The position numbers and the translations under genes are program-made. Of a stretch of DNA of 42,371 nucleotides, positions 1 through 42,371 are shown one piece after another. The notes beneath the pieces are model-generated. The model was not told where the DNA came from, searched no databases, and was given only the letters and a program-made list of their open reading frames with translations. Every line of letters begins with the position of its first letter. The stretch's first letter is position 1. The DNA is taken from positions 1 through 42,371 of IMG/VR virus record IMGVR_UViG_3300041955_000296, one strand, 5' to 3'. The stretch comes from a virus.

Positions 1-97
1 CGGACTTCCGAAAGAACGTACAGTTTTCGCAACGGCGATCGTCCATACCCTCGCCGTAATCAGCGTCTAGCTTGCTGACCTTCTGGAATTCAGCCAT
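1..97 (-). CDS. Small Cys-containing phage protein, N-terminal part (cut by window edge)
   Basis: An open frame starts at ATG (97-95) and runs off the left edge. The visible 32 residues begin MAEFQKVSKLDADYGEGMDD and continue to a Cys-Glu-Asn-Cys motif followed by Thr-Phe-Phe. This N-terminus resembles small phage proteins found just after the head-morphogenesis gene that end in further cysteines and may bind metal; the rest is needed to confirm that. The start overlaps the stop of the upstream head gene as ATGA, which supports both. The function is unknown. Confidence 0.7.
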   Translation of the reverse strand, partial: MAEFQKVSKLDADYGEGMDDRRCENCTFFRKS

Positions 98-1128
98 CAC
101 GCCGCCTCCAGCGCCGAGCGAACGACGTTGTAAGTGTTCGTGCAACGGCAGTCAGGGTGCAAGGGCGCGAGCATGACTTGCCCGGTGCGCTTCCCGGCTG
201 CCCAAGTGAAGGCTGTTCCGAACGGCACGCCGTCAGGCTGGATATCCACGACCGAGCGGCAACGTGGGCAAGTGATCTCATCGTTGGCGATCATCCAGTT
301 CGTGGTGACATCCTCGGGTGAAATGACACCCGCGTCGATCGCGGACTGCACGCTATCTGAGCCGCCCTGGTTGGAGGCTCGCAGACTTTCGTAGCGGGCG
401 ATCGTGTTGGCGCGGTAAGCGAGGTAACGATCGGCGTACCGGTTGGAGAAGCGCTCGATTTGATCCGGCGTGAGTTTTGTCAAGCCGTCCACCGCGGACT
501 GCACCTCGGGATCGAACGTCGCATCGCGTAGCTGCCGATCAAGGGCATCCGGGCGGCCGTTCTCCAGCATAGAGCGGTAATTGGATACAGCATCGTACTG
601 ATCACTGGTGAGCCCAATCGCGGTCTTCAACTCGCGAGCCATCTTGTCGGGCGACCACCCGCTCTGCACGCCTTGGGTGATCACGTTGGAGATTGAGCGA
701 CGAACATCGTCCGACACCTCGCGCACCAGCCCGAAATCGTAATTATCGAGGGCGTCCTGAGTTGGCTGCGGCAACGCGCCAAGATCGAAGTTGATCGCGT
801 CCTTCCGGATGCGGAAGCCTAGCCGATGCTCCATGATGGCACCGGCCTGGAGGTGGACATTCGCGAGGAAGATTTTGGCGGCGCGAAGGTCGTCCTTAAA
901 TTGGTCGATGGCTCCAGTCAGGGCAAAGCCTACGCCCTGGCCGCTCGTCATCGCACGGTACATGAAACGGGGAGTGATCTCGTTCTTGAGGCGTATCATC
1001 GCCTCTTGGATAGTGCGGGCAATGTGCGGCTGCGTCGCTTCCGCCAATACGCGCAAGCCATCATGCGGCGGCTGCACAAGATGCCCGGGGACATCGGATG
1101 CGCCGAGGCGGTGGTAGACGAAAGGCAT
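97..1128 (-). CDS. Phage head morphogenesis protein (Mu gpF / SPP1 gp7 type)
   Basis: The 343-residue protein has the C-terminal signature of this family: a CPRCRS Cys pair near residue 287, a spacer with a Gly-rich PFGTAF turn, then HPDCRC near residue 326. The family acts in procapsid assembly and is normally encoded right after the portal, as here. The start ATG overlaps the portal stop as TAATG, and its own stop overlaps the next gene as ATGA. The N-terminal two thirds are helical and charged with no separate domain recognised. The family assignment rests on the C-terminal motif and gene order. Confidence 0.82.
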   Translation of the reverse strand: MPFVYHRLGASDVPGHLVQPPHDGLRVLAEATQPHIARTIQEAMIRLKNEITPRFMYRAMTSGQGVGFALTGAIDQFKDDLRAAKIFLANVHLQAGAIMEHRLGFRIRKDAINFDLGALPQPTQDALDNYDFGLVREVSDDVRRSISNVITQGVQSGWSPDKMARELKTAIGLTSDQYDAVSNYRSMLENGRPDALDRQLRDATFDPEVQSAVDGLTKLTPDQIERFSNRYADRYLAYRANTIARYESLRASNQGGSDSVQSAIDAGVISPEDVTTNWMIANDEITCPRCRSVVDIQPDGVPFGTAFTWAAGKRTGQVMLAPLHPDCRCTNTYNVVRSALEAA

Positions 1129-2810
1129 TAGGCAGCCCTCCGATATTCAAACAGGCTCGGGAAGCGACGCTTGTTCATGCCACCGCCGCCGAAGCCGCTC
1201 GAAATGAGGTGGACGCGCGGACCTGGGGCCTTCGGCGGCCCCTTGCCGCGGGGCGGCCCGAACTGCCCCTGCGGAGCTTGCGGATTTCCACCGCCTCCGC
1301 CCATTTTCTGCGGGGGCTGCTGACCACCTCCAGCTTGTCCGGGCGGTTGCTGCGCGCCGGCATCGAGGTTCCCGCCCTTTGGAGCTGGCGTGACCTCCTC
1401 CAGAGGAGCGGCGGGCTGGAGCGCTTGCGTGAGGGCATTGATCTTGCCAGCATGCTCCAGAGCGTTCGTCTGGCTTTGCATTTGCTGCGTCTCGTCGTCC
1501 GGCTCCGGCAGCCCCGCGACCTGATACAGGTACTCTTCGAGGTTGGGGTTCGGGAAGAGCTGCATACCCGACGCCGCGAGAGCGTTGATGAATGCGCCGA
1601 GCTTGCCGAGATCGATCTGCTCCGCCTTGTCCGCGTAGAACTGCGGCCAATTCTTCGACGGGATGCCGTTGAGCGTACCGAGGAGGGGGACAAGCTGGGA
1701 GTTGAGCACCGAGACGATGTTCTGCACCATGCCCTCGATCGCGGAATAGAACATATCCACCTTCGAGGTGCCGAGAGCCTGGGAGCCGCCGCGAGAAGTA
1801 TGGCCGAGGAGCAAGAAGTCTGCCATGACCGTCGTCGCGATCAACTGGGTATACCGGTTGATGATGACGGAGGTGTCGAATTGCCGCTGCCCGCCGCTGT
1901 GCAGGAGCGTCAGATCGAAGAGCGGTTTGCCGTGCTGGTCCGTGTCGCCGGGGAGCACGACGCCTTCCTGAGTGTTGCGACGGATATTGATGATCATGTT
2001 CTTGTAGGCAGCGAGTGTGGCCGAAGCCTTCGGATCACTGCCTGAGTTAGCCGCGGCGATCAACTCAGCGGGTATTTTCAGGACCGGCAGGCCCGCTAGG
2101 TCGCGCTCGATACCGATCGCCTCGATCTCTTCCATCCGTTTCCGGAAGTAGTACGGCCGATAGGCGTTCCGCATGAGCGAGCGGCCCTCGGGATTGTTGC
2201 GGAAGCTGATCGTGCGGAACAGCAGCATCTTCTCCGCCGGGATGGTGCGGATGCCGCCTGTCCAAGGGATTTGCACGACGCCCAGAATATCGTTGTTGTC
2301 CGCGTCCATGATCCAGCGCAGGATCGTCTCTTGGCTTCGCATGGCGAGCTTGCGCACACCGATCATGCCGTCATCGAAGCGGCTCCGGTAGCGCGGGTCC
2401 TTCGCGTCGGCACCCTGGCGTATTTTCAGCACGATCTCGAAGGGCGCATAGCCCCAAACGAACATCGACATCACCTCGGATATGAAATCATCCCAGGTAT
2501 GATCCATATCCGCCATCGTGCCCTCAAAGAATTCCTGCGCGAGCAATGACGGGAGCGACTGATCGGCTGGCGACAAATGCCATTGGACTTTGCGGATGGC
2601 TTGCGAGATTACAAAGATGATAGCACCGATCGTCGGATCAGTGTCCCACATTTCCCGCATCATACGGGCACCGCGGAGCCCGCGCAGGTTTGGCTCGAAT
2701 TCCTCGACGACGTACCCGCCGAAGACCTTCAAACCGGTGTTGCCGGCCTCGACGTAGAAGTCGCTCGGCGCTAGGTTCCCGACGCGGACAGTGTTCGGAT
2801 CATCCGGCAT
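1128..2810 (-). CDS. Portal protein
   Basis: The 560-residue protein fits the portal family (DUF935/Mu gp29-like) in length and layout. An N-terminal wing contains 'MWDTDPTIGAIIFVISQAIR'; a central part has the SFRNNPEGRSLMRNAYRPYY helix region; then comes a stem region; and the C-terminal tail, from about residue 465, is low-complexity Gln/Gly/Pro. Portals form the dodecameric DNA gate at a capsid vertex and bind the terminase. The gene lies directly after the terminase (11-base overlap) and before the head-morphogenesis gene, the usual packaging order. The Pro/Gly-rich tail is unusually long and could be a flexible extension. Confidence 0.88.
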   Translation of the reverse strand: MPDDPNTVRVGNLAPSDFYVEAGNTGLKVFGGYVVEEFEPNLRGLRGARMMREMWDTDPTIGAIIFVISQAIRKVQWHLSPADQSLPSLLAQEFFEGTMADMDHTWDDFISEVMSMFVWGYAPFEIVLKIRQGADAKDPRYRSRFDDGMIGVRKLAMRSQETILRWIMDADNNDILGVVQIPWTGGIRTIPAEKMLLFRTISFRNNPEGRSLMRNAYRPYYFRKRMEEIEAIGIERDLAGLPVLKIPAELIAAANSGSDPKASATLAAYKNMIINIRRNTQEGVVLPGDTDQHGKPLFDLTLLHSGGQRQFDTSVIINRYTQLIATTVMADFLLLGHTSRGGSQALGTSKVDMFYSAIEGMVQNIVSVLNSQLVPLLGTLNGIPSKNWPQFYADKAEQIDLGKLGAFINALAASGMQLFPNPNLEEYLYQVAGLPEPDDETQQMQSQTNALEHAGKINALTQALQPAAPLEEVTPAPKGGNLDAGAQQPPGQAGGGQQPPQKMGGGGGNPQAPQGQFGPPRGKGPPKAPGPRVHLISSGFGGGGMNKRRFPSLFEYRRAA

Positions 2811-3621
2811 AGGGGGTTCTCCAGAAGTTCTCGCCCTCGACGCTCACCGGCCCCACCATAGGGGTCGGGAGACTATCTAACATCAATTCCGTTAACGCCC
2901 AGACAAGGGCATCCATTCGGTCGGGTGACGCTTGCTTGGGGTCTCCGGTGTAGGTCAGCATTTGCTCCTCAAGTTCCGGGAACACCCCTACGTGGTATAC
3001 CATAGGCGGAGTGCGCTCATAGAGACTTGATACAGGCTCGGCGCGAGTAATCTTCCCGTCTTTTGCAAATACCAGCTTGAGCGGGATGTTCGCCATTATT
3101 GCCCGTAGGTTGCTCTCTACTAGGTCGCCGCCGTTGTTCTTTTCGGCTACTACTCGGCCAGCCTTGAAATCGCAGTACGCTTCGTGAACTCGTCTTGCCC
3201 AAACGAGCGGGGAGCCCATGAGGCTGTAGTCCCCCAGGACGTAGGCGCAGCCATCAACCCCGAGCCCGGCGACCACGATGCCCGTCTCAGCGCCGGAGAG
3301 CTTCCGAGCCTTGCCGCCGCTCTCAAGCTGCCGCTCCTGCTCGGCGATTGCCACATTGGTTACGGCCGGGTCAACCCCGACCACGATGCGCTTCAATGGG
3401 GGTACTTTCGGACGCAATACGCGGCACCGCTCCAGAACCTCCAGGGTCCAGTTCGCGCCGGCAACGTCGTCCAGTATCTCGCCGTAAAGTTCCTGACGCC
3501 CGAGGCGCGTGCCCTCCATGCGCGCGAGCCGCGCAATGTACGGCTTTGCCAGGTGGGCCTTATTGTCGTAGGTTCCCCCGATCGTCATCACGACGCGGCG
3601 AGATGTCTTCTCTTCAGCCAT
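2800..3621 (-). CDS. Terminase large subunit, C-terminal nuclease polypeptide
   Basis: This 273-residue protein is the RNase H-fold nuclease half of a large terminase. Visible elements are the linker 'GGTYDNKAHLAKPYIARLAR...EGTRLGRQELYGEILDD' (about residues 15-50), the first catalytic Asp in VVGVDPAVTN, an acidic residue in VVAEKNNGGD, and the last in SPDRMDALVWALTEL. It cuts DNA at packaging start and end. ATG 3621 is chosen; a TTG at 3627 is also possible. The ATPase half is encoded just upstream in a different frame and ends at 3624, so the enzyme is made as two chains unless a frameshift joins them. Confidence 0.88.
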   Translation of the reverse strand: MAEEKTSRRVVMTIGGTYDNKAHLAKPYIARLARMEGTRLGRQELYGEILDDVAGANWTLEVLERCRVLRPKVPPLKRIVVGVDPAVTNVAIAEQERQLESGGKARKLSGAETGIVVAGLGVDGCAYVLGDYSLMGSPLVWARRVHEAYCDFKAGRVVAEKNNGGDLVESNLRAIMANIPLKLVFAKDGKITRAEPVSSLYERTPPMVYHVGVFPELEEQMLTYTGDPKQASPDRMDALVWALTELMLDSLPTPMVGPVSVEGENFWRTPYAG

Positions 3622-3623
3622 GA

Positions 3624-4388
3624 TCAAAATCCCACGAAACAGTCGGAATAGATCGTCCCGGAGGACATCAGCGAGCGCGCCTTCCCCGGGACTGCCGGGC
3701 CGGCGTCGATCTCTGCGCCGGGCCGCGGCGGAGGGGGTACAGCTTCGTCGCGCAGGTCCCGCATCAAGCGGGTTGGCTTCGGTGTGGTCGTGATGATTAT
3801 GCGCGGGTCCGGCGGGACACGGGTCGCCAGCTCCACTTGATCGAGCACCTCAGCGCCGTTCAAGACCATCTCCCCCAGCTCGTCTATCCAAGATCGCGCG
3901 AAGGCGTAGCCCCGAATTCGATCCGGCGTCTCGGCCGAAATCCCCCGGTATATGGTGCCGTTCGTCAGCAGCAGTTCCTTTTCGGAGGAGTGCCAATGCT
4001 GCACCCACTTGTCGGGCAGGATCGTAACCAGGCCGCTCTCGCCCTCGAAATCCACGTTGATCATCTTCTCGTAGGTCGGACCGACGACGAGGAGCTGGGT
4101 CTTCGGGTGAGTGAGCCCGTACCAGGCCATGTCTTCAGAAGCGCAGCGGGTCTTACCGTAGCCGCGGCCCGCCATGAGCACCCACATACCCCATTCGCCG
4201 GGGGGCGGGAGCTGGCCGTGCCAGTAGCCGGCCTCGTCAAGGTAAGTTCCGGGGAAGCAGCCGGCGGCCGTAGGCCAGCCCAGCTCTATCGCGCGCTCCT
4301 CCACAAGATCGAGCCAGCGCTTCCGCCAGATGAACAGGTCGCGTTCGTACTCGTCCCAGTTATCGAAATCGGCGGGATATGCAGCCAT
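3624..4388 (-). CDS. Terminase large subunit, N-terminal ATPase polypeptide
   Basis: This 254-residue protein is the packaging-motor ATPase half of TerL. The Walker A is LMAGRGYGKTRCASE (about residues 91-105), Walker B is FARSWIDELGEM (about 164-175) and the coupling motif is IIITTTPKPTRLMRDL (about 196-211). In ordinary terminases the nuclease domain follows within about 20 residues; here about 42 unfamiliar, Pro-rich residues follow before the stop, and the nuclease is a separate overlapping gene. GAAGG precedes the ATG by five bases. No small terminase is adjacent; the only candidate is the HTH protein at 12151-13008. Confidence 0.88.
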   Translation of the reverse strand: MAAYPADFDNWDEYERDLFIWRKRWLDLVEERAIELGWPTAAGCFPGTYLDEAGYWHGQLPPPGEWGMWVLMAGRGYGKTRCASEDMAWYGLTHPKTQLLVVGPTYEKMINVDFEGESGLVTILPDKWVQHWHSSEKELLLTNGTIYRGISAETPDRIRGYAFARSWIDELGEMVLNGAEVLDQVELATRVPPDPRIIITTTPKPTRLMRDLRDEAVPPPPRPGAEIDAGPAVPGKARSLMSSGTIYSDCFVGF

Positions 4389-4443
4389 AATGCCCTTCGT
4401 TCGGGGTTGACGAGGGGCTCAAGAATGCGCTAAAGTGTTTTAA

Positions 4444-4477
4444 GATCGCGTTAAGCCCTAGATTGAACGATCGTTAA
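4444..4477. promoter_or_regulatory. Repeat and palindrome in the divergent TerL / plus-strand intergenic region
   Basis: The 136-base gap between the divergent genes at 4388 and 4525 is AT-rich for this genome. It holds GATCGCGTTAA (4444-4454) and GATCGTTAA (4469-4477), near-copies in direct orientation, and a perfect palindrome AACGATCGTT (4466-4475). Divergent promoters must lie here, but no convincing -35/-10 pair stands out. The repeats could be operator sites; that is inference. Confidence 0.35.
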
Positions 4478-4524
4478 CATCTTCGGTCTACTCTGGCGAC
4501 CGGAATTCCATAGAGGGCTCAGCC

Positions 4525-4968
4525 ATGTTTCTCCTCAGCGCCTTCCCCATCACCACGGCCATCTCGTCCTACCCGCAAAAGGGCCTGATCCTGAAGGCGA
4601 CGTACAATGCGCCTCAGAGCGTCGGCTTCTTCGGCTACCTCAACTACGGGAGCGGTGGCACTACGGTCGATGCCTTTATCCAGACTTCATATGACGGTGG
4701 CGCGAGCTGGTGGGATATCCTCCACTTCCCGCAGTGGACGACCGGCACGGCTGCGTATCTCTACAACATGACCGACGCGGCCAACAGCTCCAACTTCACC
4801 ACGCTCACGAACAACCAAAGCTTATCCGCCGGGGTTGGCGTGACCGCAGCGTTGGGCAGCATGTTTCGCGCGCTGCTTACGACGACGGGGACTTATGCCG
4901 CTACGGCTCTGACGATCGCCCTGGTCACGGATACGCCGCTCAGCAACGCCTCCGGCATCGAGAAGTAA
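4525..4968 (+). CDS. Beta-rich phage protein, first of a tandem paralogous pair
   Basis: The 147-residue protein starts at ATG with GAGGG upstream. It is rich in Gly, Ser, Thr and aromatic residues and contains 'YGSGGTTVDAFIQTSYDGG' followed by ASWWDI, which looks like a beta-sandwich. It ends in a regular beta-type segment (GTYAATALTIALVTDTPLS). The next gene is a clear paralogue with the same N-terminus, core and C-terminus. Similar small proteins near head genes suggest a virion-associated role such as capsid decoration, but the function is not known. It opens a plus-strand unit divergent from the packaging genes. Confidence 0.8.
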   Translation: MFLLSAFPITTAISSYPQKGLILKATYNAPQSVGFFGYLNYGSGGTTVDAFIQTSYDGGASWWDILHFPQWTTGTAAYLYNMTDAANSSNFTTLTNNQSLSAGVGVTAALGSMFRALLTTTGTYAATALTIALVTDTPLSNASGIEK

Positions 4969-4979
4969 GGGAGGTTCCC

Positions 4980-5453
4980 ACGTTCCTCGTTCGGAATTAC
5001 CCTATAACCTCGCCGATCGCGGCGTACACCCAGATTGGGAACGTCCTGAAGGCGGCGGCGATCGACACGACGCCCACAGGCATCCGACGTTCTGCGCCGA
5101 AGGCATACAAATTCTTCGCGCAGTTCAAGTACGGGAGCGGCGGCACGAACGTCAACGTCTTCCTCCAGACATCCTACGATGGCGGGGCTAGCTGGTGGGA
5201 CAGCATCTATATGTATCCGTTCTACAAAGTCTCGGCCAACGAGTTTTATAATCTGGCACGAGTGACCGGGAGCGGGACGAGCAGGCAACTCCACAACGAT
5301 CAGAGTTTTTCGCCGGGGCAGGTTCTCTCCTGCTCGATCGGCGCCATGTTCCGGATGCTGATTAAGACGGCGGGGACCTATTCCGGTACAACCCTTTCTG
5401 TAGATATGCTGACCGATCACTCGCTGTCCCTCGCTTCGGGGTTCCTGCCGTGA
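4980..5453 (+). CDS. Beta-rich phage protein, second tandem paralogue, apparent ACG start
   Basis: The frame is open to the TGA at 5453 and encodes about 157 residues related along their length to the preceding protein: FLVRNYPIT matches FLLSAFPIT, and 'YGSGGTNVNVFLQTSYDGG' plus ASWWDS matches the core. No ATG, GTG or TTG lies at the conserved N-terminus. The position equivalent to the paralogue's ATG is ACG (4980-4982), five bases after AAGGGAGG (4967-4974). The gene therefore either uses the rare ACG start or carries an ATG-to-ACG change or a sequencing error. An in-frame ATG at 4710 lies inside the preceding gene and is not credible. Confidence 0.75.
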   Translation, partial: TFLVRNYPITSPIAAYTQIGNVLKAAAIDTTPTGIRRSAPKAYKFFAQFKYGSGGTNVNVFLQTSYDGGASWWDSIYMYPFYKVSANEFYNLARVTGSGTSRQLHNDQSFSPGQVLSCSIGAMFRMLIKTAGTYSGTTLSVDMLTDHSLSLASGFLP

Positions 5454-5896
5454 GCGGGCTCTTCGCATACGCGGCGCAGTTCCAGAAGGACGAGGCTCGC
5501 GACAACCACGGCCGCTTCTCCAGCGGTGGAGGGGGTATGCTGGCGGAGACCGCTGCCAAGGTCAAGCGGATTGCCCAGCTCCAAGCAGAGCGCTTGGCGG
5601 CCGGGCGCGGCGAGCGCGTCTACGGCTCGCCAGCCAGCTCATTCGAGGCGATAGCAAGGGCTATGCTCAAGAAGGCAAAGCGCGGTGGAGGGGGCCTACT
5701 GGGACGCCGCGACCGGAAGCCGCTCGCGTATCCCGGCGTCGGCCAGCTCTCCGGGGAACGCGCGGGCCGCGCCCACGCTCTCAGCCTCAGCCGGTACGCC
5801 AGCCAGCGGCTCTCAGACCTGGCCGGAAGCTCTAGCCACCTCTCGGGCCACGCCGTAATCGCCGCGCCGCGATCCAACCGGCGGCAAGGCCAATAA
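5450..5896 (+). CDS. Small basic protein with DEARDNHGRF motif
   Basis: The 148-residue protein starts at GTG 5450, overlapping the preceding stop as GTGA. Its N-terminus has FQKDEARDNHGRFSSGGGG; the 'D-E-x-R-D-x-x-G-R-F' pattern recurs near the N-termini of several phage structural and head-associated proteins. The rest is basic, rich in Arg, Ala, Gly and Ser, with helical stretches and no catalytic motif. Coupling to the beta-rich pair suggests a shared, probably virion-related role. It converges on the minus-strand gene ending at 5933. Confidence 0.65.
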   Translation: MSGLFAYAAQFQKDEARDNHGRFSSGGGGMLAETAAKVKRIAQLQAERLAAGRGERVYGSPASSFEAIARAMLKKAKRGGGGLLGRRDRKPLAYPGVGQLSGERAGRAHALSLSRYASQRLSDLAGSSSHLSGHAVIAAPRSNRRQGQ

Positions 5897-5932
5897 AGAA
5901 GCCTAGCCGGATCGCCAGCGAGAATTCCAGTT

Positions 5933-6112
5933 TCACAGCTCGTCCTTCAAAAAGTCTATGTAGGCTCGGTCCTCGGCGGCAGGGTCTCGCCCTTCTTGCC
6001 GGCGGAATTTGTCGAAGCCTTCGCGCCATCGCTGATCACTGACTATCCGGCCGCCCAAGTCCCCATCGCTAGAGCCTGGCGGGACAAAGTCTTTAGGGGC
6101 TTTGCGGGTCAC
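5933..6112 (-). CDS. Small acidic/basic hypothetical protein
   Basis: This 59-residue gene begins MTRKAPKDFVPPGSSDGD and ends DRAYIDFLKDEL. Its GTG start (6112) overlaps the upstream stop as GTGA, the arrangement used throughout this phage. The protein is charged and probably helical (RWREGFDKFRRQEGRD). It has no known domain. It is the last gene of a minus-strand set of small genes and is convergent with 5450-5896. Confidence 0.65.
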   Translation of the reverse strand: MTRKAPKDFVPPGSSDGDLGGRIVSDQRWREGFDKFRRQEGRDPAAEDRAYIDFLKDEL

Positions 6113-6444
6113 GCACCGCTCACTTCGTTAGCGAGCCACACCCCAGTGCCTCGGCGGCAAAGAATGTCCAACGCACGGACGACACCACTGGCGACGACAG
6201 AAGCAGCGGCCAGAACACGCAGACATTTGAATAGCGAGTAACCGGCCGCCGAGCGAGCGGCCCTCCCGGCTTGCTTGGCAAGGATTGCCCGAGCTTTCGC
6301 CGTGCTCTCCAAAACCACCTCAATTGCCGCCATGATGCGGCGGTGGTTCTCTAGCAGATATTCGCCCGCGGTTTTCGTGACGCGCGCCACATGGTCGGCC
6401 ATGACGCGAAGGCTTTCGGGACTGTAGGACATAATAAGCTTCAT
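6109..6444 (-). CDS. Hypothetical protein with C-terminal hydrophobic segment
   Basis: The 111-residue protein starts at the ATG at 6444, six bases after AGAGGA; an ATG two codons upstream abuts the ribosome site and is less likely. The N-terminal half is amphipathic helix (MADHVARVTKTAGEYLLENH). A hydrophobic stretch near residues 80-95 (RVLAAASVVASGVVRAL) may insert in the membrane. A structured 85-base RNA leader precedes it. The function is unknown. Confidence 0.6.
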   Translation of the reverse strand: MKLIMSYSPESLRVMADHVARVTKTAGEYLLENHRRIMAAIEVVLESTAKARAILAKQAGRAARSAAGYSLFKCLRVLAAASVVASGVVRALDILCRRGTGVWLANEVSGA

Positions 6445-6496
6445 GTTCATTCCTCTTATTGGTGCGGGATTGCACCCCACTGCGGTATGCAGCACT

Positions 6497-6526
6497 CTCG
6501 CGGCGGATACTCCCGGCCGCCGCGAG
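6497..6526 (-). other. Strong RNA hairpin between two small genes
   Basis: A perfect 10-bp inverted repeat, CTCGCGGCGG / CCGCCGCGAG with a 10-base loop, lies just after the stop of the upstream gene; flanking GCAGC/GCTGC can extend the stem past a small bulge. A second hairpin, GGTGC/GCACC (6461-6476), sits immediately before the ribosome site of the next gene. No T-run follows, so this is not a typical intrinsic terminator. It may be an mRNA-stability or translation-control element. Confidence 0.5.
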
Positions 6527-6530
6527 GCTG

Positions 6531-6719
6531 CTACATGCGGGAGCGAGGAATAGCAGTCACCTCCCGCAAAGTAGAATGAACGGCGGCCGGCGCGCAAACA
6601 TCAAGGCATAGACCGTAAGCATGATCTAAAACGCCAAGCGGCGATTTCGCCAAGCTGATATCCGCAATGGCGCGCGCCAAGGTACGGCACGGTAGGTCAA
6701 GGTAAGGCGAGTTATTCAT
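6531..6719 (-). CDS. Small hypothetical protein
   Basis: The 62-residue protein begins MNNSPYLDLPCRTLARAI. The ATG at 6719 has an ideal GGAGGT seven bases upstream and overlaps the end of the upstream gene. It contains two Cys in GLCLDVCAP but no recognisable domain. A longer in-frame extension to 6794 lies inside the neighbouring gene and is not used. It ends in TAG. Confidence 0.6.
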   Translation of the reverse strand: MNNSPYLDLPCRTLARAIADISLAKSPLGVLDHAYGLCLDVCAPAAVHSTLREVTAIPRSRM

Positions 6720-6888
6720 GGTTTGCACCTCCGCAAGGCGGCCGTACCCAATGCCGCGCCGCTTCTTGTTCCCGCTCCGCCGCGGTCGCGCCACAAGTCG
6801 GGCAGCAATGCCGACAATGCCGAAAGCGGTTAAACAGACTATTGACGCCTAGCAAGGCTAAGGCGACTAGCACGATTGCTGTTAGCAT
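6712..6888 (-). CDS. Small membrane protein with Cys/His cluster
   Basis: The 58-residue protein has an N-terminal transmembrane segment (MLTAIVLVALALLGVNSLF) followed by HCRHCCPTCG, a small metal-binding-type Cys/His cluster, and a polar tail with one more Cys. ATG 6888 is chosen because AAGAGGA lies nine bases upstream; a GTG at 6897 abuts the ribosome site. It is the first gene of a unit read from the promoter at 6917-6946. The function is unknown. Confidence 0.6.
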   Translation of the reverse strand: MLTAIVLVALALLGVNSLFNRFRHCRHCCPTCGATAAEREQEAARHWVRPPCGGANHE

Positions 6889-6916
6889 GTTAGGCACTCC
6901 TCTTGTTCACAAGAGA

Positions 6917-6946
6917 AATGTAGTCACTCTCGTTGGTTAATTGCAA
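6917..6946 (-). promoter_or_regulatory. Sigma-70-like promoter for the 6888-5933 gene set
   Basis: On the minus strand TTGCAA (6946-6941) and TACATT (6922-6917) are separated by 18 bases. Transcription would start near 6910, inside a perfect inverted repeat TCTTGT-TC-ACAAGA (6901-6914) that also covers the ribosome-site region and could be an operator. The 160 bases upstream hold no gene and a direct repeat of CCAGGGG near 7022-7037. Confidence 0.5.
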
Positions 6947-7064
6947 CAAGAAAGAGCGTGAACAAAGAAAAATCTTCAGCGGTATCAGTAACGATACGCC
7001 AGTTGGATAGTAAGCTTAATCCCAGGGGTGCCAGGGGAGGGGTCTAAACCCTAGAAAAGCGATT

Positions 7065-7586
7065 TTACCCCCTCCTCCCCCTCCACGCCGTTAACGGCGC
7101 TGAGCGCGGCACGGTCAGGAGCCGCAGCGGTGGCTTCTCCTCGGCCCCCTTCTCGGCCGCCCAGTCGTCCATAAGCGAGCCGATCCACTCCTGCGCCACG
7201 CCAGCCGGGAAGGCATATCCACGCTCCGGGCGGCCCGGTCCACCTTCCCGCTTGCCGCGGGGCCGAGCCCGGGTGGCAGCATAGAGGGTCTTGCGGTCCA
7301 TCCCCCGCTCCACGAAGAATGGCTGCCCGCCCGGCTTCAGGTCTGCGCGGAGGAATGTCGCGCCGGTGAAGATGATAGTCGTCTCAGCGGCGCGCGGCGT
7401 CCCCGGATGCCGGGGCGCTAGCCGCTCCGCGTTCTGGAGCTTCGCCAGAAGAGCGGCACCGGCGATATCCTGCTGCGGCGTCGTGTCGGCATCCAGGAGG
7501 CCCATGCGCTTCAGCGCCGCCTCGGCGAACGCCTTCAGCTTCTCCTGGTTCGTCAAAGCGCGGTCAGCGGTGCTCTCGGTCGTCAT
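7065..7586 (-). CDS. Hypothetical protein
   Basis: The 173-residue protein starts at ATG 7586 after GGGAG and overlaps the upstream stop as ATGA. The N-terminus is helical (LTNQEKLKAFAEAALKRMG), the middle has a short beta segment (TTIIFTGATFLRADLKPGGQPFF), and the C-terminal half is Arg/Gly-rich. It is not recognised. A palindrome CGCCGTTAACGGCG (7086-7099) lies in its last codons. Confidence 0.65.
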   Translation of the reverse strand: MTTESTADRALTNQEKLKAFAEAALKRMGLLDADTTPQQDIAGAALLAKLQNAERLAPRHPGTPRAAETTIIFTGATFLRADLKPGGQPFFVERGMDRKTLYAATRARPRGKREGGPGRPERGYAFPAGVAQEWIGSLMDDWAAEKGAEEKPPLRLLTVPRSAPLTAWRGRRG

Positions 7587-7834
7587 TTCTCAACTCCCAT
7601 GAGCTGCAACGTAGCCTCATCCTCAGCCTGGAGCTGCCCGAGGATTTTCAGGGCCGTTCCCGGGTCCAGCGAGATAGAGCCGCCCTCGCTCTCATGGCCG
7701 ACAGCAACGAAGTCAAGCCCCACGGTTTTGACGTGCTTGTAGCGCCGGCCCTCCTCGATGATCTTGTATATCCGCTCGATCTCGGTCAGCCGACCGCTGA
7801 CGATCGCGGCGTCTTGTATCTGGGAACGCTTCAT
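7583..7834 (-). CDS. Small helical hypothetical protein
   Basis: The 83-residue protein begins MKRSQIQDAAIVSGRLTEIE and has a helical N-terminus followed by a short beta part and a helix (TALKILGQLQAEDEATLQLM). Its start overlaps the integrase stop as TGATG and its stop overlaps the next start as ATGA, so it is translated with the integrase. No domain is recognised. Small genes beside phage integrases are sometimes excisionases, but no winged-helix signature is visible here. Confidence 0.65.
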   Translation of the reverse strand: MKRSQIQDAAIVSGRLTEIERIYKIIEEGRRYKHVKTVGLDFVAVGHESEGGSISLDPGTALKILGQLQAEDEATLQLMGVEK

Positions 7835-8433
7835 CAGATAAACTCCATGACGGCTCTCTGGGCATCGCTGTCCTGCTCGATGTAGACAGCGGTGCTTTCG
7901 AGAGACTTGTGGCCCATCAGCATTTGCACGTCCCGGATGGTGCCGCCCGCGTCCTCGATGGCGCGCACGGCCCGAGTGGCGAACGTGCGGCGGCCAGAGT
8001 GCGACGAGCAGCCCTCCAGGCCCAGATCGCCGTAGAGGCGCTGAAAGAAGACCACCATGGCGTGCGAGGATAGAAAGGGGTGCGCGGCCCGCTCGCTTTT
8101 GATCACCGGGTCCTCGGGCCGCGCCACGACCTTCAGTTGAAGCGCTGCCAGAGCGTCCTTGGTCTGCTTGTGAAGTGGGAGAATGCGGCCCCCGACCTTG
8201 CCCTTGGTGATCCGGTTGCGGAGGTGGATCGCGTCGTCCAGCGTACCGTCCGGGCGCGTGACCATGCTCCAGGTCAGCTTAGCGATCTCGCATGCGCGGA
8301 GCCCTTGCTTGACGCTGAGCAGGAACGCCACGGTGTCCCGCTCGTGGTGCCGACCGCGTTCCTTGATGGCCCGCAGGACCTTGTTGACCTGCCTGGGCTC
8401 CAGAACCTTCGCTTGCTTACCGACGCCGCTCAT
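7834..8433 (-). CDS. Tyrosine recombinase / integrase, catalytic domain only
   Basis: The 199-residue protein has the tyrosine-recombinase core: Arg in GLRACEIAKL (about residue 46), a Lys in the RITKGKVGGR beta-hairpin, HSGRRTFAT (HxxR), LMGHKS, and the nucleophile Tyr in STAVYIEQ. It would cut and join DNA at an attachment site. It is much shorter than most phage integrases (over 300 residues) and lacks the N-terminal arm- and core-binding domains. ATG 8433 is preferred over 8439 because GAGAGGA is five bases upstream and it overlaps the preceding stop as ATGA. It could instead act as a resolvase. Confidence 0.85.
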   Translation of the reverse strand: MSGVGKQAKVLEPRQVNKVLRAIKERGRHHERDTVAFLLSVKQGLRACEIAKLTWSMVTRPDGTLDDAIHLRNRITKGKVGGRILPLHKQTKDALAALQLKVVARPEDPVIKSERAAHPFLSSHAMVVFFQRLYGDLGLEGCSSHSGRRTFATRAVRAIEDAGGTIRDVQMLMGHKSLESTAVYIEQDSDAQRAVMEFI

Positions 8434-8606
8434 ATCCATCCTCTCACTGCTGCGCGGCCCCTGATCATCGCAATGAGCCGCTTGATGTAGGCGGCATGTT
8501 GAGGGTTTTTCGTCAGTTCGTCAAGCCCTTTTTTCCAGTCGCCCGGGCCGCGGGCATCTAGGAACTTGTCGGCCTCGTGGTACAGCTCCATGGGGCTCAT
8601 GCTCAT
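8430..8606 (-). CDS. Small hypothetical protein
   Basis: The 58-residue protein begins MSMSPMELYHEADKFLDAR and is mostly helical with a basic C-terminus (RLIAMIRGRAAVRGWI). It overlaps its upstream neighbour and the integrase as ATGA at both ends. It has no known domain; its position directly before the integrase makes a role in recombination or its control conceivable but unproven. Confidence 0.6.
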   Translation of the reverse strand: MSMSPMELYHEADKFLDARGPGDWKKGLDELTKNPQHAAYIKRLIAMIRGRAAVRGWI

Positions 8607-8842
8607 TGCTTGATCTCTGAAACGGAAAGGTCTACCTGGCCAAGGATCGCGCGGAATGCTGCAAGGCGCGGCCCCATTCCGTTGCGCCGCATTATGTCGT
8701 AGCGGGCAACGGCCGACGCCGCACGCCACTCCCTATGAGTGCGGTCGCCAGACGCCATCCGCTGCGCCCAGCGACCGACGCAATCCCGCCAAGTCTCGCG
8801 GCTCAGCTTGAAGATCGTGATCTGGTAACGCTTGTACCTCAT
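8603..8842 (-). CDS. Small basic hypothetical protein
   Basis: The 79-residue protein begins MRYKRYQITIFKLSRETWRD. It is basic with many Arg, helical in prediction by eye, and ends DLSVSEIKQ. Both its start and stop overlap neighbours as ATGA. A nucleic-acid-binding role would fit the charge but there is no recognisable motif. Confidence 0.6.
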   Translation of the reverse strand: MRYKRYQITIFKLSRETWRDCVGRWAQRMASGDRTHREWRAASAVARYDIMRRNGMGPRLAAFRAILGQVDLSVSEIKQ

Positions 8843-9069
8843 ACCCTGGGCTCCTGCTTGCCGTACTTAGCGCGCCAGGCGCTATCCAGGGCGCGCCGGA
8901 TCAGTTGCAGGGGGCGAGCCCGCCCCGGCGTTGAGCTATTGCTGCTCCCGCCGGTGCCGCCGCGCTTCGCCTTGTAGACCCCGCCCTCGCCTTGATGCAG
9001 CGGGATCGCTTCCACGAAGTCCATCGCCTTGTGCTCGGGGATGATGTAGATGATCTGTCCCGGCTTCAT
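8839..9069 (-). CDS. Small hypothetical protein
   Basis: The 76-residue protein begins MKPGQIIYIIPEHKAMDFVE, has a Gly/Ser-rich linker (GGTGGSSNSS) and ends in a basic helix (PLQLIRRALDSAWRAKYGK). GAGGAG precedes the start, which sits right after the preceding stop (TGA ATG). The two-part layout suggests a small beta domain joined to a basic helix. The function is unknown. Confidence 0.6.
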   Translation of the reverse strand: MKPGQIIYIIPEHKAMDFVEAIPLHQGEGGVYKAKRGGTGGSSNSSTPGRARPLQLIRRALDSAWRAKYGKQEPRV

Positions 9070-9186
9070 TCACTCCTCCATGGCGCTGTGCGGCAGCGCG
9101 TAGAACAGGTGGACCGCAAGGAAGCGGTGGTAGGCAGTTGGCCGCAAGTGCCGACGCCTGCGAAAGAGGGCGAGGAAGCGCCGCAT
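9070..9186 (-). CDS. Very small basic protein
   Basis: This 38-residue frame begins MRRFLALFRRRRHLRPTAYH and ends HSAMEE. Its ATG overlaps the upstream stop (TGATG), with GGGAGGA shortly upstream, and its stop is immediately followed by the next ATG. The tight coupling on both sides supports a real gene. It is strongly basic at the N-terminus, then hydrophobic, and may be membrane- or nucleic-acid-associated. Confidence 0.5.
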   Translation of the reverse strand: MRRFLALFRRRRHLRPTAYHRFLAVHLFYALPHSAMEE

Positions 9187-9377
9187 CACTCGTCCTCCCG
9201 GTAGCGCCGGTGCCGGCGGATGGCGGCCTGCACCTCGTCGTACTGCTCGTTCCCGAGGTGGAGCCGGCTATGGCGCTCGCCGAGCCCGGCCGCCTCGCTG
9301 GTGCCTACCGCCTTCCGCCAGCGCGTATAAAGCTCGGAGTAGTGGTAGGCGGCCTTGTCGTAGGGCTTTTTACTCAC
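9186..9377 (-). CDS. Small hypothetical protein
   Basis: The 63-residue protein starts at GTG 9377, overlapping the preceding stop as GTGA, with GAGGA just upstream. It begins MSKKPYDKAAYHYSELYTRW and ends in an Arg/His-rich helix (RRHRRYREDE). There is no recognised domain. It belongs to the chain of coupled small genes running from 9850 to 7065. Confidence 0.6.
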   Translation of the reverse strand: MSKKPYDKAAYHYSELYTRWRKAVGTSEAAGLGERHSRLHLGNEQYDEVQAAIRRHRRYREDE

Positions 9378-9850
9378 TCCTCGGGGTCCTCCTCTTCGCG
9401 CTCGGTCTGCTGGTCCGGGGCATCCTCCGGATCGAAATCGACCGCCAAAAAGGGCGGCGTCTTGCGCAGCTCGACCGGCGGCTGAGCGGTGAGCGCCCGG
9501 AGCGAGGCAATCGTGCTTTCCCGCGACGACGAGCCCGCGCGAGCCATCTCGGCGTCGATCTGGGCCGCAAGCTCGGGCACCAAGTTACGCACGAGCTGCT
9601 CGGAGAGCTTCTGTAAAGTGCTTTCGTAAAGCTTGAGCACCTCGCTCGGCATCTCCTCCAGGGGCGGCTCGGCTTTGCAGATCAGGCGCGCCGAGGCGAG
9701 TAGCATGACGATCGCGGAGACGCGGGCACGCACCGCCGGCTGCTCCGGGTCATACATACGCACCAGGATCAGCACCGTCCGAGCAAGCTCCCGGCACAAG
9801 TTAATAGTGGCGTCCAGGTCAGGCGTCATTGAAAAGTCGTTGGCAGGCAT
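9374..9850 (-). CDS. Helical hypothetical protein with acidic tail
   Basis: The 158-residue protein starts at ATG 9850, eight bases after GAGGAG. It is almost wholly helical (LVRNLVPELAAQIDAEMARA) and ends in an acidic tail with EREEEDPEE. It is the first gene of the 9850-7065 set and is read from the promoter at 9942-9970. No domain is recognised. Confidence 0.65.
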   Translation of the reverse strand: MPANDFSMTPDLDATINLCRELARTVLILVRMYDPEQPAVRARVSAIVMLLASARLICKAEPPLEEMPSEVLKLYESTLQKLSEQLVRNLVPELAAQIDAEMARAGSSSRESTIASLRALTAQPPVELRKTPPFLAVDFDPEDAPDQQTEREEEDPEE

Positions 9851-9941
9851 CTTCTGTTCTCCTCAGTTAATGGTCCCCTGCGGCCGGCCGCCTCTCTGAG
9901 GGGGAGACGTTCCCGTTTGACCGGCCGAGGGTCCCGAGTGG

Positions 9942-9970
9942 ATAGTGCACAGTTCCAAGGGCGGTGTCAA
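9942..9970 (-). promoter_or_regulatory. Sigma-70-like promoter for the integrase-region operon
   Basis: Minus-strand TTGACA (9970-9965) and CACTAT (9947-9942) are 17 bases apart. The -35 context CTTGACACCGCC is nearly the same as at the Mom-like gene (11728). The -35 overlaps the end of the upstream ParB gene. An 85-base leader follows, with a GGCGGCCGGCCGC hairpin-prone stretch. Confidence 0.65.
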
Positions 9971-10791
9971 GCAGATTTCCCGGCATGGGTTGTTTCGATC
10001 GCATGGCGGAGTTGGTGGATATCAACCCGTCCCTTCCGGCGCCCTTCGTTGTATTTGTCAGCCCAGAGGCAGGCAGACCATGCGGGAACGTAGCGCTTCA
10101 GAGGTGCCCGGTCCCCGCCGAGCTTCTTCAGCCGGGCGAGCGTGTCTTCCGGAGGATATTCCTTCAGCACGTTCCGGAAAGCCGCCTCGTCCAAGTTTGG
10201 AACGTCTCGCAAGAAATAGGCAACACCTTCGAGCAAGCCACCACCAACAACCTCGTCCGGCCAAACCGCCTTCTTGATCGCGAGAGCGCGGCGAAGATAC
10301 TCCTTACCCGCCCGAAAGATAGTTTTAACGGACTGGATAGAGGCAATGTTCTGGGGGCCGCAATCACGGCCGATAGTCATCCCCAGCTCGTCAAAGACTG
10401 TCTGGATCGCGACAGCCTCCTTGTGCTGCGCCGCTACGGCGGCTTTGAACATGCAGCCGCTATTGACCGCTCTGCGGTTGTGGTTGAGATCGACGAACTT
10501 CTGCGCCTCTTCCGCCACGCTCATAGCAGGAAGCACGATGCAAGGAAGAGGTGCTGTGCGGCCGAGCAAGATGTAGTGGACGTATGCGCGGCCAGCCCCG
10601 TCGATGATGAACCATCTCCTGTCCGAGCGCTGAGTGACAGTGAGAACCCCGAACAGTTGCGGGTCGAAAGTGTCAGCCATTCTCCGCAGCTCAGGCAGCC
10701 GGTCCTTAGGATCGCGCTGATAGCTGGGATCGGTCAAAAAAGTGGAAACGTCAAGGTGCTGCGAAGGAGGAAGGCTATACTTGTTAGGCAT
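9967..10791 (-). CDS. ParB/Srx-domain protein
   Basis: The 274-residue protein begins MPNKYSLPPSQHLDVSTF and has an N-terminal ParB/sulfiredoxin-like domain: 'VSTFLTDPSYQRDPKDR' resembles the entry strand, and RRWFIIDGAGRAYVH (about residues 60-75) is the place of the family's D-G-x-H/R-R motif. Here the usual basic pair is replaced by AGRA. The C-terminal half is helical and unlike the ParB HTH. ATG 10791 is preferred because GGAG is well spaced from it. It has its own strong promoter and lies next to the Mom-like gene, suggesting a DNA-transaction role rather than partition. Confidence 0.7.
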   Translation of the reverse strand: MPNKYSLPPSQHLDVSTFLTDPSYQRDPKDRLPELRRMADTFDPQLFGVLTVTQRSDRRWFIIDGAGRAYVHYILLGRTAPLPCIVLPAMSVAEEAQKFVDLNHNRRAVNSGCMFKAAVAAQHKEAVAIQTVFDELGMTIGRDCGPQNIASIQSVKTIFRAGKEYLRRALAIKKAVWPDEVVGGGLLEGVAYFLRDVPNLDEAAFRNVLKEYPPEDTLARLKKLGGDRAPLKRYVPAWSACLWADKYNEGRRKGRVDIHQLRHAIETTHAGKSA

Positions 10792-10861
10792 GATCATCTC
10801 CGTTGGTTGAGGACTAGGCCAGTGCCACGCTGTCTGTCGCGTACCAACACCGGCGACGCGA

Positions 10862-10891
10862 AGAATACGCGCACCGCGGAGAGGCTGTCAA
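10862..10891 (-). promoter_or_regulatory. Near-consensus promoter for the ParB-domain gene
   Basis: Minus-strand TTGACA (10891-10886) and TATTCT (10867-10862) are 18 bases apart in the gap between the Mom-like gene and the ParB-domain gene. The predicted start near 10855 gives a leader of about 60 bases. This is one of the best sigma-70 matches in the window. Confidence 0.7.
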
Positions 10892-10901
10892 GCGAATTCT
10901 T

Positions 10902-11693
10902 TTAGTGGAGATCGAGGAACCAGCATTCCTTCGGAAGGACAGAGACCGGCTCCAGCTTGAGTGCGGCCCGAGCCTGCTTCATCGTCATAAGCTCCCCGCC
11001 AGGGTGAGCGGCATTCCAGCGCTGCTTGTAGCGGTACGCCACGCGCCGGTGCACGATCGTCCCCGGCTCCGCAATCTCGCAACCCGGCAGAGCCTTCGTG
11101 TGCGACACTGGGCTCCCAAGACCGAAGCACCGGAAGTTCGCTGCGCGGTATATGCCCCCGCCAGCTAAGCTCGCCCATGCTTCCGCCTCGGCCCGGCTAA
11201 CCGGAACACCAGTTTGACCCACGGCCGGGTCCCGGTAGCTCACGATGAAGCGTATCCCATGATCCCGCTTCAACATCTTGTGGCAGATCGACAGGAACTT
11301 AGTCAGCGGGATTAGTGCCTCACCCCTGGCGCCCTTACGGCAGAGCCGCTTCAGCTCAAGACAATTCAACGGGTACAGCACGTGACCCTCGGCATCCCGG
11401 GCATCGAGGGTTAAAACCATCTCTTTCGTCCGCTTCGACCAGGCACGACCGCCATCCATGTTCCCGCCGAGCCCGTAGTCCGCAACAGCGTAAAGCTCGT
11501 CGCCGAGGTAGGCCCCGTAGAAGTAGTTAAGGCCGGTGGGGCACTTCCGGGTATAGTGGAATTCCTTGATGAAGGGCTTCGCGATCTTGTGGGGGATGGA
11601 CTTCACGACGAAGGACTGGAGCGGCCGGGTCGGCTTCGAGCCGCCTTCTCCAGGGGGAACCTGGTATCCTTCACTTAGACGACAGCCGCTCAT
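10902..11693 (-). CDS. Mom-like DNA modification protein (GNAT-fold family)
   Basis: The 263-residue protein has the pattern of the phage Mu Mom family: a FIKEFHYTRKCPTGL segment (HY motif, about residues 42-56), YGAYLGDELYAVADYG, a conserved LNCLELKRLC helix, then FIVSYRDPAVGQ and GGIYRAANFRCFG (about 145-190). Mom modifies adenine to N6-(methylcarbamoyl)adenine in Mu DNA and protects it from restriction. The product of this homologue is not shown by sequence. ATG 11693 gives the longest frame; it is almost exactly at the predicted transcription start, so the message may be leaderless. Confidence 0.78.
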   Translation of the reverse strand: MSGCRLSEGYQVPPGEGGSKPTRPLQSFVVKSIPHKIAKPFIKEFHYTRKCPTGLNYFYGAYLGDELYAVADYGLGGNMDGGRAWSKRTKEMVLTLDARDAEGHVLYPLNCLELKRLCRKGARGEALIPLTKFLSICHKMLKRDHGIRFIVSYRDPAVGQTGVPVSRAEAEAWASLAGGGIYRAANFRCFGLGSPVSHTKALPGCEIAEPGTIVHRRVAYRYKQRWNAAHPGGELMTMKQARAALKLEPVSVLPKECWFLDLH

Positions 11694-11699
11694 GCCGGG

Positions 11700-11728
11700 A
11701 AGGTAGCGTACCGCCGGGGCGGTGTCAA
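11700..11728 (-). promoter_or_regulatory. Promoter abutting the Mom-like gene start
   Basis: Minus-strand TTGACA (11728-11723) and TACCTT (11705-11700) are 17 bases apart, with the extended -35 CTTGACACCGCC shared with 9970. Only six bases separate the -10 from the ATG (11693), so transcription would start at or next to the start codon. No ribosome site is visible upstream of it. Confidence 0.6.
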
Positions 11729-12150
11729 GGAGCCTCGTTTACACAGGCCGGCGCCCACAAAATTGCCTCGCGAGCAGATTACCAAATCGTTGCGATAGTT
11801 TAGGAGTAAAGCACCCGTGGGGGTCTCGGCTAGTAGGCTGCCAGGTTGTCTCAAAATTGAGACAATTCCCGTGCCAGGTTGCATATCCCGCGGTTCTGAG
11901 GCTTATACCGGGTCGCACCCCCTGTTTTCATTAACGAATTCTGTTAGAAGGCAAGGCGGAGGGTGCCGCGCCCGGTCTGTGCACATAACTCGCTTTCAGT
12001 CACAGTGAGATTGAGGCAGATCAACGACTTAGCTCGCGCTGGGCTGCGTCAGGCTAGATGTTGTGCCGCTCGCCCAGAGTGCTTCAGCCCGGAGCTGGCT
12101 GACAGGGGCGACGACCTGCAATATAATGCATGTGCCGAGCGACGCCTGCA
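11729..12150. promoter_or_regulatory. Non-coding region upstream of the Mom-like gene, with a 20-bp dyad
   Basis: This 420-base stretch has no convincing gene. It contains the perfect inverted repeat TTGTCTCAAAATTGAGACAA (11846-11865, nine-base arms around AA) flanked by direct repeats of TGCCAGGTTG (11839-11848 and 11872-11881). That is the form of a regulator binding site for the Mom-like promoter about 120 bases downstream. A minus-strand frame 11884-11690 crosses both the dyad and the promoter, lacks a ribosome site and is not accepted as a gene, although its stop overlaps the Mom-like start. Confidence 0.5.
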
Positions 12151-13008
12151 CTATATGCCACGCTTCAGCTTCTCTAATGCCTCAGAAAATGAGACGTGAT
12201 CTTTCGCCGCCAGCTCGGCCAGCCGGTGTATCTCGACGCCGAACGCTCGCTTTGCGGTCAGCTTCTTGCCTGCGGGCTCGGGCTCCGCGGCCGGCTGTTG
12301 TACCGGTGCATTCTCCAGCTCCGGAACTGTAGTTTCCGCTGGTTCTACAGCAGAGACTTGCGTCGGCACGACATCAATCACTTGTGCCGGCGCAGGCAGC
12401 GCTATCTTGTCCAACAGTGCAATAGCGCGGTTCTGGTATATGTTAACGTCACCCTTAACAGTGACGTTCGTGTTGCCGCTGTGCTGCGTCGCTTTGTCGC
12501 GGCTAAGGCTGCTGTCCGGCGCTCGCAAGGTTTCGATCACAGTCGTCAGGTCTTTAATGGTCTGCGACAACGCCTTCCTGTCTTGCGGCCTCATAGCGAC
12601 GTGCGTCAGCTCGTTGATCTGGACGGAGCGCGCCAGATCGAGAGCCGCGAGCACGTCGATCTGGGCGATCTCGCGCAGCTTCGCAAGAGTTTGATGGTCG
12701 CTCTCGGCGGCCTTCAGATCGTACTCCTGCGCAGCTTCGAGCCATTTCCCATGGCTGCACCAATGGCGAAGACTGCTCTCGCTGACCGGCCCAACAGCGT
12801 CGATTATGGCTTGCCGCACCTTCTCGATGGTGCGACCTGGGCCGTAGTCTATGTAGATGCGCTTGGCCGTGTCCTTCTTCGCGGCGAGGATGGCGCGAAC
12901 CGTGCTCTCCGCAAAGTCGTACTGGTTGGAGTGGGCTTTCTTCTTGCGGCCGCGCTTCTTTACGACCTTGGTGGAAGGCCCGCCACTAGGTTGCTCCGAA
13001 CTGTCCAT
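12151..13008 (-). CDS. HTH protein, possible terminase small subunit
   Basis: The 285-residue protein has a basic N-terminus (VVKKRGRKKKAHSN), a helix-turn-helix near residues 65-95 ending SLRHWCSHGKWLEAAQEYD, a helical middle (QTIKDLTTVIETLRAP) and a Pro/Glu/Val-rich linker before a short C-terminal helix. The HTH followed by 'W...GKW.EAA' is the style of phage small terminases, which recognise packaging sites. The gene is 8 kb from TerL, so the call is tentative; a general DNA-binding regulator is the alternative. CAGGAG precedes ATG 13008, which overlaps the upstream gene by 49 bases. Confidence 0.5.
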   Translation of the reverse strand: MDSSEQPSGGPSTKVVKKRGRKKKAHSNQYDFAESTVRAILAAKKDTAKRIYIDYGPGRTIEKVRQAIIDAVGPVSESSLRHWCSHGKWLEAAQEYDLKAAESDHQTLAKLREIAQIDVLAALDLARSVQINELTHVAMRPQDRKALSQTIKDLTTVIETLRAPDSSLSRDKATQHSGNTNVTVKGDVNIYQNRAIALLDKIALPAPAQVIDVVPTQVSAVEPAETTVPELENAPVQQPAAEPEPAGKKLTAKRAFGVEIHRLAELAAKDHVSFSEALEKLKRGI

Positions 13009-13277
13009 AGCTCTGTCTCCTGAATGGAGTAGTCACGCTGCACCCGCAGCTTGACGGTGGTTGCGCCACGCTCACGCCAGTATCGCGCGACCATGTTAGC
13101 AATTCGGATGGCACCGGTTTTCGTCATGGTCTGCGGAGTGTGCCGGCGCGGCAACCCGGCACCCCTAACCCCTTCACCGCTCTTGATCTCGACGACCTCT
13201 CCGGATGGCTCAGAACCCGGCACGGTCTCTACGTGCTCGGCAATCCCGTCCTTGTTCAACTTCACTCGGTAGCTCAT
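12960..13277 (-). CDS. Hypothetical protein with basic C-terminal half
   Basis: The 105-residue protein starts at ATG 13277 with AGAGGTG five bases upstream. It begins MSYRVKLNKDGIAEHVETVP, and the C-terminal half (IRIANMVARYWRERGATTVK, then a beta-like stretch) is basic. It overlaps the possible small-terminase gene by 49 bases in another frame. No known family is recognised; the overlap and shared unit suggest a related role. Confidence 0.6.
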   Translation of the reverse strand: MSYRVKLNKDGIAEHVETVPGSEPSGEVVEIKSGEGVRGAGLPRRHTPQTMTKTGAIRIANMVARYWRERGATTVKLRVQRDYSIQETELWTVRSNLVAGLPPRS

Positions 13278-13301
13278 GGTTCACCTCTCTTTCGATTGCA
13301 G

Positions 13302-13330
13302 TAAGTATCACTTTTCGGGCCTTTGCGCAA
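13302..13330 (-). promoter_or_regulatory. Promoter for the 13277 gene and possible small terminase
   Basis: Minus-strand TTGCGC (13330-13325) and TACTTA (13307-13302) are 17 bases apart, about 25 bases upstream of the ATG at 13277. The -35 is a weak match. Confidence 0.4.
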
Positions 13331-13523
13331 GTGAATTCGTGCTGGGCAAATCCGTCCGAACGTCTCGTCCTACCCCACTCCTAAACCACGCAGGAAAATA
13401 GACTAGAATTAATACCGTAGTAGTGAAAATAGAATACTTGGTGAGATGGATAGGAGGTCACTAGGACGGGGACGGTAGGACGGTCTAGACAGGCATCACA
13501 CGGCAGCTACCACATCTGGTGTG

Positions 13524-13552
13524 TTGACATGATGCTTGTAGTGTGGTATTGA
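13524..13552 (+). promoter_or_regulatory. Near-consensus promoter for the coiled-coil gene
   Basis: TTGACA (13524-13529) and TATTGA (13547-13552) are 17 bases apart. The predicted start near 13559 gives a leader of about 30 bases with GGAAGGA before the ATG at 13590. A GTGTG-containing dyad overlaps the region just upstream of the -35. Confidence 0.7.
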
Positions 13553-13589
13553 TTAGTCTCACACCCAACCGCGGGAAGGACGAACAGCT

Positions 13590-13919
13590 ATGGCACGGAT
13601 ATCGACGCTAAAACACATTATCGCCATGTCTGGCATGACTGAGGAGGACAAGGCGCAGGTTCAGATGCAGTTAGACACCCAGCGCGATAAGACGAGAGCC
13701 GCGAACGAGCACTACTGGCGCAAGCACGTCTTTGGCCCCGAGATCGAGAAGCTGAAGGCAGATGCTGCGGTTCGTGAAGCTGCGCTCCAGGCGGAGATCG
13801 CGAAGTTAAAGCGCAAGTTCGCTGAAGCGGAATATTATTGGAACAGTGCGGAGGAAGAAAATGGGAAGCTCCACGCCGAAAACGACGAGCTGCGCGCCAA
13901 GCTCGCGATCTTGAGCTAA
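13590..13919 (+). CDS. Small coiled-coil protein
   Basis: The 109-residue protein begins MARISTLKHIIAMSGMTEED and is mostly a charged heptad-type helix from about residue 20 to the end (EIEKLKADAAVREAALQAEI). It has no enzyme motif. It is alone on the plus strand behind a strong promoter with repeats upstream, which suggests a regulated, independently expressed function. Its stop overlaps the convergent lipoprotein gene by a few bases. Confidence 0.75.
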   Translation: MARISTLKHIIAMSGMTEEDKAQVQMQLDTQRDKTRAANEHYWRKHVFGPEIEKLKADAAVREAALQAEIAKLKRKFAEAEYYWNSAEEENGKLHAENDELRAKLAILS

Positions 13920-14050
13920 AACGACCAGGTGAGCGCCGGCTTGGACCGATCGAATGCCGGGTTTGCGCATCCAGCTACCAGCGCAAAGAGCGCGAGCAGG
14001 CCCAAGATGACGATGATGGTCGCGAGACCCTTCCGATTTCCGCTATTCAC
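13916..14050 (-). CDS. Small predicted lipoprotein
   Basis: The 44-residue protein starts at GTG 14050, overlapping the preceding stop as GTGA, with GGAGGT six bases upstream. It has a basic N-terminus (NSGNRKG), a hydrophobic segment and a lipobox (FALVAGC, Cys near residue 25), followed by a short tail NPAFDRSKPALTWSF. It would be exported and lipid-anchored. Size and pairing with another membrane gene recall small Rz1-like proteins, but a full Rz/Rz1 pair lies at 31496-31853, so the role is open. Confidence 0.6.
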   Translation of the reverse strand: MNSGNRKGLATIIVILGLLALFALVAGCANPAFDRSKPALTWSF

Positions 14051-14199
14051 TTCCGACCTCCCATTATGTCGTGCATAAGCCATAGTAGCCCGAGCCCGGC
14101 AAAAAGCAAGATCAAAATGGCGGTGGCGAGCGCCACCCAGTCGCCGCGGGTAATGCCGGTGCAGATTGCGCCCAGAGCAACGGCATCGCAAGCATCCAT
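14047..14199 (-). CDS. Small membrane protein
   Basis: The 50-residue protein begins MDACDAVALGAICTGITRGD and has one strong transmembrane segment (WVALATAILILLFAGLGLLW) followed by a short tail ending GGRK. GGAGGG lies ten bases upstream of the ATG. It is coupled to the lipoprotein gene downstream. The function is unknown. Confidence 0.6.
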   Translation of the reverse strand: MDACDAVALGAICTGITRGDWVALATAILILLFAGLGLLWLMHDIMGGRK

Positions 14200-14293
14200 G
14201 GCTTAGCACCCTCCGCTATGGTGGTCTACTCACGAAATGTTTAATAATTTATGATACACAGGGGCGTGGCACGCTTCCACACGGACGACGACT

Positions 14294-14983
14294 ATGCCAG
14301 TGAACCGGATGGTGATGCCCCGAAACATGGGGGCTTGGGGGTTTGCAGCAGAGAGTGGGACGACCTTCGCGGGTGAGATAACCGCCACGACGATCATGGG
14401 GCTGAGCGGAGGTGGATACGAAGCCGGCGCGCGGCTAGAGGTGGAGGACACCGCGAGCGGTGGGTTTTTCGGGGCTCCGCTCTATCCAGGGCTCGCGTTC
14501 TCTACCCTTCTGACGATGTTCTACACGACGCTCAAGGAAGTAGGCGACACCGCGCCGATGCCGACGCTCCAGTTCAACATCGCTGCGGACGTGACGGATG
14601 CGCAGCACAATCAGACCTGGCAAGGGCGGATGGTCTACGAGCCCTACCTGACTGAAGCTGCGACGCCGGCCGGTGTCTGGACGCGCTGGAATGTGATGCA
14701 CGGGGCGGGCTGGTGGTTCACGAAGGCACCACTCTCAACCTTTGCCGGGCCGGACAGCCCGAAGTCCATGGCGCAAATCCTCGCGGCTTATCCGCACATG
14801 GGCATCAACGCCAATCCAGCTCTGGCGCTGTGCTGCTTCAAGGCTGGGAGTGGCTGGAACAAGTTCATCGGCTACGTGGCGGAATGGTGCCTAGCAGCTC
14901 CGCAGTGGCCTACCGTCGTCGAGAGATGGTGGTTCGCGCCCACGACGGACTTCGGCAACTACTACGGCTACATCGACACCTAA
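14294..14983 (+). CDS. Hypothetical protein, beta/aromatic-rich
   Basis: The 229-residue protein begins MPVNRMVMPRNMGAWGFAAE. It is rich in Gly, aromatic residues and Trp (GAGWWFTKAPLSTF, VVERWWFAPTTDFGNYYGY), without signal peptide or transmembrane segment. Nothing marks an enzyme. The composition resembles virion or carbohydrate-contact proteins. It sits alone on the plus strand among small minus-strand membrane genes; the AT-rich gap before it (14210-14293) should hold its promoter, with TATGAT at 14250-14255 a possible -10. Stop codons of this and the next gene overlap convergently. Confidence 0.65.
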   Translation: MPVNRMVMPRNMGAWGFAAESGTTFAGEITATTIMGLSGGGYEAGARLEVEDTASGGFFGAPLYPGLAFSTLLTMFYTTLKEVGDTAPMPTLQFNIAADVTDAQHNQTWQGRMVYEPYLTEAATPAGVWTRWNVMHGAGWWFTKAPLSTFAGPDSPKSMAQILAAYPHMGINANPALALCCFKAGSGWNKFIGYVAEWCLAAPQWPTVVERWWFAPTTDFGNYYGYIDT

Positions 14984-15120
14984 TGCTCGATGAACAGCTT
15001 GTAGATGGCGAGCGCCGAGCATGCCACGACCAGGTAGATCGCGACGCCGACGTGAAACTTCACCCACAGGCGCGTTTCCTCGTCATTGAAAATGTGGTTC
15101 TTGCGCTCGGGCTCGCTCAT
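14980..15120 (-). CDS. Small membrane protein
   Basis: The 46-residue protein begins MSEPERKNHIFNDEETRLWV and has one C-terminal transmembrane segment (FHVGVAIYLVVACSALAIYK). Its ATG overlaps the upstream stop as ATGA. It is the last of three coupled membrane genes. The function is unknown. Confidence 0.6.
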   Translation of the reverse strand: MSEPERKNHIFNDEETRLWVKFHVGVAIYLVVACSALAIYKLFIEH

Positions 15121-15296
15121 GTCGGCCACCATCCGCAAATCCAAATGATCTGGTTGTAGCAGCAGTCGTGCCACCGCGGCTGTTCCTTGAGCCACAGGCA
15201 GCTCACGAGCGTCCCTGCGCATAGGAGAGCCCAGATTGCGCCTAGAGCCGCCACCTTGCGCATATGGCGCTGGCAGTGTCGTTCCCATCGGTTCAT
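15117..15296 (-). CDS. Small membrane protein with Cys/Trp-rich tail
   Basis: The 59-residue protein begins MNRWERHCQRHMRKVAALGA, has one transmembrane segment (VAALGAIWALLCAGTLVSCLW) and a tail with WHDCCYNQIIWICGWW. The start overlaps the upstream stop as ATGA and the stop overlaps the next start. The paired cysteines after the membrane segment suggest a disulphide outside the cytoplasm. Confidence 0.6.
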   Translation of the reverse strand: MNRWERHCQRHMRKVAALGAIWALLCAGTLVSCLWLKEQPRWHDCCYNQIIWICGWWPT

Positions 15297-15397
15297 CGGG
15301 CGAAGATCACCAGCGCAGCACCCATGGCGAGCGCGTAGAGCAGGATCACGAGGCAAAGGCGCGTTGCGACCTTGGCGGGAGTGGGCGGGCGTTTCAT
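15293..15397 (-). CDS. Very small membrane protein
   Basis: The 34-residue frame begins MKRPPTPAKVATRLCLVILL and is one transmembrane helix ending VIFAR. GGGGAT lies upstream, and both ends are coupled (the previous stop is four bases away; the downstream start overlaps as ATGA). It is accepted mainly on coupling and composition. Confidence 0.5.
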   Translation of the reverse strand: MKRPPTPAKVATRLCLVILLYALAMGAALVIFAR

Positions 15398-15401
15398 GGT
15401 G

Positions 15402-15908
15402 CTATCCCCATAAGCTCCAGAATTGCGGGACAGTGCTCTTCGGCAGATAAAGCGGGTGCTTTGGTTGCCCGGACTTCGTGAGCCCCAGGTGCATCACGAG
15501 CGAGCCGGCCGCCTCAGCGCCCCAAGAGCGCGTTGAGCGCAGGATATTCCGGACTTCGGTGTCACGCTCCATATAGGTGCCGTGCGCGCCCCAAGCGGCG
15601 ATCGTGGTGCTGCACACCTCGATCCCCATTCTCAGGTAAGCGTCGTTCTCGGGACCGATCGGCAGGATATCCGTCTTCAGCTCCGCGGGGGAGGTAGCGC
15701 GGAGTGCAAAGAGGTTCGTCACCACAAGCCCGCTGAAGTTGAGCTGCTTCGCGAAGCTGGTACAGCGCCGGATGGTGGGGTCATCATTCATTGCATCGGC
15801 CGTGCTAGGATTAAGCATTATGAAGTTCACCAGTTGGCCGCCCTCCGCCCACTTACGCACGAGCCAGTAGCGGTACGGGCCGACGATGGTTGCGGTGTGG
15901 ATATTCAC
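15402..15908 (-). CDS. DUF1643 protein
   Basis: The 168-residue protein carries the DUF1643 signature: FIMLNPSTADA (about residues 29-39), DDPTIRRC, a TNLFALRATSPAEL segment and GPENDAYL. The biochemical role of this family is unknown; it is common in phages and in DNA-related gene clusters. GTG 15908 overlaps the RlpA-like stop as GTGA and has GAGGAGG seven bases upstream. It ends in TAG. Confidence 0.85.
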   Translation of the reverse strand: MNIHTATIVGPYRYWLVRKWAEGGQLVNFIMLNPSTADAMNDDPTIRRCTSFAKQLNFSGLVVTNLFALRATSPAELKTDILPIGPENDAYLRMGIEVCSTTIAAWGAHGTYMERDTEVRNILRSTRSWGAEAAGSLVMHLGLTKSGQPKHPLYLPKSTVPQFWSLWG

Positions 15909-16339
15909 TGGGCGGCCTCCTCGATCTCGATGCTGACCATCTCTATACCACGCTTCGTGACGCCTAGCAAGCGCGCGGCGCGCTCTGACAGGTCGAGCCC
16001 GCGCCCGGCGACGTAGGGGCCGCGATCGGTGATCTGCACGCGGACCAGCGCGCCGGTTACTAAATTTCTAACTTTCGCGAATGTCAGGAGCGGGATAGTT
16101 CGACTGGCCGCGGTGAGCAACCGGTCATCGAACCGGCCACCGGACGCGGTTCTGCGACCACGCCAATGCCGGCCATACCATGAGGATAGAACGATCTTTT
16201 CCTTTGCGAAGCAGGCGCGCAAACCGGCCAAACTGCCAGCCAAAGGCGCAGAGGAAAGATGGGCCGCGGCGGGCGCTACGGGAGCGCAGCACACCGCGGC
16301 CCACATGACGGCCGCCGGGAGGAGCAGCAGCGACCGCAT
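15905..16339 (-). CDS. RlpA-like double-psi beta-barrel protein, active-site His replaced
   Basis: The 144-residue protein has a signal-peptide-like N-terminus with cysteines at 17-18, then the RlpA domain: SSWYGRHWRGRRTASGGRF (about 52-70), LLTAASRTIPLL (74-85) and VQITDRGPYVAGRGLDLS (101-118). RlpA is a periplasmic lytic transglycosylase for peptide-free glycan. The motif usually reads TAAHRTLP; here Ser79 replaces the conserved His, while Asp105 is kept. It may therefore bind glycan rather than cleave it. The start follows the preceding stop directly (TGA ATG). Confidence 0.8.
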   Translation of the reverse strand: MRSLLLLPAAVMWAAVCCAPVAPAAAHLSSAPLAGSLAGLRACFAKEKIVLSSWYGRHWRGRRTASGGRFDDRLLTAASRTIPLLTFAKVRNLVTGALVRVQITDRGPYVAGRGLDLSERAARLLGVTKRGIEMVSIEIEEAAQ

Positions 16340-17215
16340 TCAGTCAGCCGGGTCAAACTTTCCGACACCAGGGCCATATAGCCGCTCTTGCTCCACCCAG
16401 CAGTTCTTCTCGTCGTCCCAGGCCCAATCGGGGCCTGGCTTGCGAGAATAGTCCGGGCGGCCGCTGACGGCCATGGCGTCCTCGACAGCCTTCACCAGCG
16501 GGTCGTGCTCTTCCGGCTTGCCTTCGTAGATCGGCAGGGGTCTCTCCAGGCATCCACTGCCGCCGAGATATGACATTAGGAATTCCTTGAGGTACTCGAA
16601 GGTGGGGAGCTTGTCCGAGCACGGGTCGATCACCATGATCAGCCGGACCTTGTTATTCTCCTCGGGATGGGTGTGCACGTAGATGTTCGGCTTCAGTTCC
16701 GTGCTCTCGAAGCGGTTTCGCTCGACGCTCCAGAGCAGGTAGCGCGTCTTGCCGAGCCTATAAGCAAGCCGGCCGGTCGCGCAGATCGCCACGAGCAGCG
16801 AAAAGAGCTGGTGCTGGTTGAACGTGTCGGGAGGCGGCACCGCGAGCATATCGCGGTAGGTATCCACCAAATTTGAGAGCGCGCCGTTCACGGCCTTTTC
16901 GTGCTCCAGGTCGCTTTCGAGCCCGTCGATCTTGTCGCGAGCCTCTTCGAGCTTTTCGATCGCTTCGAGGTTGCACGCCTCGGTACCCTCTAATGCAGCG
17001 GCGAGTGTTTCAACTCGCTCCATCAGGGCGCGCTGCTCGTCAACGAGCACGTGAACGCCGGGATGCGGGCCGCCGGTGTCAACCTCGATCGCGGTATCAA
17101 AAGCCTTGTGTTCTTCCATAAAGTCCAGGTCGGCTTGAAGCTCCTCGTTCTCGACCTGGAGCTTTCCTAGCTCTTGGCCGACTTCGAGTAACCACTGCAT
17201 TTGCTCGATACGCAT
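16340..17215 (-). CDS. Coiled-coil hypothetical protein
   Basis: The 291-residue protein starts at ATG 17215 with AGGAGG five bases upstream. Residues 1-140 are long coiled coil broken by a Gly/Pro segment (TGGPHPGVHVLVDEQ). The C-terminal part is globular (about 150-290), with YVHTHPEENNKVRLIMVIDP and an acidic linker. It has its own promoter (17241-17269). No known domain is recognised. Confidence 0.7.
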   Translation of the reverse strand: MRIEQMQWLLEVGQELGKLQVENEELQADLDFMEEHKAFDTAIEVDTGGPHPGVHVLVDEQRALMERVETLAAALEGTEACNLEAIEKLEEARDKIDGLESDLEHEKAVNGALSNLVDTYRDMLAVPPPDTFNQHQLFSLLVAICATGRLAYRLGKTRYLLWSVERNRFESTELKPNIYVHTHPEENNKVRLIMVIDPCSDKLPTFEYLKEFLMSYLGGSGCLERPLPIYEGKPEEHDPLVKAVEDAMAVSGRPDYSRKPGPDWAWDDEKNCWVEQERLYGPGVGKFDPAD

Positions 17216-17240
17216 GTCGTCCTCCTGTGTCGGAATGATC

Positions 17241-17269
17241 TGGATAGCAGGTCTAGGCGCTGGTGTCAA
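17241..17269 (-). promoter_or_regulatory. Promoter inside the operon, before the coiled-coil gene
   Basis: Minus-strand TTGACA (17269-17264) and TATCCA (17246-17241) are 17 bases apart, in the CTTGACACC context seen at other promoters here. The -35 contains the stop codon of the peptidase-like gene. Confidence 0.6.
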
Positions 17270-17676
17270 GTGCCAATCACCCACGCCACGCGCACCCACT
17301 TGCGCTTCGAGTGGTGCAAACCCGGCAGTCTTCCCATCGGAACGTGCTGGTCGTAAACGAAGCCGTCGTAAAGGGCAACGAAGTGCTTGGTCACGAGCAC
17401 AATCTGCGGGGTCGTTGGATCAACCTTCTCGGCGTAGTCACGAAGGCTCTCACCCCGCGGCTCAACAAGCATCTTGGTAAACCGGACGCCGCAGCGATCC
17501 AGCACGTAGCTGATCTCGCTTGCATGCATTCCCCTGATCTTCGTGTTCACGGGCTCGCGCCGGCACTCGTTCACGAGCTGGGCTATGACCGAAGGCGGCA
17601 TATCGGTGACAGCGCACAGCGCCGCCGGCCCGCAATACAGGTCCTTCAGGTGGGGTCCTACGTGGATATTAGGCAT
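17266..17676 (-). CDS. Papain-like / C39-like cysteine peptidase domain protein
   Basis: The 136-residue protein begins MPNIHVGPHLKDLYCGPAAL. YCGPAALCAVTDMP is the nucleophile motif of papain-fold (C39-like) peptidases, and KHFVALYDGFVYDQ supplies the expected His and a following Asp. There is no signal peptide, so it acts in the cytoplasm or virion. Targets cannot be read from sequence; a host or defence protein, or a virion precursor, are possibilities. The ATG overlaps the preceding stop as TAATG. Confidence 0.7.
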   Translation of the reverse strand: MPNIHVGPHLKDLYCGPAALCAVTDMPPSVIAQLVNECRREPVNTKIRGMHASEISYVLDRCGVRFTKMLVEPRGESLRDYAEKVDPTTPQIVLVTKHFVALYDGFVYDQHVPMGRLPGLHHSKRKWVRVAWVIGT

Positions 17677-17843
17677 TATTCCTCCACGTCTTTGATCGCG
17701 CGGACTGCCGCGTGATGGATAGGACACAGCATGGGATGAATGTCGTGGACGCCGTGCTTGATCGAGCAGCCACATTGCCAGGACGTGACGCGCTTCGCCC
17801 GCCGGTGCAGCAGCTCGTGCAGGATTTCCTTGGCGAAGCTCAT
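17676..17843 (-). CDS. Small Cys/His-rich protein
   Basis: The 55-residue protein begins MSFAKEILHELLHRRAKRVT and has WQCGCSIKHGVHDIHPMLCPIHH, a Cys/His array likely to bind zinc. The ATG overlaps the upstream stop as ATGA. The function is unknown; small zinc proteins of this size often bind nucleic acid or protein. Confidence 0.6.
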   Translation of the reverse strand: MSFAKEILHELLHRRAKRVTSWQCGCSIKHGVHDIHPMLCPIHHAAVRAIKDVEE

Positions 17844-17992
17844 TGGAAAGGCCAGTAGAGCCACGCCAGGCCGGCGTATCCGATGGCAAAGCCGAAGAAC
17901 GCCATGGCGGCCGGCATATAGGCATCGTGGACTTCCAGCCCGGCGACGCCGCCGCAGGCGAGCACGATTATGAGCAGTAGGACGAACTTCAT
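17840..17992 (-). CDS. Small membrane protein
   Basis: The 50-residue protein begins MKFVLLLIIVLACGGVAGLE and has two hydrophobic segments, the second AAMAFFGFAIGYAGLAWLYW. Both ends overlap neighbours as ATGA. It has the look of a two-helix inner-membrane protein; the role is unknown. Confidence 0.6.
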   Translation of the reverse strand: MKFVLLLIIVLACGGVAGLEVHDAYMPAAMAFFGFAIGYAGLAWLYWPFQ

Positions 17993-18291
17993 GCACTTTC
18001 GCCGCCGGGGCCTATCCAATCCCTGAGCTTGCTGATCGCTGGCGGTTGCCGGCCATGGAAGGCGGATAGCAGCGCGGGCGGATTGGGGACTGGCCCCATC
18101 ACCACCAGGCCGGGGTTGTCCCAGTTCACCAGGCCGCGGACGGTGTGGAAGCCGCGCTCCAGCAGCTTCGTGGGGACGCACTGGGCGCAGGACCACTCGC
18201 TCGCGGCCCGGTCCTTGAACCGGACGTAGTAGAAGCGGGCAAGGCGGTACTGGTCGCCCAGGACCTTCGTGCCCGCCGCGCTCTCTGTCAC
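17989..18291 (-). CDS. Hypothetical protein
   Basis: The 100-residue protein starts at GTG 18291, overlapping the preceding stop as GTGA. It begins MTESAAGTKVLGDQYRLARF and contains SEWSCAQCVPTKLLERG (one Cys pair) and GLVNWDNPGLVVMGPVP. No family is recognised. It is translated with the deoxyribosyltransferase-like gene. Confidence 0.6.
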   Translation of the reverse strand: MTESAAGTKVLGDQYRLARFYYVRFKDRAASEWSCAQCVPTKLLERGFHTVRGLVNWDNPGLVVMGPVPNPPALLSAFHGRQPPAISKLRDWIGPGGESA

Positions 18292-18869
18292 GACACCGCC
18301 CCGAGCAGGACATAGCGGGCATAGCCCAGGCAGACCTTGAAGCCGGTCAGGTCGTCGATCGAAGCATCGTTCCGGTGAACGTCGTATCCGCCCGCACGCT
18401 TGACGCCGCGGTCAACCATAATGTTGTCCATACCGCCGAAGCGTTCGACGAGAGCACCACGTACATCAACCCACTCCCCGTCTTCTCTTATATCAATGCC
18501 GTCCTGGAAGTTAACGCGATGTTCGTAGTCGCTTGAGGTGTTTGTATATCCGAACACTTTCTTTCCGAGCCCCATCGCGATCCCCACCTCGACAGCGGTC
18601 CCAACGTCGGCGCTGACACCGCGGAATGGTGTGAGGTTGGCTATGATGGCGTCGCACTCGAAGACCATCTCATAGTCTGCGAGGAATATCAGGTCGGCGA
18701 AGCGCTCTCGCTCAGCGCGCAGCTCGGGCGGCTTGCCGAGGTTATTATCCATGGGGTTGAGCGGCAAGAACCCCGCCTCGGTCGTGAGCTGGTTCTTGAT
18801 CCTGGCGATCTTGACCGCGTTGGGTAGGAACACTTCGGGGCCTGCCAGGTAAATCTTCGGCTTGCGCAT
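18288..18869 (-). CDS. Nucleoside 2-deoxyribosyltransferase-like protein
   Basis: The 193-residue protein starts with KIYLAGPEVFLPNA (residues 4-17), the entry strand and loop of the family, followed by FLPLNPMDNN, an acidic helix, CDAIIANLTPFRGVSADVG (about 95-113), TAVEVGIAMGLGK with the expected Glu, and VFGYTN. The family swaps or hydrolyses bases of deoxynucleosides. In a phage it may remodel the nucleotide pool. GAGGAGA lies before ATG 18869, which overlaps the preceding stop. Confidence 0.82.
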   Translation of the reverse strand: MRKPKIYLAGPEVFLPNAVKIARIKNQLTTEAGFLPLNPMDNNLGKPPELRAERERFADLIFLADYEMVFECDAIIANLTPFRGVSADVGTAVEVGIAMGLGKKVFGYTNTSSDYEHRVNFQDGIDIREDGEWVDVRGALVERFGGMDNIMVDRGVKRAGGYDVHRNDASIDDLTGFKVCLGYARYVLLGAVS

Positions 18870-19210
18870 CACTTGTCTCCTCGAAAGGCCCAGCGGTGCA
18901 GGTGCTTCAGCAGCGCTTCCAGGCCCTTCCCACGTTTCGAGGCGCATGGTATCTCAAGAATGTATAGTGCGTCAAGGTCCTCGGTGTCGGCTGGCGGCGT
19001 ATCCGTGGCGTAAAGCTCCGTGGCGGAGCACACCACCCACCAGCTCTGGTTAAGGTCGTTGGCCTTTTGCGCCGCGAAGATTACTATTTTGAGGGCATGT
19101 TCAAACTCCTCAGCCGTGAAGATAGGGTCTACGATCCCGCTCCGGGGGTTGTCGTCCTGGAGCATCTTGACGGCTCGGAAGTCTAGTCGTTTGATGCGGG
19201 CTCCGATCAT
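18869..19210 (-). CDS. Hypothetical protein
   Basis: The 113-residue protein begins MIGARIKRLDFRAVKMLQDD and contains QSWWVVCSATELYATDTPP and a basic C-terminus (LLKHLHRWAFRGDK). The ATG overlaps the primase-helicase stop as ATGA. No known domain is recognised. It lies between replication and nucleotide-metabolism genes. Confidence 0.6.
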   Translation of the reverse strand: MIGARIKRLDFRAVKMLQDDNPRSGIVDPIFTAEEFEHALKIVIFAAQKANDLNQSWWVVCSATELYATDTPPADTEDLDALYILEIPCASKRGKGLEALLKHLHRWAFRGDK

Positions 19211-20556
19211 TTGCCGGTTCCTTCCCAGTCGGTCTTCGTGCCGCTGATACGGTCGAAAGCCTCGCGGCAATCCGACAGCTTAGGCAGGAAATAGCACCAG
19301 GGCCGCGAGCCCTTTCCAGAGCGGTGCCGACAGAATTCGGTGCCGGTAAGAAAGCGCTGGAGCATCATTCCGATAACGATGTCGGATTTGGCATCCTTGC
19401 GCTGGTTCGGGCGGTCGTTCTCGTATGCTAGCTGGATGGTAGAGGTGGGGATGTCTATCGCGCTCTCGGTCCAGATATTCCCGGCCTCGCCGGTGAATTC
19501 GCTATGGATATCGCCGGTGAGCAGGCAATGCCGCCACCACTGTTGGTCGTCGGTCATATTGAGCAGCTTTTGCTCGCCGAGCGCCTTCGTCTGCGGGATG
19601 GCGCGGATATCGAAGTGCGATAGGTCGGTGTGCTGAAGCTCCCACAGCAGCGCGGCCGTGCCGTCACCGTCCATTTGCTCGCAGAGCGCCTCGAAGTAGA
19701 GCCCGTTGCCCTGCTGGCACGCGCTCACCTCCAGGACGAAGTAGCGTTCGCGCTCGCCCATATCCGCCGGCACAACGTCGCGATGATTGCTGAGCATGAC
19801 GACGTGCAGGCGGTTCGGCGCGTTGACGGTCGGGAAAAACTTGTTCTCGATCGGGATCACGTCGTCCGCGATCAGGCTCTTCAGCGCGTCGGCATGCTCG
19901 TGGTTCTTGGCGAATATCGCTTCCTCGCATTCCAGGAACGTCGTGTCGCGCAAGTGGCCGTTGAAGCGCCCGACGAGATGGTGCGCGTTAGAGATCATCA
20001 TGCCGTGGCGGCCCACCATTTTGCGGATATAGCGCGCCCAGACGCCTTTGCCCGTGCGGTTCTCCTCGCTGAAGAGCACGACCGCCGGATGCCCGCGCAT
20101 GGTAGGGCGCTGTACCATGTGCGCGAGCCAGCCCCAGAGATAGTCGTAGCATTCTTGGCTGCCGCTGCACAGCACTTCTAGCATGTGCTGCTTGAACAGC
20201 GAGCAGTCGCCTTCCTTTGCTTCGACGCCCCAGCCTCGCCAGAGATTGAACTTTCCAGGCGGGGCTTCGAGACTGCCCGGGTCAAAAGTGACACCGTTCA
20301 AATACTCTTGCCGACGAGGGTGTTTGCTCCACACTTCCGCGTCATCATCCGCAGCGCCGGCTTGATGCTTATTTTCGTAGTGCTTCTTGAAGGCGTGCTC
20401 GGTGTAGGCTATGTACTCCTCGTTTTCTGTTTCGTCGTTCGCAACTTTGCGCCACATGGCGGCTTTTCCGCCTTCCGGCGCGTAGAACCACTCGGCGTTC
20501 ATCTCGCGCAGCCACTTGGGCTGGGACAGGTCCTCACCGCGCACGCCATCGACCAC
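19207..20556 (-). CDS. Primase-helicase, C-terminal helicase part (downstream of in-frame amber)
   Basis: This 449-residue frame is the SF3-like (DUF5906/D5-type) helicase half of a primase-helicase. A Walker A-like SEENRTGKGVWARYI lies near residue 160, a Walker B-like TTFLECEEAIFA near 207 and a VVMLSNHRD segment near 255. The same frame is open upstream to the TAG at 20707-20709 and continues in frame into the PrimPol gene, so the two were one gene of 787 codons. GTG 20556 is only a possible restart and has no clear ribosome site; 20557-20706 is protein-like sequence without a start. Confidence 0.8.
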   Translation of the reverse strand: MVDGVRGEDLSQPKWLREMNAEWFYAPEGGKAAMWRKVANDETENEEYIAYTEHAFKKHYENKHQAGAADDDAEVWSKHPRRQEYLNGVTFDPGSLEAPPGKFNLWRGWGVEAKEGDCSLFKQHMLEVLCSGSQECYDYLWGWLAHMVQRPTMRGHPAVVLFSEENRTGKGVWARYIRKMVGRHGMMISNAHHLVGRFNGHLRDTTFLECEEAIFAKNHEHADALKSLIADDVIPIENKFFPTVNAPNRLHVVMLSNHRDVVPADMGERERYFVLEVSACQQGNGLYFEALCEQMDGDGTAALLWELQHTDLSHFDIRAIPQTKALGEQKLLNMTDDQQWWRHCLLTGDIHSEFTGEAGNIWTESAIDIPTSTIQLAYENDRPNQRKDAKSDIVIGMMLQRFLTGTEFCRHRSGKGSRPWCYFLPKLSDCREAFDRISGTKTDWEGTGK

Positions 20557-20706
20557 CTCGGGCTCGGGGAGCGCCGGCAGATCGACGCCGCCGTACCCGT
20601 GTGTTCTGGCGTTGGCGTAGAGCCAGTCCGCGCCGACGACGGTTTCAGTGAGGCTCTTCCAGATAACGTCAAATGCTTCGTCGGTGTTCGGCGGGTATCG
20701 CTTGTA

Positions 20707-21570
20707 CTAAGTCCGAGCCTCGTCTTCGCCGTCGCCGCCCATCCCGGCTTTGAACGCCGCGATGATCTGGACGCAAGAGCCGTGGTCCTGCTCCCGGTCC
20801 TCATCATTCGGGAAGAAGGTCAGCGCCCGCTTCAGCTCTTCTTGGTCGTCAGCCAAATGGGCGTCATACGGGATAGGTTTGCGGCTGCCGCCACCGGTCA
20901 GCAAAGACTTGGATACGACGGTGTAGCCCATCATCTCGACGATCGAGGCGGTGGTGGCGATGAAGCGGTCCCACTGCTCGACCGTCACTACGGGGATTTT
21001 GTCGCGCCCGAATGAGATGGGGTCCTGGCCGCCCACCCAGAAGTAATTGCCGCCTTTGGGGTGGATGCCCTCGCACACGAATTGCCCGCCATGTCCGAGA
21101 AACTCGACTGCCAGCTCAGTTCCCGGGTCCTTTGGGTCGAAGAAGGCGACGCGGCCCTTGTGCGGCGGCACCTCGCCCGGCGCTAGCTGGTAGAGCATGA
21201 GCTGCCGGTCGCTGCCTTCGCGGCCCCTGACGATCGTGCGCCCCAACTCCGTGCCGGCCGCCTTGCGCACCTCGGCCACCGCGGGGTTATTGCAATCCAG
21301 ATCGACCGCGAGGAGCAGACCAGTCCTGAGCCCCTTGTTGGGCTCCGGCTTGGAGCGCCCCCACTTGCGGAGATGGCTGCGGTCGAAGACGCGCGTCGTC
21401 CAGGAGTGCATCCCCACCCACGTTTCAAACTCGGTGCTGTATTCGCCGGGGATTTTCCCGCACTGGGACGGATTGACGCCGCTCTTGTCAGAGAGCTTCG
21501 CCCCAGGCGGGATGATCGGGATCACCTCGGCGAGATATCCCGCGTCGGCGTATTGCTCGAATGTGGGCAC
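20707..21570 (-). CDS. PrimPol-type primase, N-terminal part ending at in-frame amber
   Basis: The 287-residue product has an archaeo-eukaryotic primase-polymerase domain: LLLAVDLDCNNP with the metal-binding DxD near residue 89, GREGSDRQLMLYQL near 115, and EFLGHGGQFVCEGIHPKGGN near 155-175. It would synthesise primers for the phage polymerase. The frame stops at TAG (20707-20709) after DGEDEART, yet the next codons in the same frame (YKRYPPNTDEAFDVIW) read straight into the helicase. GTG 21570 follows GGGAG. Readthrough, mutation or sequencing error could explain the amber. Confidence 0.85.
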   Translation of the reverse strand: MPTFEQYADAGYLAEVIPIIPPGAKLSDKSGVNPSQCGKIPGEYSTEFETWVGMHSWTTRVFDRSHLRKWGRSKPEPNKGLRTGLLLAVDLDCNNPAVAEVRKAAGTELGRTIVRGREGSDRQLMLYQLAPGEVPPHKGRVAFFDPKDPGTELAVEFLGHGGQFVCEGIHPKGGNYFWVGGQDPISFGRDKIPVVTVEQWDRFIATTASIVEMMGYTVVSKSLLTGGGSRKPIPYDAHLADDQEELKRALTFFPNDEDREQDHGSCVQIIAAFKAGMGGDGEDEART

Positions 21571-21586
21571 GGGTAGGCTCCCGTTG

Positions 21587-22165
21587 TTAGGCAGTCAGTT
21601 CGTGGAACCGCTTAAGATAGAGCTGCTCGGCGATCTCGGGCATATAGCACATGACAGGGAAGTCGTAAGGCTCTTTCATGTGGCTTCGCTCGGCGCTATC
21701 CGGCATCAAATCGCGGTGTTCGGTCGCGAGTAAGCGCTGATCAACGAGCTTAATCGCCGGGTCCATCGGATAGCGCACGCCGAACTGCTTGAAGATCGTT
21801 TCGTCGATCTCGTCTTCCAGGTCCTTCATAGCGGTGAAGCCCTTCTCGGCGAGGAACCACTTCAGCGGGCTCGGCATATCGTGCACGTAAGCCTCGCTCG
21901 CGTCATGCAGCAACGCTCCGAGCTTGTGGGGCCACTCCGCCATGATCGAGGCGAGGTAGCAGTGCTCGGCTACTGAATAGAAGCGTTTGACGTGGCCCGT
22001 CCACCGGCAATTCATGCTCAGCGCGTGGGCGATATCCCGGATGTCGTAGGTGTTGGTCTTGATCCGGTCCCAAAAGAATTGGTGGCCTACGAAGGTGCGG
22101 ATATAGAAGCCGGTGCCGTCGTGGGCGGTTTCTCTCGCGTGAGCGCTTGGCGCATCCTTACTCAT
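21587..22165 (-). CDS. HD-domain phosphohydrolase (YfbR/DatZ-like)
   Basis: The 192-residue protein has 'DIAHALSMNCRWTGHVKRFY' then SVAEHCYLAS (first His, about residue 69), KLGALLHDASEAYVHD (HD pair, about 83-98) and later a conserved Asp region (KLVDQRLLATEH). HD enzymes of this size remove phosphates from (deoxy)nucleotides. In 2-aminoadenine phages an HD enzyme (DatZ) destroys dATP and is found with a family A polymerase. Here it overlaps the polymerase gene as ATGA. Substrate cannot be read from sequence. Confidence 0.8.
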   Translation of the reverse strand: MSKDAPSAHARETAHDGTGFYIRTFVGHQFFWDRIKTNTYDIRDIAHALSMNCRWTGHVKRFYSVAEHCYLASIMAEWPHKLGALLHDASEAYVHDMPSPLKWFLAEKGFTAMKDLEDEIDETIFKQFGVRYPMDPAIKLVDQRLLATEHRDLMPDSAERSHMKEPYDFPVMCYMPEIAEQLYLKRFHELTA

Positions 22166-24318
22166 TTCCTGTACCTCTCGCCCCGCCATCCTTCTGCCAC
22201 TACTGGGCAGCCGTCGCCCCAGCCGGGGAGTTGGGCCAACGTCTTGCAATAGGCGTCCAGATCACCGAAGCCTTTCTCGACTTCTGATACTGCCTCATCA
22301 TGGGAGTGGAGCACAAGGGGGTAGCCATCAGCTTCTACCTTGAGCATGCCGTGCACGAGCAGATCGCGACTGATCTTCTGCACCGCGTTCTCGTCCCAGT
22401 GGCCGCCGTAGCCGTATTTCCGGGTCCACCGCCGACTAGAGCCCTCGGGACCCCAGTAGGAGACGGCTTCCCGCTCCATGACCTTCCTGACCGGCTCACC
22501 TGTCGCCTCGTCGATTACGGTGATCATCTTCCGGGCCTTCCTGATCTCCGGCCGGCAGTATTTCAGGGTATCGCCGGACGGGACGCGCATGTAGAGGAAG
22601 AGCCCATGGACAGCGAAGCCGATCCGATGGTTGCAGGCCCAATAGGCGGTGCCTGGGTCCGACACGGCGTTGAGCGCGGCGTCATCCAGGTCAGCCCACC
22701 CCTGTTCGATGTTCGGGTGCTGCTTGCGCCAGCCGATCTTGATCTGGTTGGCTTTCTTCGGCGGGACGTGGACATGGTAGTTCTTGCCCATGTTGGTGAA
22801 GGCGTTGATGCCGCCCTGATAGCCCATGGACAGCTCGGCGACCTTGCCATGCTGGCGCTCGGGGCTCTTCTTGTTGTAGGTGCCCGCCGGCACCTCATTG
22901 ATGCCCTCGGCGGCGAGCAGATATAGGTCGCGACCTTTACGAATGGGCTCTCCTGATAGGTCATAGCCTATAATTGTGTCGTAGTCCCGGAACGCCTGCA
23001 CCTTCCACAGCTCGTCGTGGAGCCAGGCGTTCACGCGGCCTTCGATGTTGCTGAAGTCGGCGGTGATGAATTCCTTGCCGGGATCGGCGCAGATCATCCC
23101 GCGCATGCACTCGGCGACGACCTGCATGGCCGGCGCGCCGATCAGCATCTCTAACCAGTCGGCGTCAGCCCCTTCCATGAGTAGCTTGAGAGCGTAACGG
23201 ATATCGACATCTCCGGTCGGTCGCATGAGGTTCTGAGGCTGAAAACCGGTGCCGCTCCAGCGCGTGGTGTGCGCGCCGTAGAGCATAAAGTTGCCCCGAG
23301 CCCGCCCGTCCAGATTTCGTCGAAGGAGCATACTATCAAACTTAGAGGTGCTGGTCCGAGCAGCTTCGTCGCGTATTTCAAGCACTCGTTTGACATGGGC
23401 CGGCAGTCCTTCCTGAGCTAGGAGCTGCTCCAGCGGCTCCGCGGCGATGCTGGTGATCTCTTTTCCGTCCGCGGTCCTGACGCCCTCGCGGTTCAGCCAG
23501 TCCGCAATAGCGCCGACCATGCTCGGCTTGCAGTAGCGGCCAGTCAGCACTTCCATCTCGTTCGATAGCTCGGCATAGCAGCTCTTGGCGACACTGCGGC
23601 AATGGATGACGGTCGGCACGTCGATACGGAGCCCGCGGTCATTGATCTTCATGTCCAGGAAGAAGACTGCCAGCTCGCGCTCGGGCAAGTCGGGCACCTT
23701 CTTGTCCAGGGCGCGCTCAGTGCGAACGTCCTGTTTGCAGTATTCCAGCTCGCGCGCCATCTTCTGGGGTGTATACACCCAGAGGATTATGCTGCCGTCC
23801 GGCATCCGTGTAGCGTCCCAGCTCCGCGTCTCAGCGCCGAGCTTCTCGTCCCAGTAGAGGTAGTCCGGCATATCCGGCGTGAGAATTTTCCGGGGGCGGC
23901 ACATTTGCTTCATCAGCCGATGGCCTTCCTCGTCCTTCTGTTCGGTGACGCCCATGACGTAAGCCGCCTCGCCCAGGGACCGCGGGAGCGCCATGTAGGC
24001 CGCTTTCGCCGCTGTGCAGCGCCATTGCTCCAGGGCCGGCTCGGGCCAGCCGTATCGCGGCGTCAGCACATAGCGCCACAGGATACGCTCGAAATCCTTG
24101 TTGTGGGCGACGAGAAGGCCGCCGGAGACTACGTGCATGGCGACGCGCTCCGGCACCGGGTCGCTCCGGAGCCAAGCGCTCACCTCCGGCTCGTCCCCGA
24201 AAGACTGGCAGGAGCATACGATATCCGTGGAAGGGTCCTCGGCGTATCGGTATGCGCCTGCCTTGGTCAGATCGATCGCAGAACGGGTCTCGAAGTCAAT
24301 ATGCAGAACACCGTCCAC
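22162..24318 (-). CDS. DNA polymerase, family A, with 3'-5' exonuclease
   Basis: The 718-residue protein is the replicative polymerase. The N-terminal DEDD exonuclease shows LHIDFETRS (about residues 5-13) and a later CKQDVRTE. The polymerase has motif A ADFSNIEGRVNAWL (about 420), motif B RQHGKVAELSMGYQGG (about 490) and motif C LHSHDEAVSEV (about 670). GTG 24318 follows the GapR-like stop by two bases. An aromatic Tyr is present in motif B (GYQGG). The gene is adjacent to the HD phosphohydrolase and PrimPol. Confidence 0.92.
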   Translation of the reverse strand: MDGVLHIDFETRSAIDLTKAGAYRYAEDPSTDIVCSCQSFGDEPEVSAWLRSDPVPERVAMHVVSGGLLVAHNKDFERILWRYVLTPRYGWPEPALEQWRCTAAKAAYMALPRSLGEAAYVMGVTEQKDEEGHRLMKQMCRPRKILTPDMPDYLYWDEKLGAETRSWDATRMPDGSIILWVYTPQKMARELEYCKQDVRTERALDKKVPDLPERELAVFFLDMKINDRGLRIDVPTVIHCRSVAKSCYAELSNEMEVLTGRYCKPSMVGAIADWLNREGVRTADGKEITSIAAEPLEQLLAQEGLPAHVKRVLEIRDEAARTSTSKFDSMLLRRNLDGRARGNFMLYGAHTTRWSGTGFQPQNLMRPTGDVDIRYALKLLMEGADADWLEMLIGAPAMQVVAECMRGMICADPGKEFITADFSNIEGRVNAWLHDELWKVQAFRDYDTIIGYDLSGEPIRKGRDLYLLAAEGINEVPAGTYNKKSPERQHGKVAELSMGYQGGINAFTNMGKNYHVHVPPKKANQIKIGWRKQHPNIEQGWADLDDAALNAVSDPGTAYWACNHRIGFAVHGLFLYMRVPSGDTLKYCRPEIRKARKMITVIDEATGEPVRKVMEREAVSYWGPEGSSRRWTRKYGYGGHWDENAVQKISRDLLVHGMLKVEADGYPLVLHSHDEAVSEVEKGFGDLDAYCKTLAQLPGWGDGCPVVAEGWRGERYRK

Positions 24319-24319
24319 G

Positions 24320-24667
24320 TTACTCGCCCGGCAATTTCATGCCGATCGCGTGGGCGTAGGTCTCTAGAAGCGCTTCCTGCTCCTCCAGGTCCTTCACGTC
24401 CATCCCACGTATCTTGAGGAGCTTCCGGATGGTTGGGACATCGTAGCCGATGCCTTTCGCTTCCTTGAACACCTCGCGGATGTCCTCCAGCATGGCGTGC
24501 TTCTCTTCATTCAGCCGCTCGATGCGGGTGATGAAGGATAGGAGCCTCTCCCCGGCAACGCCGGCAGTGGTTGTCGGTGCATTCGGGCGGGGCTGCCCGT
24601 CGCTCGTCGCCGCGGCTTTCTTATCCACGGCTTCGGCGACGGTGGTCTCACTGGTTTTTGCGGTCAC
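24320..24667 (-). CDS. GapR / DUF2312 family protein
   Basis: The 115-residue protein has a low-complexity N-terminal tail of about 40 residues, then the DUF2312 domain: ERLLSFITRIERLNEEKHAM, DIREVFKEAKGIGYDVPTIR, KLLKIRGMD and EEQEALLETYAHAIGM. GapR clamps overtwisted DNA and is typical of Alphaproteobacteria. The extended N-terminal tail is longer than in the bacterial protein. The phage copy may stimulate replication or topoisomerases. GTG 24667 follows GAGGTG. Confidence 0.88.
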   Translation of the reverse strand: MTAKTSETTVAEAVDKKAAATSDGQPRPNAPTTTAGVAGERLLSFITRIERLNEEKHAMLEDIREVFKEAKGIGYDVPTIRKLLKIRGMDVKDLEEQEALLETYAHAIGMKLPGE

Positions 24668-24675
24668 GGTTCACC

Positions 24676-25314
24676 TCACTTCCAAAGGTCATCGACATTG
24701 CCGACGACGGCAGCGCCGGTCGGCTGGGTGGCGCTGCTGGGCTCGTCAGCGAGCGGCTGGAAATCCTCGTCCGGCCGGCGGCGAGCGGTCAGGCTCGGGC
24801 CATCTTCCCAGAACTGGACGTTGCTGAGGCCGAACGAGACCCCAGGCGCGCCTTTCGGGAATATCTTGGAGCCCTTGCCGTAGGCGAAGCAGCTCAACGA
24901 CGCCCGGACGTAACAGCCCGAGTAGATGATGTTGTCGTTGCCCAGCTCGCGGCTAATCGGCGTCAGATTGCGGTTGACAACCGCGGGACGGGACGTTGAC
25001 CGGGGATTGATGAAGATGATGCCTGGGCCATATCCGTCATAGTCCTTGGTCTCGCCCTTCTGGAACGGGATACGGAACGGCAATGCGGGATTGACCTTCC
25101 AAGGCCATTTCGCCTCGTCAGGACCCCACGCCTCGATCCGAACCTTGGCATACTCCGCGAGGAGAGCCTTGAATTCGAGCGTCTTCTGCGCTTCCTCGTC
25201 GAAGAGCAGGGTGATGCCGTAGGACTTCTTGCCGTTCTCCTCGCCCTGGAAGGCTTTCGCCTCCCACAGCGTATCCACGAAAGAAGCCCGGGCCTTCGGG
25301 GTGATCAGAGCCAT
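24676..25314 (-). CDS. Single-strand DNA-binding protein (DUF2815 type)
   Basis: The 212-residue protein begins MALITPKARASFVDTLWEAK and follows the DUF2815/T7 gp2.5-like layout: GKKSYGITLLFDEEAQ, GYGPGIIFINPRS, YSGCYVRASLSCFAYG and VSFGLSNVQFWEDGPSL. The C-terminus is acidic (GNVDDLWK), as in replication SSBs that recruit partners through such a tail. AGGAG is six bases before the ATG. It lies between the nuclease and GapR-like genes. Confidence 0.85.
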   Translation of the reverse strand: MALITPKARASFVDTLWEAKAFQGEENGKKSYGITLLFDEEAQKTLEFKALLAEYAKVRIEAWGPDEAKWPWKVNPALPFRIPFQKGETKDYDGYGPGIIFINPRSTSRPAVVNRNLTPISRELGNDNIIYSGCYVRASLSCFAYGKGSKIFPKGAPGVSFGLSNVQFWEDGPSLTARRRPDEDFQPLADEPSSATQPTGAAVVGNVDDLWK

Positions 25315-25340
25315 GTGTTTCTCCTGGGGTTGCTAGGTGG

Positions 25341-26627
25341 TCAATCTTCGTCTTTCTCCGCAGCATACGAGCCTTCGTCGGCGAATTCAAGAGCTGCGCT
25401 GACATCTTTCGCCGGGCGTCGGTCAGTCTCGCGAGCGAGTGTTACGCCGCCGCTCTTCTTCTCGTAGTACGCCTTCAGCGCTTTCTTCATGGGAGTCTTC
25501 AGGCCCTTGGACATTTGGAATGGCGACTTCAACTTGCGCGGCCTCCATAGGTAGTCCTCGGGCAGCTCAAGCTCGATCTGGAGCTGCGCCGCGATCTCGG
25601 GGTCGTCCTTGAGCCACTTGTTGCGGCCGCGATTGTCCACGATTTTCCAGTCCGGGACCGGCTTGCCTTCCCGGAAGAGCTGGTAGGCATATTGCCGAAC
25701 GGACTTCACCCAGAAGGCCAGCAGATCGGAGCCCTCCAAGACGTGCTTGACCTGCTCCGGCGTCAGCATCTCGGCCGGCGGGAGCGCGGGACGGCTCGGA
25801 TTGAGGGTGTCGAATTCGGCTTGAGCGATCTTCTCGTTGTAAGCCCGCAGCGCCGGGCAGAAGCCAGCGGCGGGGCAGAAGGTTTCGCGGCAATGGCGGC
25901 CCGGCACGAGCGCGGCGTCCGGCTTCTGGGTCTCCGCGGCGCGCGTTAGCAGCCAGCTCGACCACTCCAAGAGCTGCACGGCACCGACTGTCTCGCTGCG
26001 CACGGTGCCTTCGGCGGTTTCGGCGCGCGGCTGCACGATCACCACCTCAACTTCGACCACCGGGTACTCCCGGAGCTTCAGCGCCGCGCCGAGCCCGTAG
26101 TAGCGTCCCTGGGCGTTGTCGATCGCCGAGACGATGATCCCGACGCCGTACTTGAAGTCGATGACGATCAGCTTCCGGGCGTAGGGCTTGTAGATCACCA
26201 CGTCGGCTGTGCCGAACATCTTCTCCGGCGGATTGAGATCATCCAGGACGAAGCGCGTCTCGATGAAGAGGATGTCGCCGGCCGCGGGATCATAGTTCGC
26301 GTGAACAGTGTCGAGGTGGAGCTGCACCGCCTCGGCCATCTCTTCGTCCACCTCGAAGCCGAGGACAGTGTGGCCGAAGAATTCAATAGCGTCATGTTTT
26401 TCCGTCAGGCAGAGTTTCGCGACTTCGTGCGCCGCGGTTCCCTCCAGCGCGTAGACGCTCGGCACGTCCGGCAAGTCTCGGATCAGCCGGATAGAGCCCG
26501 GGCAAGGCATCCACCGCTTCGCCGACGACGCGCTGAGGAGCGCGTGTTCGCTGACATGCGTCTCCCGGATCGCCGGGAGGTTGGCTGGGGTCGTGGCATC
26601 CTTGAAAACGTCTTCGAGGCTAGGCAT
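25341..26627 (-). CDS. PD-(D/E)XK exonuclease (DUF2800/Cas4-like)
   Basis: The 428-residue protein has a RecB-type core: a Glu in GTAAHEVAKL, Asp in MFGTADVVIYKP (about 143) and LIVIDFKYG (about 155) as the D-x-K pair, then the GRYYGLGAAL helix with Gln upstream. Cys42 (WMPCPGS) and three later cysteines in CRETFCPAAGFC (about 246-257) form an AddB/Cas4-type iron-sulphur site. It probably degrades DNA ends for recombination. The ATG overlaps the end of the preceding gene. Confidence 0.85.
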   Translation of the reverse strand: MPSLEDVFKDATTPANLPAIRETHVSEHALLSASSAKRWMPCPGSIRLIRDLPDVPSVYALEGTAAHEVAKLCLTEKHDAIEFFGHTVLGFEVDEEMAEAVQLHLDTVHANYDPAAGDILFIETRFVLDDLNPPEKMFGTADVVIYKPYARKLIVIDFKYGVGIIVSAIDNAQGRYYGLGAALKLREYPVVEVEVVIVQPRAETAEGTVRSETVGAVQLLEWSSWLLTRAAETQKPDAALVPGRHCRETFCPAAGFCPALRAYNEKIAQAEFDTLNPSRPALPPAEMLTPEQVKHVLEGSDLLAFWVKSVRQYAYQLFREGKPVPDWKIVDNRGRNKWLKDDPEIAAQLQIELELPEDYLWRPRKLKSPFQMSKGLKTPMKKALKAYYEKKSGGVTLARETDRRPAKDVSAALEFADEGSYAAEKDED

Positions 26628-26784
26628 CGGGCTTTTCCTTCGCTTCGTAAGCGTCCATATCTTGAATGAGCTGCTCCACTTCCCACTTGGGGCCGCAGTA
26701 CCAGCTCTCGGGCCAGCGCCGGTGGAGCGCTTCCTGCACTAGTATCTTCAGGGCTCGGAGGACCAGACTGTTGAACCTCAGCAT
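26620..26784 (-). CDS. Small hypothetical protein
   Basis: The 54-residue protein begins MLRFNSLVLRALKILVQEAL and ends DMDAYEAKEKPDA. The ATG overlaps the upstream stop (ATGCTGA). It is helical with a basic front and an acidic back. There is no recognised domain. It ends in TAG, eight bases into the exonuclease gene. Confidence 0.55.
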   Translation of the reverse strand: MLRFNSLVLRALKILVQEALHRRWPESWYCGPKWEVEQLIQDMDAYEAKEKPDA

Positions 26785-27080
26785 GGCAGAAAATTCTCCG
26801 CGAGGAAGTTCCAGATCGGGAAGCCGGCTTTGGCGCACTCGCCCACGCTGGCGTGCTGGGTCCTCTCACACTCGATCGGAAAGGCTGGCACTTCCGAGAA
26901 CAGAAACTCCTGGCCGAATTCCTTGAGAAGGAAGCCCTGTATCTCCTGCTGGCTCCGGAAGGCGATGGCGTATTGCGGCAAGTCCCCGGTCGTCAGGTCG
27001 TAGGACCAGAAGTATTGGCCGCCCTCGTGGCCGAGGTAGATGCCCTTGTCGGCGAGCACGAGGAGGAAGCGCTTGTTCAT
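26778..27080 (-). CDS. Hypothetical protein
   Basis: The 100-residue protein begins MNKRFLLVLADKGIYLGHEG and looks like a small alpha/beta domain (GGQYFWSYDLTTGDLPQYAI, RSQQEIQGFLLKEFG). Three cysteines lie in the C-terminal third. No family is recognised. It is in the middle of the replication operon. Confidence 0.6.
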   Translation of the reverse strand: MNKRFLLVLADKGIYLGHEGGQYFWSYDLTTGDLPQYAIAFRSQQEIQGFLLKEFGQEFLFSEVPAFPIECERTQHASVGECAKAGFPIWNFLAENFLPC

Positions 27081-27082
27081 GG

Positions 27083-27343
27083 CTACACCACGTCGAATGA
27101 GGTACTTTCACCGATCGCTGAAAGCTCGTCCTCTTTAAGGACGAATTTACCATAGGCGTCCAGCAGCATGTTGAGGTAGGGGTGGTTCTCCCGGCGCAGC
27201 ATGATCCGGTCGTTCCGGTCGCACTGCTTCAGGATTACCACCGCCTCGCCCATCAGGACCCGCAGGCGGTCGGCGCGGCTAAGCCGCACCTTCTCGCTGC
27301 GGTTGATCTCTGGTGCCTTCTCCGGCACCTTCGTCGGCGTCAC
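27083..27343 (-). CDS. Small helical hypothetical protein
   Basis: The 86-residue protein starts at GTG 27343, overlapping the preceding stop as GTGA. It begins MTPTKVPEKAPEINRSEKVR and is helical and basic (LSRADRLRVLMGEAVVILKQ). The N-terminal Pro-rich stretch continues the style of the preceding protein. It ends in TAG just before the next ATG. The function is unknown. Confidence 0.6.
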   Translation of the reverse strand: MTPTKVPEKAPEINRSEKVRLSRADRLRVLMGEAVVILKQCDRNDRIMLRRENHPYLNMLLDAYGKFVLKEDELSAIGESTSFDVV

Positions 27344-28245
27344 GGGGCCTGCACCAGCTCGGCGAGGCGCTTGTAGAGCGCCGGGAGCTTGTCCGCGGCG
27401 ATCTTCTTGATGTTGTCCACACCGAATTCCTTGGTGAGGAGGTTCAAGGCACCCACAAACCCCGCGCCCTTGTCGCGGGCATAGGCTTGGAGCAGGTCGC
27501 CGCACGCCTGGACGAGCTGCTCGGCCGGCGGCATTGGGCCAACGATGACCGGTAGCGGGCCGGGCGCGGCGGGCGAGGGCGGCTTGGTGCTGTCGCCGAT
27601 CTCCGTCAGGAGCTTGTCAAGCTCGGGCACCTTCGTTGTCACGGCAGCCGGCGCGGGAGGGGCGGCCTCGGTCTTCAGCTTGGCCGTCAGGTCGCCGTAG
27701 GCCGCGATCACGCGGTCACTCTCTTTCCCCAGCTTGCCGAGGGTCGAGGAGTTGACCGTGAGGAGATTGTCGAGACTATCCTTGCTCGGGGCCGCCTTGA
27801 GTATCTCGATCAGAGCGTTTGCCGCTAGCTCAGGGCTACCATAAGCCGCTTTCGGTGTGCCTGAGCTATCCAAAAGCACGATCTCGCCGGTGATGGCCGC
27901 GGCGACCGCCTGGGCGTCATCCTTGAGCGGGGTGCCGGCCGCCGTCGCGGTGAGCGGCAACGGCGGTTCCTTGTCGGGATTGACATCGGCTACGGCCGCA
28001 GCCATCTCGGCCCGCGTCCGACGCTTGCGCTTCTGAGGCGTCGGTGTGGGGTTGGCTGCCTGGCGCTCAGCTTCGAGCACCTCGACGCCTGCTTGTTCCG
28101 CTGGCGGCAACGTGCCGTCTTCCTCGACGCCGATCGGCTCCTCGTCGAGGTTCGCTCGATACGCCGCCAGGGCGTGCATCATATCGCCAATGAGCGCGAT
28201 TTCGTTCGGGTCTTCGTCGTAGATGTCGATGGTGACTTTGGACAC
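27340..28245 (-). CDS. Hypothetical protein, helical with low-complexity linkers
   Basis: The 301-residue protein starts at GTG 28245 after GGAG. It begins MSKVTIDIYDEDPNEIALIG, has a basic linker (TPQKRKRRTRAEMAAAV), a Pro/Ala-rich middle, and a helical C-terminal domain (ALNLLTKEFGVDNIKKIAAD). No enzymatic motif is seen. Its position before the small basic gene and after the SNF2 helicase suggests a replication or recombination accessory. Confidence 0.65.
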   Translation of the reverse strand: MSKVTIDIYDEDPNEIALIGDMMHALAAYRANLDEEPIGVEEDGTLPPAEQAGVEVLEAERQAANPTPTPQKRKRRTRAEMAAAVADVNPDKEPPLPLTATAAGTPLKDDAQAVAAAITGEIVLLDSSGTPKAAYGSPELAANALIEILKAAPSKDSLDNLLTVNSSTLGKLGKESDRVIAAYGDLTAKLKTEAAPPAPAAVTTKVPELDKLLTEIGDSTKPPSPAAPGPLPVIVGPMPPAEQLVQACGDLLQAYARDKGAGFVGALNLLTKEFGVDNIKKIAADKLPALYKRLAELVQAP

Positions 28246-28256
28246 GGGGCGGTCTC

Positions 28257-29579
28257 CTAGTCGTAGAGCTGTGCGAGCGCTTCCGTCTTGCGCCGCAGAG
28301 CCCGGGTGATTTGCTCGTGAACGGTTCCCGGTATATAGGGGAACCGCGCCCGGACGGAACGGGTCTGACCGGCTAGGGGCCGATCCACCCGAAGAAACGC
28401 TTGCTTGTTATCCTCGGGAACCCATGAACATTCGGCAAAGACTACCTCATGCCCGGTGGGCAAGTCAATAGAGGTGCCGCACGCTTCGATCTGACCGATG
28501 AACGGGCGCACAGTGGGGTCGTCGTTGAACGAGCGCCAGGCCCGTTCCTTTGCGAGTGGCGACATCCCGCCATACAAGATCGTGGGGTTGAACGGCTTCA
28601 GGCGGTCCCGGAGCCCTTCGATTACCTCGCGATGGTGCGCGAAGATGACGAGCTTCTCGATCCCCTCCTCGAAATCGGCCTTGACCATCTCCGCGATGGG
28701 CTCGACCAGCGCGAGCCCACATAGGCGGCGGAACGTCCCGAGGTGTTGCCCGCGCGCCAGCATCTCGACAATCTCTTCATCGCTGTGCGCCACGCCCTCG
28801 AAGAGGCTCAAGTCAACGCCGCTCTCTTGCGCCATCAGCTCCGCGAGCTTCCCGTGCACGTCGAGGGGAAGGTCCTGGAAGCGGGGCGGGAGCTGGCCGA
28901 TCACGTCCTTGGTCAGCCGGCGCAGCGAGCGCGGCTTCAGGAAGTCCCGCAAACCCGTCACGTCCTTCGCTTTACTGCCCAGTATCCGCCCTTCCGGTGT
29001 GACGACACAGTACGTCTCCGCGAAGTCCCAGAAGCCGATCGGCAACCCGGCCGCGGCCATCTCATTGCCGAAGAGGGTATAGAGGTGTGTCCACAGCTCG
29101 GCGGGATTGTTCCTCGCCAGGCCGCCGCTGAGGACCCAGGCCCGATCGCAGACGTGTACTACACCATTCTTGCCGTAGATCGCCTTGGTTCGCTTGGTTG
29201 TCGGATGGCCGAGCTCCTGAGCCTCGTCGATCGCCGTGGCATCGAAGTGCAGCGCGGATATGGTCCGGGTATAATAGTCCAGGATGTCGTAGTTAATGAT
29301 CACCGCGTCGGCGTGCGGCGAGATGCGGTCGCGCCGTCCCTCGACGATCTGCGTTGAGCGCCGCAGGAGCCCCCAGTCATCCAGCTCACGAGCCCACTTC
29401 TGTTTCGCGATGGCCTTGCAGTTGATCAGGAGCCGCTGAGCGCCCACCTTGTCTGCCGCGCGGATGAATTGAGGGGTCTTGCCCAGGCCGGGCTCGTCGA
29501 GGATCAGGAACCGATTGTGAGCGGCGAGCTGGTGCACGCCGAGCATCTGGAACGGCTTTAGGCCATCAAAGACGTTCAC
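28257..29579 (-). CDS. SNF2-type DEAD/DEAH helicase
   Basis: The 440-residue protein has the two RecA-like domains of SNF2 ATPases: motif I LDEPGLGKTPQ (about residues 28-38), motif II ATAIDEAQELGH (about 115-126), a motif III-like VLSGGLARN, and in domain 2 KLVIFAHHREVIEGL, ECSWVPEDNKQAFLRVDR (motif VI, about 385-400). Phage members are thought to remodel DNA during replication or recombination. GTG 29579 overlaps the RuvC-like stop as GTGA; an upstream start at 29603 would lie inside that gene. Confidence 0.88.
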   Translation of the reverse strand: MNVFDGLKPFQMLGVHQLAAHNRFLILDEPGLGKTPQFIRAADKVGAQRLLINCKAIAKQKWARELDDWGLLRRSTQIVEGRRDRISPHADAVIINYDILDYYTRTISALHFDATAIDEAQELGHPTTKRTKAIYGKNGVVHVCDRAWVLSGGLARNNPAELWTHLYTLFGNEMAAAGLPIGFWDFAETYCVVTPEGRILGSKAKDVTGLRDFLKPRSLRRLTKDVIGQLPPRFQDLPLDVHGKLAELMAQESGVDLSLFEGVAHSDEEIVEMLARGQHLGTFRRLCGLALVEPIAEMVKADFEEGIEKLVIFAHHREVIEGLRDRLKPFNPTILYGGMSPLAKERAWRSFNDDPTVRPFIGQIEACGTSIDLPTGHEVVFAECSWVPEDNKQAFLRVDRPLAGQTRSVRARFPYIPGTVHEQITRALRRKTEALAQLYD

Positions 29580-30070
29580 TGGCTCTCTGCGCAGCAGTGC
29601 CACGCGATTAGCGCCGCCTCGGCCCGCCCATCCATGGGGATGATTGCGCCTTTCTTCTTGAGGTTCGGCCGGGTGAACAGCGCGGCGTGGTGGGGAAATA
29701 CCTCTAGAGCGCGCTTCACGCTCAGTTCCTTGGGTGCTCCGGCCGGGAGCCCCACTGCGCGTTTCCAGACCGAGGGCTCTATCCGAGTGTACGGGAACGC
29801 CCGGGCCGACAAGACGCCCAGGATAACGCCGAAGCCCATCCCGAACTTGAACGTGGAGCTGACGCCCTGCTTCGGCATCGAGTGCACGTTCTCGACGTAG
29901 GTCATGCCTGTGACGAATAGGTACGGCTCTAGCGCCTCAATCAGAGCACCGGGCGAAACCTGCCCGGCGACGACTGGCATGTCGATGACCGCCAGCGCGC
30001 CGGTGTTTGGATCAAGGAAGGCAATCGCTCCGGACAGGCCCGGGTCTACGCCGCCGTAAAAGATGCTCAC
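29576..30070 (-). CDS. RuvC-like Holliday junction resolvase
   Basis: The 164-residue protein has an RNase H-fold resolvase layout: YGGVDPGLSGAIAFLDP with the first Asp (about residue 9), MTYVENVHSMPKQGVSST with a Glu (about 70), and DGRAEAALIAWH with the C-terminal acidic pair. It would cut branched DNA before packaging. GTG 30070 overlaps the HTH gene stop. A longer frame to 30328 would run through the upstream gene and is rejected. Confidence 0.85.
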   Translation of the reverse strand: MSIFYGGVDPGLSGAIAFLDPNTGALAVIDMPVVAGQVSPGALIEALEPYLFVTGMTYVENVHSMPKQGVSSTFKFGMGFGVILGVLSARAFPYTRIEPSVWKRAVGLPAGAPKELSVKRALEVFPHHAALFTRPNLKKKGAIIPMDGRAEAALIAWHCCAESQ

Positions 30071-30279
30071 CAGGCGGAGACCTTGACAGCGCCGTTCGTG
30101 TGCCGGGATATCTTGGTCCGGATCGGGGGCGCTGGGACGCGGGTCCCGTTGGCGTAGCGGAAGACGTTGCAGACGTGAGACAGGCCAATGTCGCGAGCGA
30201 GCTGCGACAGGCTGTGCTTCTGGCCCCACCGTTGAAGCCGTTGCGCATTGGTAATGCGGGTCCGGGCGGCGACTGACAT
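30067..30279 (-). CDS. Small HTH regulator-like protein
   Basis: The 70-residue protein begins MSVAARTRITNAQRLQRWGQ and has an HTH-like stretch QLARDIGLSHVCNVFRYANG (about 22-42), then a basic C-terminus. ATG 30279 has GGAG six bases upstream. As first gene of the early minus-strand operon, facing a plus-strand gene across overlapping promoters, it could regulate the switch between them. The HTH call is by eye. Confidence 0.65.
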   Translation of the reverse strand: MSVAARTRITNAQRLQRWGQKHSLSQLARDIGLSHVCNVFRYANGTRVPAPPIRTKISRHTNGAVKVSAW

Positions 30280-30293
30280 GATGATCTCCAGGG

Positions 30294-30322
30294 TTGACAT
30301 TGAGGATACGATCGGATACACC
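30294..30322 (+). promoter_or_regulatory. Plus-strand promoter for the 30352-31021 pair
   Basis: TTGACA (30294-30299) and TACACC (30317-30322) are 17 bases apart. The -10 is poor, but the -35 is exact and the position suits the ATG at 30352. It overlaps the opposing promoter. Confidence 0.5.
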
Positions 30323-30347
30323 TAGCACTTCCGCATTGAAAGGTCAA
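30319..30347 (-). promoter_or_regulatory. Minus-strand promoter for the replication operon
   Basis: Minus-strand TTGACC (30347-30342) and TAGGTG (30324-30319) are 17 bases apart, upstream of the HTH gene at 30279. Its -10 shares bases with the -10 of the plus-strand promoter, so polymerase cannot use both at once. The -10 is a weak match. Confidence 0.45.
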
Positions 30348-30351
30348 GCCC

Positions 30352-30741
30352 ATGCCCAACGATCCAGGTAAGATGACCCCCGAGGACCAGCAGCGCCTTC
30401 AGAAGATGCTGGAGGGGAACCGCGTCGCTATCCTGCCCAAGAAGTCGGATGCCCCGATCGCGGGATGCCGGCAGTGCTCGAATTGCTACTGGAACCCCAG
30501 CGGCAAGGTCTGCCAGCTTGAGCCGCTCCGGTCCCAGTACCTTCCAGCTCCCGGCGGCGGCATCGGGCTCAAAGACGTGCCGGCGATCGTCCCGCCCGAC
30601 TACGGATGCTCGCACCACGACTACGAGTGCGAAGTGGCCCCGCACCGGCGCAGGGACGTGACCGAGCTTCAGATCAGGACGGCTCGGGAAGCCGCTATGC
30701 CGCCGAAGAAAACCGTTGCTCCGGGGCTCAAGGATGGCTGA
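30352..30741 (+). CDS. Cys-rich hypothetical protein
   Basis: The 129-residue protein begins MPNDPGKMTPEDQQRLQKML. Its middle has CRQCSNCYWNPSGKVC (about residues 38-53) and YGCSHHDYEC (about 84-93), a Cys/His set that likely binds zinc or a cluster. AAAGGT precedes the ATG. It forms a plus-strand pair with the next gene, opposed to the long minus-strand operons. The function is unknown. Confidence 0.7.
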   Translation: MPNDPGKMTPEDQQRLQKMLEGNRVAILPKKSDAPIAGCRQCSNCYWNPSGKVCQLEPLRSQYLPAPGGGIGLKDVPAIVPPDYGCSHHDYECEVAPHRRRDVTELQIRTAREAAMPPKKTVAPGLKDG

Positions 30742-31021
30742 ATTCCCCGTCCAGCTCACGGAGCAGCAGGCGGCCGACTTCCCTGTCGTCTGGCGCGAGT
30801 TGCCGATGGCGTTCATCAAATTTCACAGGGAGCAGCTCGAAAAGAACCATTTTCAGACGGTGGAACAGCTTTTCACGCGAGGGGGTCTGGCGCTACAAGA
30901 AATCGCCGCCGCGGTTGCCGGGCGCGACGCCCGGGCCGTGTTCGATATGGATGACTTTGAGGCGATCGTGATTATCGAGAGTGCGCTGGGCGACTGGCGG
31001 ATGATCGCCGGCCTGCTATAA
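30734..31021 (+). CDS. Small hypothetical protein
   Basis: The 95-residue protein begins MAEFPVQLTEQQAADFPVVW and is helical with an acidic C-terminal half (VFDMDDFEAIVIIESALGDW). The ATG overlaps the end of the preceding gene (ATGGCTGA). A longer frame to 30716 is less likely. It converges on the NlpC/P60-like gene with one base between stops. No family is recognised. Confidence 0.65.
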   Translation: MAEFPVQLTEQQAADFPVVWRELPMAFIKFHREQLEKNHFQTVEQLFTRGGLALQEIAAAVAGRDARAVFDMDDFEAIVIIESALGDWRMIAGLL

Positions 31022-31022
31022 C

Positions 31023-31499
31023 TCAGGCGGCAGAGCGGGTATAACGCCAGGGGCTTACGAGGATCAGATTGTCCCGCGGCGTCACCTCGTTGGCTGGGAT
31101 CAGGAGCTTCCGCGGGAAGAAGCCACTCTCCTCCAGGCCCGAGACGATCAGCTCCGAGCAGAACCATTGGTCCGGATTGCGCCAGTCCCGGCGCACGGCG
31201 AAGGCGACGATGGCCTTCTTGTCGTAGGGCTTCCCGATCTGGGTGTTGAGGAAGTCCCAAAATAAGCTCTCGACGCCGTGAGAGCACGGCAATTTGACGA
31301 TCTCAACCCGATTGAACTTCTTGTAGTCGGGCGGCCTGAGCTGCACACCAGCCGGGACGCCGGCATGAACATCCGATCGGGCTCCGAGGAGCATCCCATC
31401 CCAGCGCACCGCATCGACGTGGGAGGGCCAGCCGCGCTCGTAGAACTGGATGACGCGGGACCCGAGATCGGTGGCCGAGGAGAACTGGAGCTTGATCAC
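31023..31499 (-). CDS. NlpC/P60-like (permuted papain-fold) protein
   Basis: The 158-residue protein has a His in GWPSHVDAVRWDG (about residue 27), a central IGKPYDKKAIVAF, and the Cys in WFCSELIVSGLEESGFF (about 113), the order of circularly permuted NlpC/P60 (YiiX-type) enzymes. Such proteins hydrolyse amide or thioester bonds. GTG 31499 overlaps the Rz1 stop as GTGA, placing it at the end of the lysis operon. It could attack peptidoglycan peptides, though no signal peptide is present. Confidence 0.72.
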   Translation of the reverse strand: MIKLQFSSATDLGSRVIQFYERGWPSHVDAVRWDGMLLGARSDVHAGVPAGVQLRPPDYKKFNRVEIVKLPCSHGVESLFWDFLNTQIGKPYDKKAIVAFAVRRDWRNPDQWFCSELIVSGLEESGFFPRKLLIPANEVTPRDNLILVSPWRYTRSAA

Positions 31500-31708
31500 G
31501 GGCAGAACTTCGCGACGTTAAGGTTATGCTCGACGACCTGGGCCTTTTCTGTAAAGGTCCAGCGCGTCTCGAAACCAGCGTCGGGGACGATCAGTTGCTC
31601 CCAGCCGCAGGAGTTACTTATTGGGGGCGGGCTGGCGCACGCGCTCAAGAGCAGCGTCGAGCTGCTCAGGAGACATAGCAGCAACCTCGTTGTGCACTTT
31701 CCGGGCAT
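31496..31708 (-). CDS. Rz1-like outer-membrane spanin lipoprotein
   Basis: The 70-residue protein has a hydrophobic signal (LLLCLLSSSTLLLSAC) ending in a lipobox Cys near residue 24, then a Pro-rich start (ASPPPIS) and WEQLIVPDAGFETRWTF with a final Cys, the pattern of Rz1-like o-spanins. It would pair with the inner-membrane Rz protein to fuse membranes at lysis. Its start lies inside the Rz gene in another frame. ATG 31708 follows AAGGA by eight bases; 31717 is an alternative. Confidence 0.75.
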   Translation of the reverse strand: MPGKCTTRLLLCLLSSSTLLLSACASPPPISNSCGWEQLIVPDAGFETRWTFTEKAQVVEHNLNVAKFCP

Positions 31709-31853
31709 CGGCGTCATCCTTGAGGGCTGCGGCGTCGTCCTTCTGGGCCTGCGCGGTCTTGCCGGCCTGGAAGATGGCGAGGGACATCAGGGCCTTGAGT
31801 GCGGCGCTAACCGCACTCATTAGGCTCCCGATGGCGCTTAGCGCGCCGAACAC
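31614..31853 (-). CDS. Rz-like inner-membrane spanin
   Basis: The 79-residue protein has an N-terminal membrane segment (ALKALMSLAIFQAG region) followed by a charged helix (QAQKDDAAALKDDADARKVH) and a C-terminal MSPEQLDAALERVRQ, like small i-spanins. The Rz1-like gene overlaps its last 95 bases. GTG 31853 follows the previous stop by one base; an ATG at 31820 with GGGAG is a good alternative. Confidence 0.68.
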   Translation of the reverse strand: MFGALSAIGSLMSAVSAALKALMSLAIFQAGKTAQAQKDDAAALKDDADARKVHNEVAAMSPEQLDAALERVRQPAPNK

Positions 31854-31854
31854 G

Positions 31855-32220
31855 TTACTGCGCCGCGGGCGTCGCGCCGGCAACCGGTGCGCTCGTGCTC
31901 GCATTGACGACATGCGCGTTCACGAGAGCCTGGAGTTGCAGAACCTCGACCTGGCCGAGCGACTGACCCTGGGCCTGTAGGACGGAGAGGGCCGCAGAGC
32001 CCGCCGCCGCCGCGATGGCACCGACGCCGCCCGTCAGGGGCGAGGCCAGAGCAGCCGCGACAGCCGCCTTTGCGGTGGCCTGGAGGATGCCGGGAACGGC
32101 AGCGATGAAGGTCTGAGCCAGAGCTTCCAGATCGGCTTCCGCCGTCTTCACGAAGCCTTGAATGTCGGCCCAAATAGCGTCGAGATCGGCGTGGAACTCG
32201 TTGGAGAGATCGTTCGGCAT
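31855..32220 (-). CDS. Ala-rich hypothetical protein in the lysis region
   Basis: The 121-residue protein begins MPNDLSNEFHADLDAIWADI and has a long Ala/Gly-rich stretch (ATAKAAVAAALASPLTGGVG, continuing to SAALSV) that may associate with membrane. GAGGAC is six bases before the ATG. Its place between endolysin and spanin genes suggests a lysis role, perhaps as a holin partner. That is inference from position only. Confidence 0.6.
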   Translation of the reverse strand: MPNDLSNEFHADLDAIWADIQGFVKTAEADLEALAQTFIAAVPGILQATAKAAVAAALASPLTGGVGAIAAAAGSAALSVLQAQGQSLGQVEVLQLQALVNAHVVNASTSAPVAGATPAAQ

Positions 32221-32250
32221 GTGGGTGTCCTCTTTACAGGTGGTTAAGGT

Positions 32251-32439
32251 TTACGACTTCTTGCTCTCGGGCAGGAACGTCGCCGCCGCGCCCGCGCCGG
32301 CAACAAGCACGCTGGTAAGCGCGCCCACCTGATCTCCGGTGAGGTGCATACCCAAGGCCAGAGCGAGAGCGCCCAGGCCGGCATAGGTGCTGGGCTCCTG
32401 GAGCCGAGCGAGAAGGAAGGGGAACATCTTGGAGAGCAT
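32251..32439 (-). CDS. Possible separate holin-like product from internal in-frame start
   Basis: In the frame of the endolysin, ATG 32439 lies five bases after GCGAGG and would give a 62-residue protein beginning MLSKMFPFLLARLQEPSTYA, with hydrophobic segments and a charged end (PESKKS). This resembles stand-alone small phage holins. A dual-start gene could make both the full endolysin and a free holin. The evidence is the ribosome site, the domain boundary and the position. Confidence 0.45.
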   Translation of the reverse strand: MLSKMFPFLLARLQEPSTYAGLGALALALGMHLTGDQVGALTSVLVAGAGAAATFLPESKKS

Positions 32440-32988
32440 GGGAACCTCGCGAGGTTGTGGTGTGGCCGGCGCGGGAACTGCCCTCTCTGAAACCGCCGAT
32501 GCAGGGGCCGGCGGTTTAAGGAAGGGCAGGACCTTGCCGTTTGGCGACAAGCGCCAGAACGATTGATGTCCTAGCACGATCGGGGTCACGCTGTCAACTG
32601 CCTTGTCCCAAGACGCGGCGGTGCCGGTGCGCTTGTAGGTCGTGCTCCCGAGTGTCGGGTCCGGGATAGTACCCTCGAAGACCTTAACAACTAGTTCCTT
32701 GAAGTGGAGGTACTCCGGATCGCCTGGCCGCAGCGCCAGGAGCTTCGGCAGGTTGGGGTCGGTCGCGTTTCGACACGAGAACTGCCACGGCTTACGGCAC
32801 ACCTCGTCCGGAGTGGACCCCCACCATGGCTTTCCCCACAACTGCGGATAGGCGGAGAATTCGACCCGTCGCCGGATCACCCAGATCACGCCGATCTGGC
32901 ACTCCTCGGGCTCGCCCCGGCTCTCGGCCCAGGCGGTGCGGACGGTCGTATCCAGGTCAGTTACGGTGTACGCGACTGGGGCGGCCAT
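32251..32988 (-). CDS. SleB-family cell-wall hydrolase (endolysin) with holin-like C-terminus
   Basis: The 245-residue protein has a Hydrolase_2/SleB domain: TAWAESRGEPEECQIGVIWV with the catalytic-type Glu (about residues 17-36), 'WWGSTPDEVCRKPWQFSC' (about 55-72) and DPNLPKLLAL. From about residue 183 it changes to a hydrophobic module with YAGLGALALALGMHLTGDQV and LVAGAGAAATFLPE. A Pro-rich linker joins the two. An internal ATG with its own ribosome site precedes the C-terminal module. GGAG lies before ATG 32988. Confidence 0.85.
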   Translation of the reverse strand: MAAPVAYTVTDLDTTVRTAWAESRGEPEECQIGVIWVIRRRVEFSAYPQLWGKPWWGSTPDEVCRKPWQFSCRNATDPNLPKLLALRPGDPEYLHFKELVVKVFEGTIPDPTLGSTTYKRTGTAASWDKAVDSVTPIVLGHQSFWRLSPNGKVLPFLKPPAPASAVSERAVPAPATPQPREVPMLSKMFPFLLARLQEPSTYAGLGALALALGMHLTGDQVGALTSVLVAGAGAAATFLPESKKS

Positions 32989-33241
32989 AGTATTTCTCCG
33001 GTTTGAGGGCGTAGATTAGCACGCGGGGATCGAATGGGAGACAATCGACGAGGATATAGGTCTCCACTGTCGCCGAAATCGGGATGTCCGGTGGGAAGTC
33101 ACCGGGTGGGCAGGTCTCCATGATCCTGTATGCCCCTGCCGAAAAAACCGGCACTGGGATTTCCCGCGGTTGCCCCTCGATCGCCATCTTGGACAGGTCG
33201 CGGGAGCCGCCGATGAAGTAGGCGAAGTAGGTATCAGCCAC
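32957..33241 (-). CDS. Hypothetical protein
   Basis: The 94-residue protein starts at GTG 33241, close to the preceding stop, and begins MADTYFAYFIGGSRDLSKMA. It looks like a small beta-rich domain (IPISATVETYILVDCLPFD) and ends in a basic tail. It overlaps the endolysin start by 32 bases. The start is uncertain because no strong ribosome site is present. The function is unknown. Confidence 0.6.
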   Translation of the reverse strand: MADTYFAYFIGGSRDLSKMAIEGQPREIPVPVFSAGAYRIMETCPPGDFPPDIPISATVETYILVDCLPFDPRVLIYALKPEKYYGRPSRVHRN

Positions 33242-33653
33242 GGGGAAAGCCCACGGGATCAAGCTCCCGGCCGCAGTTAGGGCAGTGCTCCCACTCGTCC
33301 AGAACAAGGGTAACGCAGCGTTTGCAGTATGTAGGATCAGCAGCTTCCATTTCCGCCGCTTCCAGCTCCAGCTCTAGGATCGCGAGAGCCCGCCATGCGA
33401 GGCCGCCGCTGTGCCGCTTGCCCTTGGCGTCGAGCGTGCCAACGTCGAGCAGGTGCCGGGCAGCGCAATCTTCGTGGTCGTTGCTCTTCTCCCGCGACCA
33501 GTGGAGCGGCTCGCCGGGGTTGTGCTTCTCATTACCCTCGAATGAGATTTCCGCGACGTAGGCCAAGGCTCGCGGAAAGTATTTCATCAGGCCCATGAAG
33601 AGCGGGATACGCTTCCGCGCGGCGCTGTCTTCAGGAAGAACGGGGGTTGCCAT
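33234..33653 (-). CDS. dATP/dGTP diphosphohydrolase family protein (MazZ-type N-terminal domain) with zinc ribbon
   Basis: The 139-residue protein has RIPLFMGLMKYFPRALAYVA, 'EKHNPGEPLHWSREKSNDHE' and DCAARHLLD followed by LAWRALAILELELEAAEM, the pattern of the dATP/dGTP diphosphohydrolase (DUF5664) family whose named member is MazZ of a 2-aminoadenine phage. The C-terminus adds a zinc ribbon (CKRC...CPNC, about residues 110-127). It likely hydrolyses purine dNTPs. AGAGGA precedes ATG 33653. Confidence 0.72.
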   Translation of the reverse strand: MATPVLPEDSAARKRIPLFMGLMKYFPRALAYVAEISFEGNEKHNPGEPLHWSREKSNDHEDCAARHLLDVGTLDAKGKRHSGGLAWRALAILELELEAAEMEAADPTYCKRCVTLVLDEWEHCPNCGRELDPVGFPRG

Positions 33654-33819
33654 AGCTAAATTCCTCTGCTAGGGATTGCTGGAAGTCGTAGTCGTTGATG
33701 TCGAAGACTTGACCGGAAGGTCGGCGGCTATCCCACCCTGCGCCGGCATTCGCCTTCGGGCCGTCTTTGGGCTCGCGTGGCTTGTAGATGCCGGGATATC
33801 GACGGCGATTGCATCTCAT
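33631..33819 (-). CDS. Small hypothetical protein
   Basis: The 62-residue protein begins MRCNRRRYPGIYKPREPKDG. The N-terminal half is basic, the C-terminal half acidic (GQVFDINDYDFQQSLAEEFS). The ATG overlaps the upstream stop as ATGA, and the gene overlaps the next by 23 bases. It is not recognised. Confidence 0.55.
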   Translation of the reverse strand: MRCNRRRYPGIYKPREPKDGPKANAGAGWDSRRPSGQVFDINDYDFQQSLAEEFSYGNPRSS

Positions 33820-33974
33820 ATTCTGCGCCTTATCAAGTCCCACACGAGGCTCCAGAAAGAGCATGCGGCCCACAACGGTAGCCCAACGGCTCCTATGAGA
33901 AAGATCGCGATAACCGGCGGCCCGAGTGTCAGGACAAAAAAGACGATCAGAGCGTCTTGAAGCCACCACGGCAT
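33816..33974 (-). CDS. Small membrane protein
   Basis: The 52-residue protein begins MPWWLQDALIVFFVLTLGPP and has two hydrophobic segments, the second AIFLIGAVGLPLWAACSFWS, with a basic end (LIRRRI). The start follows the preceding stop by four bases, and its stop overlaps the next ATG. The function is unknown. Confidence 0.6.
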   Translation of the reverse strand: MPWWLQDALIVFFVLTLGPPVIAIFLIGAVGLPLWAACSFWSLVWDLIRRRI

Positions 33975-33978
33975 AGCG

Positions 33979-34125
33979 TCACCTCAAAAACATCCACATA
34001 AAGCCCAGATTGCCGACTGTGTATCCGGTCCAGACAAGCGCCATCGGATAGTCGCCCTTTGACACTTGCGAGACCGCGACGCCTATATAGCACAAGGTCG
34101 TGATCAGCACAAGGGGGAAGCTCAT
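33979..34125 (-). CDS. Small membrane protein
   Basis: The 48-residue protein begins MSFPLVLITTLCYIGVAVSQ and has two short membrane segments separated by SKGDYP. The ATG overlaps the Ntn-hydrolase stop as ATGA. It is paired with the next membrane protein. The function is unknown. Confidence 0.6.
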   Translation of the reverse strand: MSFPLVLITTLCYIGVAVSQVSKGDYPMALVWTGYTVGNLGFMWMFLR

Positions 34126-34625
34126 GTCGCCGACGCCTCAGTCGGCTTGAGCGGGACGACGCGCACGGGAAGCCCGGTGTAGATGTCGTATTTGCAGGCG
34201 ATCTCGACCGCCTTGGCCGCCGTCGCGCCGGCTGCCATCGCGCCGATCGCGTAGCGGAAGCCGTTTCCCATCGCGGCGTACTTCTCGTGGCACTCCAGGA
34301 TTTGGGCGCTGTAGGCCATATCGCTGTCGCCCACCATGTCATCGAAATAACACTCGATATAGAAGACGCGCCCGTTCTTGAGCACCAGGAGCCCGCGGAT
34401 AGTCTGCTTCAGCGCCTTAAGCTGGTCTCGCGTCGGCAAGTTCTTCTCGCCGCGGACGGTCGCCATGAGCTTCAGGAAGTCGCGCTCGTCAGCGTCGCCG
34501 CTGAGCCCGAGGAGATGGCCGTGCGGGAGCCGCACGATCTTGTTGCAGCGGGTCACGAAGTCGTCGCCGCCCGTGACCTTGCTGTCGCAGGCCATGAAGC
34601 CGTTCGTGTAAGCGATCGTTGTCAT
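34122..34625 (-). CDS. HslV/proteasome-like Ntn-hydrolase
   Basis: The 167-residue protein begins MTTIAYTNGFMACDSKVTGG. Thr2 would be the N-terminal nucleophile after Met removal, with a DSKVT motif (Asp14-Lys16) in the place of the proteasome catalytic Asp/Lys. Further family features are LLGLSGDADERDFL, GNGFRYAIGAMAAGATA (about 120-136) and a DIYTGLPVRVV C-terminus. Family members cleave peptides; the role in phages is unclear. GAGGA precedes the ATG. Confidence 0.8.
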   Translation of the reverse strand: MTTIAYTNGFMACDSKVTGGDDFVTRCNKIVRLPHGHLLGLSGDADERDFLKLMATVRGEKNLPTRDQLKALKQTIRGLLVLKNGRVFYIECYFDDMVGDSDMAYSAQILECHEKYAAMGNGFRYAIGAMAAGATAAKAVEIACKYDIYTGLPVRVVPLKPTEASAT

Positions 34626-34645
34626 TTTGATTTGTCCTCGTTCGC

Positions 34646-34675
34646 TGACTTTCGTTTACCCCCGGAGGAAAGTCA
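34646..34675 (-). other. Inverted repeat between the fusion gene and the Ntn-hydrolase
   Basis: TGACTTTC and GAAAGTCA form perfect eight-base arms around 14 bases. The repeat spans the end of the ParB-phosphoesterase gene and lies upstream of the Ntn-hydrolase ribosome site. There is no T-run, so it may be an operator or RNA hairpin. Confidence 0.35.
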
Positions 34676-36425
34676 AGGCTTTCTGGGCACTCGTCTCCGT
34701 CTCCGCCTTGATGTCTGAGAAGACGCACGAGGCGGGGCCGGGACCAGTCGTGACCTTTTCAAGGAAGACCGGCCACTGGCAAGTGATCCCGTGCTTGGGA
34801 TGGACGAACCAGAGCGCTTGGGACGGCCGACTGTAGGGAGCCCTCAGGAATAGGCGAGCGAATTCGTCGTAGCCCTTGAGGGCTCCGTTCACGATGACGG
34901 CAGCGGCTTCCCCACGAGGGATATAGGTGTGCCAATGCCCCATGATGATCGTGTCGAATTCCCGGCCGATCTGGGCTTCGGAGCGCGCCATCTTCAGGGC
35001 ACCGCGGGCAACTGGCCCGAGCATCCCGATTATACCGTCACCGCCGCGCACGCCGAGGTTGTCGCCGTGCGTGAGGAGAAACCGGTGGCCCTGGACGTTA
35101 AACGCCACGTCACTCTCGGGGGACACGTCGAAGCGGAAACGCTCGTCGTGGACGAAGCGTTGCTCCAGCTTCGTATACAAACCCCACTCGAAGTTTTCGA
35201 TTGCCTTGCCCTTCGCCCGGGGCTTCTTGTGCATGCGGCCATGATTGCCGACGACGCACGGGACGTAGAGCCGGCCGAACTTGTCGGCCATGATCTCCAG
35301 AGCCCCGGCGATGTAGTTCTCCAACTCGGCGAGCGTCTCCTGGATCGTGCCGTCGTTCGTCTGCTCCAGCTCTTCGTGAATGATGCCGGATACCATGTCG
35401 CCACCGAGGCAGATCACCATGCCCGGATACTCCGGGTTGACCATGTAGTCGTAGGCGAGCGATATCGTGCTGCCGATAAGGGTCTTGAGACGGGTGCGGG
35501 CGACGCGCCGGTTGAATTCGTTGCAGCCGCCTACTTCTTCAGCCTTAACCACTTCGCCCCAATGCCAATCCGACCAAACCGTCATTGGGACGCCAGGATG
35601 ATCGGGCGGGCCGTGCTCGACGAGCCAGGAAGGCACCGGGTCGATCGGACGTTTGGCGATGCCGAATATGGTCTCCCGGATGCTCTCCGCGGTGTCGTTC
35701 TGGACTTTGATGGCCTTCAGATCAGCTTCGACTTCCTTCAACTTGGCGCGAAGGACGCGCTCTTTCTCGGTCCCATCGGCGGTAAAGTACCGCTCCAGAA
35801 GATCGTTGATACCGTCAACGTCGGTCAAGTCCAGCTCCTCACCTCGGATCGTGGCCCATGCTTTTGCTTCTGTTAGATGTTTCTTTGCGAAGTGTTCTGC
35901 TGCGTGGTCCCGCGCCATACGTTTTTTAATTGTCCCTCCGTCAGTCCAGGAGCGCACGAGCTGCTCTTTAGGGTGGCTTGATCCTTTACCGCTTCTTTTT
36001 TGAGCAAATGGGATATTAGGCCACAACGCCTTTGCGATATTAGTGTTTCCTATGCTACGTGACTTCATCTTCAGCGCCGCAGCCTTGAAATCTTGCGGAT
36101 ACTCAAGCTGGTGCCCGTGGTCGCGGTTCATTGCGATCCCGTACTTGATCGCTTCCAGCTCCGTTCCGTCGAAGGCTTCGCAAGGAACCTCGACGATGCC
36201 GACTTTGTATGCCGCATCTCGCCGGTGGAAACCGTCGATGATGTACCACTTGCCGTCCTTCTTGAAGACGATGATTGGATTGGTTTTCCGAAAGCCTTCG
36301 TCACGCATGCTTCGCGCCAGCTTCTCGGTCATCTCGGGGTCCATCGCAGCGCGTAGTTGGAAAGCGCCATAATCGACGACGAGATCGGCGAGCTTTAGCA
36401 TAATGATTTTCGGGGTGGCGGCCAT
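34656..36425 (-). CDS. ParB-domain / metallophosphoesterase fusion
   Basis: The 589-residue protein combines an N-terminal ParB/Srx domain (residues about 8-110; LARSMRDEGFRKTNPIIVF, WYIIDGFHRRDAAYKVG) with a C-terminal calcineurin-like phosphoesterase: MTVWSDWHWGE (about 283), ICLGGDMVSG (about 337), VVGNHGRMHKK (about 393), FLLTHGDN (about 452) and IIMGHWHT (about 495). All metal-ligand motifs are present. A charged helix (ERVLRAKLKEVEADLKAIK) links them. ATG 36425 follows a near-consensus promoter. A nuclease or phosphatase acting at ParB-bound DNA is an inference. Confidence 0.85.
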   Translation of the reverse strand: MAATPKIIMLKLADLVVDYGAFQLRAAMDPEMTEKLARSMRDEGFRKTNPIIVFKKDGKWYIIDGFHRRDAAYKVGIVEVPCEAFDGTELEAIKYGIAMNRDHGHQLEYPQDFKAAALKMKSRSIGNTNIAKALWPNIPFAQKRSGKGSSHPKEQLVRSWTDGGTIKKRMARDHAAEHFAKKHLTEAKAWATIRGEELDLTDVDGINDLLERYFTADGTEKERVLRAKLKEVEADLKAIKVQNDTAESIRETIFGIAKRPIDPVPSWLVEHGPPDHPGVPMTVWSDWHWGEVVKAEEVGGCNEFNRRVARTRLKTLIGSTISLAYDYMVNPEYPGMVICLGGDMVSGIIHEELEQTNDGTIQETLAELENYIAGALEIMADKFGRLYVPCVVGNHGRMHKKPRAKGKAIENFEWGLYTKLEQRFVHDERFRFDVSPESDVAFNVQGHRFLLTHGDNLGVRGGDGIIGMLGPVARGALKMARSEAQIGREFDTIIMGHWHTYIPRGEAAAVIVNGALKGYDEFARLFLRAPYSRPSQALWFVHPKHGITCQWPVFLEKVTTGPGPASCVFSDIKAETETSAQKALTFLRG

Positions 36426-36456
36426 AGGTCGGGTCTCCGGGGTTGAAGATTTACGC

Positions 36457-36485
36457 ACCATACCCGCTTCGGCGGAGGGTGTCAA
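36457..36485 (-). promoter_or_regulatory. Promoter for the ParB-phosphoesterase gene
   Basis: Minus-strand TTGACA (36485-36480) and TATGGT (36462-36457) are 17 bases apart, in CTTGACACC context. The -35 overlaps the stop region of the upstream membrane-protein gene, so the unit can be read independently. Confidence 0.65.
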
Positions 36486-36769
36486 GGGGAAAAGAAGGAC
36501 CAGAAGTTCGTTGCTTTCGAGATGACCATGGCGCACAGAAGGATCAGGCCCATGGCGAGGATTTTACCGATCGTCAGCAGGACGCCCCGCTGCACAACCT
36601 TGTAGGTCGAGAGCAGCTCACGGAGGTTCTGGAAGTCCCGGGCGATGTTCTTGTCTCCCTCGGTGACGCCGAGGAGCCCTACGATCGCCTCCCGAGCGCC
36701 GCGCGCCGCGGCCACCGTCAACAGCTCTTCCAGCTCTTCTCTCGTCAGGGTGATTGGTGTTGCGGTCAT
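36482..36769 (-). CDS. DUF6127-like small membrane protein
   Basis: The 95-residue protein begins MTATPITLTREELEELLTVA and has EGDKNIARDFQNLRELLSTY then a membrane helix (VLLTIGKILAMGLILLCAMV). This layout matches a family of small phage membrane proteins in lysis or tail regions (DUF6127-like). ATG 36769 or GTG 36775 may start it; neither has a strong ribosome site. It follows a terminator. Confidence 0.65.
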   Translation of the reverse strand: MTATPITLTREELEELLTVAAARGAREAIVGLLGVTEGDKNIARDFQNLRELLSTYKVVQRGVLLTIGKILAMGLILLCAMVISKATNFWSFFSP

Positions 36770-36780
36770 GTTCACTGCTC

Positions 36781-36824
36781 ACAAAATAAGGGCCGCCCGG
36801 GAAGGTCAATCTACCAGGGCGGCC
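36781..36824 (-). terminator. Intrinsic terminator after the 36844-37077 gene
   Basis: On the minus strand GGCCGCCC (36824-36817) pairs with GGGCGGCC (36798-36791), with an inner GG/CC pairing possible, followed by CTTATTTTG. The hairpin plus T-rich tract lies between two genes, as expected of a rho-independent terminator. Its loop contains TTGACC, which could double as a weak -35 for the next gene. Confidence 0.65.
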
Positions 36825-36843
36825 ATTTAGAGGGGGTTAACGG

Positions 36844-37077
36844 TTAGTCGAGATCGTAGAGCGCGACCGTCGCACCGGCTTCGTTCGTGACATAAATCCT
36901 GCCGTTTCCGTAGCGGTTGGTGCAATCCGATACAGGCCGGCGGATGCCGAAGGCGACAACTTCCGCCCTTCTTCCGTCAGCGGCCGGAAAGAATTCAACC
37001 GAGGTGGCGGGTGTGATGCTCTCGTGGCCGTCTGCCTCGATCTGCTTGACCGTCAAAGTTCCTGCGATCATCGTCAT
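36844..37077 (-). CDS. Small hypothetical protein
   Basis: The 77-residue protein begins MTMIAGTLTVKQIEADGHES and has a beta-rich pattern (ATSVEFFPAADGRRAEVVAF, GRIYVTNEAGATVALYDLD). AGGAG is seven bases before ATG 37077. It follows the S49 peptidase gene and is closed by the terminator. It could be a small virion-associated beta domain; the function is unknown. Confidence 0.65.
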   Translation of the reverse strand: MTMIAGTLTVKQIEADGHESITPATSVEFFPAADGRRAEVVAFGIRRPVSDCTNRYGNGRIYVTNEAGATVALYDLD

Positions 37078-37123
37078 ACTGGTTCTCCTGCTTCTGCTAT
37101 GCCGGGGAGCCCGCCCGGCGCGG

Positions 37124-38062
37124 TTAGAAGTGGTACGGTGCCAGATACTCGAAGCGGACGGTCTCCCCGAGCTGAATATCGTGGAGCGTTGAGAGTAACC
37201 CGTCAAGGTTCATCGGCAACTCGGGGGCGGAGTAGTGCAGATAGCCGCCGCTGTCGTCTCCGGCCACCTTCGCCATCTTCTTCATCTCTTCGCGGGTATA
37301 GATCGCCTTGGAGCCGCTCAGCTCTTTGGCCTTGCGCTCGGCTTCCTCGTAGGTGATCACGCCATCGACGAGCCCCACCTTCACGGCTTCCTGGCCGAAG
37401 AAGATGCGGGCCGATTTGACGGCATCCCAGTCGGTGATCTTGTCGCCGCGGCTATCCTTGATGATGCCGTAGAAGTCGGCCGCCAAGCTGTTGATGATCG
37501 ACTGGAAGTATGCCCGATCGGCGTCGGTGGTTTCCCGTCCCGGGTTGCCAGCGTCCTTGAGGGGCGCGCTCTTGTAAACCTCGTTGTCGAGCCGCGCCCA
37601 GTCCATGAGGCGGTTATATTTCGTCATCGACATGACGACGCCGATGCTGCCGGCGATGGTTTCCTTGCGCACGCCGATGAACTTGACGCTCTTGTTCATC
37701 AAGACGTACATGCCGCCCGAGGCGCACTCGGAGTTGCACCAGGCGACGACCGGGACCCGCAGCTTGCTCAGCTCCTCGTTGATGTTGGAGCTGGCGACGA
37801 CGCCGCCACCCGGCGAATTGACCGTGAGGAGGACCGCCCTGATGCGTTTGTTCTGGTTAATGTCCTTCACCTTGTCCGCGACCTTCTCCGCGGACTTATC
37901 GTTGATCACGTCGGTAATGTCCATGATCTCCAGGATATCCGGGGAATTCGGCGCGGCTGTGTCGTCGGCGTCGGTGGCCGCCGCGGTAACAGGTTCGGCG
38001 GCGCTGTAATTCGGTGCGCCGACAAGAGCGACGAGACCGGCAGCCAGCAAGAATTTACGCAT
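37124..38062 (-). CDS. Exported S49-family (SppA-like) peptidase
   Basis: The 312-residue protein has a signal peptide (MRKFLLAAGLVALVGAPNYS, then AA) and an S49 core: VLLTVNSPGGGVVAS (about residues 78-92), CNSECASGGMY with the nucleophile Ser (about 115), IAGSIGVVMSM (about 136) and a Lys in VYKSAPLKDAGNPGRE (about 170). S49 peptidases in phages are often prohead proteases and cytoplasmic; the signal peptide here points to a periplasmic SppA-like role. AGGAG is six bases before the ATG. Confidence 0.85.
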   Translation of the reverse strand: MRKFLLAAGLVALVGAPNYSAAEPVTAAATDADDTAAPNSPDILEIMDITDVINDKSAEKVADKVKDINQNKRIRAVLLTVNSPGGGVVASSNINEELSKLRVPVVAWCNSECASGGMYVLMNKSVKFIGVRKETIAGSIGVVMSMTKYNRLMDWARLDNEVYKSAPLKDAGNPGRETTDADRAYFQSIINSLAADFYGIIKDSRGDKITDWDAVKSARIFFGQEAVKVGLVDGVITYEEAERKAKELSGSKAIYTREEMKKMAKVAGDDSGGYLHYSAPELPMNLDGLLSTLHDIQLGETVRFEYLAPYHF

Positions 38063-38092
38063 GATGATCTCCTACGGGTCAAAGGAAAGAGC

Positions 38093-38121
38093 AGGCTGCC
38101 ACGGCGCGCGGCCGATGTCAA
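38093..38121 (-). promoter_or_regulatory. Possible weak promoter before the S49 peptidase gene
   Basis: Minus-strand TTGACA (38121-38116) has CAGCCT (38098-38093) 17 bases downstream. The -35 is exact but the -10 is poor, so activity is uncertain or activator-dependent. Confidence 0.3.
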
Positions 38122-39164
38122 GCCTCCAGATTGTAGCCGAAGATCGCGGAGTTGAGCGCGGCCGCGGCCCAGGCGGCGCTCGTGTGCGGGTCGTTGATGA
38201 AAATGTCCTGCTGATACTGGTAAGTGACGCCGGGGACAACCGCTGTCCCGTCCGCGACGTTGCCGCTTGAGGAAATCTCGTTCTGGATCGCGCGGGTCGA
38301 GGCGCTCTCCTGGCGGATAGCCGAGGTGACAGCCGCGGCAAAGATCGTCGTCGGCGTGTTGGACAGCGCGCCGTGGCCGAAAAGATCGGTCTGGGCGGGC
38401 GTCGAGCTGTAGTTGTAGGTGGTGTCCCCGTCCATCGCCACCTCGTCAACCATGCCATAGTTATTGGCACCGGAGAGATGGGTGAAGGCAACCGAGCTGT
38501 CGCTGGTCGGGAAGAGGGTCTCGACGCGAGTGTCCCCGAGGACCGCGTTGAACGGTGCGGAGCCCCCTTCATTATGGAAGTAGAAGTCGTCAAACCAGCA
38601 CGGTTGGCTACCCGAGCTGTCGTTCATCAACGTGAAGCTGTTGCAGTGCGTCGCGCTCGGGGCGGTGTTGGCACTGCTCACGTCGATATTTTTTGTGCCG
38701 TTTATGTAGACCTTCGCGGCCCCCGACGCTACGGAGAAAGCCAGGATTTCCACCTCGACATAGTACCACGTCGCCGGCTCGAAGGTGCCGTTCCCCGAGC
38801 TGCCCAGGACGGACCCGTTATTGCCACCCGAGCGAAGCTGGAGCTGAGCGTTGACCTGATCGACGGTGAGCGTGACATTGACGCCCGTCTGGTTAGCGGT
38901 GCTGTATACGAAGACTTCCGGGGCCGAGCCCAGGGTGTAGGTCAGCGCGAAGCCCAGGACCACCACCGTCTCCGCGCCTGGAGTGTTCTTGTAGACCCCG
39001 CCACCCGGCAGCAGCTTCAGCGACTTCCCGTTGAACCGGAAAGTCGTCGCGTCGATCGAGACGCTGAGAACGCCACTATCCGTCCCGGTCCACTTGTTAC
39101 CGGTAGCCAGGTCGGAGTAGGCGTTCTGGTGGTCGAAGCCGTCGAAGAACAGGTCGAGAGCCAT
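38118..39164 (-). CDS. LamG/ConA-like structural protein
   Basis: The 348-residue protein begins MALDLFFDGFDHQNAYSDLA and has a jelly-roll-type lectin pattern: alternating strands, FEPATWYYVEVEILAFSV, AAKVYINGTKNIDVSSANT and CWFDDFYFHNEGGSAPFN (about residues 190-207). The C-terminal part is Ala/Ser-rich with YQYQQDIFINDPHTSAAW. Such proteins are usual in phage tails and may bind surface sugars. AAGGGG precedes the ATG. It lies downstream of the fibre gene. Confidence 0.78.
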   Translation of the reverse strand: MALDLFFDGFDHQNAYSDLATGNKWTGTDSGVLSVSIDATTFRFNGKSLKLLPGGGVYKNTPGAETVVVLGFALTYTLGSAPEVFVYSTANQTGVNVTLTVDQVNAQLQLRSGGNNGSVLGSSGNGTFEPATWYYVEVEILAFSVASGAAKVYINGTKNIDVSSANTAPSATHCNSFTLMNDSSGSQPCWFDDFYFHNEGGSAPFNAVLGDTRVETLFPTSDSSVAFTHLSGANNYGMVDEVAMDGDTTYNYSSTPAQTDLFGHGALSNTPTTIFAAAVTSAIRQESASTRAIQNEISSSGNVADGTAVVPGVTYQYQQDIFINDPHTSAAWAAAALNSAIFGYNLEA

Positions 39165-39167
39165 GGT

Positions 39168-39566
39168 TTACCCCTTATCTTGCTCCTCGTCAACGAGAAG
39201 CCATGTGAGAGCGGATAGTGTCATCCCGGACACCTCGGCATTGCTGAGATCGAGAGCCGGAATAACCGGCACGGTGATCTCGGTCTCGGTATCGAGGAGG
39301 AGCTGGTGAGCCGCGGCGAATTCGGTGGGATTGGTGAGGGTCGGATTACCGATCCCGTCAACCTTAACCGAGCCGTCTTCGTTCTTCTCGGCGCATTCCG
39401 TAATGAGCGCGTTCCGCGACTTGCCGTAGTGGCCTAGCTCCGTTTGAACGGCGTTGATCACCTTGGCTATCTTGTAATTGAGGACGGGCTGCTTGAGGGT
39501 GCCGATCTCGCGAAGGGCGTCCATGCTCTTGACGAGAGTTTCGAGGGTCACTTTGATCTGGGGCAT
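39168..39566 (-). CDS. Hypothetical fibre-region protein
   Basis: The 132-residue protein begins MPQIKVTLETLVKSMDALRE and is helical with acidic stretches. The layout (short N-terminal strand, then helices) recalls small phage proteins in tail regions (DUF1617-like), without certainty. ATG 39566 has GGAG seven bases upstream; ATG 39578 overlaps the preceding stop but lacks a ribosome site. Confidence 0.65.
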   Translation of the reverse strand: MPQIKVTLETLVKSMDALREIGTLKQPVLNYKIAKVINAVQTELGHYGKSRNALITECAEKNEDGSVKVDGIGNPTLTNPTEFAAAHQLLLDTETEITVPVIPALDLSNAEVSGMTLSALTWLLVDEEQDKG

Positions 39567-39577
39567 AGGGGTCTCCA

Positions 39578-39818
39578 TTATCCGAAATAAGGAAGGTAGA
39601 TGATGTTACCAGACGGGTCTTTGGTTGTCAACCACCCTTTGAGCACGATGTCCGCGGGTCCATTCGCAACGAGAGGCATTACTTTTCCGGTGCCAGGAGG
39701 CGAAACTGTAGCAGACAAGAGATTAAACCGCGGAACGACGGGGGGGAACTGGTCCCGCAATACCGTTACTGCTGATTTCAACAGCAGTAAACCTTTGTGC
39801 TAAAGTTGGATCGGGCAC
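39578..39818 (-). CDS. Small fibre-region protein split by a one-base frameshift at C7
   Basis: A frame with GAGGAG seven bases before GTG 39818 starts MPDPTLAQRFTAVEISSNGI and stops at 39723. The next frame carries the rest (NLLSATVSPPGTGKVMPLVA to GNIIYLPYFG, stop 39578), whose end 'WLTTKDPSGNIIYLPYF' is typical of small phage proteins. The frames meet at a C7 run (39746-39740 on the minus strand); C6 would join them into a protein of about 80 residues. Frameshift mutation, sequencing error or +1 recoding are possible. A TTG at 39781 could start the second frame alone. Confidence 0.6.
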
Positions 39819-39830
39819 GGTAATTCTCCT

Positions 39831-42368
39831 CTAAGGCGCTAGAATTGCGTATCCGCGGACGTTAGTCGTTGTTGCCCCGCCGGAAAGGGTCATCCCGATA
39901 GTAACATTGTGCGCTGCGGATATGGCAAGTGCTCCCGTCAAGGTGATGCCAAAGTTGCCGTTTGTGATCGTTCCAGTCATTGCCGTCGCGGCGTTGTTGT
40001 CATATACTGTGACTGTATAGGTCTGGCCTATTCCTGGAGTTTGCTCAGTGAGGAGTACAACAGTTGTCATGTGGCAGGCAAACGGCATGACCCATGCTTG
40101 GGCTTGAGAACCGGTGAACCAGCCTATCGGCCCAAAGTATCCTGTAGCTCCAGCTGCGATTTGCTGTGAGAGTGAGGCAGGACCGACCGCATTGTTGAAC
40201 GGCAAGTAGGCCATAAACATGCCGTTCGTAGTGATCGAGCCGTTGAAGAAGCTGGGAGCGCTACTGGCGCTGTAGATCGCGTAGGTAAACGAGGGGATAG
40301 TCGCGGTCCCGAGCAGCAGGTCTACGTTATACGTACCAACCGTTCCCGCGTTGGAGCATATCCCAACGTTTCCTGTGATCGTGCCTGTCGCCACGGCATT
40401 GTTGACTTTAATCCCATAAGCGTTCGTAATCGTCGCACCAGCCGCGTTGTTAGCGATCCCGATGCTGATACCAGACATGCCGGTTAGGGTTCCTGTCGCA
40501 CCTGCCGTGATAGCAGGGGCTATATTTAATCCTTTGAGACCAATCGTTGCAGTCCAATTTTTACTATTCGTGGCACCGATCGTAGGAGCAAGTTGAAGGG
40601 CCTGCAACGTATTGGCGGTGTCCGCAGCGGTAACGTTCGTGATTGGATTTATGTCCGCAGCGATTGTGCTAGAAGCGAGCCCGGCAAATGTGGGACTGAT
40701 CGTCAAGTCTTCAGTGCCGGCCGTCGCAGCGGTGATCTTAATCGGCCCCGCAAACTGAGATAAGGCAGTGTTGGCATTGTAGATCGAGAAGTTACCGGTC
40801 GGGATCGTCGCGGTGCCGATCAGAAGATCGACGTTCGTCGTGCCGCCGGCCGTGCCGGGGTTGATGTTGGCACCGATATTGTTCGTGATCGTGCCGGTTG
40901 CTACCGCAGGGTTGATTGTGAGAGCAATGGCGTTCGTGAGCGTGGCACCCGCCGCTAAATTCGAGATCGAGCAAATGATCGCGGACATGCCGGTGATCGT
41001 GCCGCTCGCGCCCGAGGTGATCGAGGGCGCTATGGATACGCCGGTAAGTCCGAACGTCGCCGTCCAGTTCTTGCTGTTCGCCGCGCCGATCGTGGGATCG
41101 ACCTGGAGCCCTAACGCCGTGTTGGCGCTCCCGCCGCCACTCGTCTGCACGAAGCTGGCGCTGAAATCGGCCAGGATAGTGCTGGAGCTGATCGACAGGA
41201 AGGCCGTATTGATCGTCAGGTCAGTCGTGCCCGGCGTGACGCCGGTGATCGTCGCGGTGCCGAGGGACTTGTTCAGGTCATAAGACGAACCGAACCACAC
41301 GTCCGTTTCGCCGTCCGTCGTAACGAGGGTGCCCAGGCTGTTACTGGTTCCTTGCGGGAGAACGACGCCGGTGCCTTGCGCAGTGTTGGTGGAAGTCGCG
41401 CATTTGACCGTAACCGTGTGCGCGCCAGTGGTATTGTTGAAGATGATATATTGCTGCCCCTGGGTTATGTAAGTCCCGTAGGCCAGTAGGATCGTGATGT
41501 TGCCGGTGATCGCGCCATTCAGCGCGATAGTGAACGGCGCAAATCCGATGCCGCTAACCGTTGCGACGCCTGCCGCTGCCGTATATCCAGTGCCGCCATA
41601 AAGGATGGTGAAGGATGCCGCCCCCGATCCGGATAGCGTTGCTACGGCGATCAGCGCGTCTTGATTTCCACCCGTGACGTTAAGGATGTCGCCGACGTGG
41701 TACAGAGAGCCCGGCGCTGGAACGGCAGTAATCGCATTGATGGCACCGCCTGCGACGGTGTACGTGACTGTCGCACCGGAGCCGAGCGAGCTGAAGCTAT
41801 AGGTTATGGCTCCCCCGGCAATGTTGAGCGGGCAGTACCCCATCGACTGCGCCAACATGGCTTGAGCAAAGGCTGAATTGGCGACCTTCGTCGAGTTGTC
41901 CCAGTACGGCAGCGTCGGGACGGTCGGCGAGACGGTGAAGGCGATCGGGCCGGTATCGGTCAAGGATACCACGTCGGTCCCGTTGAGGTAGCAGTGCCGC
42001 GTCTCGCCGGGTGCCACGACGACGCCGGTCTGGCCGCTCACCATGATTGTGATGTTGAAGCCGCCCGAGGTGTTGTTCGCGACATAGAAGTGCGCATACT
42101 GCCCGGTCGGCATATAGGCGGTCCAGGCGCCCGAGAGCGCACCGGTGACGTTCATGTAGAAGAAGCGCAGGGCTGTTTTGGTGCCGGCCGGCTCGTCAGG
42201 GGCCGCGCTGTAAGGGATCGTATAGGGCGTCGCGTACGTCGAGGCGTCGATGTTGAGCGTGCCCGCCATGCTTTGGGCAATGGCGTCGATCGCCGTGTTG
42301 AGCGTCAGCGTCTTGCCGGTCTGGTTGGGGTCAATGAGAGGGAAGCCGAGGATCGGATCGCTGCTCAT
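39831..42368 (-). CDS. Tail fibre / spike protein with internal duplication
   Basis: The 845-residue protein begins MSSDPILGFPLIDPNQTGKT. Residues 1-165 form an N-terminal, presumably virion-binding part (ALRFFYMNVTGALSGAWTAY, DVVSLTDTGPIAFTV). Two tandem units of about 170 residues follow (about 374-543 and 544-711), each with 'TIGAANSKNWTATFGL'-type, GTITGMSAI-type and NVDLLIGTATIP-type segments. The C-terminal 130 residues form a separate domain (TYTVTVYDNNAATAM). Gly/Thr/Ala/Ser-rich beta sequence fits a fibre. It ends in TAG. Confidence 0.82.
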   Translation of the reverse strand: MSSDPILGFPLIDPNQTGKTLTLNTAIDAIAQSMAGTLNIDASTYATPYTIPYSAAPDEPAGTKTALRFFYMNVTGALSGAWTAYMPTGQYAHFYVANNTSGGFNITIMVSGQTGVVVAPGETRHCYLNGTDVVSLTDTGPIAFTVSPTVPTLPYWDNSTKVANSAFAQAMLAQSMGYCPLNIAGGAITYSFSSLGSGATVTYTVAGGAINAITAVPAPGSLYHVGDILNVTGGNQDALIAVATLSGSGAASFTILYGGTGYTAAAGVATVSGIGFAPFTIALNGAITGNITILLAYGTYITQGQQYIIFNNTTGAHTVTVKCATSTNTAQGTGVVLPQGTSNSLGTLVTTDGETDVWFGSSYDLNKSLGTATITGVTPGTTDLTINTAFLSISSSTILADFSASFVQTSGGGSANTALGLQVDPTIGAANSKNWTATFGLTGVSIAPSITSGASGTITGMSAIICSISNLAAGATLTNAIALTINPAVATGTITNNIGANINPGTAGGTTNVDLLIGTATIPTGNFSIYNANTALSQFAGPIKITAATAGTEDLTISPTFAGLASSTIAADINPITNVTAADTANTLQALQLAPTIGATNSKNWTATIGLKGLNIAPAITAGATGTLTGMSGISIGIANNAAGATITNAYGIKVNNAVATGTITGNVGICSNAGTVGTYNVDLLLGTATIPSFTYAIYSASSAPSFFNGSITTNGMFMAYLPFNNAVGPASLSQQIAAGATGYFGPIGWFTGSQAQAWVMPFACHMTTVVLLTEQTPGIGQTYTVTVYDNNAATAMTGTITNGNFGITLTGALAISAAHNVTIGMTLSGGATTTNVRGYAILAP

Positions 42369-42371
42369 GGG

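Follow-up and report, generated by a model that had tools for sequence, protein, structure and literature searches.

The primase-helicase gene of the window (the whole stretch of viral DNA analysed here, 42,371 nt) contains an in-frame amber codon, which raises the question of whether this stop is a device for producing a short and a long form of the enzyme or is a break in a gene of a standard type. A reading made earlier from the sequence alone had described one internal TAG in a frame that runs on into the helicase, 787 codons in all; this was confirmed by translation, which also established the strand, missing from that reading, as minus (nt 21570 to 19207). The parts of the gene, and its neighbours, are:

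19207 – 21570, minus strand: PrimPol / PriCT-2 / SF3-like helicase gene, 787 codons if the TAG is read through; homologues are single ORFs
20710 – 21570, minus strand: 287-aa N-terminal part, with PrimPol (PF09250) and the initial helices of a PriCT-2-like bundle
20604 – 20844, minus strand: predicted PriCT-2-like helix bundle (model helices, residues ~243 – 322), cut by the TAG
20707 – 20709, minus strand: in-frame TAG, codon 288, at a column where homologues have Trp (TGG) or another aromatic residue
19210 – 20706, minus strand: frame after the TAG, 499 codons, the rest of PriCT-2 and a DUF5906 SF3-like helicase
21587 – 22249, minus strand: HD / YfbR-like deoxynucleotide phosphatase (phrog_318), neighbour
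22162 – 24318, minus strand: family A DNA polymerase (phrog_17), neighbour

The gene begins with a GTG codon at nt 21570, with GGGAG a few bases upstream, and has 287 codons before the TAG, which is the one stop inside the 787-codon frame; the terminal stop is TGA (nt 19209 – 19207). Directly 3' of the TAG, in the same frame, is the sequence YKRYPPNTDEAFDVIW, as previously stated. At the stop density found over all frames (0.0253 per codon), 499 open codons would arise by chance with a probability of ~3e-6, so the open stretch is not a chance occurrence; it has a coding score of +112.7 and matches DUF5906 and phrog_1156. Pfam matches are to PF09250 (Prim-Pol) in the N-terminal half (E 1.9e-9, above the cut-off) and to PF19263 (DUF5906) in the second half (E 1.4e-16), while the two halves match successive parts of phrog_1156 (phage DNA primase family, 855 positions). 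The C-terminal part also gives a fold match to the solved C-terminal region of NrS-1 polymerase (E 5.8e-14).

That the PrimPol and helicase halves form one gene, as had been supposed, is upheld by the relatives, which carry single fused genes. Using the helicase half and the entire read-through protein as queries, tblastn matched hundreds of phage records; in phages, IMG/VR and prophages alike, the fusion is encoded by one gene of ~720 – 950 aa. In five phages with gene annotation it is a single CDS (~770 – 800 aa), VBv52 has one open frame at this gene, and Chi-like phages, phiVC8 and ZP6 also carry single genes. Profile scans added IMG/VR contigs (232 relatives were counted in the second scan) and bacterial contigs, many of them probably prophages. 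Among ORFs with strong matches to the helicase half, 130 of 137 are at least 600 aa long; short ones either are cut by contig ends or encode a helicase that lacks this PrimPol part, as in the helicase-only relatives L035, L037, L043, L053 and L058. One relative (L153, nt 5242 – 7821) has an in-frame TAA, located after a complete helicase and followed by a partial second copy of the helicase region, which is a different situation from the TAG of the window. Identity of the best segments to relatives is in all cases 42% or less. No near relative was found in single-protein scans with both gene halves and the polymerase, with a degenerate DNA pattern that spans the codon and allows TAG or TGG, or by megablast against phages and plasmids, and a second DNA pattern recovered a distant relative only.

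Alignment of homologues at the amber codon, proposed earlier as a check, places mostly Trp, and otherwise mainly aromatic residues, at this position. Trp is present in all five relatives of the first alignment; a codon-level set has 51 TGG (Trp), 8 TTC (Phe), 1 TAT (Tyr) and 1 ATA, and the largest set (n = 130) has 89 W, 6 F and 3 Y, these being proteins whose N-terminal part is of this kind, together with 7 gaps and 25 other residues. A stop occurs in none of the 130 aligned homologues. Most of the non-aromatic rows are proteins in which another motif precedes the helicase (WxVxDRVKVIxxQG...SRSAW), and because this motif differs, the column is not homologous in those rows. In one alignment the residue at the column appeared variable, but this was traced to a misplaced gap, and the column was settled by counting the spacing to the next conserved Trp (residue 304), which is kept in the window protein. 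By hand count, positions 288 and 304 are separated by 16 residues, and the spacing is identical in Smarc5 (Chi-like), phiVC8 and ZP6.

For three relatives, a match to PF08707 (PriCT-2) encloses the aligned Trp: Trp 248 (211 – 283), Trp 274 (244 – 309) and Trp 267 (229 – 301). Pfam did not detect PF08707 in the window protein. A structure model, made with the TAG read as Trp and a 29-row alignment (mean pLDDT 76, pTM 0.57, with lower confidence in the PrimPol half), predicts bundle helices at residues 243 – 250, 263 – 277, 282 – 290, 297 – 306 and 314 – 322. Residue 288 is inside the predicted helix 282 – 290, in a block with a pLDDT of 91, and therefore the stop cuts a domain and does not fall at a domain boundary. 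As modelled, it is a predicted PriCT-2 bundle that is interrupted by the TAG, rather than two domains that are separated by it. PriCT and helix-bundle domains have been reported to be needed for priming (PMC5862659; PMC7102993). The NrS-1 primase-polymerase likewise consists of PrimPol, a helix bundle and a helicase-like C-terminal region, and its N300 fragment (PrimPol + HBD) primes and polymerises (PMC7102993); N300, however, keeps the whole helix bundle, whereas the short form in the window would lose the end of it.

The closest comparison is with the phrog_1156 proteins of YuA/PaMx74, RDJL, phiVC8 and Chi-like phages, which have the same domain order, total length and conserved helicase residues, and whose Trp-16-Trp spacing in the PriCT-2 region is matched by the window protein at an overall identity of ~25 – 30%. 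The window protein differs from them in the stop at the first Trp, in its P-loop and in a PF08707 similarity that is below detection. The P-loop region (~nt 20040 – 20080, minus strand; residues ~499 – 510) reads SEENRTGKGV where relatives have GxKGTGKGT; the GK is kept while the flanks deviate, and three near-invariant positions differ.

The reading that best accounts for these observations, with a probability of about 0.86, is that of a standard PrimPol/PriCT-2/SF3-helicase fusion in which a conserved Trp codon has become a premature amber through a one-base change. In the codon-level set every one of the 51 Trp codons is TGG, which a single transition converts to TAG; this fits the TGG-type mutation or sequence error that had been listed earlier as an alternative. 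Tyr codons are likewise a single step from TAG, but Tyr is rare at this column. The change would have been TGG to TAG at the conserved Trp codon of the putative PriCT-2 helix bundle, and the product, as written, would be a 287-aa PrimPol without the end of the bundle and without the whole of the helicase. The full-length enzyme would then be missing, probably with loss of function. The gene is thus an interrupted copy of the phrog_1156 family and not an intact member, its frame not being continuous.

Against this reading, decoding of the TAG has to be weighed at several levels. Reassignment of TAG to an amino acid throughout the genome has in its favour the one in-frame TAG found here, and stop-reassigned phages (Crassvirales and others) similarly have an in-frame TAG in a gene. 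Phage stop-codon reassignments are reported to be whole-genome, with an amber suppressor tRNA in about half of cases (PMC11210395), while the window has one such TAG, no tRNA gene, and uses TAG as a stop. TAG is the proper end of at least six other predicted genes, those at nt 12151, 15402, 26620, 27083 and 39831, which had been listed previously, and at 28257; a further entry in that list, 6531, is an 87-aa ORF that was not called by the gene model. The protein ending at 15402 stops where its family profile stops (phrog_3230, 16 – 164 of 167), and the extensions past the stops of all these TAG-ended genes are short, with coding scores of 0 or less. The window shows neither the many in-frame TAGs nor the avoidance of TAG as a stop that mark amber-recoded (table 15 type) genomes. 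Global reassignment is scarcely conceivable, being refuted by stop usage in the window, and the earlier view that the code as a whole is unchanged holds. Part-time decoding of this one TAG, by a suppressor or near-cognate tRNA, to give a short PrimPol and a long PrimPol-helicase would suit the open, coding-like 499 codons, and recoded phages do exist (PMC11210395), although these reportedly have stops in many genes and here one gene is affected. A suppressor tRNA may lie in the host or in the rest of the genome; a check elsewhere in the genome had been called for, and no tRNA gene was found in the 42,371-nt window, which is probably an incomplete record. The window also has no Rfam match above the gathering score, and the RNA after the TAG folds no better than shuffled sequences (z = +0.97). 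The stop context, UAG-U, favours termination, a U at +4 having been linked to low read-through (PMC5289835); in E. coli reporters, TAG was read through at mean rates of 0.02 – 0.8% in the conditions shown (PMC11126739). With no stop in the homologues at this column, and a short form that would end in a broken domain, such readthrough is improbable. A version in which the amber is fixed in this lineage and decoded at a set rate is rated as very remote: the stop is not conserved (0/130, in distant relatives), and there is neither a leaky context nor a stimulatory structure.

A natural split, with PrimPol ending at the TAG and a separate helicase restarted downstream, would correspond to the arrangement in phages that encode primase and helicase in different genes, and would find a parallel in the helicase-only relatives, and also in the terminase gene of the same window, which is in two parts:

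3624 – 4388, minus strand: terminase large subunit, ATPase part, first ORF, with ~40 extra residues at its end
2800 – 3627, minus strand: terminase large subunit, nuclease part, second ORF, in a different frame

Judging from the sequence, the terminase looks like a natural split, as it is divided at the ATPase/nuclease boundary and the second ORF opens with an ATG of its own immediately past the first stop; in phage CRP-6 the terminase is one CDS of ~448 aa. In the primase-helicase, by contrast, the cut is inside a domain, and the first in-frame start past the TAG, a GTG, lies 50 codons further and has no ribosome-binding site, nor has any nearby in-frame start. Known primase-helicases that come in two forms, T7 gp4A/4B for example, rely on an internal start. 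A natural split is accordingly very unlikely, and the two-form regulatory device put forward in the sequence-only reading finds no support in a conserved Trp inside the PriCT-2 bundle, or in a window that offers neither suppressor tRNA nor stimulatory structure nor restart site.

To return to the premature amber, the change could be present in the DNA (a nonsense mutant or a decaying temperate phage, ~55%) or in the assembled consensus only (~45%), these figures being a judgement and not a measurement. An intact helicase frame with a strong coding score implies that the change is very recent, or is an error, or that the product is still made somehow. A lineage of short duration that keeps the TAG is also conceivable, no near relative having come up in the searches. 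Of the near-invariant columns, 5 of 32 deviate in the helicase (three of them in the P-loop region) and 0 of 5 in the N-terminal half, but gene decay is not demonstrated by these counts because some intact relatives deviate to a similar extent. The IMG/VR record is classed as linear, without end repeats, and appears to be a fragment; the window also encodes a tyrosine integrase and might therefore come from a defective temperate phage. Among the other large genes, those that match a family look intact.

The gene lies in a run of minus-strand genes (nt 18288 – 24318) comprising the family A polymerase, the HD/YfbR-like phosphatase, the primase-helicase and a nucleoside 2-deoxyribosyltransferase, a layout that resembles those of Z-genome phages. 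A Z-genome (2-aminoadenine) module, suggested by the combination of polymerase A, HD phosphatase and PrimPol as in phiVC8/ZP6, was rejected: a search of the window for PurZ was negative, and its HD protein and polymerase show weak or no likeness to their phiVC8/ZP6 counterparts. A region of ~2 kb (nt 4969 – 7064), near the integrase (nt 7834 – 8439), is without a gene called by the gene model. Other features of the window include:

10902 – 11693, minus strand: Mom-like DNA modification protein
34122 – 34625, minus strand: phage-encoded HslV-family peptidase (phrog_1040)
34656 – 36425, minus strand: ORF with ParB-like N-terminal and exonuclease-like C-terminal parts (phrog_1033 and phrog_284)

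If the stop were fixed and read through, it would provide a controlled dosage of primase relative to primase-helicase, but nothing here points in that direction. As it stands, the gene encodes a divergent phage primase-helicase that is cut short by a premature stop, and this in itself matters little; the practical warning is that gene callers give two genes where relatives have one.
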